This document shows, piece after piece, positions 1 through 64,000 of a DNA stretch of 64,000 nucleotides. Every line of letters starts with the position of its first letter. The stretch's first letter is position 1. Position numbers and translations under genes: made by a program. A model generated the notes under the pieces. That model did no database searches. It was not told where the DNA came from and was given only the letters and a program-made list of their open reading frames with translations. This stretch comes from Trichoderma breve (taxonomy: Eukaryota; Ascomycota; Sordariomycetes; Hypocreales; Hypocreaceae), in NCBI RefSeq assembly GCF_028502605.1, contig NC_079235.1, positions 3,596,001-3,660,000 of the forward strand, written 5' to 3'.

Positions 1-202
1 AAGGCCTTGAGACGCGGCTCTGGGCTCGAGACTCGTGGCATCGACGCCGAGTCCACGGATGTGAGAATGCGCGGCGATGAGGTTCAGACCGCGAAGGTCC
101 TTGGACTCGGAAACGGTCACTATGGGCTGGTTCACGGTGGGGAATTAGTCGAGGAACAAACAATGCATTAGACAGAAAGAAGAGCAAACTCACAGCAGCC
201 AT
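1..202 (-). CDS. rvb2: RuvB-like AAA+ ATPase 2 (Rvb2/reptin), 5' end only
   Basis: The gene runs off the left edge, so only the first 45 residues are present. Exon 1 is a 9-nt microexon (194..202, Met-Ala-Ala), followed by a 67-bp intron (127..193, GTGAGT...CAG) and exon 2 (1..126). The translation begins MAAPIVTVSESKDLRGLNLI and continues with AAHSHIRGLGVDATSLEPRA, which I recognise as the N-terminus of eukaryotic RuvBL2/reptin just before its Walker A region. Family knowledge: Rvb1/Rvb2 form a hexameric ATPase in INO80, SWR1 and R2TP complexes, acting in the nucleus on chromatin and in snoRNP and PIKK assembly. The catalytic motifs lie outside the window. The start rests on the conserved MAAPI N-terminus. 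Confidence 0.93.
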   Translation of the reverse strand, partial: MAAVSLLFFLSNALFVPRLIPHREPAHSDRFRVQGPSRSEPHRRAFSHPWTRRRCHESRAQSRVSRP

Positions 203-1723
203 TGTAAAGAATGATGATGTCGTTGGCGCAGCAGTTGGTTCACGACAGGATTGATAGCGAAGGATTAGATGCTTGCCTGCTCCAAACAAAGCACCACGGC
301 GAATTGGAATGGCTGCTTGAGCTCTGTCCCATTTTCTCAGCGCAGGAAAAATTACGGTTCCGGAGAAGCGCGCGTCTGGCGCTTACACGTTAGGCGGATT
401 TAGTTGGCTAGAACAGCTAAACAGAGGCTGGTAGTGTCAAAATACAGTGGACGGGCAGTGGGGCGGCTTGATCGAGCTGAGGCTAGAGGGTGATCGGGGA
501 GACAAGGGGCGGATGTGAAAGCGGTAATCGCTTGAACTACAGACTACAAACTAAACCAGGATATTTGCTATCTTGGGGAATATCAAAGAACGATTGTGAA
601 ACCAATGAATGTCGTTCTTTGTCTTTTATTACATGTTTTTTTTTTTCTATAAATGTCTGAGTAATGAAATTAGTGCAAGGCCTGTGCTCTCCTTATGCAC
701 GGCTCGCTCATGCTAGGCACCAATCCTGCACGCCGCAGCCTGACCGACCTCTGTCTCTAATATTGATTGACTCTTCCCCCCCTCATATTTGCTTTGTTTG
801 CTGAAATTGCCTGTTTGTTGGCTGCCATCTGACCAACCGCAACCCTGTTCTTGCAGCATCAGATCCCCACCCCATAACATTAGTTAAAAGCCACCTCACT
901 GCGGTTCTTATAATCTAATCCCTGTAACCCGGGTTTTTGTTTGCTATCTGTGCTCAGATAGTTGATGTAGTTGTATGCACGGAAATGGTTCCTATTCGTA
1001 GCTCTTTGCTCAGGTGGAAGGGAAAATATTTGTTTTGGTCTCCTCTAGCAGCATCCCCCCTAATACCTGCAGCTGATAGCTAACGAGGTACATCACTCGA
1101 CATCAAATTACATTCAGGTTGGATGCATGCAGCGGCATGGAGTCCACCGTGAAATGCTAGACCTACATACATTTCCATTAGCTGTAGGCGCTCTGTAAAC
1201 AAAAGAAGACCCCCCCTTAGCACAGCAGGTCTTTGAGAAAGCGGCAGGCTCGTCTACATTTATTAGGGCCTTAGTTCCCTAGTTACTATAATTCATTGCT
1301 TTTTACAACCCGACATTGCAACTCTCACCAACACTCGTTCAAACAAAAAAAAAAAGTGCCCTGACCCGCACACCCACCACATCCACCTTTCTCTGCTAAC
1401 TGCCTCGTTCTTTATTGTTTTCACGATACTCAGCCCAACATCACTGTGTCCATCAACCAAACCGAACAACCGCCTTTCTCTATAACGTTCTGCCTTGATT
1501 CTTCGGATACTATTTCGGGGTCTACTTACTACTTTATCATATTTGATGCTCTGTGACATCTGTCTCATCTGGAAGCTTGCCCAAAGCTCGCTGGATGAGT
1601 TGGGTTGGAAGAAGATGATCATCGGTGATTCGGTCAAGAACTGAATCCTTATCTCCTAGAGTATCTTCTCTCACATAAACCATCTAATCGCCGTCATTGT
1701 TCACATCCTACACCATCGCCATC
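203..1723. other. Intergenic, divergent promoter region of rvb2 and the coiled-coil gene
   Basis: About 1.5 kb between two divergently oriented genes. It contains short poly-T, poly-C and poly-A runs (for example near 640, 780 and 1340) and pyrimidine-rich stretches at about 1360-1720 that look like a fungal promoter and leader for the plus-strand gene. Short reading frames here have no family resemblance and no coding character. I see no RNA gene. Confidence 0.6.
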
Positions 1724-4292
1724 ATGGGTCAGGATCCTCCTCGGCGGCCTTCGCAGCAAGGCTTCCATAATACCTTTGGGCAGGGTCGCAGTATCAAGCG
1801 AGACTCGATCCAAGGAGATGGTCAACGAGCATCAGGTGATACTGCACCGAATCCTAAGCGCATTCGCACTGTCGATCGACCTGATGAACGGAGTCCTGTT
1901 GACCAACGCGATCATCTCGAAGGATCCAGCCCAACGACGTTAGGTAGTGCCACCCCAGAAGCCATTTGCTCGAAAAATCCTTGCTGAGCACGGACTGTGA
2001 ACTTACTAACAACATTTTCGTACAGTCTCACATAGACAACGCCATCCCGACAACCCTAAACAACATCCTTCGAGCCAGTTATCCAAGGCGCTCACCAACC
2101 ATGTGCCGGGAATCTCTTTCAAACCAGTGCTAGATCTTATTTTTGACAGATTTGCATGGTGCAAAATCAAAAGCGAGGCCAAAAAGTCTCACAATAGGGC
2201 AATTCAAAGTCAAGCGCACAGTCATTACCATCCGTCAGACTACGGCAACTCTCCGGAGTTTATGGCTGCTCAAGAGAAGCAGAATCTCGAAGACATGAAG
2301 AGGGCTGACAAATACGTGGGAGAACTTGACGAAAAAATCGCATCAGCTATACAGCCACTCATACGGCACATTTCAGAAGCTTGGGGCAAGAGCTCTGATG
2401 TATCAAACGCTTCGGAGGAGAAAGAGGCATCAGAGGCCAAAATAAACACCATCCAAACAACCATGAAGAAGGAGATGGAGGAATCGTTCAAGAAAGAGGT
2501 CGCAGAGTCGCAGCAATTCATCAAGGAGCTGGTCGGATCGCAAATGACCAAACTCAAGGAGGCGTTAGCTCAAGAAAACGAACAAAAGCTACACTCGCTT
2601 CAGAAGACGCTGGCCCAAGAGGGTGAAGACAGAGCAACCTCTCTCAGGAAGGCACTGATACAAGAAAACGAGAAGCGAATCGCAGAAATGAAAGAATCAA
2701 TCAACCGGGAACACAAAGCCAGAATCGCAGCGCTCGAAAATGCTTTGGCTAACGAAGCCAAGAATAAGGACAGAATTGCAGCTCTTGAACAGAGTCTGTC
2801 TAACGAAGCGAAGAACAAGGACAGAATTGCAGCGCTCGAAAAGAGTCTGTCTAACGAAGCCAAGAACAAGGAGAGAATTACAGCGCTCGAAAAGAGCCTG
2901 TCTGAGGAAGTTGGAAACAAAAACCGAATTGCAGCGCTCGAGAAGAGTCTGGCTGGGGAAGTACGAAACAAAGAGAGAATCGCAGCGCTTGAAAAGAGTC
3001 TGTCTGAAGCAGTTCGCAACAAAGACAGAATCGCAGAACTCGAAAAGAGTCTGTCTGGGGAAGTACGAAACAAAGACAGAATCGCTGAACTCGAAAAGAG
3101 TCTGTCCGAGCAAGTACGAAACAAAGATAGAATCGCAGATCTCGAAAAGAGTTTGTCTGAACAAGCAAATTACAAACAGAAAACTGCCGAGCTCGAAAAA
3201 ACCCTGTCTGAACAAAGAGAAAAGAACTCTGGACTTCAAAAAAGGGTGGCCATAGCGGAAGCCAGACTTGACAGGGCGGAAGCAGATCAGCAGCTGCTGA
3301 TCAAGTCATTGGTAGACCCTAAGCAGCTTACTGTGATTAAGGATCAGGTGTCGAGGCTAGATGTCAGTCTTAGACAGGCAGTCTCAGCACAGCGACTACT
3401 CTCGGAATCATCAATAAACAAGGCGCAGCTCTCTCAGCAGCTGCAACAGCTTTCACTCTCCCAAGATGATAAGTTTAGCAAGCATGAGGCTCGCGTGAAC
3501 GACCATTCTACAATAATCAAGCGGCTGGAGGAACAACTATGCGACCATTCTAAACTCATCACGGAAAACAAGCAGCAGAAAGACGCAGCTACTACACGAC
3601 TCAGTTCGCTAGAATCTTCTATATCCAACTTCTCGGCAGAGTGGGAAGAGATGAAGAAGCGTGTAGAAAAGCTCAGTTCGGTTAGGTCCGCATCTGTCCC
3701 CGATAACAAAATATTGGAAGTCATCAAACCCGAACTGGATAAACTTGACAAATACATAAGGGAGAATATTGCAAAAATCCAGAGCAGGCTCCAACCATTC
3801 CTTGTGCAAGAAAGCCTGGCGCGAGAGACTCTGGAGGAACAATTCGGCAATATTAGTCGCCAGGTATCTGAGATTGAAAAAGAGCATGCCATAATAAAGG
3901 CAGGCGGCTTTGAGCTAAGGGAGCAAGTGAACAACCAGAACCGACTGAATATCCTGGAAGGGAGTCGGCTCGAGGAGAAACTCAACAGTCGAATGAGTTT
4001 GCTCCTGGATAAATTCAGATCGCAAATGGAAGGTGTGTACATGCAGGTGCAATCTCTCAACGCGTGGCAGACCAACTTCAATACCGCAGGCCTCTACGGG
4101 AACATCATATCTCACATTAACAAAACGATTCCGGAAGGTCCAGGTACAGCGCCGCAAATCGTGGCTCTCAAGCAACAGCTAAACGGCATCGAGGCGCGCC
4201 TCGCAGCCTGGGAGAATGCAAGCAACAAGAGGCGGAAGCTTCCCGGCGGAAACGTAAAGGTGGTTAATGGCCGCCAAATAGACGCGCAATGA
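1724..4292 (+). CDS. Large coiled-coil protein with ten 17-residue tandem repeats
   Basis: Two exons, 1724..1943 and 2026..4292, give 828 residues. The intron (GTAGTG...CTAAC...TACAG) is the phase-1 solution that removes the stop at 1985 and restores frame. Residues 1-73 are polar and probably disordered, with a basic patch (PNPKRIRTVDR). A mixed segment follows (about 100-170, containing ISFKPVLDLIF), then a nearly continuous charged helix to the C-terminus, ending in a bipartite-like basic signal (NKRRKLPGG). Residues about 306-475 are ten copies of a 17-residue unit close to RIAALEKSLSEEVRNKD, preceded by degenerate 15-residue units (KLHSLQKTL..., RATSLRKAL..., RIAEMKESI...). No catalytic domain is visible. 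A nuclear or spindle/scaffold structural role is possible, but I do not recognise the family. Confidence 0.82.
2721..3230 (+). repeat. 51-bp in-frame tandem repeat, ten copies
   Basis: Ten head-to-tail 51-bp units begin at 2721, 2772, 2823, 2874, 2925, 2976, 3027, 3078, 3129 and 3180. Each encodes about RIAALEKSLSEEVRNKD. The first nine units all begin with Arg-Ile-(Ala/Thr); the tenth starts Lys-Thr and is the most degenerate. Because 51 is divisible by three and the units are similar, any stop-free frame in one unit tends to stay open in all. This explains long spurious open frames on both strands here. Confidence 0.92.
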
Positions 4293-6394
4293 TTCTTTCT
4301 TTCGTTATTTTATTTTTATCTCCAGCCGAAAAGGTGATGAGAGATTCGCATGGCACTAGGGAGCACAAAGGGTCTGGCAATTTTGGGAGATTTCGAGGCG
4401 GCTGAATGAATGCTTTACGGCGGGATTGATTAGGCCAAGGGTTTGGCCAGTCTGGGTTTTCAGACAAGGGGCCAGGATTCAAAGGGAAAATGTTTGCTTC
4501 GATCGCTTGGCGCAATGGGAAACGCATTGATGTCGTACGGAGTGTGTTCCGTCAGGATGGTTTTTTACCGGTGCGGTGGCAGCTTGGCTGGTCGCACGCA
4601 AGGGCGATCTAGAGGACCGTGTGAGATCTTTGATGTATGAGATTTGTATGGACAAGGAATACCAAAGGAACGGATCGATATGTAGGCATATGTAGTTTAT
4701 CAACATATTTGCACTTGAGATTTATTTTGCCTGATATTTATGGTTGATGGTGTACAGAGACATCATCGTTGCTTTTCTACAGACTTGTTCTGTGGAACAA
4801 AGTCTTGCGCTACCAATGAACAGAAAAGATCAACACGTATACGTATCTAAGAATATTACAAAGAGAGTAGTACGAGCTGTGTGACGAAAAGCAGACAGGA
4901 AAAGAATGTTTGCCCAATATCTCGACAAAGAGAAAGTGGAGAGAGAAGATGTAAATCCAGCACAAGTCAATAGGGTAAGATTAATGCCTTTCTCACGCGC
5001 GTCTGACGTCCAAACCGACGCATAGCTGCTCTCTCAGTCTGGCCACAAAAAGTAAACAAAGCGGAGGGCTTTCAAAATGCGAATAATGAGGCTAACAAGA
5101 GATCCAGTTTGATATCCACCCGGGACCCGTCACTTGATGCTATTGCGTCGATATCAAACAATTTAGCCCCATGCCCCCGTCTATTAGAGTTCAAGCATAG
5201 GAGATGAGATTGTGTGCTATTTTTTAAAGCGGAACATCCGAATCGAGCAAGAAGAAAGCTGTGGCTTGTTCTCTTTGGGGAGTTGAGGACAGCAAGGTAC
5301 CAAAGTATATAGTAGCTAGCACGGTTGTTGATAGATCAGATCAGGAGCTCCCCCTGGTGGACTATTACTCGTAAATCGTATAGAGCACATCCGAAACAAC
5401 ATCAAAGTCCATCAGCCAATGAAATGAACCAATGCGTTGTAGAATGCAGAGTCAGCCATTGGAGCGATAGCCGTAATCCTTGCCTTGCCTCGAGTCTCTT
5501 CCCTTGACCTTCTTTTGACCACTGTACTCATACAGTATATAATTCCGTGCGTTGTGACGTGACTTTTCTCTCACTTTCAAGAATCAACAACCAACATCAC
5601 AATTGTCGACGCCACTGCGGAATTTCCCTGCTTGGCGGCGCGTATCGTATTATAGCGTGCATGCACCGCTGGGCCTCAAACCTTAAGCAGCTGAAGTGAC
5701 GGACAAGTGAGCTCGCACAGCGCTATCGGGTATCCGTCCATACAAAATTGAACCTACGCACAGGCCCCCCCATCCCCCGGGAGCACCAGCGCCAGCGCCA
5801 GTAGCAGGCCAGTAGCAGCATCAGCACCAGCACTCCTAGTACAGTAGCAGTTGAGCCCAGCTTCTTCCCGCCCGCCAGCACTTTTAGGTAGCATTGAGTT
5901 CGAGTGGCCTGAGCAGCGCCAGTCTAGTCGGAGAGTTAAGGTACTTGCGCCTCCACCCACCGCCGGCCGCTCTTCCTGGTACCGATCGCCAAACACCATC
6001 TCGTGGGCATCTGCATCACGTCCCTCCACGAACATCCAATCCATTGCCGCATCTCGCCCTGCTGCGATTCGGCCGCCTGTCGCGCTCAGTCGATTTGCTA
6101 CTGCTCGCGAGAGAAAGCGCTTTGTGCGAGATCCCAGAGACCAGCGGCCGCAGCCCCGAGCGCTGCTGAGCGCCCCAACCACCGTCGCCTGTTGCTGGAC
6201 TTTGTCCTTTGTCCGGGCAGTTCTTTGTCTCGCCTTTGCCTCTGTGCTGCAGCCCCCCAGCCGTGCGGCACTTGCGTCTGCATCACCATCGAATCCGCCT
6301 CCATTGTCGCGCTCTCTGTCGCCCGCTGCCGCTCGTCTCGTCGGTCGCGCTCCGCCGCTCACTCGTGCCTGCGGCATGATCACGCCCAAGCACG
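4293..6394. other. Intergenic, 3' flank of the coiled-coil gene and promoter of the next gene
   Basis: About 2.1 kb. The first part is AT-richer and probably 3' untranslated. The part from about 5750 to 6394 is GC- and CT-rich with CAG/CCA-rich runs and is probably the promoter and 5' leader of the gene starting at 6395. Open frames on both strands in that GC-rich stretch overlap each other and resemble no known protein, so I treat them as non-coding. Confidence 0.55.
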
Positions 6395-8885
6395 ATGGAA
6401 GCGGCGCGGAAGACGATCGAGGTGCTCAGCCAGCGCATCCTGCCCGAACGACCCCATCACCTAGCATTTCACCCCGAATGGCGGTTTCGCCCCAGCCACG
6501 GTGACAGCAATTCCTTTGAGGAATGGCATCATCCCCGCCTGCAATACCTGACGCTCTTGTCCGAAGCCGATCGCGGCGTCCTCTTCACAAAGTCCGACTA
6601 TGACATGCGTGAGGAGCCGGCCAAACCACTCCCACGCGAGGTCAACGCGCTGGCCAAGGGCGGCGAGAAGAAGAAGCTGTCGCTGAGCGACTACAAGAAC
6701 AAGAAGACGGGGGCCACGTCGTCCACGTCGCCTCCGGAGCCATCAATCGCCAAGAAGAAGGAAAGCGAACGCGCTGGCGAGCTGTCAGCCAACACGGGCG
6801 CCACCTCGGACCCCAGATCCGCATCAGAATCAAAGTCTGCCTCGGAAGCGAGGAAGATGGACAGGCCCAGGCCGCGAGAATCAGATCCGCCCGTCGACGC
6901 CAAACAGCGACAGGGTCGCGAACAAGCCGCCGACATGAGGTGGGTACTTGCAGCTCCGCTACAGATCGGAGCAACGGTAGCATTGAGCGATCAGCAGCAG
7001 CTAACATTGACCCAGATTACCTCTTAAACCTCCTACCAAACACCCATTACCGCCCCGACCGCCCTCTCCCAATTCCAAGAAACGCGTGGCTGACCCGGAT
7101 GACGAGTCGCGACCCCAGAAGCGATCCAAGCCGGACAGCACCAAGCACGTCGATGACCGGGTACAGCACTCCCGCGATGACGCGCAGAAACGCAAGGATA
7201 AAACATTCTCGGCGGCTTCCAGGGATGCACCGTCGCACAAGGACGACAGGCTGTCTGCTTCCGGCGCCAACTCCTCCTCTCTCCCCAATGGCAGAGCCCT
7301 TCTCAAGGGTGCCGTGGGCTCTAGTCGCAACAACACCTCACCTGCACATCGCCCACGAGGCGATTCCCTAAATGGCGTCCGCCCTACCGGTTCGGGAAGC
7401 AATCGGGTCACGCCCACCAAAGCCGAAGCATCACGGTCAACTGTGCCGCCCCTGCTATCCCCTCTCCACCTGACCTTTGAGGATCGCGAAGCCGAAGACA
7501 GATCGTTGGCGAAACAAAACAAGAAGAAACCCCGTGACGACTCTCGCGAACGGACCAAGTCGCCTAACCGACAGCATAGAAAGTCCGAGTCCATATCAGA
7601 GCTCAAGAGACAGAAGTCACCAGCAAGAATCCCGCCGTTGCTCTCGCCAACTTTGCCGCCGATAGTGGAAGCCGCCTTGCAACTTAGAAAGAAAGCATCG
7701 ATGGAGCCGTTGGAAGGCAAGCCCCTCAAGAGCAAAGATGAGAGAGAGAAGGAACCACCACTGCCGTCCAAGAAGAAGAAGCCGGTGGTTGATTACTCTG
7801 ACGACGAGGACGAGCCCCTTCAGCAAAAATTACGGAAGGCGCTCATTGTCAAGCTTAAAGTGCCCAAGAAACTGCGGCGAGACTTTAAACGCATCCTAGC
7901 CCTGTCATCATCCACGGCAGCCCGCAAAGAGTTGCAAGCACAAAACCAAGAGCATTCCACTGTACCAGAAGACTCTATCCAGCCTCCGCCCGCACGGAAA
8001 CGGCCTGTTGCCCCTGACACGGCAGCATCGTCAGAAAGCACCGCACAAAAGAAACCCAAGGTCCCTGAGATTCCCAGCTCGTCTCGTTTGCCCGCTCCGA
8101 CTACACCATCCAAAAAGGGAGCCACCACCATGTCGCGCGTTAGCTCTAGCAACTCGTTGGCCCAAACTCCCGGGGACACCGTCAACGCTACTCCATCCGC
8201 GTCTGCCTCATCTGCCGGTAGGGTCAATGGTCAAGATGCAAGCCGTCCGGAAACCTCCGAAGCTAGAGCTATGCGAGAGAGAGAGGCCCGATTCTCTACT
8301 CTTGGACGCCGCCTTAAGCACGAGGCTGACACAGCAATGAGAGGTGGTGCCGGCGGCTCGCGGGAGCCTGATCTGAACAGAGGCTTCGTGATTAGCGTGG
8401 AAAGTTTGCTGGCTTTTATGGCCGGCTTCCAGGCGCAAAACATCTATCGGGGGTTGGTCAATAAGAGGAGTGACCCGACTGGATGGTCCAGCCTGTTCCC
8501 GCTGCTCGAATTTATCCAGGGCCAAATGAGGAGGCAAGAGGCGCACACTCGTCGATTCCTCCCCCTCTACGTCTTGGTTCTCAACCTTCATTTTATGGCC
8601 ATTAGTGAGCTTATTCGATGCCATGTGGCGACGGAAAATCCAGTTCTCCCACCTCCAGATTGGGTGCGGCTTGAGCGAACACGATTCCGACTCCAGTCTC
8701 AGATGAACGAGGCTATCAATAACATTGAGAATCATTCTCTGCGTCTCCAGGTCCAGACTCACTATACGCTTGACGAAATGATGGCGGAAACTCTTCGAGT
8801 GCTCAGGCACTGGTGCCACTATGAGGACGTCGACTGGACTCCTGACGCTAACCTCGAAGAGTCTGTTGCTCCCCGGGGCCACTGA
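6395..8885 (+). CDS. Conserved basic protein of unknown function, probably nuclear
   Basis: Two exons, 6395..6939 and 7016..8885 (76-bp intron, GTGGGT...CCCAG, phase 2), encode 804 residues. Three parts are visible. Residues 1-110 look structured and conserved, including FHPEWRFRP, EADRGVLFTKSDYDM and the motif KKLSLSDYKNKK. Residues about 110-500 are low-complexity, rich in Ser, Pro and Lys with many basic clusters (SRPQKRSKP, KKKKPVVDYSDDEDEP, ARKRPV), as in nuclear or chromatin-associated proteins. A C-terminal helical domain follows (about 560-800: SVESLLAFMAGFQAQNIY, FLPLYVLVLNLHFMAISEL). I do not recognise the family and assign no function. The start at 6395 opens directly into the conserved block. 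Confidence 0.82.
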
Positions 8886-9853
8886 AGTGAATTGAATGAC
8901 GTTCCAAAGGGACAGAGGGAACCCTCTCAGCTGGTACATTCTGTTTAAACTATACACTTTACGACAAGCGGCATGGCTGATGGTTGGAGTTGGGCGGCCG
9001 GTTCGGAGCCTGCGGGCTTTTCTTTGTGCCATAATAACTCACTAGGTTTTATATGCAGGCAACACAGGCGAACAAAAGATGCTTGATTTTTATTCAAAGG
9101 GAGTGAGAGAGAGAGATTCTGCATTTTGGCGTTGGGTCACGAACAAAAACCTTTTCTTTCTTTTTTCTTCATTCTTCCTGTCATTGTCGTCTGGCTTCAC
9201 ATACATACTTGGTAGAACTCAACTGAGCTGAAAGGGAGATGACGGTTTTACCTGGTCGAATGAAGACGAAGATTTCGCCCATGCACCACCGCAAGACGGG
9301 GGACTGGGACTGCATCTGTTATCGTTTGACACTTTGTTTGCTAGCAAAAAATACTGGTTCTTTTTTTCTTCTTTTTATCTGACGTTTCTTATGATATCCC
9401 CTGTGCTCAACACTGTCCTCTCTTTTGTCGTCTGTGATGGAGAGCCCTGGAGAGGTCCCATTCATTAGATGGAATAAAAACCCTGTTTATGATTCAAAGC
9501 AGATTTTTGCACGTGTGAAGGCCAAGACTCTTGGTCTTGGGTCTTGTATTTACGACTGTGATCATCCAAGCTCCTCTATGGCATGTTGAAGAGGGGTCCT
9601 ACATACATACGGTATCTGCACTTGGGTAGCCATTACATACATCACCGATTCAAAAACAGACAGAGACTAGCATGAGAGCAAATTGTCATTACTTTGTTGT
9701 GGCAATGCCAAACTATCAAAAGGCCGGCCCACTCTGTACGAGGACACACTTCAGTATTCACTATTAATTTTTTTTATTTTTTTGGTGTTTCTATAGACGA
9801 CAATGATTTTTCATGGCCCCCAGCCTGGGCTCATCTCATCTCAGAACAAACAC
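8886..9853. other. Intergenic, convergent 3' flanks
   Basis: About 970 bp between the converging ends of the unknown-function gene (+) and GAPDH (-). It contains T-rich runs and a short GA microsatellite near 9105-9120. No gene is evident. Confidence 0.6.
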
Positions 9854-13552
<3,699 letters not shown>

Positions 13553-14986
13553 TCATGAAAAATCAGCCGACGCGGTCCACGCACCTTCGTCTCCAGCTCC
13601 GCCAATAGCCCGGAACTCGACGCCCTGGCCAAAGTATCCAGCATCCTGCCAAGCTTTCATCGTGGGGCCGTCAAAAGGACCTTGCTTTGCAGCATTGTCA
13701 CGCCCGTCCGTCCATCTAAACTCCCACTTGGTGCCGCTAGCTGGAACAGATACGTCGTCGTCGTCGTTGGCGGTGGCAGGGGGCTGATCTTCCACTTTGG
13801 CGTCGACCCAATCTTCTCCAGTCTCACGTCGATATTCACGAACCAACAGCTCTCTCTCTTGATCGTAGATCTCCTCGTGTCCGCGGCTCAGTAGTTTATC
13901 AGCCGCATCCGTAATGGCGTCGATGGCTTGCCTAACCTCGGCTTGTTTTGGGTCGACAGTCACCTCTTGATCTGTCTCCATAGCTTCTGCACCCTTGTTC
14001 AGCTTCTTGAGCTTCCACTTGGGGACCTTTTTGGTCTTTGTCTTGTCTTTGCCTAGCCGTGCTAGAGCTTCCAAGGGGGTTTCTGTTTTCTCTAGCCTCC
14101 GGATCAACGCTGCCAGCAGCTCTGAGACCAAGACTTCATCTTCCTGGATGCGTCTCTCTCGAGCTTCTGCCTCGCGCTTCTCATGCGCTGCTGCCGCCTT
14201 CTTCATCTCCTTTTTGCTAAAGCCTTCGAGCCAACTATCATGCATAGCATCTGGGTCATTAGCCTTTCGAACGTAGTTGCCGTCTTGATCAAAGCGGCCC
14301 TCCTCCATTTCCTCTCTGAGGTTGAAAGCTTCCACTTTTGGTGCGTTGCGTTTTAGGCCGCCCGCGCCTACCTCTTCGTCCACTCCCTCTTCCTGGATCG
14401 CAAGCTCCAGATCGTCTTCGTCGTCGCTGCTTTCCCGCTCGTCCAGGCGGATGGTGCCGCCACTTTTGCTCATTGGGACTTGACCTTCAATCTGGGCGTT
14501 ATCGAGAAACTTGACGTCCTTCTTCTTCCTACCAGACTTTTCAAAGTGTTCATCCTCTCCATTCGCTTCCTCTTTTCCTGGCTCGTCGTCGTTTTCGGCC
14601 GCGAACATGTCGTCATCGTCGTCATCTTCGTTGACAGGTCCGCCCGACTGTTCCTTGTTGCTGCCTCCTTTGGCATCGTAGTTATCCAGCTGCTCTAGGA
14701 TATTGACGGTTCCCTTCTTGCGGCTGCCTGCTCGCGCGTTGAAATTCTCATTGTCTGAATCACTGTCGTAGCCGTCAAGGTTCACAGCACCTCGTTTCGT
14801 GGCACCGCTGCCGCCTATGACGTCGGCGTCGAGTACCGCATCGTCTTCTCGCGCATCTGGAGCCAAGATGGACGGATTGCGCACATCAAACTTGACTCGC
14901 TTTGTATCCTCCTCGTTGTTGTAGTGCGTTCGAGCAAAGTTCTCGCCCGCCCGCTTGGGCCGCGCCGCAGAGTATCGAGAAGACAT
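13553..14986 (-). CDS. lin1: GYF-domain protein, Lin1/Snu40 (CD2BP2) family
   Basis: Single exon of 477 residues from the Met at 14986 (MSSRYSAARPKRAGENFA). An in-frame upstream Met at 15073 would add 29 residues and cannot be excluded, but the chosen start matches the basic N-terminus expected of this family. Residues 1-330 are highly charged with acidic runs (NEDDDDDDMFAAE) and the block REEMEEGRFDQDGNYVRK, typical of Lin1/CD2BP2. The C-terminus carries a GYF domain (about 415-470): KWEFRW, then QGPFDGPTMKAWQDAGYF. Family knowledge: the yeast protein associates with the U5 snRNP, and the human protein binds proline-rich splicing factors through its GYF domain. It is divergent to ufd1 with a shared promoter of about 500 bp. 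Confidence 0.88.
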   Translation of the reverse strand: MSSRYSAARPKRAGENFARTHYNNEEDTKRVKFDVRNPSILAPDAREDDAVLDADVIGGSGATKRGAVNLDGYDSDSDNENFNARAGSRKKGTVNILEQLDNYDAKGGSNKEQSGGPVNEDDDDDDMFAAENDDEPGKEEANGEDEHFEKSGRKKKDVKFLDNAQIEGQVPMSKSGGTIRLDERESSDDEDDLELAIQEEGVDEEVGAGGLKRNAPKVEAFNLREEMEEGRFDQDGNYVRKANDPDAMHDSWLEGFSKKEMKKAAAAHEKREAEARERRIQEDEVLVSELLAALIRRLEKTETPLEALARLGKDKTKTKKVPKWKLKKLNKGAEAMETDQEVTVDPKQAEVRQAIDAITDAADKLLSRGHEEIYDQERELLVREYRRETGEDWVDAKVEDQPPATANDDDDVSVPASGTKWEFRWTDGRDNAAKQGPFDGPTMKAWQDAGYFGQGVEFRAIGGAGDEGAWTASADFS

Positions 14987-15482
14987 GGCGCCTTGAGAGG
15001 ACAGAATGGCTCGGCCGATACGCCCGTTGTTCTCGCGTCGTAGGCAGAGAATCGGGTCAAAAGAGCCGGCCAATTATAGGATGCCTCTAGAGATAATTGT
15101 TAATGATATAGTCAATTAGAGATGACGTGTTGAGAGGGCAATGAGTGGCGCGTGTTAGCGCAGGGAAGCTCGATGACCGGGATTAACTTTTTGGCGTTGG
15201 TCGCAGCTCTACGATAAGATGGAGGTACCTGCGTCACACACAGCTGCCTCCACAGCGAACCCCACGTCTTCCGCCTTTCTCGACTTTTGACTTGTACTTT
15301 ATCAAGACAGTGAACACGCTGCAGGAACATCAGTGACGTCGAAAAAGTTATTCTTGTTCTTTGGGAATATTGGGAGAGGTTGGCTTGACCGTGCTAATCT
15401 CCATCTTCCCTTGGGCCTCTCTATAATCTTGCTGCCAGTCTGCCTCGTGTCATATTCGCCTGCTGCCTACCTACTCTACGCC
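14987..15482. promoter_or_regulatory. Shared divergent promoter of the GYF gene and ufd1
   Basis: 496 bp separate the two divergent start codons. It contains pyrimidine-rich DNA next to the ufd1 start (about 15400-15480) and no open frame of interest. Common regulation of the two genes is possible but not shown by the sequence. Confidence 0.45.
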
Positions 15483-16738
15483 ATGATGGTGAGTTTGGCA
15501 CATCGCCTCCCATAGTTTCTGTTGACTTCTGCTAACATCTTGCAAGTCTGGCTTTGGTGGCTACGATCCCGGAAATCCGGAACACCTCTACAACATGGCA
15601 CGCCATGGCCGACGACCCATAATCCAGCGGTTCGACGAGTATTACAGATGCTACCCCCTCATCATGGCGCCGGGCAGCGAACGGCCAGAGTTGAATTTCG
15701 GTTCCAAGATCATTCTTCCGCCATCAGCCCTGGACAAAGTCTCCAAGCTTCACGTCCAGTGGCCTTTGCTGATGGAAATGATCAACGGCGAAAAAGGCAA
15801 ACACTCGCATGCCGGTGTTTTGGAGTTCATTGCTGAGGAGGGTCGTGCATATATCCCCCAGTGGGTAAGTTGTTGGATGCTCTAGGCCACTGCCTTCTCT
15901 TTGTGTATAGACTAACCATCGACAGATGATGGAGACCCTGGCCTTGGATGTAGGCGATATGATCCAGATTCGAACGACTTCGTTGGAGCTTGCTAGAATG
16001 GTCAAACTGCAGCCACAATCCGTCAACTTCCTCGATATTAGCGACCCTAAGGCAGTTTTGGAAAAAGCATTCAGAAATTTTGCAACCCTTACAAAAGGCG
16101 ATATTTTCAACTTTGAGTACAATGACGAGGTCTACCGAGTTGCGGTCCTAGACGTCAAACCGGAGACGGACAAGATGGGTGTTAGCATGATTGAAACTGA
16201 TGTCTCGGTCGAGTTTGCGGCACCTGTTGGATACGTTGAACCTGAGAGGAAGAGCGGAACCAGTACACCAAGGAGTACCATGGGTGGCGTGCCTGCTGGT
16301 GGTGTTTTGCACAGTCAGGGGACCATGGCTCAGGCCATCAACTACAACTCTATTGCTCCATCAGTCACCAGCGTGCCGACCAATTTCCTTGGAGAAGGCC
16401 AGCGATTGGCCAAGAAGGGAAGCAAGACTGCAACGCCGAAACCTGCAACGCCAGTACCGGTCGACACAACCGCGGCCCCTAGACGACGAGACGGCGCTCC
16501 CGTACCCCTTCGTCTTCCTCCCAACAAACTTTTCTTTGGTTACGAACTGAAGCCACTGAAGACGGATGCTGAGAAGGGGCAGGATAAGGAAAACTCCTCC
16601 AAGCCCCATTTTGCTGGTCAAGGACAGAGTCTGCGTGGAACTACCAAGAGAAAGGGAGATGCTGACGACAAGTCGAAAGCCCCAGACAAGAAGGGACCAA
16701 ATGATGGAAACAGGCTAGATGGCCGGCGACCACGATGA
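15483..16738 (+). CDS. ufd1: Ubiquitin fusion degradation protein Ufd1
   Basis: Exons 15483..15488, 15547..15864 and 15926..16738 give 378 residues. Exon 1 is only ATGATG, followed by a GTGAGT donor; translation then enters SGFGGYDPGNPEHL. Family knowledge: Ufd1 pairs with Npl4 as a Cdc48/p97 cofactor that brings ubiquitylated substrates to the unfoldase in ER-associated degradation. Visible features: the N-terminal Ufd1 double-psi/beta-barrel fold (RCYPLIMAPGSERPELNFGS, LPPSALDKVSKLHV, WMMETLALDVGDMIQI) to about residue 220, then a low-complexity linker with TP and basic repeats, and a C-terminal Cdc48/Npl4-binding tail with the LPPNKLFFGYELKPL block. The protein looks intact and of typical fungal length. 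Confidence 0.95.
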
Positions 16739-17242
16739 AGGCGCTTCATTGTTGATACTTTTACACTTGCAATGTGGCGTTTGGGGCTGGGAAATTGTGA
16801 CATAGGATGGTTTGATGAATCGCAGCATAGAAGTCATAGCTCTATTTTTCGCAAATGTGTACCATGATTAAATCTATAATTCAGTTCAATGTAGGAAATC
16901 GTTCGCCTCCAATTAGACCCTGTCAAAAACATGGACGACTCCATATGCATATAGCTACACCAGGCAAGACTTTGGGCTGCCATTTGTTGAGCCAATTCAT
17001 ACGAAGAGTGATCACCAGAGGAGTAGATTCGTCAAATGCTTTCAACGATTCAAATTTCAGAACTACTAAGCTTAAAGCAGGCTCCCTGCAGTCTCATCCA
17101 GATCTTCAGCCGGCGTATGATGTCCGTTAAATAACCGCCCTCTTGCGAAATATCTCAAACTAAATAGCACCCATGATGAACCATATTCTCGACCCCATCG
17201 CGAGGGATATCCACCGAGTAGAATAAGCAAAATCAAGAAGTA
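16739..17242. other. Intergenic, convergent 3' flanks of ufd1 and the first SANT-like gene
   Basis: 504 bp between a plus-strand and a minus-strand stop codon. AT-rich, without coding potential. It forms the left border of the SANT-like gene array. Confidence 0.6.
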
Positions 17243-17950
17243 TCAAGCCTTGGTGTCTGAGCCCTCGGCCTTGAATTTCTCTTCGCTCTCGTCGTCGCCG
17301 CTGAGAAAAATTCGGTCAGCTGAACTGTTTGAAGGCGTCTTTTTTGAAGAGGGAGGGAGAGGGAGGAACTTGGAACTATCTGCATATGTAGGAAATGGGT
17401 AGATAGATTTCACATACCTCTGGGAATCAGGCTCTTCCTTCTTCAAAGTGGCGGTTTTGTCTTCCTTCTTGGCCTTCTTGCTTGGAGTGGCCTCGAGATC
17501 GTCGTCTTCTTGATCTTCGGTGTCCTGGCCCTTGGCGACCTTCTTGGTTCGCTTCTTGGAAGGGGTGGCAGACTTGCGAGGGGTCTTGGGCTTGGTGGCG
17601 CTGGCAGGAGGAGTTGCGGTGGTGTCGCCTTCGGGGTGGCGAGCGCGGAACTCCTTCAAGATGGTCTTACTGAAGTGCTGGCTGTGTTGTTGAAGGATAT
17701 CTTTGTTAGCCTTTAGTGCTCAAAACGAGGGAGTGTAGGAACAAGGTTGGATATTGGGAGAAAATCTGAGGGGGAGTAGTCAGACTTACGACATTGCGTC
17801 CTTGGTAAAGGTGTGACCAAGACTGGTCATGATCTCCTCGACGCGAGGCCAGTTGTAGCTCTTTTTGGCGCCATCTTGGTTTGCATAAATGATGGCGACG
17901 CAGAGGTCACGCTCGGCAGAGTCATCCCACTTCTTTTCCGCAGGGGCCAT
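17243..17950 (-). CDS. Array member A: small SANT/Myb-like protein with TPRK-rich linker
   Basis: Exons 17790..17950, 17418..17681 and 17243..17300 (junctions phase 2 and phase 2) encode 160 residues. Residues 8-66 form a helix-rich Myb/SANT-like segment with tryptophans at both ends (KKWDDSAERDLCVAI, YNWPRVEEIMTSLGHTF) ending in DAMSQHFSKTILKEF. The middle is Lys/Thr-Pro rich (KTPRKSATPSKKRTKK), with a Leu-Lys-Lys-Glu SUMO-like motif, and the tail is acidic (SGDDESEEKFKAEG). The second intron (17301..17417) is 117 bp, a multiple of three without an in-frame stop, so retention would insert 39 residues. Probably nuclear, judging from composition. I recognise no characterised orthologue; the Myb/SANT call is by eye. 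Confidence 0.8.
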
Positions 17951-19114
17951 GATGGATGGATATGAGTTGTGATGTAGGGAGAAGTAGTAGAGTTGCTTAG
18001 TGGGTGGTTGGGTCTGGTACGAGTTGCAAAGAAGGCAAAGTATTGCTGCTTTGGATTCTGATGTGAAGTGAGGATGGGGGGAAGAAGAGGAGAGGTTGAG
18101 TGGAAGAGGGCTCGAGCCTACGGGATATAAGTAGGTGGTCGAGCTTGGGCAGCAGAAAAGCAGGGCGGTGTAAATTGTATTGCTCAAGACTTGTAAACTA
18201 TGTTCTCTGGTGCACAGAATCGTGATATCTCTCTTTTTGTTCACTTTGATGTCAACTGATAGTTTCTTGCTTATAGTCCCTTCAAATTATGTGTGCTCAT
18301 GCAGTGACTACGCCTAATTTTTCATCTAGTGATGCTTTAATAATGTATATGTGAGCCAACGTTGAGCTATACATGAGAATGGTGAATGCTTCCTTGGTAG
18401 CAGACGCATAGTATAGGTCAGAGTATGTTGATTCACTTTTGACAGCAAGTAGGCCGTACTACTCGCAATTCCTCGTAATAGACCATCCTTATATACTGCG
18501 TACCGATAGGAACATTGAAGAGTTTATTAGCTAGAAGTTTGGTGACTTGTGCCTGCAGGTGGTAATCCGTTCAGGATACTGCGTCCCCAACATGAAGCGT
18601 TCTGTGTTCATAGTGCCGTAAAGCGTAGATGTCTGTGGGTGTTGGCTATCAATCACTCTAATCTCATGGTAGAATGTATGATTGACTAGTACGCTGGATG
18701 GCTGCAAGCATGTAGGATAGTTGCGCCCCAGATCATTATTCAATAGATATCTCATATCAAAGTAGGCATGTTTAATACGTAGAATGCCGTTGATGGGAAG
18801 CTCCTGCAACTAAGCAGACAGCCATCTTGTGATCAGAGAGCCCATGCACACCCTGAAAGATACAGGCCACTAGTTACGAACTCAGAGAGAAATGTAGTCA
18901 AAGATCAGATTCTTGCGTTGCAGATATTTCCTGTCTAAAGAAGACGGTATATGCTTGCTTAAATGCCCATATTTTGTCCCCCGATGTAAATGCCACTCAA
19001 CCAGCTAACCCTTTCTCCAATCCTTATCCCATAACCTGCAGGGCGTCCACTAGTTTGAACCGGTATATCAAATCCCAAAAGAGTGGCATCCATCTGAATA
19101 GCTTTCAAACAAGC
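17951..19114. other. Promoter of member A and intergenic DNA
   Basis: Nearly 1.2 kb between member A and the 3' end of member B. A TATA-like stretch (ATATAA read on the plus strand) lies at 18125-18130, about 175 bp upstream of the member A start, in the same relative place as in its neighbours. The rest (about 18250-19100) is AT-rich; one 92-codon open frame on the minus strand (18531-18809) has no recognisable content. Confidence 0.5.
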
Positions 19115-19738
19115 TTAATAGTCGTCCTCGAGCTTGGGCTCGTCGTCCATCTCATCGTCCATAGTCCTATACATAGAAGTGACATTAGTGACATTCCATT
19201 TGTATTATGAAGCAGAACAAGAAGCTTTGAAAACTTACGAAGCAACAGACTTGGCGCGCTTACGAGGGCGGATGGAGGGACTACGCATTTCTTCGTCCTC
19301 AATGGCCTCCTCCAACTTGAGACTCATATCATCGTCCTCATCAATCATCTCCTTCTTGGGAGTGCGGCGCTTGCGAGGAGTTGCCGACTTGCGAGGAGTA
19401 GGAGTCTTGGCGCTTCCAGCACCAGAGTCCGTTGGGCCACCGAGAACAGTTGTATCGCGGTTCTTGCGCAATTTCTGAACATGCTGACTAGAAACACAAG
19501 GTGGGTTAGTACGAGGAGGTATTGAAGAACTGAAAAGAGAAACTGTGTACTTGATTGCGTCGTAGCTGTAGGAATAGCCCCGAGCCTGCATCTTTGCGGT
19601 GACCTCAGTCAAGAAGGCCTTGCCACCCTTGACTTCATCAATGACGCACAAGAGGAGGGCTTCATGCGCAGCGGCATCCCAGCCACGAGTAGGCTTGTTA
19701 CCAGTGGTTGAAGCGTTGGCAGACTTTGTGGCTCCCAT
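19115..19738 (-). CDS. Array member B: small SANT/Myb-like protein with TPRK-rich linker
   Basis: Exons 19551..19738, 19239..19487 and 19115..19166, both junctions in phase 2, encode 162 residues. This is the same structure as member A. The SANT-like segment spans about residues 18-73 (RGWDAAAHEALLLCVID, MQARGYSYSYDAI) and ends across the intron in NQHVQKLRKNR. The linker (TPTPRKSATPRKRRTPKK) shares the eight-residue block TPRKSATP with member A, supporting duplication. A basic patch (IRPRKRAKSVAS) is followed by an acidic tail (TMDDEMDDEPKLEDDY). Its exons 2-3 are the nearest downstream acceptors for two orphan first exons upstream at 20.0-20.8 kb. Function unknown; likely nuclear and DNA- or chromatin-associated by composition. 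Confidence 0.82.
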
Positions 19739-19899
19739 GATGATTGCAAAATAAAATGATCAAGTGGTACGAACTTGTGAAAGAGAATGGAGAGTGATGA
19801 GAAGTGAATGGACTTGGGGTGCGAGAGTTGGGATACAGGTTTGTTGAAGTAGGGTGAAATGAAGAGATGCAAGAATGTAAACAGAAAACAGCGAGCAAG

Positions 19900-19907
19900 A
19901 ATATATA
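19900..19907 (-). promoter_or_regulatory. TATA-like element of member B
   Basis: The coding strand reads CTATATATTC about 165 bp upstream of the ATG, within a pyrimidine-rich stretch. Comparable TATA-like sequences lie about 145-245 bp upstream of several other array starts. Confidence 0.45.
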
Positions 19908-20040
19908 GGTGGTAGTAGATTATTCTGCCGGTTTTTGGCTCTCCGCCAACTGGCAGTGAAGTGAAGTGAAGTGCAAGCGCATGGGGAATTCAATGTGGTC
20001 TCGGTACTAAAGAGTACAGAGGCAAATAATTCTGGCATAC

Positions 20041-20198
20041 CGAAGTGCACTTTCAGAAAAGGTGTAGCCCATCTCCTTGAGATCATTCATCACCTTTGCC
20101 CAATCCTCAGTAGATAGGGTCAAGTTGTAGAACACGGATACGAGGATATCCTCGTGAACCTGGGGGGTCCACTTCATCAACTGGCGAGAAGAAGCCAT
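20041..20198 (-). CDS. Array unit C: orphan SANT-like first exon
   Basis: A 158-nt exon (52 codons plus two bases, phase 2) from ATG 20198: MASSRQLMKWTPQVHEDILV, then EDWAKVMNDLKEMGYTF and ESAL. It aligns with the first exons of A, B, D and E and ends at the same point before a CG/GTATGC donor. No matching second exon (Gln-His motif and basic linker) exists before member B starts. Read unspliced it stops at 20007 after 63 residues; an AG 33 nt after the donor is too close for an intron. Spliced to member B's exon 2 (acceptor at 19488) it would be in frame and give ...SALRQHVQKLRKNR. So it is either a truncated copy or an alternative first exon of member B. Confidence 0.6.
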
Positions 20199-20597
20199 TC
20201 TTGGTGCTGCGGATGATGTTCGTGGAGAATTATGGATGGTGTTGAAAGGGAAAAGAAAGGTTGTAAGAGGTAAAGAATTTCGTAGAAGGTTGTGAGAGGA
20301 AGATAACGGCGGTAGATGGATAGCGAAAGTGGTGAATAGAGTTGGTAAAGATGAGGAAACTGGCGAAAGTGGAAAAGGTATAAAAGGTAGCAGAGATAGA
20401 AGGAAATAACAAGGCTTGCAAAAAGTGAATGAATTTTGAAGATGCGATTGAAGCTTGTAGAAAGGAAGGGGGTGTATAAGCAGTGTCTCCAGATATACAG
20501 CCTTGATCAAGACTGCCGAGCAGATCAAAGGAGACCATTGAAGGGGACGGACGACTATATCTAGGAGTAGCAAGGATCATAAGAAACCTAATCTTAC

Positions 20598-20815
20598 CGT
20601 ATGGCACTCCACGAGGTTACATGGCCCTGGGCGGTCATAAAGGCGACGACCGCTTCATTGGTCTGCGTATTAAAGTTGCCCGCCTGATTGCCCACCTGAT
20701 AAAAGGCGACGAGAAGATCGTTGAGCAACGCAATATTATCCCAAGTCCCAGCAGGCTTGGAAGAAGAGCCCGTGCCCGAGTCTGGGGTAGTTGCAGAAGC
20801 AGCTTCGGGAGCCAT
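20598..20815 (-). CDS. Array unit D: orphan SANT-like first exon
   Basis: A 218-nt exon (72 codons plus two bases, phase 2) from ATG 20815. A Ser/Ala-rich start (MAPEAASATTPDSGTG) is followed by GTWDNIALLNDLLVAFYQV and MTAQGHVTSWSAI. The CG/GTAAGA donor sits at the conserved position; unspliced, translation stops at the TAA inside the donor (73 residues). The 400 bp downstream have no Gln-His/basic exon in frame, only the CT-rich leader of unit C. In-frame splicing to member B's exon 2 would need an intron of about 1.1 kb, long for this window. It is a truncated copy or an alternative first exon. A TATA-like TATAAG lies at 20959-20964 on the coding strand, so it seems to have its own promoter. 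Confidence 0.58.
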
Positions 20816-20958
20816 GGTGCGTTCTTATCGGGCTGGCAATCGTACTTGTTTCTTTTCGGGGTTGGCAATCCAACTCGTTGCTTTTCGGGGCTGGTTTTCG
20901 AGGTTGGAGGTGGTAGGTTGAGCGAGAGGAGGCGATGTTTGCCGGCTGCCTGATGCAA

Positions 20959-20964
20959 CTTATA
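20959..20964 (-). promoter_or_regulatory. TATA-like element of unit D
   Basis: TATAAG on the coding strand, about 145 bp upstream of ATG 20815. It suggests transcription starts separately for this unit. Confidence 0.4.
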
Positions 20965-21644
20965 TGGCGGTTGGAAACTGGCCGACGATGGGGAATCGGA
21001 GGGCGGTGAATTGGCTTCAATGGAAGCTCACATTATGCTCGCACCCAATACATGATGCACTTATTTGGAGGCGGCTATCCAGCATTACATGTCTATTAGC
21101 ACAAAGTCATGCGATTTCACAACTCTTTCGTTTCTCTACAAGCATATTTTGTATTTGCTGAGGCGCCGAATGTACGACGAGATTCTGGATAGTCATTGCA
21201 ATCTATTAGTGTTATATCTAAGGTGTAAACCAACTGGCATAAGGGGATGAGACTTTGAGCTCCAAGTCCCCAAACATTCCTTAAACACCCGACCCAATCA
21301 TTATATATCCATCTACATCCCCAATTGCTTACCGTTCCACTCCTCATACCACTTCAATTATGTCTCTACCTAGAGATAAAGTTATAGTCCCAATGAGTCA
21401 ACTCCGCAAGAAAACGCTAATACACCTGCCAAAGGGGAAAAGTAGACAAAGGGGAACAGAGACATTCAACCAACCCGCTAAACACGCCCAAATATAGCAA
21501 ATATGCTACCTCTTCCAAATGAAATAATCATTCCATTACACAGATACTCCATTTAACGTCCAGTTTCAGATCTGACCATCTTGGAACCCAAAGCTACCGC
21601 GATCTGTTAGTATTGGCCGCAATCGTTGAAAGCACTCGTATGAC
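20965..21644. other. Intergenic between unit D and member E
   Basis: About 680 bp, AT-rich, separating the unit D promoter from the 3' end of member E. The last part may include a 10-nt terminal exon of member E (21594..21603) if the GTAAGT overlapping its stop is used as a donor. Nothing else is seen. Confidence 0.45.
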
Positions 21645-22934
21645 TTACTTTGAGGGATACGGATCTGTGCCGTCCGCGCCGTTGTGAGCGGCCAGCGCCA
21701 GCACAGCTTCGTCATCGAGAGCTGAATCTTGGCCGAGGTCGTGGGGGTCTAACCTTTGTCGCTTGGAAGGATGTTCATCTGTATCTTCTTCTTCTTCTTC
21801 CTCATCATCACCACTTTGCACAGCATCCAGTTGGAGCTGTTCTTGAGAGGTTGTCGACCCGGGTTCCGATCCAATCAGATGGTTAGAAGCGATATCATTC
21901 GGTGTCTGGGCAGAGACAGAGATGCCATCAGCATCATGCATCTCTGTTTTGAGCTGCGGCTGGAGCTGTGATTGGTGCTGCTGCATTTGTTGTTGGAAGT
22001 GGTGTTGTTGTTGCTGTTGAAATTGGTGCTGGTGTTGAGGCTGAAGTTGTTGAGCTTGAAGTTGCTGAAGTTGCTGTTGCTGAAGCTGCTGTTGTTGCTG
22101 AAGCGGCACAGCAGAAGCAGTCATAACCTGGCCGTGGCCTGGCATAGGACTGGATACGACAGCTCCGGGAAGCACCGTCGGGACAGCAGTAGAAACCGTA
22201 GAAACCGTAGAAACCGTGGTAGGTACGCCAGCAGCAAGACCAGTTGGAGAGTTATCAGCGGTATTTGCGTCAGGCTGATCGGACTCCTGGGCCTGTGACT
22301 TTCTGGGGCGTCCCCGGCCAGGCCCTGGTCTTCTAGTGATGGGATTCAAGGTTGGGTCAGCTCTTCTAGCACTTTCAGAGTGACTTCCATCCACTTCGGC
22401 CTTGTTTTGTGCTCTCCTGAGACCCTGAAAGTGTTGCCTGCGATCTTGTCAGCAAAGGGTAGATCAAGTAGAACAGAAGTAGCGTGAAGACGGAGTGTGG
22501 ATGAAGGGTATGTATATTATAGATATGTATATGTATCAGTGTAATTGGCAGAGCCTAGTGTAAGCGGGAATGGTGATGCTCAGATGTCGAGGCACGATCG
22601 ACAGCATGCCGGCATAACAGTTGGATGCGCATCTAGAGATGAGTGCATAGCCAACCGATGATGATCTTTGCACGTGATGTGCTCATTTCCATCCAGTCAA
22701 AGCCCAGATACTCGCGATAAGAAATTGAAACAGAAAAAAAAGGCACGATGCGAAAATGATGACAAGTATAAGAGACACCTACCGGCATCCTTCATTGGTG
22801 AAGCCATAGCCGAGGCCGCGCATATGATTGCCGATGGTTGTCCATTCTGCGCCACTGATAACGCCTATGTTCTTGACGGACAAGATGGTGAAGAACAGAT
22901 CTTTATCTGCCCTGTCATTCCAGTTCTTGTTCAT
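21645..22934 (-). CDS. Array member E: SANT-like protein with AT-hook and polyglutamine
   Basis: Exons 22783..22934 and 21645..22437, phase 2 junction, encode 314 residues. The SANT-like segment (KNWNDRADKDLFFTIL, GAEWTTIGNHMRGLGYGFT) ends across the intron in CRQHFQGLRRAQNK, exactly as in A and B. Then come an AT-hook-like motif (RPGPGRGRPRKSQ), three TVS repeats, a Gln/His/Leu-rich tract (about residues 150-205) and an acidic stretch (DDEEEEEDTDEHPSKRQRL). This suggests a nuclear, AT-rich-DNA-binding, possibly transcription-related protein. The intron is 345 bp, much longer than in A and B. The stop overlaps a GTAAGT; splicing there to an AG at 21604-21605 would replace the end by Lys-Ser-Arg. 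The start at 22934 is the Met nearest the conserved Trp; another in-frame Met lies upstream at 23006. Confidence 0.75.
21955..22110 (-). repeat. CAG/CAA-type polyglutamine tract in member E
   Basis: The coding strand is a run of CAG, CAA, CAC and CTG codons for a Gln-rich tract broken by Leu and His. Such tracts are length-variable by slippage and common in fungal regulators. The antisense strand is open as poly-Leu, which is an artefact. Confidence 0.85.
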
Positions 22935-25900
22935 ACCTACTATTGAAGTAATACGATGAATATGAAATAAACCGAAAGAAAGCAGCCAAATGGCAAACAA
23001 TAACACAAGCTTGAGCCAGGAAGGCGGTGGGTCGATGAGCCTCTAGGCCGGATTGTCTTGGTGACCTGCGGTGAGATAGAAGCTGTTAAGAGCAGAGGGC
23101 AATCAATGGCAAAATTGGTAGTGGAAGAATGGGGTACGGAGGTATAGCAGAGAAGGATGTTGGGGAGCCGTGGAGTAAAGGGGCCCGTGCTTAGAGGCGA
23201 CAGGATAGCCGGATTGCGGATCAACAGTTAATCCGGGCGATTGGAGCTGGGTCGGAGCTGAGCTGGAGGTGTCGGGCATGTTGTGCCATGGCGCTGAAAC
23301 ACGAGCAATGCGACGGTGGTGCAGATGCAAGTTAGGAATTTCCCTTTGAACAGCGTCTACGAAACAGTTTCTAGCTTGTCTACCGTAATTACAAGCTCTA
23401 GCGAGGCCTGAGAGCGGATTGTATCCATCTTGGAGACAACGATGCTGGGACTTAGCCGACATTGACACGGGGTTTACCCGTCAAAGTTTCATTTTAGCGG
23501 GGAACGAGAAACAGCTGAGGTACGTACAGTTTAGCATATGGTTCAAGCTGGACAATCAGCAATCGAACGATACGAAAGCGTCGGACGAAAAGTGGTGGCT
23601 CGCCATTGATGCAATTGGCCACGACGCAATGATGGAAACGGGGGAATGAGTCAAAGTCGGAGCGACATTACTAATTCGCTCCAGATAGACTAGATCTGCA
23701 CTTGATGGGGAGCTGCTGCAACAGCCTTCTGCTTCGAGTAGGGCTGGTTTGCGCTTGGTGCATGGCTCGTACATACGAGGACCTCAGATGCCTTGGAATT
23801 ACAGAGTATGGGGTACAAGGTGGGTATTCTGGGCTATTACTTGGACAAGTTTGAGGGATGAGTAAGAATGGACAAGGGGAAGATGCAGCAACAAGTTGAG
23901 ACGGACAAGGCAGTACCTCTGTACCTGAACTGCACAAGTACTCCGTGCTGGGTTGAATACTGGAAGCGGGCATCGGGACTTTGTAGCTGAAATCTAGATG
24001 TAATCCCGACGTGACCCCGGCAGCAGCCCGTGTCTCCCTCCCTTCTCAATCTCAGCCAAGCCAGCAAAAAGCAAAGGCCAATATGATAAAAGCCAAGGGA
24101 AAGCCTCAAAAAGCCCATCACGGCATCCGGACCAATAGATACGAGTACGTCATCATCCCTGGTTGGTCAGCCGCCCCTCTCGCCTCTGGTTGGTCAAGAC
24201 TGGTCACTCTTGGTCAGTGAAATGTGGAGCGGGTCTCACGTGCTTTCGCGGAAACCTGGCGACTCTCCTGGTGGCTCAGCGTCGTCGCATCCCCAAAAAT
24301 TCGCGCCCCATCGCGTCTCCCCGACGCACCTCATCCGAATCCCCTCCACGACGCCCGCGACCACTGCGACACCCGGATGCGACCATGGACACTTTTGAAA
24401 CCGGTTTCAATGAGTTTTAAATGTCGTGATTTGTTATGAAGCAAATTTTCCGCGTTTCTTCTTGTCCTCTGGTTGTGAAATTGAGTCGCGATAAAAAACA
24501 CAGTCGCTTTGGTTGCCAGAGCGCAAAAGTTCGCCCCTCTCTGCATGACACCCGCTAGCTCCGAGCAAGCACAAGGGCGGCCAGAAGAAAATGATCGGTG
24601 AGGATGGGAATGGGCTGCTCGTCGTATTTCACTACACACACGGCCATCTCGATTGAGGCAAAGGGAGCGAGCGAGCGAGAGGGTTGATGCAAGCAACCTG
24701 TAGAGCAAGTCCGTACTCGTAGATGCAGAATTGAACAATTGCATCACCATATCCCAAGGCAGCAGAAAGGTCTATCATGTCGCATATCAATCACTTAAAA
24801 AGCAAGGGGCCCTTTCTCTGCTCTTCTGAGATTTACATGCAGTCTTACAAGGGATTAAATGGCTTTGAGAACCATTGCTTGGTTGGGTCGCCGAAAGAAG
24901 CTTCTTCTATCGCAACGCCCCTCCTGAGCAATTTTGCCAGGCTACGCATTAGTGTTTGCCTCTTCGCAGTGGGAATTAGATGAGTCACACGGGGTTTCAG
25001 TCTCTCATGCCGGAAGAGGGATCCCTGTTTCCTTTCTATTTGACTTTTCTTTTTCCTATGAGTTGTCTGTGATTTGCTTGGCCGTTCGAGTTTGCTTTTT
25101 CCTTGGGTTGTAGCGATTGGAATTTGGCGGGATGGCCACTCGGTAATACTTTGTACCTACAAGGGTTTGTGGTGGCAATTCCCATCTGATCCACGCAGTT
25201 GCATACAATAAAGTTTATCCGACAGACAAAAATGAATTAAGAAGAATCAATTCATATAGACTCATTTTCTTCTTCTTCTTCCTTTTATTTGACTTTGGAT
25301 GCAAGAACCATTCATTGTTCAATGTGATGCACATCAACCCCGACTTTAGCGGTGGCTTACAGGGAGCCACACCCACTAACAGCGGCCTCTCAGCACACCC
25401 CTCAATCCCTGTTAGCGGGCGACGTCCACTTTAGGCGCTGCAGCCCCCGTCAAACCCACTGTGCTCCATCGCTATCCCTCGAGCCGGAACGGCGCCAGAT
25501 CCAGGCAACAACAGGCCCTAGGCCAGATGATATCTGGTTTGGTCTTAGACAACGCTCGGGGGGCGTCCATTCGGCATGCGGATTTCTCAGCCCGGTGGGA
25601 AGTTGGGGGAGGAAAAGGAAAGCAAAAAATGAACGAATGTAACACAGATGGACGGGGCCCGCTTGGTTCCTGGATCCTTGCAGGAGTGAGTCTATCGTGC
25701 TTGTGCCGCTAAACTGCCAGGCTGAGGCCGTTCATAAGAGAGGCCTTGCCTCCTCCTTGTTCCTGATCTCTTCCTCTCTCCTCTCTTTTCAAGATTTAGT
25801 CATCTGTGAGAGTGAGGTCGAAGCCTTGTTATTCTTCTGTTCACTTTTTCTTCCTGCCTGAGGAACTATACGAAGAAAAAGGTCCAGCCCAAGCCTCACT

Positions 25901-26185
25901 TCTGCCTCACTTGGACTTTGATCCACACATTGTTCACGGACGTTCAAGTCGCCTCCTTCCGCCCATGACCTCACCCTCTCTCGATCGGTTAATCTTTTTA
26001 TAAGTTGGTCTTGCAAATTTTCGACCGGACGACCAATCTTTTCCATCTTTCTTCCTTTCATCTTTCTCCATTTCTCTACCTTCATACCGCACATCTACTC
26101 TCAACAACCTCCTCTTCTCCCAACCGCTCTTCACTCCGACGTATCCGCCCGATATCAACTTCAGATCCAACACCAGCTCGCCATC
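22935..26185. other. Gene-free centre of the divergent SANT-like array
   Basis: About 3.25 kb between member E (transcribed left) and member F (transcribed right). It contains the E leader (about 22.9-23.5 kb), a GC-richer patch at about 24.2-24.4 kb, a short GAGC microsatellite near 24665-24680, and the pyrimidine-rich leader of F (about 25.7-26.18 kb). Open frames are short, overlapping and without family resemblance. I found no SANT-like exon on either strand. Confidence 0.55.
25999..26004 (+). promoter_or_regulatory. TATA-like element of member F
   Basis: TATAAG inside TTTTTATAAGTTGG, about 185 bp upstream of the member F start and followed by a long CT-rich leader. Confidence 0.45.
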
Positions 26186-26960
26186 ATGTCTCCTAACAGC
26201 GATAATGCCATGGCTCGCTTCTTGTTCGCCATCCTGAAGCAGAAGAACCTCAAAGATGTAGGTTCACGCTTCTCTGCCTTCGCCTGATCAAGCCTCTCTA
26301 ACCCATTCATCTCTAGATTGATTGGAGTCAAGTGGCAGCCGATCCCGTCCTCATCGAGCCCATCACCAACGGCCATGCCGCGAGAATGCGGTACTCTCGC
26401 TTCCGAGCAACCGTCACTGGCCACACACCGTCAAAGAGAGGTCGGCCATCAGAGAAGGCAAAGTCAGGCAAGGTGAAGAAGGGTGTGCAGGCAAAGAAGG
26501 AGAAGCCAATCAAGCAAGAGCCGGTCTCAGCAAACGTCTCTTCGTTCGCTCAGGTAAGACCTTCGGACACCACAGCAGCTGATACGTGTGTCTAACATTG
26601 CATCGTCAGTTTTCTCCTGAATCTCTCGCATCACTCACATCGCCTTACATGGATGAATGCGACGATTTCGACCCTCGCTTCCTCACACCCTGCAGCGAAG
26701 ACATGACTCAGGGACTGTCCATCCCTCCATCTGCTCTCGATGACATCCGACATACGAACGGATTGATGTTCCCACCTCTTGGTGGCAACTCAGACTTTTT
26801 GAGTCATGCTGGCCATGACCATACCTCTACCTCTGCGTTTGACGCCGCCTACGACCTGAACTTTGGTTCGGGAGATCTTCACAGCCAGGGCCTATCTCTC
26901 ACTGGCGGATCCCAACCGCTCGGTGACTGGGATGATCGATTGAACGACCAACAATACTAA
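26186..26960 (+). CDS. Array member F: SANT-like protein with AT-hook-like linker
   Basis: Exons 26186..26257, 26317..26553 and 26610..26960, all junctions phase 0, encode 219 residues. The N-terminal segment (NAMARFLFAILKQKNLKD, then IDWSQVAADPV and HAARMRYSRFR) is the right-arm version of the SANT-like fold; an intron falls just before IDW. The linker carries SKRGRPSEKAKSGKVKK (AT-hook-like Arg-Gly-Arg-Pro) and the SUMO-like PIKQEP. Residues about 103-219 are a Ser/Pro/Asp-rich, acidic, possibly activating region ending SQPLGDWDDRLNDQQY. This resembles proteins common in filamentous fungi annotated only as hypothetical or Myb-like. A regulatory nuclear role is inference. Confidence 0.82.
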
Positions 26961-28110
26961 GTTGGCTTTGATTTCGAGATGACGCACTACGAATACGAGA
27001 TAAAACCTACAAAAAAAGACGACGAGGGAAGTGGGGAGAGCGACAAAATTTCTTTTATGACTTGATGATACTGGCCACGATTAGTGGTTAATTGGTTTGG
27101 GCAAATCTCTTTCATCTCCAAGGAGAAGATTGGACCGGTTGGGAATCAGGGAAATCTAAAAATGATTAAGGGGGGTTTATAATGGCATGTGTATAATAGT
27201 GAGGACGAGGTGGATGAGCATATCTGTCTCTACTTTTTCTATCTTTCTCGTTCTCTTTGCTTTTTTTTTCTTTTCCTTTTTACTTCTTACTGGCTCTTAC
27301 TACCTTGCTGCCTGATACTTTTCTTTTTTCTTTTTTTTTCTTTTTCGGCTATCTTAGATACCAAGATGATATGGTAGAAACCAATACTGATTGTTGACCG
27401 CTGAACATGGCTCGCATATGCCTGTGACTTTATAATGCAAGATTTGATGCCCAATTGCGACTGACTCTTGATTTGCATTGATCTACAAGATGGTGTTGAT
27501 ATGGGCCGGTATGTTACATATTTCTCCGGTATTCTTCACAGCCATCAATATCATCTTGTGCTCCCTAATTCCGCTTCTTTCTTCATGCAAGTAGCCACAC
27601 TCGACTCATAAAGCCCCAATCGATTTTCGATACTCTCCCAGCTCAGAATATTGCATCTGCTTGCTTTATCCATTGACAGATCACTCAGTGCAGCTAGATC
27701 TTACTATCCAGTAGGCTCATAGGGAGGTGGCCTGCCAGTTGTAACAGCTGTCACCAGGGTGCCAATTCACCTGACAGTCAATGTTCCTTCGAAAGCTTTC
27801 CACCTCTTGTGGAATTCAAGAATCCTATTTTATTCACTAGCCTTGCTGCATTTCACACTTCCTTCTTCTTTTCCCTTTCAGTTTCGCACAAGCACACCCA
27901 GGCTTTCGCACCACAGCTTTTGCAAGGCACACCATCTCACCATCTATCAAGTAAGTAAATCTGTTATTCCCCCAGTGCAAAACTCGAGTAGGTATCTTCT
28001 GCTTGTGCCCTGTCTACTATTCCTCACTTCGTATGGGATCAATACTGATAATCATCCACCGACAGTTCTTCTCGCAACTAAAATTCTTGCATCGTCAAAG
28101 TGAGGCTAAA
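26961..28110. other. Intergenic between members F and G
   Basis: About 1.15 kb. It has T-rich runs at 27230-27350, probably 3' flank of F, then the G promoter with a CT-rich leader (about 27780-28000) that may contain an untranslated intron. No gene is seen. Confidence 0.5.
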
Positions 28111-28638
28111 ATGTCCGACAAACGCGAGCCAACGGCTTCTGAAGCCATGTTCTTCTTCGCCATCGTCAAGCATACCCGCAACAGAGCGGACATCGACTGG
28201 GATGCCGTTGCCCAGGAACAAGGTTTCAAGAACGCCGAAGTCGCCAAGGTTTGTCTCCCTTACCTCGAATCCGGATCTCGTTGTCTCCTTTTTCATTTCC
28301 TATTTGACTAATGACGTGTGACACAGGTTCGCTTTGGACAAGTCAGACGCAAGCTCGGCATCAGCATCGATACGGCCACCACTCCAAAGAAGGGCAGCAC
28401 TTCTTCTGCCGCCTCGACCCCAAGCAAGGTCCGCAAGACGCCCACCAGCCGCGGCAAAGGAAAAGGTAAGGGCCGCGGTGGAGTCAAGAAAGAAGAGGAG
28501 GTTGAGACTCGTGCGGGAGCTGGCATGGGAGCTCCTGGCGATGACATGGATGACATCAACCCCTTTGATTCGTCTCCCATCAAAGGAGAATCTGACAACG
28601 TCGATCTCAAGGCGGAAGACCACGAAGATCCTTTCTAA
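28111..28638 (+). CDS. Array member G: small SANT-like protein with Gly/Lys linker
   Basis: Exons 28111..28248 and 28327..28638, phase 0, encode 149 residues. SANT-like segment at about 8-60: SEAMFFFAIVKHTRNRADID, WDAVAQEQGFKNAEVAK and, after the intron, VRFGQVRRKLG. The linker is basic (KVRKTPTSRGKGKGKGRGG) with a Val-Lys-Lys-Glu motif, and the tail is acidic with Leu-Lys-Ala-Glu (NVDLKAEDHEDPF). It has the same three-part architecture as F and H. Probably nuclear. I recognise no characterised orthologue. Confidence 0.82.
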
Positions 28639-29590
28639 GCTCCAGGATGGCCAGTCTTTGGAAATTCTTGACGAGATTAGTATCTATTGCTGAGAGGATT
28701 CTACTTGTTCTTTGGGCTATACTCTACTTTCATCGAGACTGAGCAGCAATGTAGCTGAGAGATTATCTACAAGGAAGGAGCCGAGACAGCCGTCGAAGTT
28801 GAGGGAAACTATGGGATGAAGCAACAGATTATCTAGTTGATATAGGGTGACAGTCGAATGAAGTTGCTTTCAGATCTTGATCGTATCACTCATCACTCGT
28901 GGAACCCGTAGTACATTTGCATATATTCTTGCATCCAGAATCGCTTATCATGATCTTTGGATTCCTACTGCCAGATCATCTCCTAGTTATTGAGATCTCT
29001 TTTTGACGTAGATTCGGAAACATTTCTGCAACAAATTCCATTTTGAATGTTTTGACCTCTAGTTTAGGCGTTGCTTTTGTATTACTTGGGGTGAATGCCC
29101 TAAGCTCTTCAATATGCCTCTCCAGCGGCAGCACGCATACACGAAAAAACACTCTCGAGGCCAGCTTTATAAACGCCAGCCAACGTATATAAGGGTGGCC
29201 AAAAAACAAGGTGTCAAGTATTGCTCTGCCAGTGCATCATTGCGGCCACCTGGCAAGCAGCAAGTGCCAGCAGATATAAGCACCAAGCAAATTGATGCGC
29301 TGTTTGCTCTCTCTGCTTTCTCTTGATAATTGGGCTTTTGTCTCCTATAAAAAGTCGACCCTGTTTCCCCCGCAACCAAGCTTCACTCTCCTCTTCGTTT
29401 GCATCTGCATCCACCATCCACTTCTCTTCCCACACCATACTTGTTCGTCTTGTAAGACCTCAACCAGGATCTCTCGTCCAGCTTCATCGTTACAAAGCAA
29501 CAAATCAGTTCCCCCAAACACATTGTAAGATATTTCCTCTTTTGCTGCATCATCTGATACCATCTGACCACGAGCAGACCACCAACCATC
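28639..29590. other. Intergenic between members G and H
   Basis: About 950 bp. The 3' flank of G is followed by the H promoter, which has several TATA-like sequences (TTTATAAAC near 29168, TATATAAGG near 29187, CTATAAAAAG at 29345) and a CT-rich leader. The middle shows nothing recognisable. Confidence 0.5.
29346..29354 (+). promoter_or_regulatory. TATA box candidate of member H
   Basis: TATAAAAAG about 245 bp upstream of ATG 29591, followed by a CT-rich leader. It is the best TATA match in the array. Confidence 0.5.
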
Positions 29591-30004
29591 ATGCCTGCCA
29601 AGAAAGCCGACAGCTCTGACTCGCCCTCCGTCACTACTGGCTTGCGCGAGAACGAGCTTCGATTCATCAAGGCCGTCTTCGACAACATGACGCAGAAGCC
29701 TGATGCCGACTGGGGCAAAGTTGCCGGAGATTTGGGTCTCAAAGACGCCAAATGTGCCAAGGAGCGCTTCCGGCAGATGTCTGTCCGCCACGGCTGGCGT
29801 ACTGGTGCCCCTGGCAGTAGCCCCAGCAAGGCAAAGAAGAACGACGTGACTGGCCCCTCTGGCGATGGCAAGGTAACCAAGAAGCCTAAGGCGAGAACCC
29901 CCAAAAAGGCTGTGGCTAAGAAGGAGGAGAGCGAGGACGATGATATCAAGGATGAGGACGACTATCTTAAGTCGGAGGAAATGGAGGAGGGCGCCTTTTT
30001 CTAG
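29591..30004 (+). CDS. Array member H: small intronless SANT-like protein
   Basis: A single exon of 137 residues. The SANT-like segment (about 18-68) reads LRENELRFIKAVFDNM, ADWGKVAGDLGLKDAKCAKE and RFRQMSVRHGW, closely paralleling member G but without the intron. The linker is basic (VTKKPKARTPKKAVAKKEES, with a TPKK and a KKE motif) and the C-terminus strongly acidic (ESEDDDIKDEDDYLKSEE). The intronless state could mean intron loss or a retrocopy; no poly-A remnant is obvious. Nuclear location is inferred from composition. Confidence 0.85.
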   Translation: MPAKKADSSDSPSVTTGLRENELRFIKAVFDNMTQKPDADWGKVAGDLGLKDAKCAKERFRQMSVRHGWRTGAPGSSPSKAKKNDVTGPSGDGKVTKKPKARTPKKAVAKKEESEDDDIKDEDDYLKSEEMEEGAFF

Positions 30005-31323
30005 GAGAACGTACAAGACTTAAGGTGGTGGGTGTTGTTGTTGATGTGACTACCATCTAATGATCTTATGATTGGAGGGCAGTGATTATGGGATGAGAGA
30101 TATCTTGAGGCTAGGTCAGACAGGACAGTCAATTTGCAGGCGATATAGCAGTCACTTTTTTGAGGTTATATATCGAAATGGCATCCATGGATCAATGATT
30201 CTATCATGATTACTCTACTTTGTGCAGTAAAATTGCTGGTGGGTGTAATCTTGCCAACCAAGCTCGGCAAAACCTCTACTCCATCTAATGCAATGTTACG
30301 TATTTCCAGTGCCCAAGGACAAGAATCAAAGAAGCGACATTGGTAATGATTATTTCCAATTTCAATTGCCTCCATACTGTAATTATTACACAAACCAAAG
30401 CTCACTGGAACAAACCAACGGGTGAGCCTCAGGTCACCTAGACGCACCAAGAGACTTGACACTCTGCTGCCAGGTGTCCAGGTGCCAGGTTGGTTGCCCC
30501 GTTTTACAACTGGAGGGACGCCTTTGTTTTTATTTTTCGCTGCTCTGGACACCTCAGACGCGCAATTCGTTTTATTTTGTTTTCTCGGAGACATAATTTT
30601 GTTGTGTGTCGTGGACAGTTGCATCTCTTCCTTCTCCCACACAACACCTCCCATTCCGAGTTTCAACTTTCTGCACACGCTTAGCTGCAATTCTCGATTG
30701 CAATCTTTTCAAAACCCTTGAGATCATCTGTCTTGGTAATTACAACTTTTGTACTTCTTTATTTTGTTTTGTTTTCTGTTTTGATTGCATTTGGCCTGGA
30801 CACTCGTTCTTGTCTCTCCACCTGAGCCAGAAGTGAGGCGGTCACTTGTCCAATATTCACACCCCTTTCTCAGCTACATTTCCTCTACCTGTGCATTGCT
30901 GTCTTGGTGTCCACCTCTCTTTGGCTTGTGTCAAGCCTGCATCTGAACTGCCTGAGGCGTCCTCTTTTCCCCTACCTACCTCATCTCTCTTGCGTCCAAG
31001 TTTTCTCTTCGCCTCCCTTCGTTGTCCCACCACACTCTTGAGCTTTTCGATTGCCATCATCTTTCCACTTTATTGCCTGCAATACTCAATCATCAGACCT
31101 TGGCTCATCTTGCTGGTGTGTTCTTTTCTTTCCATCATCTTCCGTCTGGTTTACCCACAGTGTAGTGTCGCTCGCCATGTTCCATCATCAGCCCTCTTCG
31201 TCCCTTGCCACCCTTTCTTCGTCCCTCTCCTATCATCCCATCATTATGCCTCTTTCATCCAGACATGGCACGTGTTCCTAATCTACTTATAGTCCCAAAG
31301 CTTGCCCGACTCTTTTCAACATC
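30005..31323. other. Intergenic between members H and I with a long pyrimidine-rich leader
   Basis: About 1.3 kb. From about 30640 to 31320 the plus strand is strongly C/T-rich with few purine runs, ending in the ATG of member I. Such tracts mark fungal promoters and leaders. Open frames of 60-150 codons here are Ser/Leu/Pro-rich by-products of that composition. Confidence 0.55.
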
Positions 31324-31967
31324 ATGTCGAAGCAAGATCCCGCTGAGCAAGTTCGCTTCCTTGTGTCCTGCATTGGTCACACCACCAATGGAAGAGTAAG
31401 TCAGAAAGAGTCCTTCTTTCATACATGTCTGACTTATTTTGTAGCCTGACTTTACTCTCGTCGCTGAAGAACTTGGAATTGTTTCCAAAGCCGCTGCGTA
31501 AGTCGTTCATTTCATCTCTTGATGAACCCATCTAACCACTACCTGTTGTTCTTGAACAGCCAGAAGCGGTATGAGCGAATGCTCAAAGCCAACGGAGTGA
31601 ATGCCTCCAAGCCGGCCGCTAAATCCAGCGCTGATGATGAAAACACTCCTTCCACCCCGGTGAAGCGCAAGACCACTGGAGTTGCTAGAGGCAGCGCCCA
31701 AAAGAAGTCCAGGGCTGCCAAGAAGGAAGAAAGCGATGACGAGATGAAGGACACGAAGCCGACTCCCAAGGGCAGGGCCAGAGTTCCCAAGAAGGAGCCT
31801 AAGAAGGAGCCAAAGAAGGAGCCAAAGGAAGAGTGCGACTCTTCTCTCTCCGGTATGTTGCCGGCATGATCTTGTAATTCTAAATGACCTGGATGATCTG
31901 ACTCTGAATCTTAGATGCTCCCGATTCCGGCCATTCTGATGCTGGCACTAGCTTTGATTCTGTCTAA
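31324..31967 (+). CDS. Array member I: small SANT-like protein with KKEP repeats
   Basis: Exons 31324..31395, 31445..31497, 31560..31852 and 31915..31967 (phases 0, 2, 1) encode 156 residues. The first exon is exactly 24 codons in phase 0, as in member F. SANT-like segment: EQVRFLVSCIGHTTNGR, PDFTLVAEELGIVSKAAA, QKRYERMLKANG. The linker is basic (TPVKRKTTGVARG, KKSRAAKKEES) and contains three KKEP units in a row at about residues 119-130. The tail is short and acidic or Ser-rich (DAPDSGHSDAGTSFDSV). If the last intron is kept, translation stops soon after it (GMLPA). Probably nuclear. No known orthologue recognised. Confidence 0.8.
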
Positions 31968-32979
31968 GCTCTTGCAGCCTCACTCTCCGGCTGCACTTCA
32001 AGCCATGATGAACATTGTAATGCCATGTTCGTTTCCTCGGCACTATATAGGAAGTAGCTCCCGGAGATTTGAGACGATGAGTACATCGTAGTTTGGGATT
32101 TGGCATATGAGGCAGGGCATTTGCCTGAACATTTGGTTCAATATGGACATGCTAGGGATATTGAGTCTTCAATTGAGATGGCTATCATAGCAATTCAGAT
32201 ATTCTGTGAATTCACTTAGCTTAGTTTAATCCAGGGTCTACGGCGGAATATCACCAAACGGGCACCAATGATGTGCATTTTCCCTTTCTCGTTTGACTTC
32301 AACCACGGCTACGATAACATCACCTCCAGATCAAATAATGATCAAGTTTTCCAAATGCTTAAATCCTTGTCTGCACTGTAGCGAATGTCGGAGCCCGCTT
32401 CTCTCCACTGGCAGCCCGCCAAGCCCACTCGTGATTCACTGTCACTTCAGACTCAGCAAACACCGACTCTCAGACTCCAATAGGCAGGGTAGTAATCCTA
32501 TTGGGGTCCCATTGTATTCATACCGCCTCAAATAGTCACTTTTCAGAACTGATAGCAGCTGACAAAAAGAGACGTACCCTTACTCCAGGGAGGGGAAGGG
32601 GGGAGGACCCGCAAACGCAATGCAGCAGCTGCTGAATGGAATCTGTAGCTATTGTCACATTGTCACCAGCAAGATGGTATTGGGGACAATACACCAGAAA
32701 ACTGACACTCAGTTCATTATCACCACAATTAGATGCTTGTTGTATTCTAGCAATCGGAATATCTCGTGCTTCTGCTGATACTAAAACCTCTTCCCTCCTC
32801 GCCACCATTGCTTTTCTAGTATCTCATCACAACATCGAAGCTTCTTCTACAAAGCAAGCTGATCTCTTCTTTATCAATCCCGAATATTCTCATCCAAGCC
32901 CAATCCATCAGTTGATCCTCTTACACGAGAGCGAACATCATCTCGAGAGCTTCCAATCATCACGTCTTGCCAATCCATC
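31968..32979. other. Intergenic between member I and the coiled-coil gene
   Basis: About 1 kb. AT-rich 3' flank, then a CT/CA-rich leader (about 32770-32970). No gene recognised. Confidence 0.5.
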
Positions 32980-33978
32980 ATGTCTGGAACAGCTTCCTTC
33001 TCCAACGCAGGCATCGAGATACAATATCTCAACCAATCAGCTATCCCACGCTCGCCTTACACGCAAAAGATGAATCCCATCTTCGCCGGTCTTATTACAC
33101 CCCCTGAATCTCCCATTCGATACGTTCAGCGGAACTCTCTTGATACCACCGCAGCTCAGTCACCAGCTCTCTCTCCGGCTCTGAGCTCTACGAACGAAGT
33201 CCAAAAGGCTGTGGAAGCTTTGTCTGTTGCTATCAGAAATGCAAGCGCTGAGCAAGATGCCAATTTCACCAAAGTACCATCGACACCCGTGACTCCTGTC
33301 GACTTCGATAACATTCGCGAGGTTATCTACTCAATCGTCGAGAACACAGTAGAGGAGAAGATGGCCGATGCCATTGGTCCTCTGCGATTGAACATCGGCA
33401 AGCTTGACGACTCTCTTGAGTTTATTCGTCACCGAGAAAATGCTCTGAATGATCTGGAATCACATCTCCGCCGCGAGCATACTGACATACGGGATCAAAA
33501 CGACACAATGAGCCGTCAGCTTGATCTTCACTACCGCACTGTTGAACAACACGTCGAGGAATTCAGATCCCAATCCAAGACTATAAACACCATAATCGGA
33601 GCTCAGGCTGACAATGTTGCCGCCAGCATTAACATGGTCAACCACCTCTCCCAAGTTGTCACCAATCTACCCCTTGCTATCAACCAAGTCGTCCACAATG
33701 CAGTTCAACAACAGACTCAGCTGGCTATTCGAGACATTATGTTTGCTCAACAACAAGCCATGTTCTCCGTCTCAGATGTTTCCAGAACTCGGCAGTCAGT
33801 GTCTAGTGATGGCGTCTCCAGTCAATGCACTTGCAACCACCATTGCTTGGAGATTGAGTCTATGGCATCAACGCAACATGGCAGTGGCTCACTCAAGCAT
33901 ATTTCTCCCAATACTTCCTCCAAGTCAAATCGCAGCTTCAGGTATGCATTGCGGAGGTTATTCGGGTCTAACAAGTAA
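32980..33978 (+). CDS. Coiled-coil protein of unknown function within the array
   Basis: A single exon of 332 residues, start at MSGTASFSNAGIEIQYL. Residues 1-100 are Ser/Pro-rich (GLITPPESPIRYV, QSPALSPALSS). Residues about 105-265 are predicted helical or coiled coil (EVIYSIVENTVEEKMADAIG, EFIRHRENALNDLESHLRRE, QLDLHYRTVEQHVEEF). The C-terminus is Ser-rich with a Cys/His cluster (SSQCTCNHHCLEIE) and ends in a basic stretch (SFRYALRRLFGSNK). It lacks the Trp/Gln-His SANT-like signature and the TPKK linker, so it is not evidently a member of the surrounding family. Function not recognised. Confidence 0.78.
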   Translation: MSGTASFSNAGIEIQYLNQSAIPRSPYTQKMNPIFAGLITPPESPIRYVQRNSLDTTAAQSPALSPALSSTNEVQKAVEALSVAIRNASAEQDANFTKVPSTPVTPVDFDNIREVIYSIVENTVEEKMADAIGPLRLNIGKLDDSLEFIRHRENALNDLESHLRREHTDIRDQNDTMSRQLDLHYRTVEQHVEEFRSQSKTINTIIGAQADNVAASINMVNHLSQVVTNLPLAINQVVHNAVQQQTQLAIRDIMFAQQQAMFSVSDVSRTRQSVSSDGVSSQCTCNHHCLEIESMASTQHGSGSLKHISPNTSSKSNRSFRYALRRLFGSNK

Positions 33979-34905
33979 CTTCAATGCTGCGATGGGTTGA
34001 GCTGAGAATTTCTTGGTATGGTAAAAGCATCTTGGGGGCAAGTGGGTAGAGGATTGTTGTTTTCTGGGTTACGGCGCAAAGGGGTTACTTTGGAATGATA
34101 CTGATGTAGATTATGTCTTCAATCCAACCTTGCTCGCATGCTATCTCTACTTCTTTGCCCAGAGCTTCCAGTGATGATGGTATTGACAAACAGGTACCTA
34201 CACACATGTACATCTGTGCAAGTCCCCAACGGCCACCACCAAGCTGCAAATCCCCCTTAACAGCACACAACACCAAGCAGTAAATCAACAGTTATAGAAA
34301 TTGTATATTATATATCTCTTTCTTCATTTATACGATGCCCAATTGCATTGCTACTAATTCGCATAGACGAGAGAGATGCTGCGTCTATCTGACAGTTCCC
34401 AAGTTCCCCCAACCACCCCCGACTTTGCTGCCAGCTGCCAGACAGACAATCCACCCAGACTGGCCAAGTTTTCTGAATTTCTGAAATTTCTGAAATGCAA
34501 AACTTTGCATTTCCCTTTTGGGAAGATTTGGCTCACTTTTGTCTTTTCTCCCACTTTTTCCCGTTCCTCGCTACTCTTCTTTCTTTCTCCCCAACATCGC
34601 GAGTCTACTAACCACAGCAGCACCAACGTTTACGACCAATTCATCTTTTGCAACAACGCATACAACGAATCAATTGACTGTAAGTGACTATTTTCTGCTT
34701 TTCAATGCTTCAATTGGCAATTTTCTGCTGTTTTGCAGCAGTAATTGGACCTTGAGCAGCACAATTCCTCCAAGTTTCTTACCTCTTTCTCTACTCCCAT
34801 TCCCCATCTCCAACACATATATGCCTTCCAATGCAGCACTAACAAGCATTTTTTTAACCAATTAGGCTTCAATTCATTGCCAATTGTCTTCTTCATACCT
34901 TCAAG
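33979..34905. other. Intergenic between the coiled-coil gene and member K
   Basis: About 930 bp. AT-rich with a TATATTATATATC stretch near 34305, then a T/C-rich leader for member K (about 34520-34900) in which an untranslated intron is possible. Nothing else recognised. Confidence 0.5.
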
Positions 34906-36531
34906 ATGGGCACTCCAGGTCTGAAGACTACTCCCAAGAAGAGCCAGACTGCGGCTCATGACCACCGCACTCCTTCCAAGGTGATGAAAGCTCAGAGGAC
35001 CCCCAAGGTCAACAAGCTCAAGACACCTGGTTCCACTCCCAGAGAGACTGCTTACACTCATAACCTCCCCACTGGCGAGCAGAAGAAGGGCAATGGCCGT
35101 GTCACTGGACGCAGCCTCATCATGTGGAACCGTAAGATAATTGCACATCACAATCCCTTTGCTCAATTGACTTCTTCATGAACACTTGCACTAACTCTTC
35201 GACAGGTCCTCGCATGACTGAGAAGCTTCTTCTCCACATTCACTACGAATGTGTTCGTCACAAGGTCAACATTCCTTGGGATGCCATTTCTCATCGCCTT
35301 CGCCCCGGCTCTTCTGGTCAGGCAATTCTGCAGCATGTCAACCGCCTTCGCAAGGAACTCCTCGCTGAAGGCCACATGGTGCCTCCCCCTGCCCACAAGA
35401 ACTCTCCATCTACTCCCTATGATCCCACCGTCAGAGGCTACGTCCGTGACCCTACTAGCGATGACAAGCATGCCACTCGCTCAGTTGGTTTCGACGAGAA
35501 GCTGGATGATGCCAAGATCAACCTTCCCGATGCCTTTGACGCTATGGACGAAGGTGAAGACGAGTTCTCCCCTGAAGCCTATGGCGACGTGCTCTGCACT
35601 CCTGAGGCCGATGCCGATGTCATTGTCCTTGAGGACGATATCCCACTCCCAGTCACGCCGACTCCCGTCCGTCACGCAGCGCCTCGCCCCCCTGTGTCTG
35701 CTTCTGCCACTCAGTACAACCTGAAGGCCCAGAGCATTCAGCAAGACAACGTCGCTGCTACTCAACAGCTTGACCTCTTTGACAACAACCTATTCGCTGA
35801 CATCACCCCTCCCAACTTTGTGCTCAACAGCACTGAGGTAAGTTGACTCTCCCACTATCATCGCCTATTGACTTCACATACTAACAGAGAACAGGGACTT
35901 CAGCCTATGGGTGTCCAGAACCCTATCGCTTTTACCAATGAAGCTCAGCTTTTGATGGGCGGAGCCAACTTGTTTGACCCTTTTACCACCCAGCCTCTCA
36001 TCAAGCCCAGCCATGAGCAGATTAGCCCCTGCGGTCAATCACCTCTTGGCAATGTCTCTCAGCCCTTCTTCATGGGAAACCCATTTAACCTTCAATCCGG
36101 TGGCTACTACACCAACTTGGCTCAGCCTAACTTCATGGCCCAGCCTAGCCTCATGGCTCAGCCTAACCTCATGGCCCAACCTCCTTTTGGCTTCGCCATG
36201 CCGCCCACTCCTCCTGCTCTTTTCAACCCTGAGGAGAAGGAAGAACCCCAGAGCTCCCCAGCTGCCAACGAACACAGAGGCATCTCCGTCTCGCCTGTGT
36301 CGTCCCCAGTTGCAGCCCAGCTGCCTACATTCCAGCCAGAGACACTCCAGCCGGAGATTGAGAGCCCAGAGCAGCAGCTCGGCGAGGCCACTGTAAGTAT
36401 TTGCCTTTCTTCCATCTCCTCTCCTACAATCGTCACGAGAACTAGACTGACGATTGAAGCCTGCACTCCCATTTTCCGACGACTTTGTCGGCCACCAGTT
36501 GTTGCTTGAGTTCCTCGCCAACTCGGAGTAA
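34906..36531 (+). CDS. Array member K: larger SANT-like protein with MAQP repeats
   Basis: Exons 34906..35131, 35206..35837, 35895..36392 and 36460..36531 (phases 1, 0, 0) encode 475 residues. The N-terminus is a basic TP-rich region (TTPKKSQTAAHDHRTPSK, AQRTPKVNKLKTPGSTP). The SANT-like segment (about 76-135) follows: TEKLLLHIHYECVRHKVNIP, WDAISHRLRPGSSGQAI and LQHVNRLRKELLAEGHMVPP. It has the same Gln-His-x-x-(Lys/Arg)-Leu end as the left-arm genes, though the basic region precedes the domain instead of following it. The rest is acidic and Pro/Gln-rich, with four six-residue repeats (FMAQPS type), and ends FVGHQLLLEFLANSE. This form, with IPWDAI and RPGSSG, is the kind I recall as widely conserved in filamentous fungi and unannotated. 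It may be a transcription regulator; this is inference. Confidence 0.82.
36117..36188 (+). repeat. 18-bp tandem repeat, four copies, in member K
   Basis: Four consecutive 18-bp units encode LAQPNF, MAQPSL, MAQPNL and MAQPPF. It is a small coding minisatellite likely to vary in copy number between strains. Confidence 0.88.
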
Positions 36532-37475
36532 CTCAGACGTCGCATCACAAGACCACAGGGCTTTGACCAAGGGGACATACATGCCCACTCATGATCATCA
36601 TTGAGAAAACAACAAAAAAATTCAAGAAGATAGACTGACTCGCAGCAAGGAACGGTGTGTCCCGTACACACAACAGTTCCAATGTTTCCTTACAATATGG
36701 TTCCTTTTATTTGTTTTTCCTTTTCTGTCAAAGATACCCGTCCCGCATCTCATCCAGGGAACGCAACGCAAGGCACAAGCTTTTCAGCTACTACGGCCAC
36801 GAAGATAACGATTTCAACTTTAGAAAACCAGATCAAAGAAAAAACTCGGAAAATGAAAAAGACACCAAAAACAAGCAAGCATCGAGAGGCGAGTTTTCCT
36901 TTACTGCATGGTACGTTGGAGTTCGAGGGCATAGCACAGGGTACGGTACAGATACTTTTTTTCCGATAGCGGGGGACTATCAGGCATTGGCGGGGTCAAA
37001 CAGGGCATTGAATGCAAGTCTTTTAACGTGCTTTGAGGATTACAAGCTGCCAGTAACTAGCTACAAGGCCACTTTAGCACTTCCACAGTTAGCTTTTACA
37101 TCGCAGCTCTTCTGAATTGATCTCTATTGCAAGGCACCGGCCATGAATCGCAATGCTTCTCCAGCTTAATCATCAGTCTCGGCATAAAAAATCCCCCACA
37201 GATTCGGCTGGAAGAGGGTAGAAAAGCTCATGCTGTGCCGCTAAACTCGTTTTGGTGCTGGCTCGGCTCAGGATCCATGTTTTGCCGATGCTCCGTGACA
37301 ATTTTTTTGGGGCGTGCGAGCTCTCCAACAACACCGGAAGCGCTCTGCAGACCCTCTTCCTCTTCCTCCAACCTGCTGTTCCTGTGAAAGGCTGGCTCGT
37401 CGTGGTTCCGGCTTGTGATACCCCCGTTTCTTTGTTTCCTTTTTCCCCCTCTTCCATTGCAGAAATCAAAGCAAG
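36532..37475. other. Intergenic, hsp60 promoter region
   Basis: About 940 bp between member K and hsp60. It marks the right border of the SANT-like array. The 200 bp before the hsp60 start are CT-rich. I looked for clear heat-shock elements (alternating nGAAn/nTTCn) and saw no convincing three-unit match. Confidence 0.5.
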
Positions 37476-38213
37476 ATGCAGCGCGCATTGACTTCCCGTG
37501 CCCGCGCCTCGGCCCTGTCCGGCGCTTACAAGTACCGATCTGGAGGTAGCCTGGGCCAGCAACTTCGGTTTGCTCACAAGGTGGGATATGGCAATTGGGA
37601 TGACAAGTTGCAGATGGCTTTCATGGGACTAACTCGGACGCAATAGGAACTCAAGTTCGGTGTCGAGGGCCGTGCTGCTCTCCTGGCTGGTGCCGATACT
37701 CTCGCCAAGGCTGTTGCTACCACTCTTGGTCCCAAGGGCCGAAATGTCCTGATCGAGTCCAGCTTCGGCTCCCCCAAGATTACCAAGGGTATGACTAAGA
37801 ATTTCTGCAACGTTGAGTTGCTTCTTGGGAACCTCTTTTGCTAATAATCTATTCCTACAGATGGTGTTACTGTCGCCAGGGCCATCAGCCTCAAGGACAA
37901 GTTTGAGAACCTCGGTGCCAAGCTGATCCAAGATGTTGCTTCCAAGACCAACGAGACTGCTGGTGACGGCACCACCAGTGCCACCGTCCTGGCCCGTGCC
38001 ATCTTCTCCGAGACCGTCAAGAACGTTGCTGCTGGCTGCAACCCCATGGACCTGCGCCGCGGTATCCAGGCTGCTGTCGACTCCGTCGTCGACTTTTTGC
38101 AGAAGAACACCCGCGACATCACCACCAGCGAGGAGGTTGCCCAGGTCGCCACTATCAGTGCCAACGGTGACCACCACGTTGGCAAGCTGATTGCCAATGC
38201 CATGGAGAAGGTT

Positions 38214-38245
<32 letters not shown>

Positions 38246-39365
38246 CAAGACCCTGCAGGACGAGCTCGAGGTTACCGAGGGTATGCGATTCGACCGCGGC
38301 TACGTTTCCCCTTACTTTATCACCGACGCCAAGTCTGGCAAGGTTGAGTTTGAGAACCCTCTGATCCTCCTCTCCGAGAAGAAGATCTCTGCTGTCCAGG
38401 ACATCATCCCCGCCCTCGAGGCCTCTACCCAGCTCCGCCGCCCCCTTGTCATTGTCGCCGAGGACATTGACGGCGAGGCTCTGGCTGTCTGCATTCTGAA
38501 CAAGCTCCGTGGCCAGCTCCAGGTCGCTGCCGTCAAGGCCCCTGGCTTCGGTGACAACCGCAAGTCCATCCTTGGCGATCTTGCCGTCCTGACCAACGGA
38601 ACCGTCTTCTCTGACGAGCTTGACATCAAGCTTGAGAAGGCCACCCCCGACATGCTGGGTTCCACCGGCTCCATCACCATCACCAAGGAGGACACCATCC
38701 TCCTCAACGGTGAGGGCAGCAAGGATGCCATTTCTCAGCGATGCGAGCAGATCCGTGGTGTCATTGCTGACCCCACCACCTCCGAGTACGAGAAGGAGAA
38801 GCTCCAGGAGCGTCTGGCCAAGCTTTCTGGCGGTGTTGCCGTCATCAAGGTCGGTGGCTCCTCCGAGGTTGAGGTCGGCGAGAAGAAGGACCGATTCGTC
38901 GATGCCCTGAACGCCACCCGCGCTGCCGTCGAGGAGGGTATCCTGCCCGGTGGTGGTACTGCCCTGATCAAGGCCTCTTCCCAGGCCCTGAACGACGTCA
39001 AGGCTGCCAACTTTGACCAGCAGCTGGGTATTACCATTGTCAAGAACGCCATCACTCGACCTGCCCGAACCATTATCGAGAACGCCGGCCTGGAGGGCTC
39101 TGTCGTTGTTGGCAAGCTGACCGACGAGTACGGCAGCGACTTCAACCGCGGTTTCGACAGCGCCAAGGGCGAGTACGTTGACATGATCCAGGCCGGTATC
39201 CTTGATCCCCTCAAGGTTGTCCGCACTGGTCTCATTGATGCCAGCGGCGTCGCTTCGCTGCTGGGTACCACTGAGGTCGCCATCGTTGAGGCCCCTGAGG
39301 AGCGACCTGCTGGTCCTCCCATGGGCGGCATGGGTGGCATGGGAGGAATGGGCGGCATGATGTAA
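37476..39365 (+). CDS. hsp60: Mitochondrial chaperonin Hsp60
   Basis: Exons 37476..37580, 37647..37788 and 37861..39365 encode 583 residues. It is a type I chaperonin that folds imported proteins in the mitochondrial matrix with Hsp10, using ATP. The first exon (35 codons) is an Arg/Ser/Ala-rich presequence ([16 protein letters not shown]) and mature protein starts near [10 protein letters not shown]. Visible family blocks: [12 protein letters not shown], the ATP-site [27 protein letters not shown], the [15 protein letters not shown] equatorial motif and a C-terminal run of Gly-Gly-Met repeats. Length and motifs are normal and intact. Strong codon bias (C-ending codons) fits high expression. 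Confidence 0.98.
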
Positions 39366-41019
39366 GATGCCACCGCAAGAAGCAAAGAAGAAGAAAAAAA
39401 CGGAACAGGAAGTGATGTATAAAAATTATTCTATGACGGGGCATGGTTTCCGGTGTTATACTAGAAGGATGGTTCAAGCGGCCTACTACCCATCTCCCCT
39501 CACTCTCCATCTTCCTCTCTATCTACCTGTCCATCTATCTGCGGCTGAGCTCTGAGCTTGCCCTTATCTCCATGGGGAGTGGGCAAGCCGAGCCTTGCTG
39601 TTTATTGTATTGTATTGTAGCGCTCCTGGCCATGTACCACTACCAAAAAAAGGGATAATAACGAATGAAATGTTTTTTTAACGAGACAATGTTTGCAAAA
39701 GGATTTAGGCAACTGGAAATGTTAAATGAAGTAATGTCCGGTAAGCGGGGGACAGAAAAACCAAGACTGAGAAGATTACGAACACACGTAACTTAAAATA
39801 GTATGCCTATAAATCTTAACTCTTCAGGTATCTCCTGCTGTATCTATATTTTTTTTAGTATCTGCTACTATATCTATATTTCTCTAGTATCTGCTACTAT
39901 ATTTATATTTCTCTAGTAGCTATTATTATATTTATATTTATTTACTCCTTAGTATTATTTCTATGCTGCGCCTGTTTTATAAAGTAAAGTAATTAGGTGC
40001 TTATATTGCTAAATGTATGCACTTATTCATTTTGCAGTCTCGCTTTTTCTGACCTCTGCTTGCCGGGTAGCTGTAGATACTATGTCTATTGCGCAATTGT
40101 GGCTGTACTTGGTGTTGAGAATTATGGTTGCCTTGAGGCAGCCGGAAATGAAGCAGGATGAGATGAGATGAGATGGAGCTGGGAAATGTTGATGCCTGGC
40201 TTTGTTGGATTGGATTAGACTGGAATGAATGATTTAATTATATATATTGAGCCGCCATTGTTGAGTAGAGAGATAGGCTGGAAGAGATATTGAACCTTTA
40301 TCACCTCCTCTCAATCCTCCCAATGGCCACCTGAACAAAGCCTCTGTCAAAACCAACACAGCGTCCATCCGTCCAGCATATCTTACGAGTACATCCATCT
40401 ACTTATCTACTCCCCCCTTCTTCGTTAGGCACCAGGTAAAATGCACATCCCGACTCCATGCAATACGTAATTCCCCATATAAAAAAAAAGCCCTCCAGTC
40501 CAATCTCTCTTCTCATCTCCCCCCCAGTCCAGTCCCAGAGTCGTCAGTCCCAAGTCACGTGCAGCTCCCCCTCGAGCAACTCTCGGCCAAAAGCAAAACC
40601 CCACCCGTGGGGACCAGCAGCTTTTCGCCCTTTTTAGCACCCCGCCTCCTTCTGCTGGCTTGGTTCTTTGTACTTAACTTACCTGCGCAGTTCCCAGACC
40701 ATCCCGCTGTCACACCAATTTGGCATCATCGTCGAACCCACGTCCTGACGCCAGTCTCGCCGTTTCTTCTTTTTCTTCCTGTGTGTTGCTTCTCCCGATT
40801 CCTGATTCCCTCCGCGTCATTTGCATCTTGTTGCCCGTCTCTTGTTTTTGCTTTGGACTTCTCTGGTTTTGGGCAACGGTGCAGCGGCGCTTTGGCGTAT
40901 CTCCCGCATATACTCAAGGAACCCCCTCATCGCTAACAGGAGAAACCTCGTCAGCTCATCACCCCTCCTTTTTTTTCTACACCGCAGTGCGTCTTTCGTC
41001 GACGACCAAAATCGCAAAC
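39366..41019. other. Intergenic between hsp60 and cofilin, with an AT-rich minisatellite
   Basis: About 1.65 kb. After the hsp60 3' flank comes an AT-rich island (about 39790-40000) holding a short degenerate tandem repeat, listed separately, then a CT-rich promoter and leader for cofilin (about 40280-41019). No coding features. Confidence 0.6.
39828..39951. repeat. AT-rich degenerate minisatellite, about four 29-36-bp units
   Basis: Units begin at 39828, 39858, 39887 and 39916, each close to GTATCTGCTACTATATCTAT followed by ATTTCTCTA. From the first to the last copy C residues are progressively replaced by T (CTGCTG, CTACTA, then TTATTA) and G by A. This is a C-to-T/G-to-A drift that resembles repeat-induced point mutation, though the units are short for that process. 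Confidence 0.75.
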
Positions 41020-42010
41020 ATGGTGAGTTGTTTCTCGTGGCATTACAGCTTCGAAGGCGTGTCTTTGTTGTATATTCCTAGTACTGACCGCGTTGCGTAA
41101 CTCCAGTCTCAATCAGGGTGCGTGTCTCTCCCCCCTTTGACGTTATCTCTTCCCACTATTTATAGCCCCCCTCCACGCGATCCGCCACCCGCCATCCTCT
41201 TCACCATGGCCAACGACGGTGCAGATGTGGCCGCATGATCGGATTGGCGGCAGTGGGGAGAAGCTTAAAAACAAAAAAAGGAAGAAACGGAAGCAAGATA
41301 AACGCATTACTTGGCGGGAATTGGCAGGCTGATGATAAGCTTGGTTTTTAGAGCGAAAGTTTCCGCCCAGGTCTCCGAGGAGTTCCAGAAGCTTAAGCGA
41401 AGCAACGACAAGAACAGACTCCTGAGATACATTGTCTTCAAGCTGTCCGACGACTACTCCGAGATCCAGGTCGAGCACGCTGAGGCCGATAACGACTGGG
41501 ACAGCTTCCGCGAGAGGCTCCTCTCCGCCACCTCCAAGAGCAAGACTGTGCGTCTCAATCACCAAAGAAATTCAAAAATCTAAAATGACGTACACGCCGG
41601 AATAAAAGCTGACTTGAGACTTTCATTAGGGTGCTGTTGGCAAGGGTCCCCGCTACGCTGTCTACGACTTTGGCTTCAAGTTTGACGGCCGAGAGATGTA
41701 TGTCGGCCCAATGCCACCCGATGATGGAGCTGCCGCAGTTTACTGACAATCTGAAACAGCAACAAGATCATTCTCATCGCCTGGTCTCCCGATGATGCCG
41801 GTGTCCACGTACGTTGACCTTGTTACCATGTGTAAATTGACTTTTTTTTTCGCTAACAGAAAGCAACAGCCCAAGATGATCTACGCCGCCTCCAAGGAGG
41901 CTCTCAAGCGATCCCTGGAAGGCTACGCTTATGAGATCCAGGCCAACGACTCTGACGACCTCGAGTACGCTTCTGTCCTCAACGCCGTCCTGGCCAAGGT
42001 GAACGCATAA
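41020..42010 (+). CDS. cof1: Cofilin / actin-depolymerising factor
   Basis: Six exons: 41020..41022, 41107..41117, 41352..41547, 41630..41697, 41760..41808 and 41870..42010, encoding 155 residues. Exon 1 is the ATG alone and exon 2 is 11 nt (MSQSG); the reading becomes continuous only with both. The ADF-H domain covers nearly the whole protein: GAKVSAQVSEEFQKLKR, RYIVFKLSDDYSEIQVEH, YAVYDFGFKF, IILIAWSPDDAGVHPKMIYA (the actin-binding long helix) and SKEALKRSL. Family knowledge: cofilin severs and depolymerises actin filaments at cortical patches and is essential in fungi. Length is normal (about 140-155). The five introns total 523 bp within a 991-bp gene. Confidence 0.95.
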
Positions 42011-42337
42011 GCGAACCCTCACCAAACAATAATGTGATGCATGGGGGAAGGGGCAGCTACCAGGGAGAAGCAAAAGAAGGGAGGCACTGCCGTGTCCTCG
42101 TTTAGATTGGGCGTGCTGGAGGGCTGTGTTTATTCGATGAATAGGCATAGGTAATTTTTCAGATGTGCTAGCGCTACAGATGACGATGTACACCGTACCA
42201 AGGGAAAATCAGACTCGTTTCTTGTACTGCATGTGACGATTCACTGGTGACTTTGTTTGCTTGCGTGAAGGAACAATTAAAAGTATGCTCTATTAAGAAA
42301 GAAGACGCCCGTCATGTGGTTTGTACATATAAGTATA

Positions 42338-43077
42338 TCACGAATTTGACCTGCTTGCCTGCCAACTAGACCGGAATAAGCTGGACAGCTCCTCAGCCTT
42401 ATCCTGAGCCTTGAGCCTCTGCTGCAGGAAGCCGCTGAGATCCGCCCAAAAGGCATCAGACTCAAGCTCAGCCTCAACAGCAGCCGCGTCAGCCTGAGCC
42501 GTCGCAACTGGCTCCTCCGTCGTCTCCATAGCCTCCCCAGCGGCTTTCTCCTCCGCAGGCGGAATCGCCGCGGCGCCGCCAATGACCATGACGGAAAAGT
42601 CAATCGTCCTATCGCTCTCCTTGGCGAGCAGCTCCTTGAGCACCTTTGTGTCCGCGACGGGCCGCTTGTTGAGCAACAACTTCATCTTTTCGACAGGGAT
42701 GCGTGTCTGAGCATTAACGGCGGCTTTGACGTCGAGGATTGAGGTGCTTAGGGGGGTGGCGGGGAGGGTTATGTCGAGGGGAGGGTTGCGGAGGGATTTG
42801 AGGGTGATGTCGATGCTGCGCTCTGAGCCGGGGGGGAGGCGGGATGATGGTTTGGACATGGGGGTTGGCATGCGGGGGAGGATGTACTGTTTGTTGTTGT
42901 TGTGTTAGCTTTTGTCAGTTGGGAAGAAGAAGAAGAGGGTGGTGTTTTTTGGTTGACGGGACGTACAGGTGGGCGAGGAGGGAATGTTTTGGGATCCTCG
43001 ATGTGGTCTGGGGAGAGCTTGATGGGACGGGAGTCCAGCGAGGTGAGGAACATTTTTGCGAATGCGACTTCAGCCAT
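42338..43077 (-). CDS. Get5/Mdy2-like protein with ubiquitin-like domain
   Basis: Exons 42967..43077 and 42338..42886 (80-bp intron, phase 0) encode 219 residues. The N-terminus (MAEVAFAKMFLTSLDSRPIK, then LSPDHIEDP and PPYILPRMP) matches the fungal Get5/Blt1-type N-terminal region. A ubiquitin-like fold follows at about 60-140 (DITLKSLRNPPLDITLPA, TSILDVKAAVNAQTRIPVEK, MKLLLNKRPVADTKVLKEL), then an Ala/Glu-rich linker and a C-terminal helical segment with AFWADLSGFLQQRLKAQ that could be the homodimerisation domain. Family knowledge: Get5 links Get4 and Sgt2 in insertion of tail-anchored proteins at the ER. The assignment is by pattern; another UBL adaptor is the alternative. Confidence 0.7.
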
Positions 43078-44249
43078 TGTGACGGTTTTGCTGTTCTTCC
43101 TCTAAAAAGGGTGTGGTATATATCGAGCTGTTGCGGTAGGTATAACGAGGTTGTGATATAGCTTTCTGTATTTCGTCGAGATGCCAACTCGTCGTCGCGA
43201 TGCGAAAAGAGGGGAGGCGGGGTGGAAAAGGACACTGGCGAGATGCGACTTTCGCGCTAACTGACGAGATATGTCGAGAGGATAGCAATGAAGAGAGAAG
43301 AGGTGACGAGAATGCGACTCTTAGAGGAACTAAGCGTTTCGAATATTCCTGTTTAGGTTCTTGTATCTCCAAGATGAGGCTGCTTTGCTGGTAGTCGTTT
43401 TGGAGCTTCGAGTTACGTTGGTGACAAGCTTGGAGGCGTCGGAGAATCACGTGGGGGGTCGCATTGAAAATACCCCGCCAAAAACTCCAACACCAAAGAC
43501 GCCCATAAACAATGTCGACGCCACGAGCCCCTGAAACAGCCTCACCCCAAGACATACACACGTCATTATCATCACTGATTCTGATTCTCAGCTTCATAAA
43601 TACTTGTTTGGCAGAATAACAGCAAAACAAAACGCGCAATCCTAAAATTTACAAAAACTAAACGACAAAAACTCCCTCCAGCCACCCACCCCGATAATGA
43701 TACATAAAACCATTTCCTTCCACCCCCTTCCTTTGCCCTCCAATTTTCATACCAGAAAACTCATCCATATTGCATTCGTTATATGTCATTTCGTCGTAAT
43801 AAACTCTACCAGTGATTTGCGCACCGTAGCCGTTTTTCTCTATCGCGATATCCCATAGTATGTGCCCAGTCATCATAAATCAACAACAGTCCCTTTGCGT
43901 GCGGTGGGCTGATATGGTCGTGAACCAAACAGTTACCCCCCAACTCCCGACAGAAAAAAAAGCAGAAACAAAAAACTTGGTACTGCGCGTAAAGCAAAAA
44001 CAAACAGGCACACTATGCCTTTGTCCTGATGCCTTCCTTCCTCCCTAACCTATCTCCACTGGGGGTTAAAAATCATATCGTATTAAAAACATGTAAATGC
44101 AATGCCAACGCGTAACAGCAAGCAATGCAATTGCAAAGTAGAAAGAAGAAGCAGAAACAATAACAATAAAAACAATAAAGCAAGATAGTCCAAGACGGTG
44201 TGTAGCTGACATGCCGCTGAGCGAGGGAGCCTTCCCACTGCATCTGGCT
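43078..44249. other. Intergenic: promoter of the Get5-like gene and 3' flank of byr4
   Basis: About 1.2 kb. CT-rich DNA on the coding strand lies next to the Get5-like start; the part near 43650-44200 is A-rich and probably 3' untranslated sequence of byr4. No gene recognised. Confidence 0.5.
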
Positions 44250-47200
44250 TTACCTAGCCACGCTCGGCATCGCAAAGTCATCGAATCCAGAGACGAGTTC
44301 GCGAATGGTCCATCGCCAGGCGTCTCGGTCTCGAGGAGTGTGGCTTATCCACTTCTCACACTTCTTCCGCCACCTCTCTTCCTCTTCACGCTGTCTCCGG
44401 ATGAATTCGGGGCCCACGTCAAACTCCTCTCCCACTAGCCAGTCATCCTTAATGTCACTGGAGTGGCCTTCACGCTCATCAGTGACGGTATTGTCTTCGA
44501 GATCGGGAATGTCCTTAAAGACGTCCTCATCATCTTCGAAGGCATTGAAGTTGTCCAGGCTATCAGTGGCCTCGGATCTTGTCATGCTCTGAGGGCCGAG
44601 CTTCAGCCAGCACATGTTTTGAGGATCAAACACCATGCCACCAACCACTTGCACACCTTTAGTGGTGCTGATGTTGGTAATGAGAGCTGGCCGAGGCACT
44701 GGAGTCTCCTTATCTCGAGCCAAGTGCAAGGGAACCGAATTTGATGATGGCGTCGAGGTCGACCCATCAAACGCATTCAGAGCATTCTCGTTCCCTTCCC
44801 AGCAGTATGTCGCGGCGTTGTAAAACATCCCCTTGACGACTAGAGAAAACGGTAACGTTAGACATGATTATATCAATGGAGTTGGGATTAGAAACACACC
44901 TTTGGATTCTTTGCCGCCACTCAAGTTGGAGATGAGATGGGGCTTTAGCTGCGGGGGTCGCTTCAACTTCTTGGTTCGAGTTGTAGAAGACGTCTGCTGA
45001 GCATTGCTTCGAGTTGGTGCTCGCTGAGCAGAAACTGAAGCCAACGGCCCGCCGCTTGGCGTCCGGTGGGCTAGAGCTGTCTCGCGTGCGATGCGGCTAG
45101 CTGCGGTGTCACGCGCAAAGCTGGGGGTATAGTTGGGTCGTATGGCGGGCTTGGGTGCTGCGTTCCATGGCGAAGGCGTCTTGTTCCTATCAATTGCCGG
45201 TGGTCGTGGTACCTGTGGTGATTTGCGCAATGTTGCTTTGGGCCCAGCTGCAGAAGGCTGCTTCAAGTAACGGCTTTCCGTCTCCTTCGAGGTGGGTAGA
45301 TCGTCAAAGGCGTCTAGCTCGTGACCATCGCCAAATTGGCGTATGCTCTTGGGCCTGCTTAGACGATCCCACGTCCCAGAAGCAGCCGTCTTGTGGCGCT
45401 TTGGGCTGGGCGATTGCAGGCCTGGCCTTGAAAAGGACCGGGAGATGGGGCGGGCATCGATGGAATTGTCGGAGTCATGGCGGCGAAACTGTCGCAGGGT
45501 CTTGGAACCCGCGTGCTGCGATTGCAAGTGGGAAGCACCCGCAGGGATAAATGGTATTGAGTTCTTTCTTGCTTGTCCAGGACTCTCGCTGGTGGCCGTC
45601 GGGCGATCCTGGGGCGTCTTTGGTCGAGACTGGCCTGGCTCCGTGCGTGATGTTGGTCTCTCTGAACGACCGGCGATGGGTGGTTTGGCGGGAGGATTTC
45701 GAGCCCGCACGGCTGTCAGAGAGCGTTTCTGCCTAAGAAGCTGAGCATTTGTCGTAGGAGGGTCATTCCTACTAGAAGTAAAGGTGGTTCGAGATAAATC
45801 TGTCCTGCGAGGGGCTGTGGCGATTGAAAAGGTAGAAATGGTAGTAGGCGTTGGGAGGCTCGCCACGGACAGCTGGTTGGAATGGCCAAGGCGGGACTGT
45901 GGTCGACGAACCCGATGTGGGATCGGACCGCCACTCTCCGAGACGGGCTCAAGAGCGGTAGAATGTGACCTCTCATGGTTGAGGCGAGGGATCCTTGTCT
46001 GTGGAGGCATGGGCTTGTTGCTAAACGTCAATGACACTGACGTCTTTGGACGGGCAGGGTTGGCGAGCCGGCTGTCCTTGATCTTGATATTCCGATGCAT
46101 GGTGAGTTTCCCAGAGTCAAACACGTTCCCATCGCCAATATCAAGCCCCTCGAGAAAGTCCTGCTGCTCCACTTCTGCCGCAGGAAGTAGCTTCTTCGGG
46201 GGTGCTGCTTCGGCAGGTGGCTCCTCCGGTATGTCTTCCGGCGGTGGGTTTGTCTTCCGCAGGTGCAGCCTCTCCTGAAAATTGAGATGGCCGGGGGGCA
46301 GTACGAGGCCGTCAAAGGTCTCGTCCTCGCTCTCCACCGTGAATGTGCTGGAGAGGCTAGGGCTCATGGCCGAGACCGACGAGCTTCGAGTTGATCTCGC
46401 ATCTCGTCGAGTGCCGCCATATCTAGTGCCGAGGCTGCTGCCCTCACCCCAGTCTATATCATCCGATGACGAAAACAGTGTTCTGGGTATTTCCCTCCTA
46501 GCGGACAACTTCAGCTTGCCATCGGACGGGAGCTCAAAGTCTCCCTCAAAGTCTTCGTCCAGCGGCTCCTTCGATGCCTCGCTTTCAAGGGGAGTGGGAG
46601 GGGTGACAAAGGGAGCCAGGCGAGGCGGTCGCTTCTTAGGGACCTTGATTGTGTCAAAACCGTCGCCGAAGAAGTCGTCATCCTCATCCTCCGTGTCTCT
46701 AAACTTGTCTAGGCTGGGTGCGGCCGACAAGATGCTCGAATTGGACATGATAGAGCTCCGCCGGCTGTCTCTGGTAGACCTGGGCGTCTTCCTGGGGCTG
46801 TTCTGCAGCAAGCTCTGCAGCGAGCCTCCGCTGACCTGGCGCAGGGTCTCTGGAAACTCGGTCTGGGTTCGCGGCTTCATCTGGAGCCCTTGGAGCCCCT
46901 CGGGCAGCTCCAGGTCATTCTCCCAGTCCTCGTCGATGGTTCTCCGCATCTTCTTGCCGCCGAGCCTCTTGATGGTGCCTCCGGTCAATGCAGACGACGG
47001 CACATTCTTGGGCAACGGGATGCCTGCCCTCTCGGCGGCGGCTATGGCAGCCATTGTTGATCGCTCATCGTCTGCCGGGAGGTGGACGTGTTGTTCCTCC
47101 CCATACGCCGAGTCCAGATCGGAGCGCAGCGAAATGTGGGACGAGGTGGAATCGCGTCGACGTGGTTGTGCATTGGTAGTGACAGCGGTACTGGTAGGCC

Positions 47201-47381
47201 GAAGGCTCAACTCGTCGCCGTCTACGATAAAATCGTCATCATCCCAGTTCTCTATCTCAGCCTCCACTGGCTGTCTGGGCTTTAGCCGCAGCGGCTCCAT
47301 AATTTCCATCAACTGTTGTTCTGATGCGTCTACTGTGCTGTGCAAGGTAAACTTTGGGTTGTAATCGCGTGTCGTAAACAA
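44250..47381 (-). CDS. byr4: Byr4/Bfa1, scaffold subunit of the mitotic-exit GTPase-activating complex
   Basis: Exons 44900..47381 and 44250..44839 (60-bp intron, phase 1) encode 1023 residues. Family knowledge: Byr4 (fission yeast) or Bfa1 (budding yeast) binds Cdc16/Bub2 and the GTPase Spg1/Tem1 at spindle poles and restrains septation. Visible: the N-terminal ENWDDDDFIVDGDELSLR, a second acidic DWENDLELPEG motif, EDFEGDFELPSDGKLKLS (the repeated 'W/F-x-D-D/E' motifs typical of Byr4), a long Ser/Arg/Pro-rich region, and the conserved C-terminal block (KGMFYNAATYCWEGNENAL, GGMVFDPQNMCWLKL, EEERWRKKCEKW, FDDFAM). Large disordered middle is normal for the family. Possible further splicing at the very end (AG/GTAAAG at the stop) is not needed. 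Confidence 0.9.
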
Positions 47382-50300
47382 AGCAAAGCGGCATGCAGGG
47401 CCGCTCGGGTAGCGTGGGTAAATTGACTTTCAGTCTCTCGGATAGGTTCGTCGTGGCCGGTCGCGACAACAATTGGGCGGAGGCATAACCGAATCAATAG
47501 CAGCCGTCCATCGCTGGATTTTTTCCCAAAATTCCCAAGGCCGCAGCTCGCTCCCGGATTATGACGTGGCAGCCGGCTTATTCGTCCAAGGTGGGCAGCA
47601 AAAGCGTCGGGGGGTTCGTTGTCGCTACGGTGCGCACAAATCGACTCGTTCCTCTAGCAGCGCTGATGATGCGCTCCCCTCCCAAAATCAATAACAACAA
47701 AACAAAGGGCGCCCGACGCTCGGCGGATGGCGGGCAATACGATGCAAAAGGCGCTGCTTTGAACTCTGACGATGCAAGCACGGCGACTTCGATTATTTGG
47801 GACCTGGAGATGCTTTTTTTTAGATGGGCGCGCGATAAGGCGTCGACGTTGTTGTTGATGTTGTCAGCGGGCAATTGATTGGGCGCAGCTGATGATGCGA
47901 AGGCGAAACAGAAAGGCTGGGGGTCCGTTGTGGACAGTGGCTGGACTGCCTGTAAGCCTGTCGGATTGGCGAGGATCAGGTGGTGGGGGCAGCCTGCATG
48001 GAGATTTCAGTGGTAGAGCAGCGACAAGCAGCGCCTGGACCACTGCAATCCACAGCTGGGCAAGGAATTTGACTCTCGAGGGTCCTGCTCAGTCACTACC
48101 TGTACCTGTATCCTAGACACTGGGAGGCTGCACGAGTTACTCGTACAAATGCAGCAGGTGAATGTGAAGGCTCACAGCGAACTCCCTGGTAGGTGGGAAA
48201 TTGAGGCAAACAGTTTTGGGGATGCTCGTCTTGTTTTATATCCCCCCCTTTTTTTCCCAACTTTCGTCTCGCTTTACAGTAAAATACGTATCTGGCCTCG
48301 TTGCATGTGCTTTTTTCTCGCTTTGAATTTTTCGCCTCTCACTCTCATGGATAACCCCTACTCGCGCTGCGTTTCCGGCTCGCTAACCCATGATCTGTTC
48401 ATATTGAAGGTGGAGTCGCTTCCGGACTCACGATCCTCATCCTAATCTCGCCGCGGTGCTGTGCATGAAATTGGCTGGAAGGCTACTCCGTATCTGTCCA
48501 TCCGCCCACTCTGTGCCTGAGCGTTTCGCACTCCTGATGACGCCTCACCTGCAGTTGATTTCTGCTACCACGACAACCACGGCCGGCCCCAGCGCGCATC
48601 CCGGCCCCCTATCCTTACCAACCCAACAAGCTGCCAATCATGCGCGCAGGCCCCGTCAATTGTCAGATTTTGCTGAGTGGAGAGAGAGATCGGACAGGGC
48701 CCTTGGCTGGTGCGTCTCGTGCATATGCCAACATGATGCATATACTACAGGCACAGGCGCTGCGAAGCGAGCCTGGAGCACGGGAAGCACAGAGCACAGA
48801 GCATGGAGAAGGACGATCCTGAACTGGGCTCTGTTTTTGATTACCTAGGCCGGGTCGGGTGTTGTGGGCGACACAGCGTATTACACATACAAACAAACTA
48901 CATTAGTCTAGCAACCGCACACGAACGAGCAACCACTGTATGGAGCTTTCAATATTTTGCCTGATACTATCAAATAGCTGTTAGCTTCGTAGCTTTTTAG
49001 CCCGTCCCTACTCGTTCCCCTAGCGTTAACTGAGCCGTTACTCATTTCACCGGCCGCCCGCGCAAACACCAAGACACGCCATTTAGACACTCACAAAATA
49101 GAGGCAAGTGGGCATCTCGTCTTGCACGCGAACGTGGCCTAGCCGTATTGGGCTGTAGCTGGACGGCCGCGGACAACATTAAGCGGGACTTCAAATTGCC
49201 AAGCCAGACCATATAATGCCTACTCGTACTGTACTGTATGGTAATTTTCCTCCGATGTGTGAAAGAAGCAATATCAATGGCTCTCTACCGACGTACAAAG
49301 ACATACCTATGTCATACTGGTAGGTCGACGGGTCTACAGATCTACAGTACTTATATCTAAGGTATCAACAACATATTGAACATCTACTAGATATTAGCAC
49401 CTACACCTCCTCTGTGAAGTATCCTTTGCTATCAGAAAACAGGTGCATCTTCCACGCTTGATCGGAACTTATTACAGTGCGTGGCCGCGTTTGTTGGGCA
49501 TGATAGCGGTGCTTTTTCCCAAACGCTCCCGCGGCCAATTCATTACCTGGACCCTCTCGGCCGGCGGGTGGACATTGGATTTAATTTCCCACGTGTACGA
49601 AGCGCCCCAGACCCCCGTACTCGTACGGGCACAAAATACTCGGCACGACTTCTCAGCAGATGCCTGACACGATTCGAAACCAACAAGAAACGGTTAGGCC
49701 TGGGCGATATTACTACCCAACTTCTCCGTACAGTATAAGCTGTACTTCGTATTGCGAATACGAACAACATCGTGAATATTTCAAATGCTTCTGTCGTGCA
49801 CATTATGTGCAAACCTGTATAATTCTGCTGTGGGAAGATGATACCTGCGAGAGTGGAGAGCTGGTACCTCCCGGAGCTCACCTCCGCACTTGACAAGGCG
49901 GTACTGATGGTACTGACCATGTACCCGTAGTCTGTGGAGGAGCCTGCGCCACAGCAAGCCACCGTCAAGCTTGTACCTGTTCCTGCAGCAGAAGCTCAGC
50001 TCCCAGGCCAGAGCTGCCTGCAGTGGACTCTCTGCCTGCTTCCAGCGGATTCATGCACGCTAAGCGCGAGGCTGCAATGCACTTCCACCTCGATAAAGAT
50101 TCACGACTGGATGCTTGTAAGACACAAACAAAACCACATCAGGCTGCACCCGTAAAATATTCACGCGACGATACAAGCAACAAATTGAGCAGAGCAACAA
50201 ATCGTACCAATCTTTGTTTCTTCCTCGCTTGTCCCAGAAGCACGTCGAAATAACAGTTACATCATCTCTCCCTAATCGCCTTGGTATTGAACGCTTCTCA

Positions 50301-50399
50301 GTTTATCTGCACACACGACCACACTCGTCAACTCGTGCCTTTGCGGATTCTCACCCGGTTCAATTTGATTGACCCCGGAAACAACGCGTGTAGTTGACC
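47382..50399. other. Intergenic, divergent region between byr4 and the XRCC4-like gene
   Basis: About 3 kb without a supported gene. It includes the byr4 promoter (about 47.4-48 kb), low-complexity T-rich DNA near 48245, and the XRCC4-like promoter. Small tandem pentamers (TACTG type) occur near 49225. Several 60-130-codon open frames overlap on both strands and lack family resemblance. A non-coding RNA cannot be excluded. Confidence 0.5.
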
Positions 50400-51576
50400 A
50401 TGGCGGCGTCACGAGTTATCAAGCTCCCTCGGGATGACGATGAATCCACATATGCTCTCATCCAAGTCATCCAAAAGGGCTCCAAACCCTTGGATGTAAA
50501 GCTAGTTGGAACAGAAGGCGAAGCGCCATATGTAACTTCTTGTACGAACACCTGTTAACCAAGTTATCATACCGAACATCCTATTGACGCCCACCAGTGA
50601 AACATGATCGCGTAGCTTCACTACAGGTCCCGAATTGCCCTGTCTCTGAGTCCGAATGGCAGGCCATATTGCAGTCTCTGTTTTCATTGCAGCCAGTTCC
50701 GGATATACAAGCAACAGCCAGCATTGAGAGTGAGACATCTCTCTCAATCACAGTTCGAAAACGAGTTCAAGGAATTACAGTACGAGTCTCTTCGCGCATT
50801 TGGAAAATTGATATGTCTAACTCGAACTTTCAATATAGCAACGACTCGGCTCTATAGAGTTGAAGCATGACGAGAACGAAGGCATAGAGCTTTTTAAATG
50901 GTGCGCAGAGACTACGGATGCTCTGGCGCAAAGCAACGTGGCCTTGGCTGAAGCCGCCGCCCACGCGAAAGAGCTTGAAACCACCGTGAAGGAGCTAAAG
51001 TCACAACTGGACGAACTTATTACATCAAAAGAAGATGATGAAACAGCCCTACTTCTCAAATTCCGGGATCTTCTTAATGAAAAGAAGGTGAAGATCCGTG
51101 AACAGCAAAAGATCCTTGCCGCCGGCCCTATCCAAAGCAGCCAGCAGGCATCTCAACGGTTGCAGCCACCAGACACTCAGCCATCTCGCACGCCTGCCCC
51201 TTCTCGGCCTAGAAAACGAAAAGTCCAGGCAGTGGAAGCTTCAAAAATTGAGCCAGAAGAAGATGAAATGGAGGTGGACAAGATCAAAGTTGAGCCTCAA
51301 GACAGCGAGCAAGAGGATACCGCAGAAGACACAGCGTCTGGTGGTAGCGATGACGATGATGACGATGACGGAGGTGATGACAGTGATATCCGCAACGATA
51401 AGGCTGGGTCAGGAGACGACAGCAGCTCTGGGCCTGCGCCCAAAGCTGCGCCTCCTCCCAAGGGGTCAGCAGAGCAACCCCCGGCTCCGAGAAGTTTACC
51501 TTTTGCAAAGAAAGCTGCGCCGGCCAAAGCGCCAGCGGCAGAGGAGGAGACGGAATCTGACGATGATGAGCTGTGA
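50400..51576 (+). CDS. xrcc4: XRCC4-like non-homologous end-joining factor
   Basis: Exons 50400..50541, 50598..50779 and 50839..51576 (phases 1, 0) encode 353 residues. Residues 1-108 resemble the XRCC4 head domain (MAASRVIKLPRDDDESTYAL, LKHDRVASLQVPNCP, SESEWQAILQSLF). Residues about 115-195 are a coiled-coil stalk (KHDENEGIELFKWCAETTD, LAEAAAHAKELETTVKEL, LLLKFRDLLNEKKVKIRE). The C-terminal tail is disordered, with a nuclear-localisation-like SRPRKRKVQAVE and long Asp runs. Family knowledge: XRCC4/Lif1 dimers hold DNA ligase IV and work with XLF and Ku in end joining. Fungal members are highly diverged, so this rests on domain order and motifs. Confidence 0.83.
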
Positions 51577-52229
51577 TGGATAGACATGAAGAGATAAGAA
51601 AATATTTTCTCTGGCAGAAGATGAGAAATAGTGCATATTACGATCATGCTTGAGTAGGAAGAGAAGGCGAGGCGTCAAGGTATATAGAAGCCACAGTGCC
51701 GCTCAGGATAGTGGTCCATTGAAAAGAGATAATAACTTGTTAGCGATTTGGTGAATACTTGCCTTTGGATGTTAAAAATACACCAGCCGTCTATGGTTTG
51801 TAAGCCGCGGGAATGCAGTCCTTTTTGCTCCTCAGCGACCTTCCGAATATCTAATAATGGTTTCAAAAGATATCACCGCACAATAGATGGGTCGCTGATG
51901 ATATAGAGCGGTTCGTGAATTTTATGTCCTCTTAGCAATTTGTAGTCTTGTTTATCTGATCTACAGCTTGCTCCAATAAAACGAATCAACTCGCCCTTCC
52001 AACTCCGATATAAAACCCTCTCGCCCGGGGAAGCACATTGAACCACTAACTCGAAACATTTACAGATACCAAAAAATAAAACGCCAGCCTATGCTTCCCT
52101 GTGTCCTGGAACGCCAATGTAGCGATTGAAATATATATAACGCAAAACCTTTGTAAAGGACCAAGTCCCAGTGGTTCACATAAACGCATAAAGAGTGAGT
52201 CGTAAGATAAAAGTCAGATTCGCGGCGCC
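51577..52229. other. Intergenic, convergent 3' flanks
   Basis: About 650 bp between the XRCC4-like gene (+) and the RING gene (-). AT-rich, no feature recognised. Confidence 0.6.
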
Positions 52230-53934
52230 TTAGTCTTGTTCGCGTTCCGGAGATCGAGCTCTGGTCCGAATTCGGAACTTCTCCTTTAGTTTAGCTGTTA
52301 GATGAGCTCTCTGTCCTCTTTCCCGCTCTGTATCATGGGCGGCGCCCGCTTCGTGAGCCTCTGCGTCGGTTTGGCGAGTTGATCTCATCTGTCGGAGAGC
52401 TTCGATCTGCTCTTCTGCTGTAGCTTGCCTCAACCTGTTGACGTCGAAAAAGCGAGAAATTCTGTGACGGTGGTGGGGATGACCGCCCTCTCCATCTTCA
52501 CCCTCCAGGGCCAAAGGAGGTGGCAGTGTTGAAGTTCTGTCGCCGGGGCCCCTATTGAGGGCTGTAGCCATGCCGATATCACCTTCGTTAGTCTCAGCCT
52601 CGGGACGAAGATCAAGTCGACTATTTCATATGCGTTAGTGACAAGATACCCAACATCGTTGATGTACAGATTCAACTTACCACAAGGGACATGTTCCAGA
52701 TACATTAATAAGCCAAGGATCGATACAGTTTGGATGAAATGTGTGGTTGCAAGGCAGAACCCTCATATCCTCGCCTTCTGTGAAATCTTCGGTACAGATG
52801 GAACAACCCACGTTCACGACTGGAGGGGGGCTGGCGACTGGAGGAGGGCTGGCTTCAACAGCTCCATGAGCCTCAACAGCCGGAGCCGCATCACCGGTCT
52901 TACTGTCGCTTGCGGCCGCCGCGGCCGTGGCTGGCGTAGCTGTAGCCACTTCGTGCTGTGGTACTTCCTGGGTAAGAATCGAAGACGACCTCTGAGTTCT
53001 AGCATCACGGCCATCAGTAGTAGCTGCGTCTAGTTCAAGATCGGGATCCGGCTTAATCGGTTCCTGATTATTATTGAACTTGACAATAGGGAGTGTCTCG
53101 AGTACCGCACGAGCCAGCCCCTTTGCTCGGCTCTGGCGGGGTCGGCCGCCCAGAGCGCGCCGAGGCCCGTACCTTTCCGGATAACGATGGGCCCTTACAG
53201 CACCGGTGGCGATAATCACCAGAAACAGCAGAGTAATGAGAGCTGTGATGGTGTAGAGAATGCTCATGGCGACGGTCGAGTTGCTGGTTCCACCTCCAGA
53301 GTTATTAGAATCTGTGCTCGATGCGTTTCCTGTGATGGAAACATTGACCACTCGACCATTGGCAGTTCCGTTTAAGGAGTTTAAAACTCCCTGTGCCTCG
53401 CCGCTATCAGCCATGGAGAAAATGTTGGAAAACGCAGGTGGGTTTGTAAAATCCAGACTGCACCAGGTGGCAGCTAGTGAGTAGAGGACGATGGCTTTTG
53501 GATTTGCGTTGACGACATCGTTGAGCAATTCATTCGTGCTGATAAAGGTATTGCTTGAGCCATCGCATGAGATATATGCTACATCGTTGGGACTTGTGAT
53601 CTTGTTAAAGTTGGATACGTCGGTGGCAATCATGACGCCGTTGATGTTTATTGTCTTTGTCTACTTGTCAGCATCAAGACTGAAATAAATAAGCTTTGTT
53701 TGATAATAACCGTACTTGGATGCCGCTACTATTTGACCCGTTGGTACCAGCGTTTGGTAAAACAGGAACAACGGTATATTGGATGGGGTCGGACGACAGA
53801 TTCAATTGCAGCGCATTGTTGTTGGCCCAGTCTGGGGGACTGTCGGACTGAGCCGAGGTGGAGATGGAGCCGTTGTCGTCGGCATATATCGCAGCGACCA
53901 ACAGGCCAAGAATGGCCGCTAGGATTGACTGCAT
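52230..53934 (-). CDS. PA-TM-RING type E3 ubiquitin ligase
   Basis: Exons 53716..53934, 52681..53660 and 52230..52620 encode 529 residues. A signal peptide (MQSILAAILGLLVAAIYA) is followed by a lumenal Asn/Ser-rich, potentially N-glycosylated domain that could be a protease-associated fold (AIVLYSLAATWCSLD). One membrane segment lies at about 205-228 (SILYTITALITLLFLVII), then a cytosolic region with a RING-H2 finger at about 359-400: CSICTEDF, VLPCNHTFHPNCIDPW and TCPLC. The last zinc cysteine is split by intron 2 (TG/T). The C-terminus is charged (EEQIEALRQMRSTRQ, KLKEKFRIRTRA). Family knowledge: such ligases act in endosomal or vacuolar sorting. The exon 2 start could be 53660 or 53654. 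The start at 53934 gives the signal peptide. Confidence 0.87.
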
Positions 53935-56506
53935 CTTGTGTGTGTAGATGGTTTCTGTAGCTCTTGGACTCTGGAGAATAGCGATGGTCCAGCTGCGTGC
54001 CCTAGGAAGGAGGCCAAACAAAGACTATCTGCGCTTCGATACGGCTGGTTCGATACGTCGCTTCTTCAGATATAGGTCAGAACGCTGTACGCGCGAGGTG
54101 GGCACAGATGTGTGGGCGAGAATCGGCTGTTTGGATCGACCCGAGGCTTCAACCCAGCGTTTCGAGGTGGTGAATGTTGGCTCCGAGATAGGCGGTCGTC
54201 GCCCTGCTCGTTTCTTGTCGCATCTACAGAGGCGACATCTGGCGATGCAAGCGGCGCAGGCCCGTCAGGTTCGCCGCTGGCAGGCGATGGCAGGGTGAGG
54301 CACGGGAAGATGCGAGAGACAGGATTTGGCGGCGGTTTCGAGGTGAGACGACAGACTTGAATCTTTCAAAGGCCAGGATGCCGGCCGCGGTGGATTTGCC
54401 CCGATAGCCATGGCGGTATCAGCAGGCACTACAAGTGGATGGATTGATGGCCCGTCCTGTCCGGAGCGGCGGAAAATAGCTCCAGTGGGTTGCGGCTCAG
54501 AGGCTCCATCAGCTTTTGCAGTCACCAGTTGGCGGTCTCTGTCCAGTGAAAAAGTGTTCCGGATGGCTGTTTGCAGCAGGGAGGGCGGGGTTTAGCATCT
54601 GCCAAGTGCCCGCCTAATAGACTTTTGGCTTTAGCGGTGGAGGAGGTAAGCTGGAAGTTGAGCCGTTGGATTTGAGCAGGTTACGCGGAAGAGGGAATTG
54701 AATTGGATTGGATCTGGTGCAATTTATTTTTGTGGTGATGTACGGATAAGCATCCGTACTATATTGCAGTAATATGTCACCTCACATTAGTATGTTGCAT
54801 CTGCTATTTGGTGATTAGTTTTACAGGGTATCACGGTATATAGGTATATCCACAGCACAAACTGCATATATTCTGTCTGGGCTTTTGTCCTTGATAACCC
54901 ACCCAACTGCCGAGAAGCAAGCCACCACGTTTCTATCTCTCTGCATTTGCCCGCTTTCGGTCCTCCAGCTTCTCCTCCCTTCTGATTGGCAGCCCGAGCG
55001 TATCGTCAGCGGATCTTCTCACAATCACCACCAGCGGAATACGCACCCTTCCCGGAGTCCGTACGGCATAGACGGGACGGGATAGAGCAACCGCTGGTCC
55101 GACATTATTAGCTCTTCCAGGCGTTCCGCATCGCTATAGGCATTGAGTTTATCATGATGAGCTACAACACTACAACAGGCCTCCATTTATTGAAACTCTT
55201 AAAATAGAACTAGACGCAACCAAGGAGAAGACGATAGTATGTCTCTATCTCTATTCTTCCGTTGACTGCTTGAAGCAAAGGGAGCGCAGTTCTATATCTC
55301 GGCTTCATCATTGCTCCTAGCCGGAGAAATGGTTCAATATAATTCCACATAGCCAGACGAGTGCGTCATCCAGTCGGTCACTCTGGACTTCTAGCACCTA
55401 TTAGTAGAGACTTCAGCGGGCGCAGTCGCTGATAGAAGACCGGTTCCGATGGCGTTTGACCTACGGATTACGGGATGCAAATCCGCCATATACCGTGCTG
55501 CGCTAATTAATGCAGCGAAGTGGCTACCCTATATATTTGCGGCAAAGCGCTTCGTATTGTTTTTTGTCAGATAGCTTTGGTGAAAGGAGGCAGCAGCAGA
55601 GCCTCTGAAAGATTCGGCATGGACGGCTTGACTGCTGCTGCATAGAGGCAGACAAAACCGTCCAGTGATCCATGCCTTTGGACGAGATTGCAACTGACTG
55701 CCTGGATGTTGCAATTGTACCAATGCAGCGATCCTAATATCGCCGATAAAGGAAAGGTGATGTTGTAAACACCAAACCTGGCATGGGTCAACAGGCAGAT
55801 ATATAAAGTCAATGTGCTAAGTACATGTAGATGCCTGGTAGGTTACCTGTTAGAAGCTGCCTACGAGGTGCGCCGTACTATCCAATGCAATTTGACTGTT
55901 GGCTGCGAAAAAGAGCTCAATTGCACCAAAAAATGCCTTCACCATATGTCGATGCTTTCGGCTGGACCCTTAAACTCCCCTCTAGCTGTGGCTTGAATTG
56001 GAGTGGCTTGACGCTCAATAACAAACCACAATGAAAAGATAAAAAAGGTACCGGATACCTGGTTCCTAGATCCTGCCCATGGCGTCCCTTACCAGGAATG
56101 CCGCAATGCCTGGAGTACTCTGTACCTTGGCGCTAGGCGGCGATGTTACCGGCAACGCGTTCTTCCCATCTTGGTACGTACAGCTAGGAGGCTAAGGCGG
56201 CGTAACGGGTCCCGCTCTGGCTCCCTCAGATTACTGTACTGTACTGTACTTGTGCTTTTTGGAAATGTTGTCCCCTTGAGACATCAAATCTGCCTTGAGC
56301 CCATCGCACATCTTCCAGCCGCGGGACCAGCTGTCGGCCTCTCTAATTAGCTGGCCTGCTTGCGAAGCCCTTTGTCCCTCATTTCCGTCCCGACCATCGC
56401 CCTCGCCTCCGAACCGCAGACTCAATCGATGGACCAAGCCCAAGGTCCCTAACTTCCGCGTCCTTCCTCCGGCGATTGTCTGTCCTGTGCTTCTTCGGTG
56501 CGCCTC
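53935..56506. other. Intergenic, divergent region between the RING gene and sec7
   Basis: About 2.6 kb without a supported gene. Notable items: a perfect 8-bp inverted repeat with a 4-nt loop at 54740-54759 (GTACGGAT..ATCCGTAC), and a TACTG pentamer run at about 56234-56251. The 500 bp before sec7 contain a CT-rich leader. Open frames here are short and overlapping. Confidence 0.5.
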
Positions 56507-59500
56507 ATGAGCTCCTTAAAATTCGTGGTGTCCTCTCTGGACGCCATTGCAACCTCCAAAGATGCCCAGCGAAATAAGCAGCTGGCCGACTTGACCAAGA
56601 CAGCGCTCGATGCCATCAAAGAGCAGGATCAGCTGCCTGACCCCGAGATCGTTTTCGCGCCACTTCAGCTCGCAACCAAGACCAACAGCCCGCAGCTCAC
56701 AACCACAGCCCTCGACTGCATTGGAAAGCTGATATCGTATTCATACTTCTCTCTCCATAACAAGGATGAAGCGCATAAAGAAGGTGCTGAGCCGGCATCC
56801 CCGCTAATTGAACGAGCCATCGATACCATATGCGACTGTTTCCAAGGCGAGACCACGGCCGTCGAGGTCCAGCTCCAGATCGTCAAGTCGCTTCTGGCAG
56901 CCGTCTTGAATGATAAAATCGTTGTTCACGGAGCAGGTCTACTGAAAGCTGTGCGCCAAGTCTACAATGTCTTCCTGCTCTCTCGGAGTACGGCCAATCA
57001 GCAGGTTGCGCAAGGCACCCTGACACAAATGGTTGGCACCGTCTTTGAGCGAGTAAAGACCAGACTTCACATGAAGGAAACCAGATTGAGCTTGAACAAT
57101 CTTAACCACGGCGCAAGCAATGTTACCTTTGAGCAATCCGAGGTTGCCAACGGTACCCAGCACAGTGACGACGGCGAAGATACCTCAACTGCACCACCTG
57201 AAAGCAGCGATGGTCCGGAAGAGCCGGTCAGTGCCGCCAAACTCACGCTCAAAGATCTTGAGCATCGCAAAAGTTTCGACGATTCCACCCTCGGCGATGG
57301 ACCTACAATGGTTACGCGACTCAAGTCAGATAAAAAAGACGAAAGTGACGTGTCCGTGTCGGGCCAGTCTCTCCCACAAGAAGACAGCGATGCACTAGAC
57401 GCTGAGGACGAGGTGTACATCCGAGATGCCTACCTCGTGTTCCGGTCTTTCTGCAATTTGTCGACCAAGGTTCTGCCCCCCGACCAGTTGTTCGACTTGC
57501 GAGGCCAGCCAATGCGTTCCAAGCTGGTCTCTCTACACCTCATCCACACCCTTCTTAATAACAACATTGCCGTCTTTACTTCGCCTCTCTGTACTATTAC
57601 GAGCTCCAAGAGCAACGAGCCCACCACTTTTCTTCAAGCCATTAAATTTTATCTTTGCCTTAGCATTACACGCAATGGAGCCAGTTCGGTGGATAGAATC
57701 TTTGATATCTGCTGTGAGATTTTTTGGCTCATGCTAAAGTACATGCGCCCCTCATTCAAGGTAGGCCGGGCTACCCCAAAGCCCCTCCAACGAATCTATC
57801 AGAGGCTCACTCCATTTTAGAAAGAAATCGAGGTCATTCTCAACGAGATTTATCTGGCCCTCTTGTCCCAAAAGAATGCGCCCCTGACGCAGAAGCTGTA
57901 TTTCGTCTCCATTCTGAACCGCCTTTGCGCCGACCCTCGAGCTTTGGTTGAAACCTATCTCAACTACGATTGTGATCAGTCAGTAGAGAACATCTTCCAG
58001 ACGGTCATTGAAGACCTGTCCAAATTTGCGACGGCGCCTGTTGCGATTACTTCCATTCATGAGCAGGCGTACGAGGAGCAGAGGGCGAAAACTACACCAG
58101 CCAGCGAGTGGCAGCTCAAGGGCATTCTGCCCCCTTCTCTTACTGTTGCACAGATTATCCCGTCACAAGAAGGCGAGACCGACTATCCCAAGGAATATGC
58201 AATCAAACGTCTGTCACTAGAGGCTCTTGTCGAGACCCTTCGCTCTTTGGTCAACTGGTCCGCCTCCGTACGCTCGGAGGGCGAAAATCTCCGTCCGGAT
58301 GGAGATACCAGGACCTCTTTTGACGAGCTGCGGCCGTCTATCGACCCCACTACAAGCGAAAATGCATCTCGGCTCGACACCCCTCTACCACCCTCGACCC
58401 CTGTATTTGAAGATGACCCCGATCATCTAAGCAAAGAGAAAGCCAGGAAAACGGCTCTCATGAAGGGAATTAGGCAGTTCAACTTTAAGCCCAAACGCGG
58501 TATTGAAATGCTTATTCGCGATGGGTTCATTGCGAGCGACACGCCTCAGGATATTGCCACTTTCTTATTGAATGAGGACAAGCTGGACAAAGCACAGATT
58601 GGCGAGTATCTTGGTGAAGGAGACCAAAAGAACATTGACACCATGCACGCGTTTGTGGACTCGATGGACTTCACCAAAAAGCGGTTTGTCGATGCTCTTC
58701 GCCATTTCTTGCAGTCGTTCCGTCTACCAGGAGAAGCACAGAAGATTGATCGATTCATGCTCAAGTTTGCCGAGCGTTATGTCCTTGGCAATCCCAACGC
58801 CTTTGCCAATGCTGACACGGCATATGTGCTGGCATACTCTGTCATCTTGCTGAATACGGATTTGCACAGCAGCAAGATTGCCAAAAGAATGACCAAGGAA
58901 GAATTTATCCGAAACAATGCGGGCATCAATGACAATGCCGATTTGCCTCACGATTATCAAATCACCATCTACGAGGAAATCGCCAGCAATGAAATCGTTT
59001 TGAAGAGTGAGCGTGACATTGCAGCAGCCGCCGGTAATCTTCCGCCTCAGCCAAGTGGCCTGGCCGCAGGCTTGGGACAGGCTTTCTCGAATGTTGGACG
59101 TGACTTGCAACGAGAGGCTTATATGCAGCAATCAGAAGAGATTGCGCTGCGCTCAGAACAGCTTTTCAAGAACTTGTTCAAGAGTCAGCGACGAAACGCC
59201 TCCAAGACGGCGCCAAAGTACATTGAGGCAACGTCCTTCAAGCACGTAGAAGCCATGTTTGACATCACATGGATGTCCATCTTCTCTGCGCTTTCAGGGC
59301 AAATGCAAAAAGCACATAACCTCGAGGTTAACAAGCTTTGCTTGGAGGGCATGCGGCTGGCAACCCAAATTGCTTGCCTCTTCCATCAGTCAACACCTCG
59401 AGAAGCGTTCATTTCCGCACTCCGAAATGCCACAAATTTGAATAATCCTCAAGAGATGCAGGCTAAGAACATTGAGGCACTGAAGGTGATACTGGATCTC

Positions 59501-62101
59501 GCCCAAACAGAGGGCAATGTTCTCCAGGAGTCGTGGAAGGATATCCTCATGTGCATTAGTCAATTGGATCGCCTGCAGCTGATCTCTGGCGGTGTCGACG
59601 AGAGCGCCATTCCAGATGTTTCCCAGGCGCGCTTTATCCCCCCTTCGCGATCTGGGACATCGGAATCTCGTTCTTCCATGCAGTTAAAAAATCGACCGCG
59701 GCAGAGGTCTGCTACTGGACCCCGTGGCTTCTCTAACGAAATTGCACTTGAGAGCCGCTCTGATGAGCTTATCCGAAGCGTAGACCGAATCTTCTCCAAC
59801 ACTGCGAACCTCTCGGGTGAAGCTATGGTTTACTTTGCTAAGGCCCTGACTGAGGTTAGCTGGGATGAAATCAAAGTCTCTGGCTCAAACGATTCGCCTC
59901 GCACTTACAGTCTGCAAAAGATTGTTGAGATCAGCTACTACAACATGAATCGTGTGAGATTTGAATGGAGCAACATCTGGGTCGTTCTCGGCGAGCACTT
60001 CAACCAAGTTGGCTGCCACAACAACATGAACATTGTATTCTTTGCTTTGGACTCTTTGCGCCAGCTGTCGATGCGATTTATGGAAATTGAAGAGCTGGCG
60101 GGATTCAAGTTCCAAAAGGACTTCCTCAAGCCTTTTGAGCATGTCTTGTCCAATTCTCACAACATCACCGTCAAAGACATGGTGCTGCGATGTCTCATTC
60201 AGATGATTCAAGCTCGAGGAGACAACATCCGCTCTGGTTGGAGGACCATGTTTGGCGTCTTCACAGTTGCTGCACGAGAGCCGTACGAGAGCATTGTCAA
60301 CCTTGCCTATGAAAATGTCAATCAGGTTTACAAGGAGAAATTCGGTGTCGTTATTTCTCAGGGAGCTTTCACGGATCTTATCGTGTGTCTGACTGAGTTT
60401 TCAAAGAACCTCAAGTTCCAGAAAAAGAGTTTGGGCGCCCTGGAGCTGCTCAAGTCGATTATCCCGACGATGCTTAAAACTCCAGAGTGCCCGCTATCTC
60501 ATGAACCGTGGAATGCTTCCAGGGCTGAAAACGGTGATCCACCTCCAAGTATCAAGAAGGTCCAGACAAAGACGTCAATGGAAGAGGGCTACTGGTTCCC
60601 CGTACTCTTTGCTTTCCATGACGTGCTGATGACCGGTGAAGACCTCGAGGTTCGGTCAAATGCCCTGGAATACTTCTTTGCCGCACTCCTCAAGTACGGA
60701 GGCGGCTTTACCCAAGCATTCTGGGATATTCTCTGGAGACAGCAGCTCTATCCTATCTTTATGGTCTTGCGATCGCGGCCAGAGATGACCAATGTTCTGA
60801 ACCACGAGGAATTATCAGTCTGGCTGTCAACTACCATGATTCAAGCCTTGCGCAACATGATTACGCTATTTACTCACTATTTTGACGCCCTCGAATACAT
60901 GCTGGACAGATTCCTGGAGCTGCTAGCTCTGTGCATATGTCAAGAAAATGATACGATATCTCGAATTGGCAGCAACTGCTTACAGCAGCTGATATTGAAA
61001 AATGTGACGAAATTTAGCCTGGTACATTGGACAAAGATTGTTGGAGCGTTTTGCGAGCTTTTCGACCGAACAACAGCATACCAGCTATTCACCGCGGCAA
61101 ATATGGAGGCATCTACTTCTTTCCCGCTAGCATCATCCAACGGACTTGAGTTTACTTCGCCTCTCAGCCCAACTACAGCCGAGGCTCCTGCAGATGAAAA
61201 GTCTCTCAAGATCAACGGTGGGGATGAGAATAGTGCTGCATCCGATACCGAATCTATCCATCATCCGACATTGCACAAGCTGGATGAGGATGAGTCGCGG
61301 ACACCGACGGCAAACGCTAACGGACAGCAGCTGGAGGAATTCAAGCCGACTTCCACTCTTCAGCAACAACCTGTTGTTGTTACTGCAGCCCGCCGGCGAT
61401 TCTTCAACCGCATCATTTCTCGCTGCGTCCTTCAACTGCTCATGATTGAGACGGTCAACGAGCTCTTTAGCAATGACACCGTGTACACCAACATCCCCTC
61501 CACTGAGCTGCTTCGACTCATGGCTCTTTTGAAGCGCTCCTTCCAGTTCGCACGCCGCTTCAACGAGGATAAAGAGCTTCGGATGAGGCTGTGGCGCGAG
61601 GGCTTTATGAAGCAGCCGCCCAACTTGTTGAAGCAGGAAAGCGGTGCTGCGGCGACGTACGTCTCTATCCTGTTCAGGATGTTTGTAGACGATGCGCCGG
61701 AGCGACTGAAGAGCAGACCTGACATTGAAGCTGCCCTCGTACCACTCTGCGAGGACATCATCACGGGATACTCCATGTTGGTGGAAGAGAGCCAGCAGAG
61801 GAACATTATTGCGTGGAGACCAGTCGTCGTCGACGTGCTGGAGGGATACGCCACTTTCCCTGAAGATGCCTTTAAGGCTCACCTGGCCTCCTTTTACCCG
61901 CTGGCCATTGACCTGCTTCAGAAGGACTTGACGGCGGATCTGCGCGGTGCGCTGCTCGTCGTCTTGCGGAGAGTCGGCGAGGTGTATCTGGGGATTGAAG
62001 GCATGACAAAGGTTGGGGACAAGAGGAGAGATAGTTTGGCCAGCGCTAATGCTGAGGAGGTTTCGGGCGGGTCGGAGGCTGCTGCACGGAAGATGCTATG
62101 A
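56507..62101 (+). CDS. sec7: Sec7/BIG-type Arf guanine-nucleotide exchange factor
   Basis: Two exons, 56507..57760 and 57821..62101 (60-bp intron, phase 0), encode 1844 residues, near the usual 1800-2000 for fungal Sec7. Family knowledge: it activates Arf1 at the trans-Golgi for vesicle formation. Domain order: N-terminal DCB region (about 1-200) and acidic linker; HUS region with the NYDCD box at about 465-470; Sec7 catalytic domain at about 625-812 (FNFKPKRGIEMLI, IATFLLNEDKLDK, FRLPGEAQKIDRFM with the glutamate finger at about 723, NTDLHS); then HDS helical repeats. The positions that govern brefeldin A response read Tyr-Ser, Asp and Met (AYSVILLNTDLH, KRMTKEEF), the sensitive pattern. The start at 56507 begins MSSLKFVVSSLDAI. 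Intact. Confidence 0.95.
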
Positions 62102-62425
62102 GCGGGCAACGATATTTGGCGTTGAGGCGGGTACTAGAGAGTCTTTTCGCTTTTTCTTTTTTCTGTTTTTTTTCTCTTTTAAAAAAGGCACCATTTGTGT
62201 GTGTATGTTAGGAAAGGCTTGCCTATCCTGTTTGCTAAGATGGGAGATAAAAACGTTATAATGGTATGATGTGTTATATTTAGCTTCGTGTAGTATATAT
62301 GGCTGTCTATCTAGCCGGCTATCTTTACCTGATCTCTTTGAAGGCATACTCCCAAAGACGTTCGGTGCTATTTTATGATTCATTACACTACTCTACACGT
62401 GAATAGACAAAAAAGAGTTTTTATT
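62102..62425. other. Short convergent intergenic spacer
   Basis: 324 bp between sec7 (+) and the Hsm3/PSMD5-like gene (-). It contains T-rich and A-rich runs near 62150-62190, likely 3' processing signals. No coding feature. Confidence 0.6.
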
Positions 62426-63626
62426 TTAGTTTAATATGTCGTTGATATATGCGCGCAAAGGCTCAGCTTCTTCCTCCACAGTCCTATTCGGTAGTCCCCG
62501 TAGCGCCTCTTTCAACTGCTCATCATCCTGAGCTGCTACTCTGACCAATGATTTCACAATGGCGTTCTCTTCCGTAGTGAGACGAGACACGCGCATCACG
62601 CTGACAAACGTCTCGAAGAAATCGATTAGATTGAGATGCATAAGGATGTCTTCTGATTTGGACACCATGGTCAACGCTGCCCACTGCAAGATGCCTTGAC
62701 CAGCAGCCTGGATAACAGCAGGAGAGAGAGGGAATAGCTCTGGGAAAGCAGTTTGGCTTATGGCCCGGATATTAAGTGTTGCGAGACGAGTAAGGAGACG
62801 AAGCAGACGACCTTGTGAGAGCGAAGTCTGGTGTCTCGGCCGAGTGGGAGGATGAACCGCTTCAGGGGAACAGAGCGTCGTGATGAGTTCCAGCATGGGC
62901 CGCTGCAGGAGAATCAACCGCCAGAGACGCCCATGGCCCGGAATACGGCGTTTGACAACATCGAAGCCGTTGATGTTGCTTTGGCTTCCCACACCATTGA
63001 CACCTTCACCACGGATAGTCTCGCAGTCTGTCTCAAGCAGGTCGCCGAGGACTTTGGCAGCGCGCTCACTAACGCCAACGTCTGGGCTCACTAGCCAGCG
63101 CGTGATGAGCGCCTCGACGACGTCGGTGAGAGTGCTGAGAAGGGCGGCCTCGGTTGGAGTTTTGGCGGCCTTGTGGATGATGGCGAGGGCGAGGAGGTTG
63201 GCGCCGGGTAAAGGAGATTCTAAAGCTGCGAGGATGGACGGAGGGTCGGCGATGGTGAGGGTGCGGGTGAATGTCAAGGGGGAGAGGAGCTTGATTGTGA
63301 GAGATAAGAGAGGGGATGGGTCTTGAGTGGTGGATTTGAGGATTTGAGTTAGAGGCGGGAGGACGGTTGGGAGGAGAGGAGGGATGTTTGTTTCTGGACA
63401 TTGATTAGCAATCTTGGATACACTATATGTGATGGTTGAAAGGGAGTGTTGTTTTGGTGTGTAGAGATGATTTACCTGTCAACTGAAGCTCAATATCATC
63501 AAGGAGCTTGAGGTTGAAAGGCACAGAAGGGTCATCCTCTAGATCTCGTAGGTGAGTGTGAAACTCATCGAGGCCGGAGATGGGATGAGCGTCTGTGTTG
63601 CCGTCGGGGATGATTCGTTCAGACAT
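62426..63626 (-). CDS. Helical-repeat protein, possibly Hsm3/PSMD5-type proteasome chaperone
   Basis: Exons 63476..63626 and 62426..63393 (82-bp intron, phase 1) encode 372 residues. It is almost entirely amphipathic helices in an Armadillo/HEAT-like pattern (PPLLPTVLPPLTQILK, AALLSTLTDVVEALITRWL, RLLRLLTRLATLNIRAI, AIVKSLVRVAAQDDEQLKEA) with no catalytic motif, signal peptide or membrane segment. The start MSERIIPDGNTDAHPISG and length suggest the fungal Hsm3/PSMD5 family, which helps assemble the 19S base of the proteasome. This is by general resemblance only; any other solenoid scaffold remains possible. Confidence 0.7.
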
Positions 63627-64000
63627 TGTGAATCTTAGTCACAGCCTGTCTTGTCGATGACCAGGAGACTGATAGTGCCCAGTATGATGCAGAGGAAAGA
63701 TCAGGCGAGATGTAGTTATTGAATTTTGACAAGGAATTAGTTTATAAAGAGGTTGCTGTTACTCTGAAGGAAACAACATGTTTGATGTAAAAGCTTCAAG
63801 ATGCATATATAATTTACAGGGTAAGCTGCCAATGCCAATAGCAGGCAGATGCGCTGACGGCAAGAAGCACCAGGCAGCGGGGCAGCGTCATAGCGGATCG
63901 AATTCCGCACCTCCCCACCATAACTTTTTTCTCGGCCGCTGAAAGTTTGGCGCTTCAATTGAGCCCCGGAAGTCTTTGGTTCTGCAAACCCAAGTTTAGC
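63627..64000. other. Promoter of the Hsm3-like gene, to the window edge
   Basis: 374 bp upstream of the minus-strand start; AT-rich near 63720-63810. No further gene can be recognised before the window ends. Confidence 0.55.

Follow-up and report, generated by a model that had tools for sequence, protein, structure and literature searches.

A putative variable-first-exon gene, predicted to swap two helices of a SANT-like domain, within a conserved gene array of Trichoderma breve

Introduction

A divergent array of short SANT-like coding segments in the genome of Trichoderma breve raises the question of how many genes it actually contains, and whether they are the product of a recent local radiation. 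The window analysed here (that is, the whole 64,000-nucleotide stretch of DNA, C4:3596001-3660000) belongs to a 38.5-Mb, nine-contig genome, across which all genome searches were conducted. The ten apparent Myb/SANT-like genes of this array are likely to correspond to eight, because three of them are conserved start-exons that apparently share one common ending. The resulting element, likely a variable-first-exon gene that would swap two helices of a SANT-like domain, is the most interesting part of the array.

Layout of the array

Gene models throughout the array were constructed from reading frames and GT-AG introns. All ten of the SANT-like first segments described by an earlier, sequence-only reading (here termed M1 to M10) were found where that reading had placed them, and its account of their orientation holds in the gene models, with the left arm (M1-M5) located entirely on the minus strand and the right arm (M6-M10) entirely on the plus strand. 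The housekeeping genes that it had noted around the array encode GYF-domain, UFD1, Cpn60 (HSP60) and Sec7 proteins, and its general picture of small Myb/SANT-like proteins, equipped with basic linkers and acidic tails and encoded in one divergent array, was likewise supported.

Complete proteins could be assembled for eight of the ten members (M1, M2, M5, M6, M7, M8, M9 and M10). On the minus strand, the M1 gene (17243..17950; exons 17790-17950, 17418-17681 and 17243-17300) possesses its own QHF exon, and its spliced product is 100% identical to the T. breve protein T069G_07350; the M5 gene (21566..22934; exons 22783-22934, 21649-22437 and a hand-placed last exon, 21566-21593) encodes a Gln-rich protein with a domain that is near-invariant among its relatives. 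On the plus strand are found M6 (26186..26960; exons 26186-26257, 26317-26553 and 26610-26960), M7 (28111..28638; exons 28111-28248 and 28327-28638), the single-exon M8 (29591..30004), M9 (31324..31968; exons 31324-31395, 31445-31497, 31560-31852 and 31915-31968) and M10 (34906..36531; exons 34906-35131, 35206-35837, 35895-36392 and 36460-36531), the last of which has a domain that resembles those of the left arm. M1 and M5-M10 are most likely seven separately spliced relatives, lying beside a single gene that is formed by M4, M3 and M2. While the earlier count of ten thus stands for the segments, it does not extend to genes: M3 (20.0 kb) and M4 (20.6 kb) are incomplete, each ending at a GT donor immediately ahead of the point at which helix 3 is expected to start, and each lacking that helix, with no exon 2 of its own found for either.

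Three putative first exons and one common exon

M4 (20598..20815), M3 (20041..20198) and the first exon of M2 (19551..19738) lie in tandem on the minus strand, and each begins with an ATG codon and terminates in a phase-2 GT donor (GTAAGA, GTATGC and GTACAC, respectively) at the same point in the domain, with helices 1 and 2 encoded in M4 and M3. The M2 exon is followed by a 63-nt intron (19488..19550, minus strand) with an ACTAAC branch point, and then by the common exon (19239..19487, minus strand), which encodes QHVQKLRKNRD (helix 3), a TP-K linker and an acidic tail containing the motif LKLE; the end of that tail is supplied by a last common exon (19115..19166, minus strand). A genome search returned M3, M4 and the common exon as one copy each. 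Splicing of the three putative alternative first exons to the common and last exons gives proteins of 172 (M4), 152 (M3) and 162 (M2) amino acids, all of which display the sequence R- or N-QHVQKLRKNRD at the predicted junction.

Examination of the downstream AG sites yielded no separate exon 2 for either M3 or M4. For M4, 42 AGs were weighed as the start of a private exon 2, and for M3, 22; several of these opened frames longer than that of the common acceptor, none of them with a branch consensus. One candidate for M3 (an exon ending at 19949, in the WRRAKNR frame) was dropped for lack of that consensus. As a control, the CTRAY branch consensus was found within the last 60 nucleotides of all 15 introns modelled in the array, including that between M2 and the common exon. 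Across the approximately 1.1 kb that separate the M4 donor from the common acceptor, CTRAY occurs once, versus 5.65 occurrences expected in shuffles (P(<=1) 0.019), and among the 33 [ACT]AG sites in that interval a single one, the common acceptor itself, is accompanied by the branch consensus. Upstream of M3 and M2, no acceptor with a branch consensus was found in T. breve. By this criterion, which draws on sequence alone, M3 and M4 would have no alternative splice target, and M3 and M2 would not serve as internal exons. The predicted introns leading from M3 and M4 to the common exon, at 553 and 1,110 nt, are long when set against the 49-345 nt of the 15 other modelled introns.

The 150-nt leaders of M2 and M3 are rich in pyrimidines (fractions of 0.72 and 0.69, as compared to a window mean of 0.50 and a 90th percentile of 0.61), which fits the possibility of separate promoters. 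A promoter belonging to M4 is unsupported, because its leader is not pyrimidine-rich (0.49).

An AlphaFold model of one public M3-plus-common protein (P0153), of middling overall confidence (mean pLDDT 61 and pTM 0.31, with pLDDT of about 76-88 across residues 11-60), predicts three helices spanning residues 12-25, 30-42 and 49-71, and would place the exon junction, at residues 53/54, near the start of the third; a structure search with this model gave no significant match.

The absence of an own exon 2 for M3 and M4, the sole acceptor with a branch consensus, the joins found in public gene models, and the separate clades formed by the three exons (both described below) together indicate that M4, M3 and M2 are, with a probability of roughly three in four, alternative first exons of one gene, each predicted to splice to the same common exon. 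The choice of start site would then fit one of three helix-1/helix-2 pairs onto a constant helix 3 and tail.

Gene models of related fungi

Public annotations were compared using a set of 289 homologous proteins, two sources of which contributed the best 120 of 594 and the best 120 of 369 matches. Among the homologues listed, 54 instances of M3-type exons were found, 14 of which are joined directly to the common exon (recognized as QH[VI]QKL); these derive from 13 species and nine Hypocreales genera (Trichoderma, Cladobotryum, Fusarium, Neonectria, Cylindrodendrum, Purpureocillium, Ophiocordyceps, Trichothecium and Amphichorda). The 40 that are not joined directly comprise 20 that continue as Y[ADEGV], as expected from read-through of a CG|GTA(T/C)G donor, one that terminates at the exon end and 19 with other joins. 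M4-type exons, identified in the same listed homologues by a regular expression, number 29, with one direct join (P0157), one termination at the exon end and 27 other joins; a partial protein, P0135, provides an additional direct join of M4 to the common exon, and in P0244, P0246 and P0260 M4 is joined to a point just ahead of the M3 start. M2-type exons are joined to the common exon in 54 of 56 listed instances. Two species have a shared common part annotated behind differing first exons: in F. proliferatum the common parts are 97% alike and the first exons 39%, and in P. lilacinum 100% and 26%, respectively.

Gene finders tend to report a single isoform per locus, and a variable-first-exon locus would therefore be expected to give rise to disagreement of this kind between models; an ab initio program faced with three competing exons might also do so.

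Conservation and age of the locus

In a tree of 87 first-exon segments, necessarily rough given that it was built from 49 columns, a single branch separates each of M2, M3, M4, M1 and M5, across genera, from the remaining segments, with supports of 89/80, 88/94, 100/99, 21/86 (weak) and 99/90, respectively. The reading frame, domain residues and exon end of M3 and M4 are all maintained across Hypocreales genera. M5 was also found, among the matches listed, in Xylaria, Canariomyces, Pyricularia and Colletotrichum, and its segment differs between T. breve and Xylaria at only one of 49 residues, which contradicts the proposal that all members of the array are fast-evolving.

Locus-tag numbers were used as a proxy for gene order in 28 assemblies. 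Left- and right-arm members are no more than seven tag numbers apart in 22 of these; the remaining six comprise three with right-arm matches only, two with left-arm matches only, and one T. viride assembly with the set at two places. In Trichoderma sp. CBMAI-0020, which has right-arm matches only, these span 18 tag numbers. The array is, on these comparisons, an old and conserved Hypocreales locus. The local radiation proposed from the T. breve sequence, taken as recent and as driven by diversifying selection, is not supported, and was rejected because the clades of M1-M5 are old and span genera, and because the neighbourhood has been kept across assemblies.

Alternative explanations

The fused proteins found among the public models (P0127, P0151, P0241, P0243, P0244, P0246, P0256, P0259 and others) suggest a different arrangement, in which M4, M3 and M2 would be serial exons of one mRNA, its protein product carrying two or three SANT-like segments and finishing with the common exon. 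The fused junctions, however, vary from one model to another, while the M3-common junction is identical in 14; in addition, the lack of branch-consensus acceptors upstream of M3 and M2 argues against their inclusion as internal exons, and the M4 and M3 segments of such a protein would be left without a third helix. Serial use of the three exons is accordingly considered unlikely. The preponderance of M2 among joined public models, together with the early stop that M3 would encounter if left unspliced, could instead indicate that M3 and M4 are exon remnants, or encode short truncated proteins devoid of helix 3, and that M2 is the sole working gene. Against this, the frame, domain residues and exon ends of M3 and M4 are maintained across Hypocreales genera, and M3 is linked by splicing to the common exon in 14 public models; this explanation appears unlikely.

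The original proposal, in which some ten small SANT/Myb-like genes would be independent and diversifying rapidly, draws on the presence of ten segments in two arms and on their low identity to M1 (14-30%). Against it stand the missing exon 2 of M3 and M4, the persistence of the set as a neighbourhood in most assemblies, the age of the clades to which the members belong, and the near-invariance of M5; it is regarded as very unlikely.

Proposed mechanism and comparison with known systems

If M4, M3 and M2 do act as alternative first exons, each would be under the control of its own promoter, and selection of a start site would determine which of the three helix-1/helix-2 pairs is mounted on the constant third helix and tail. 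The common helix 3 would hold the DNA contact constant, the variable helices 1 and 2 would shift the preference for partner or site, and the TP-K linker and acidic tail, with its SUMO-consensus motif, might serve in chromatin tethering or regulation. With slightly better than even odds, in our estimation, the Hypocreales would thereby possess a small-scale counterpart of the protocadherin clusters that encodes a chromatin protein, in which three promoters would each give a different helix pair to one constant recognition helix and SUMO-consensus tail, swapping the DNA- or nucleosome-binding face with the DNA-reading helix unchanged, and in which the three-exon set would be older than the split of the Hypocreales families.

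Variable first-exon arrays are best known from animals; in vertebrates, the protocadherin clusters and the UGT1A locus have a row of homologous first exons, all carrying their own start codon and splice donor, ahead of one set of constant exons. The M4-M3-M2 locus resembles these systems in that homologous exons, all of them provided with a start codon and with donors of one phase, lie in tandem before a single constant exon, and also in that the upstream M4 and M3 lack a downstream exon of their own, and M3 and M2 a usable acceptor as judged from sequence. It differs from them in being fungal, in comprising only three exons, and in being known here from genome sequence and gene models; furthermore, its predicted junction would split a three-helix domain of DNA-binding type, such that helices 1 and 2 vary and helix 3 is constant.

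Within Trichoderma itself, the T. virens regulator Xlr2 is reported to have a microexon switch that alters its DNA-binding domain (PMC11121469). The two cases would be alike in that alternative exon use alters a DNA-binding-type domain of a Trichoderma protein, and unlike in that Xlr2 involves the inclusion or skipping of one microexon, rather than a choice among homologous first exons (PMC11121469). Searches by title and the start of the abstract in the open-licence literature, outside of which most subscription journals fall, found no fungal array of variable or alternative first exons and no such locus among reports of fungal Myb/SANT gene clusters, and the open-licence literature searched contained no mention of PF22980 or Myb_DNA-bind_8. 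If the proposed arrangement is correct, it would offer a compact and genetically tractable fungal model of protein diversity generated via promoter choice, with a DNA-binding-type fold split at an exon junction, and would account for the conflicting public fungal gene models at the locus (fused, truncated and single-isoform).

Family membership and the relation of the two arms

Profile searches against Myb/SANT families, which the sequence-only reading had suggested as a check, gave a divided answer. M6, M7 and M9 match PF22980 (Myb_DNA-bind_8) with 37.7, 30.9 and 75.5 bits, all above the curated cut-off of 27, and the view that members are tied together by pattern and gene structure alone does not hold for these three; M8, at 19.0 bits, falls under the cut-off, and M1-M5 and M10 gave no match to PF22980 in hmmscan. 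The classical Myb repeat (PF00249), in contrast, was matched by none of the ten members in hmmscan and by nothing in the window, out of 19 matches across the genome. A genome search with PF22980 gave a single match outside the window (E 0.58, on another contig), and M5, M3 plus common exon, M4 plus common exon and M10, when used as genome queries, gave no match outside the window.

Profile-profile comparison of the left and right arms gave a probability of 82 using full alignments and 55 using domains only, the latter versus a maximum of 3.6 in 60 column-shuffled control runs, so that the two arms are related by profile, above chance. M10 scored 55.6 against the left arm (no more than 4.3 in 60 shuffles) and 1.6 against the right arm; M6 scored 95.9 against the right arm and 15.0 against the left. 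The left-arm domain also gave a weak, non-significant profile match (E 0.057) to the trihelix DNA-binding protein GT-1 (PDB 2ebi), a plant protein.

Linkers and acidic tails

The Lys/Thr-Pro linker that had been ascribed to most members is indeed present, in the form T/SP-K, in seven of the eight tails examined, the exception being M5. The SUMO-consensus motif psi-K-x-E occurs ten times in the eight tails, versus 0.88 occurrences expected (none of 10,000 shuffles reached as high a count), and nine times in six tails subjected to local shuffles, versus 0.93 (none of 5,000). SUMO-consensus motifs are by this measure above chance in most tails, the shuffles excluding composition as the cause. Among control motifs, psi-R-x-E and psi-E-x-K occur at no more than 0.05 per tail, psi-K-x-D at up to 0.22, and the reversed motif at up to 0.38. 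The related pattern [AGST]KxE is frequent as well (outside M5, 0.46-1.29 per tail; in relatives of M9, 1.29 versus 1.15 for psi-K-x-E), and part of the psi-K-x-E excess may therefore reflect a general K-x-E habit of these tails. The T. breve M9 and M10 tails contain no psi-K-x-E. Among the homologues listed, the motif is found in 76 of 77 common tails and in 24 of 26 relatives of M1, 38 of 38 of M7, 44 of 48 of M9, 26 of 32 of M8 and two of 35 of M5.

A SUMO-consensus motif (psi-K-x-E) adjoins the acidic runs in the tails of five of the SANT/Myb-like members, namely M1, M2 (through its downstream exon, 'common'), M6, M7 and M8, and is common to them although their domains differ, which suggests that the array proteins are under one shared regulation. 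The stretch of approximately 3.2 kb between the two arms (22935-26185, flanked by M5 and M6) contains no gene among the models built here, and is possibly a divergent regulatory region common to M5 and M6.

The homologue P0271, from Purpureocillium lavendulum, is publicly annotated as a 'C-myc promoter-binding protein', a name that looks wrong because its sequence corresponds to M3, M2 with the common exon, and M1, fused in one chain.

Between M9 and M10 lies a single-exon, plus-strand reading frame of 332 amino acids (32980-33978), coiled-coil-like in appearance, that is present in one copy in a genome search, returned no match in a Pfam search, and is unrelated to the SANT-like genes on either side. 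Near the window start, a plus-strand frame of 729 amino acids (2103-4292) contains repeated coiled-coil units (LEKSLS... repeats), and its sole Pfam match is to the Pox_A_type_inc repeat.
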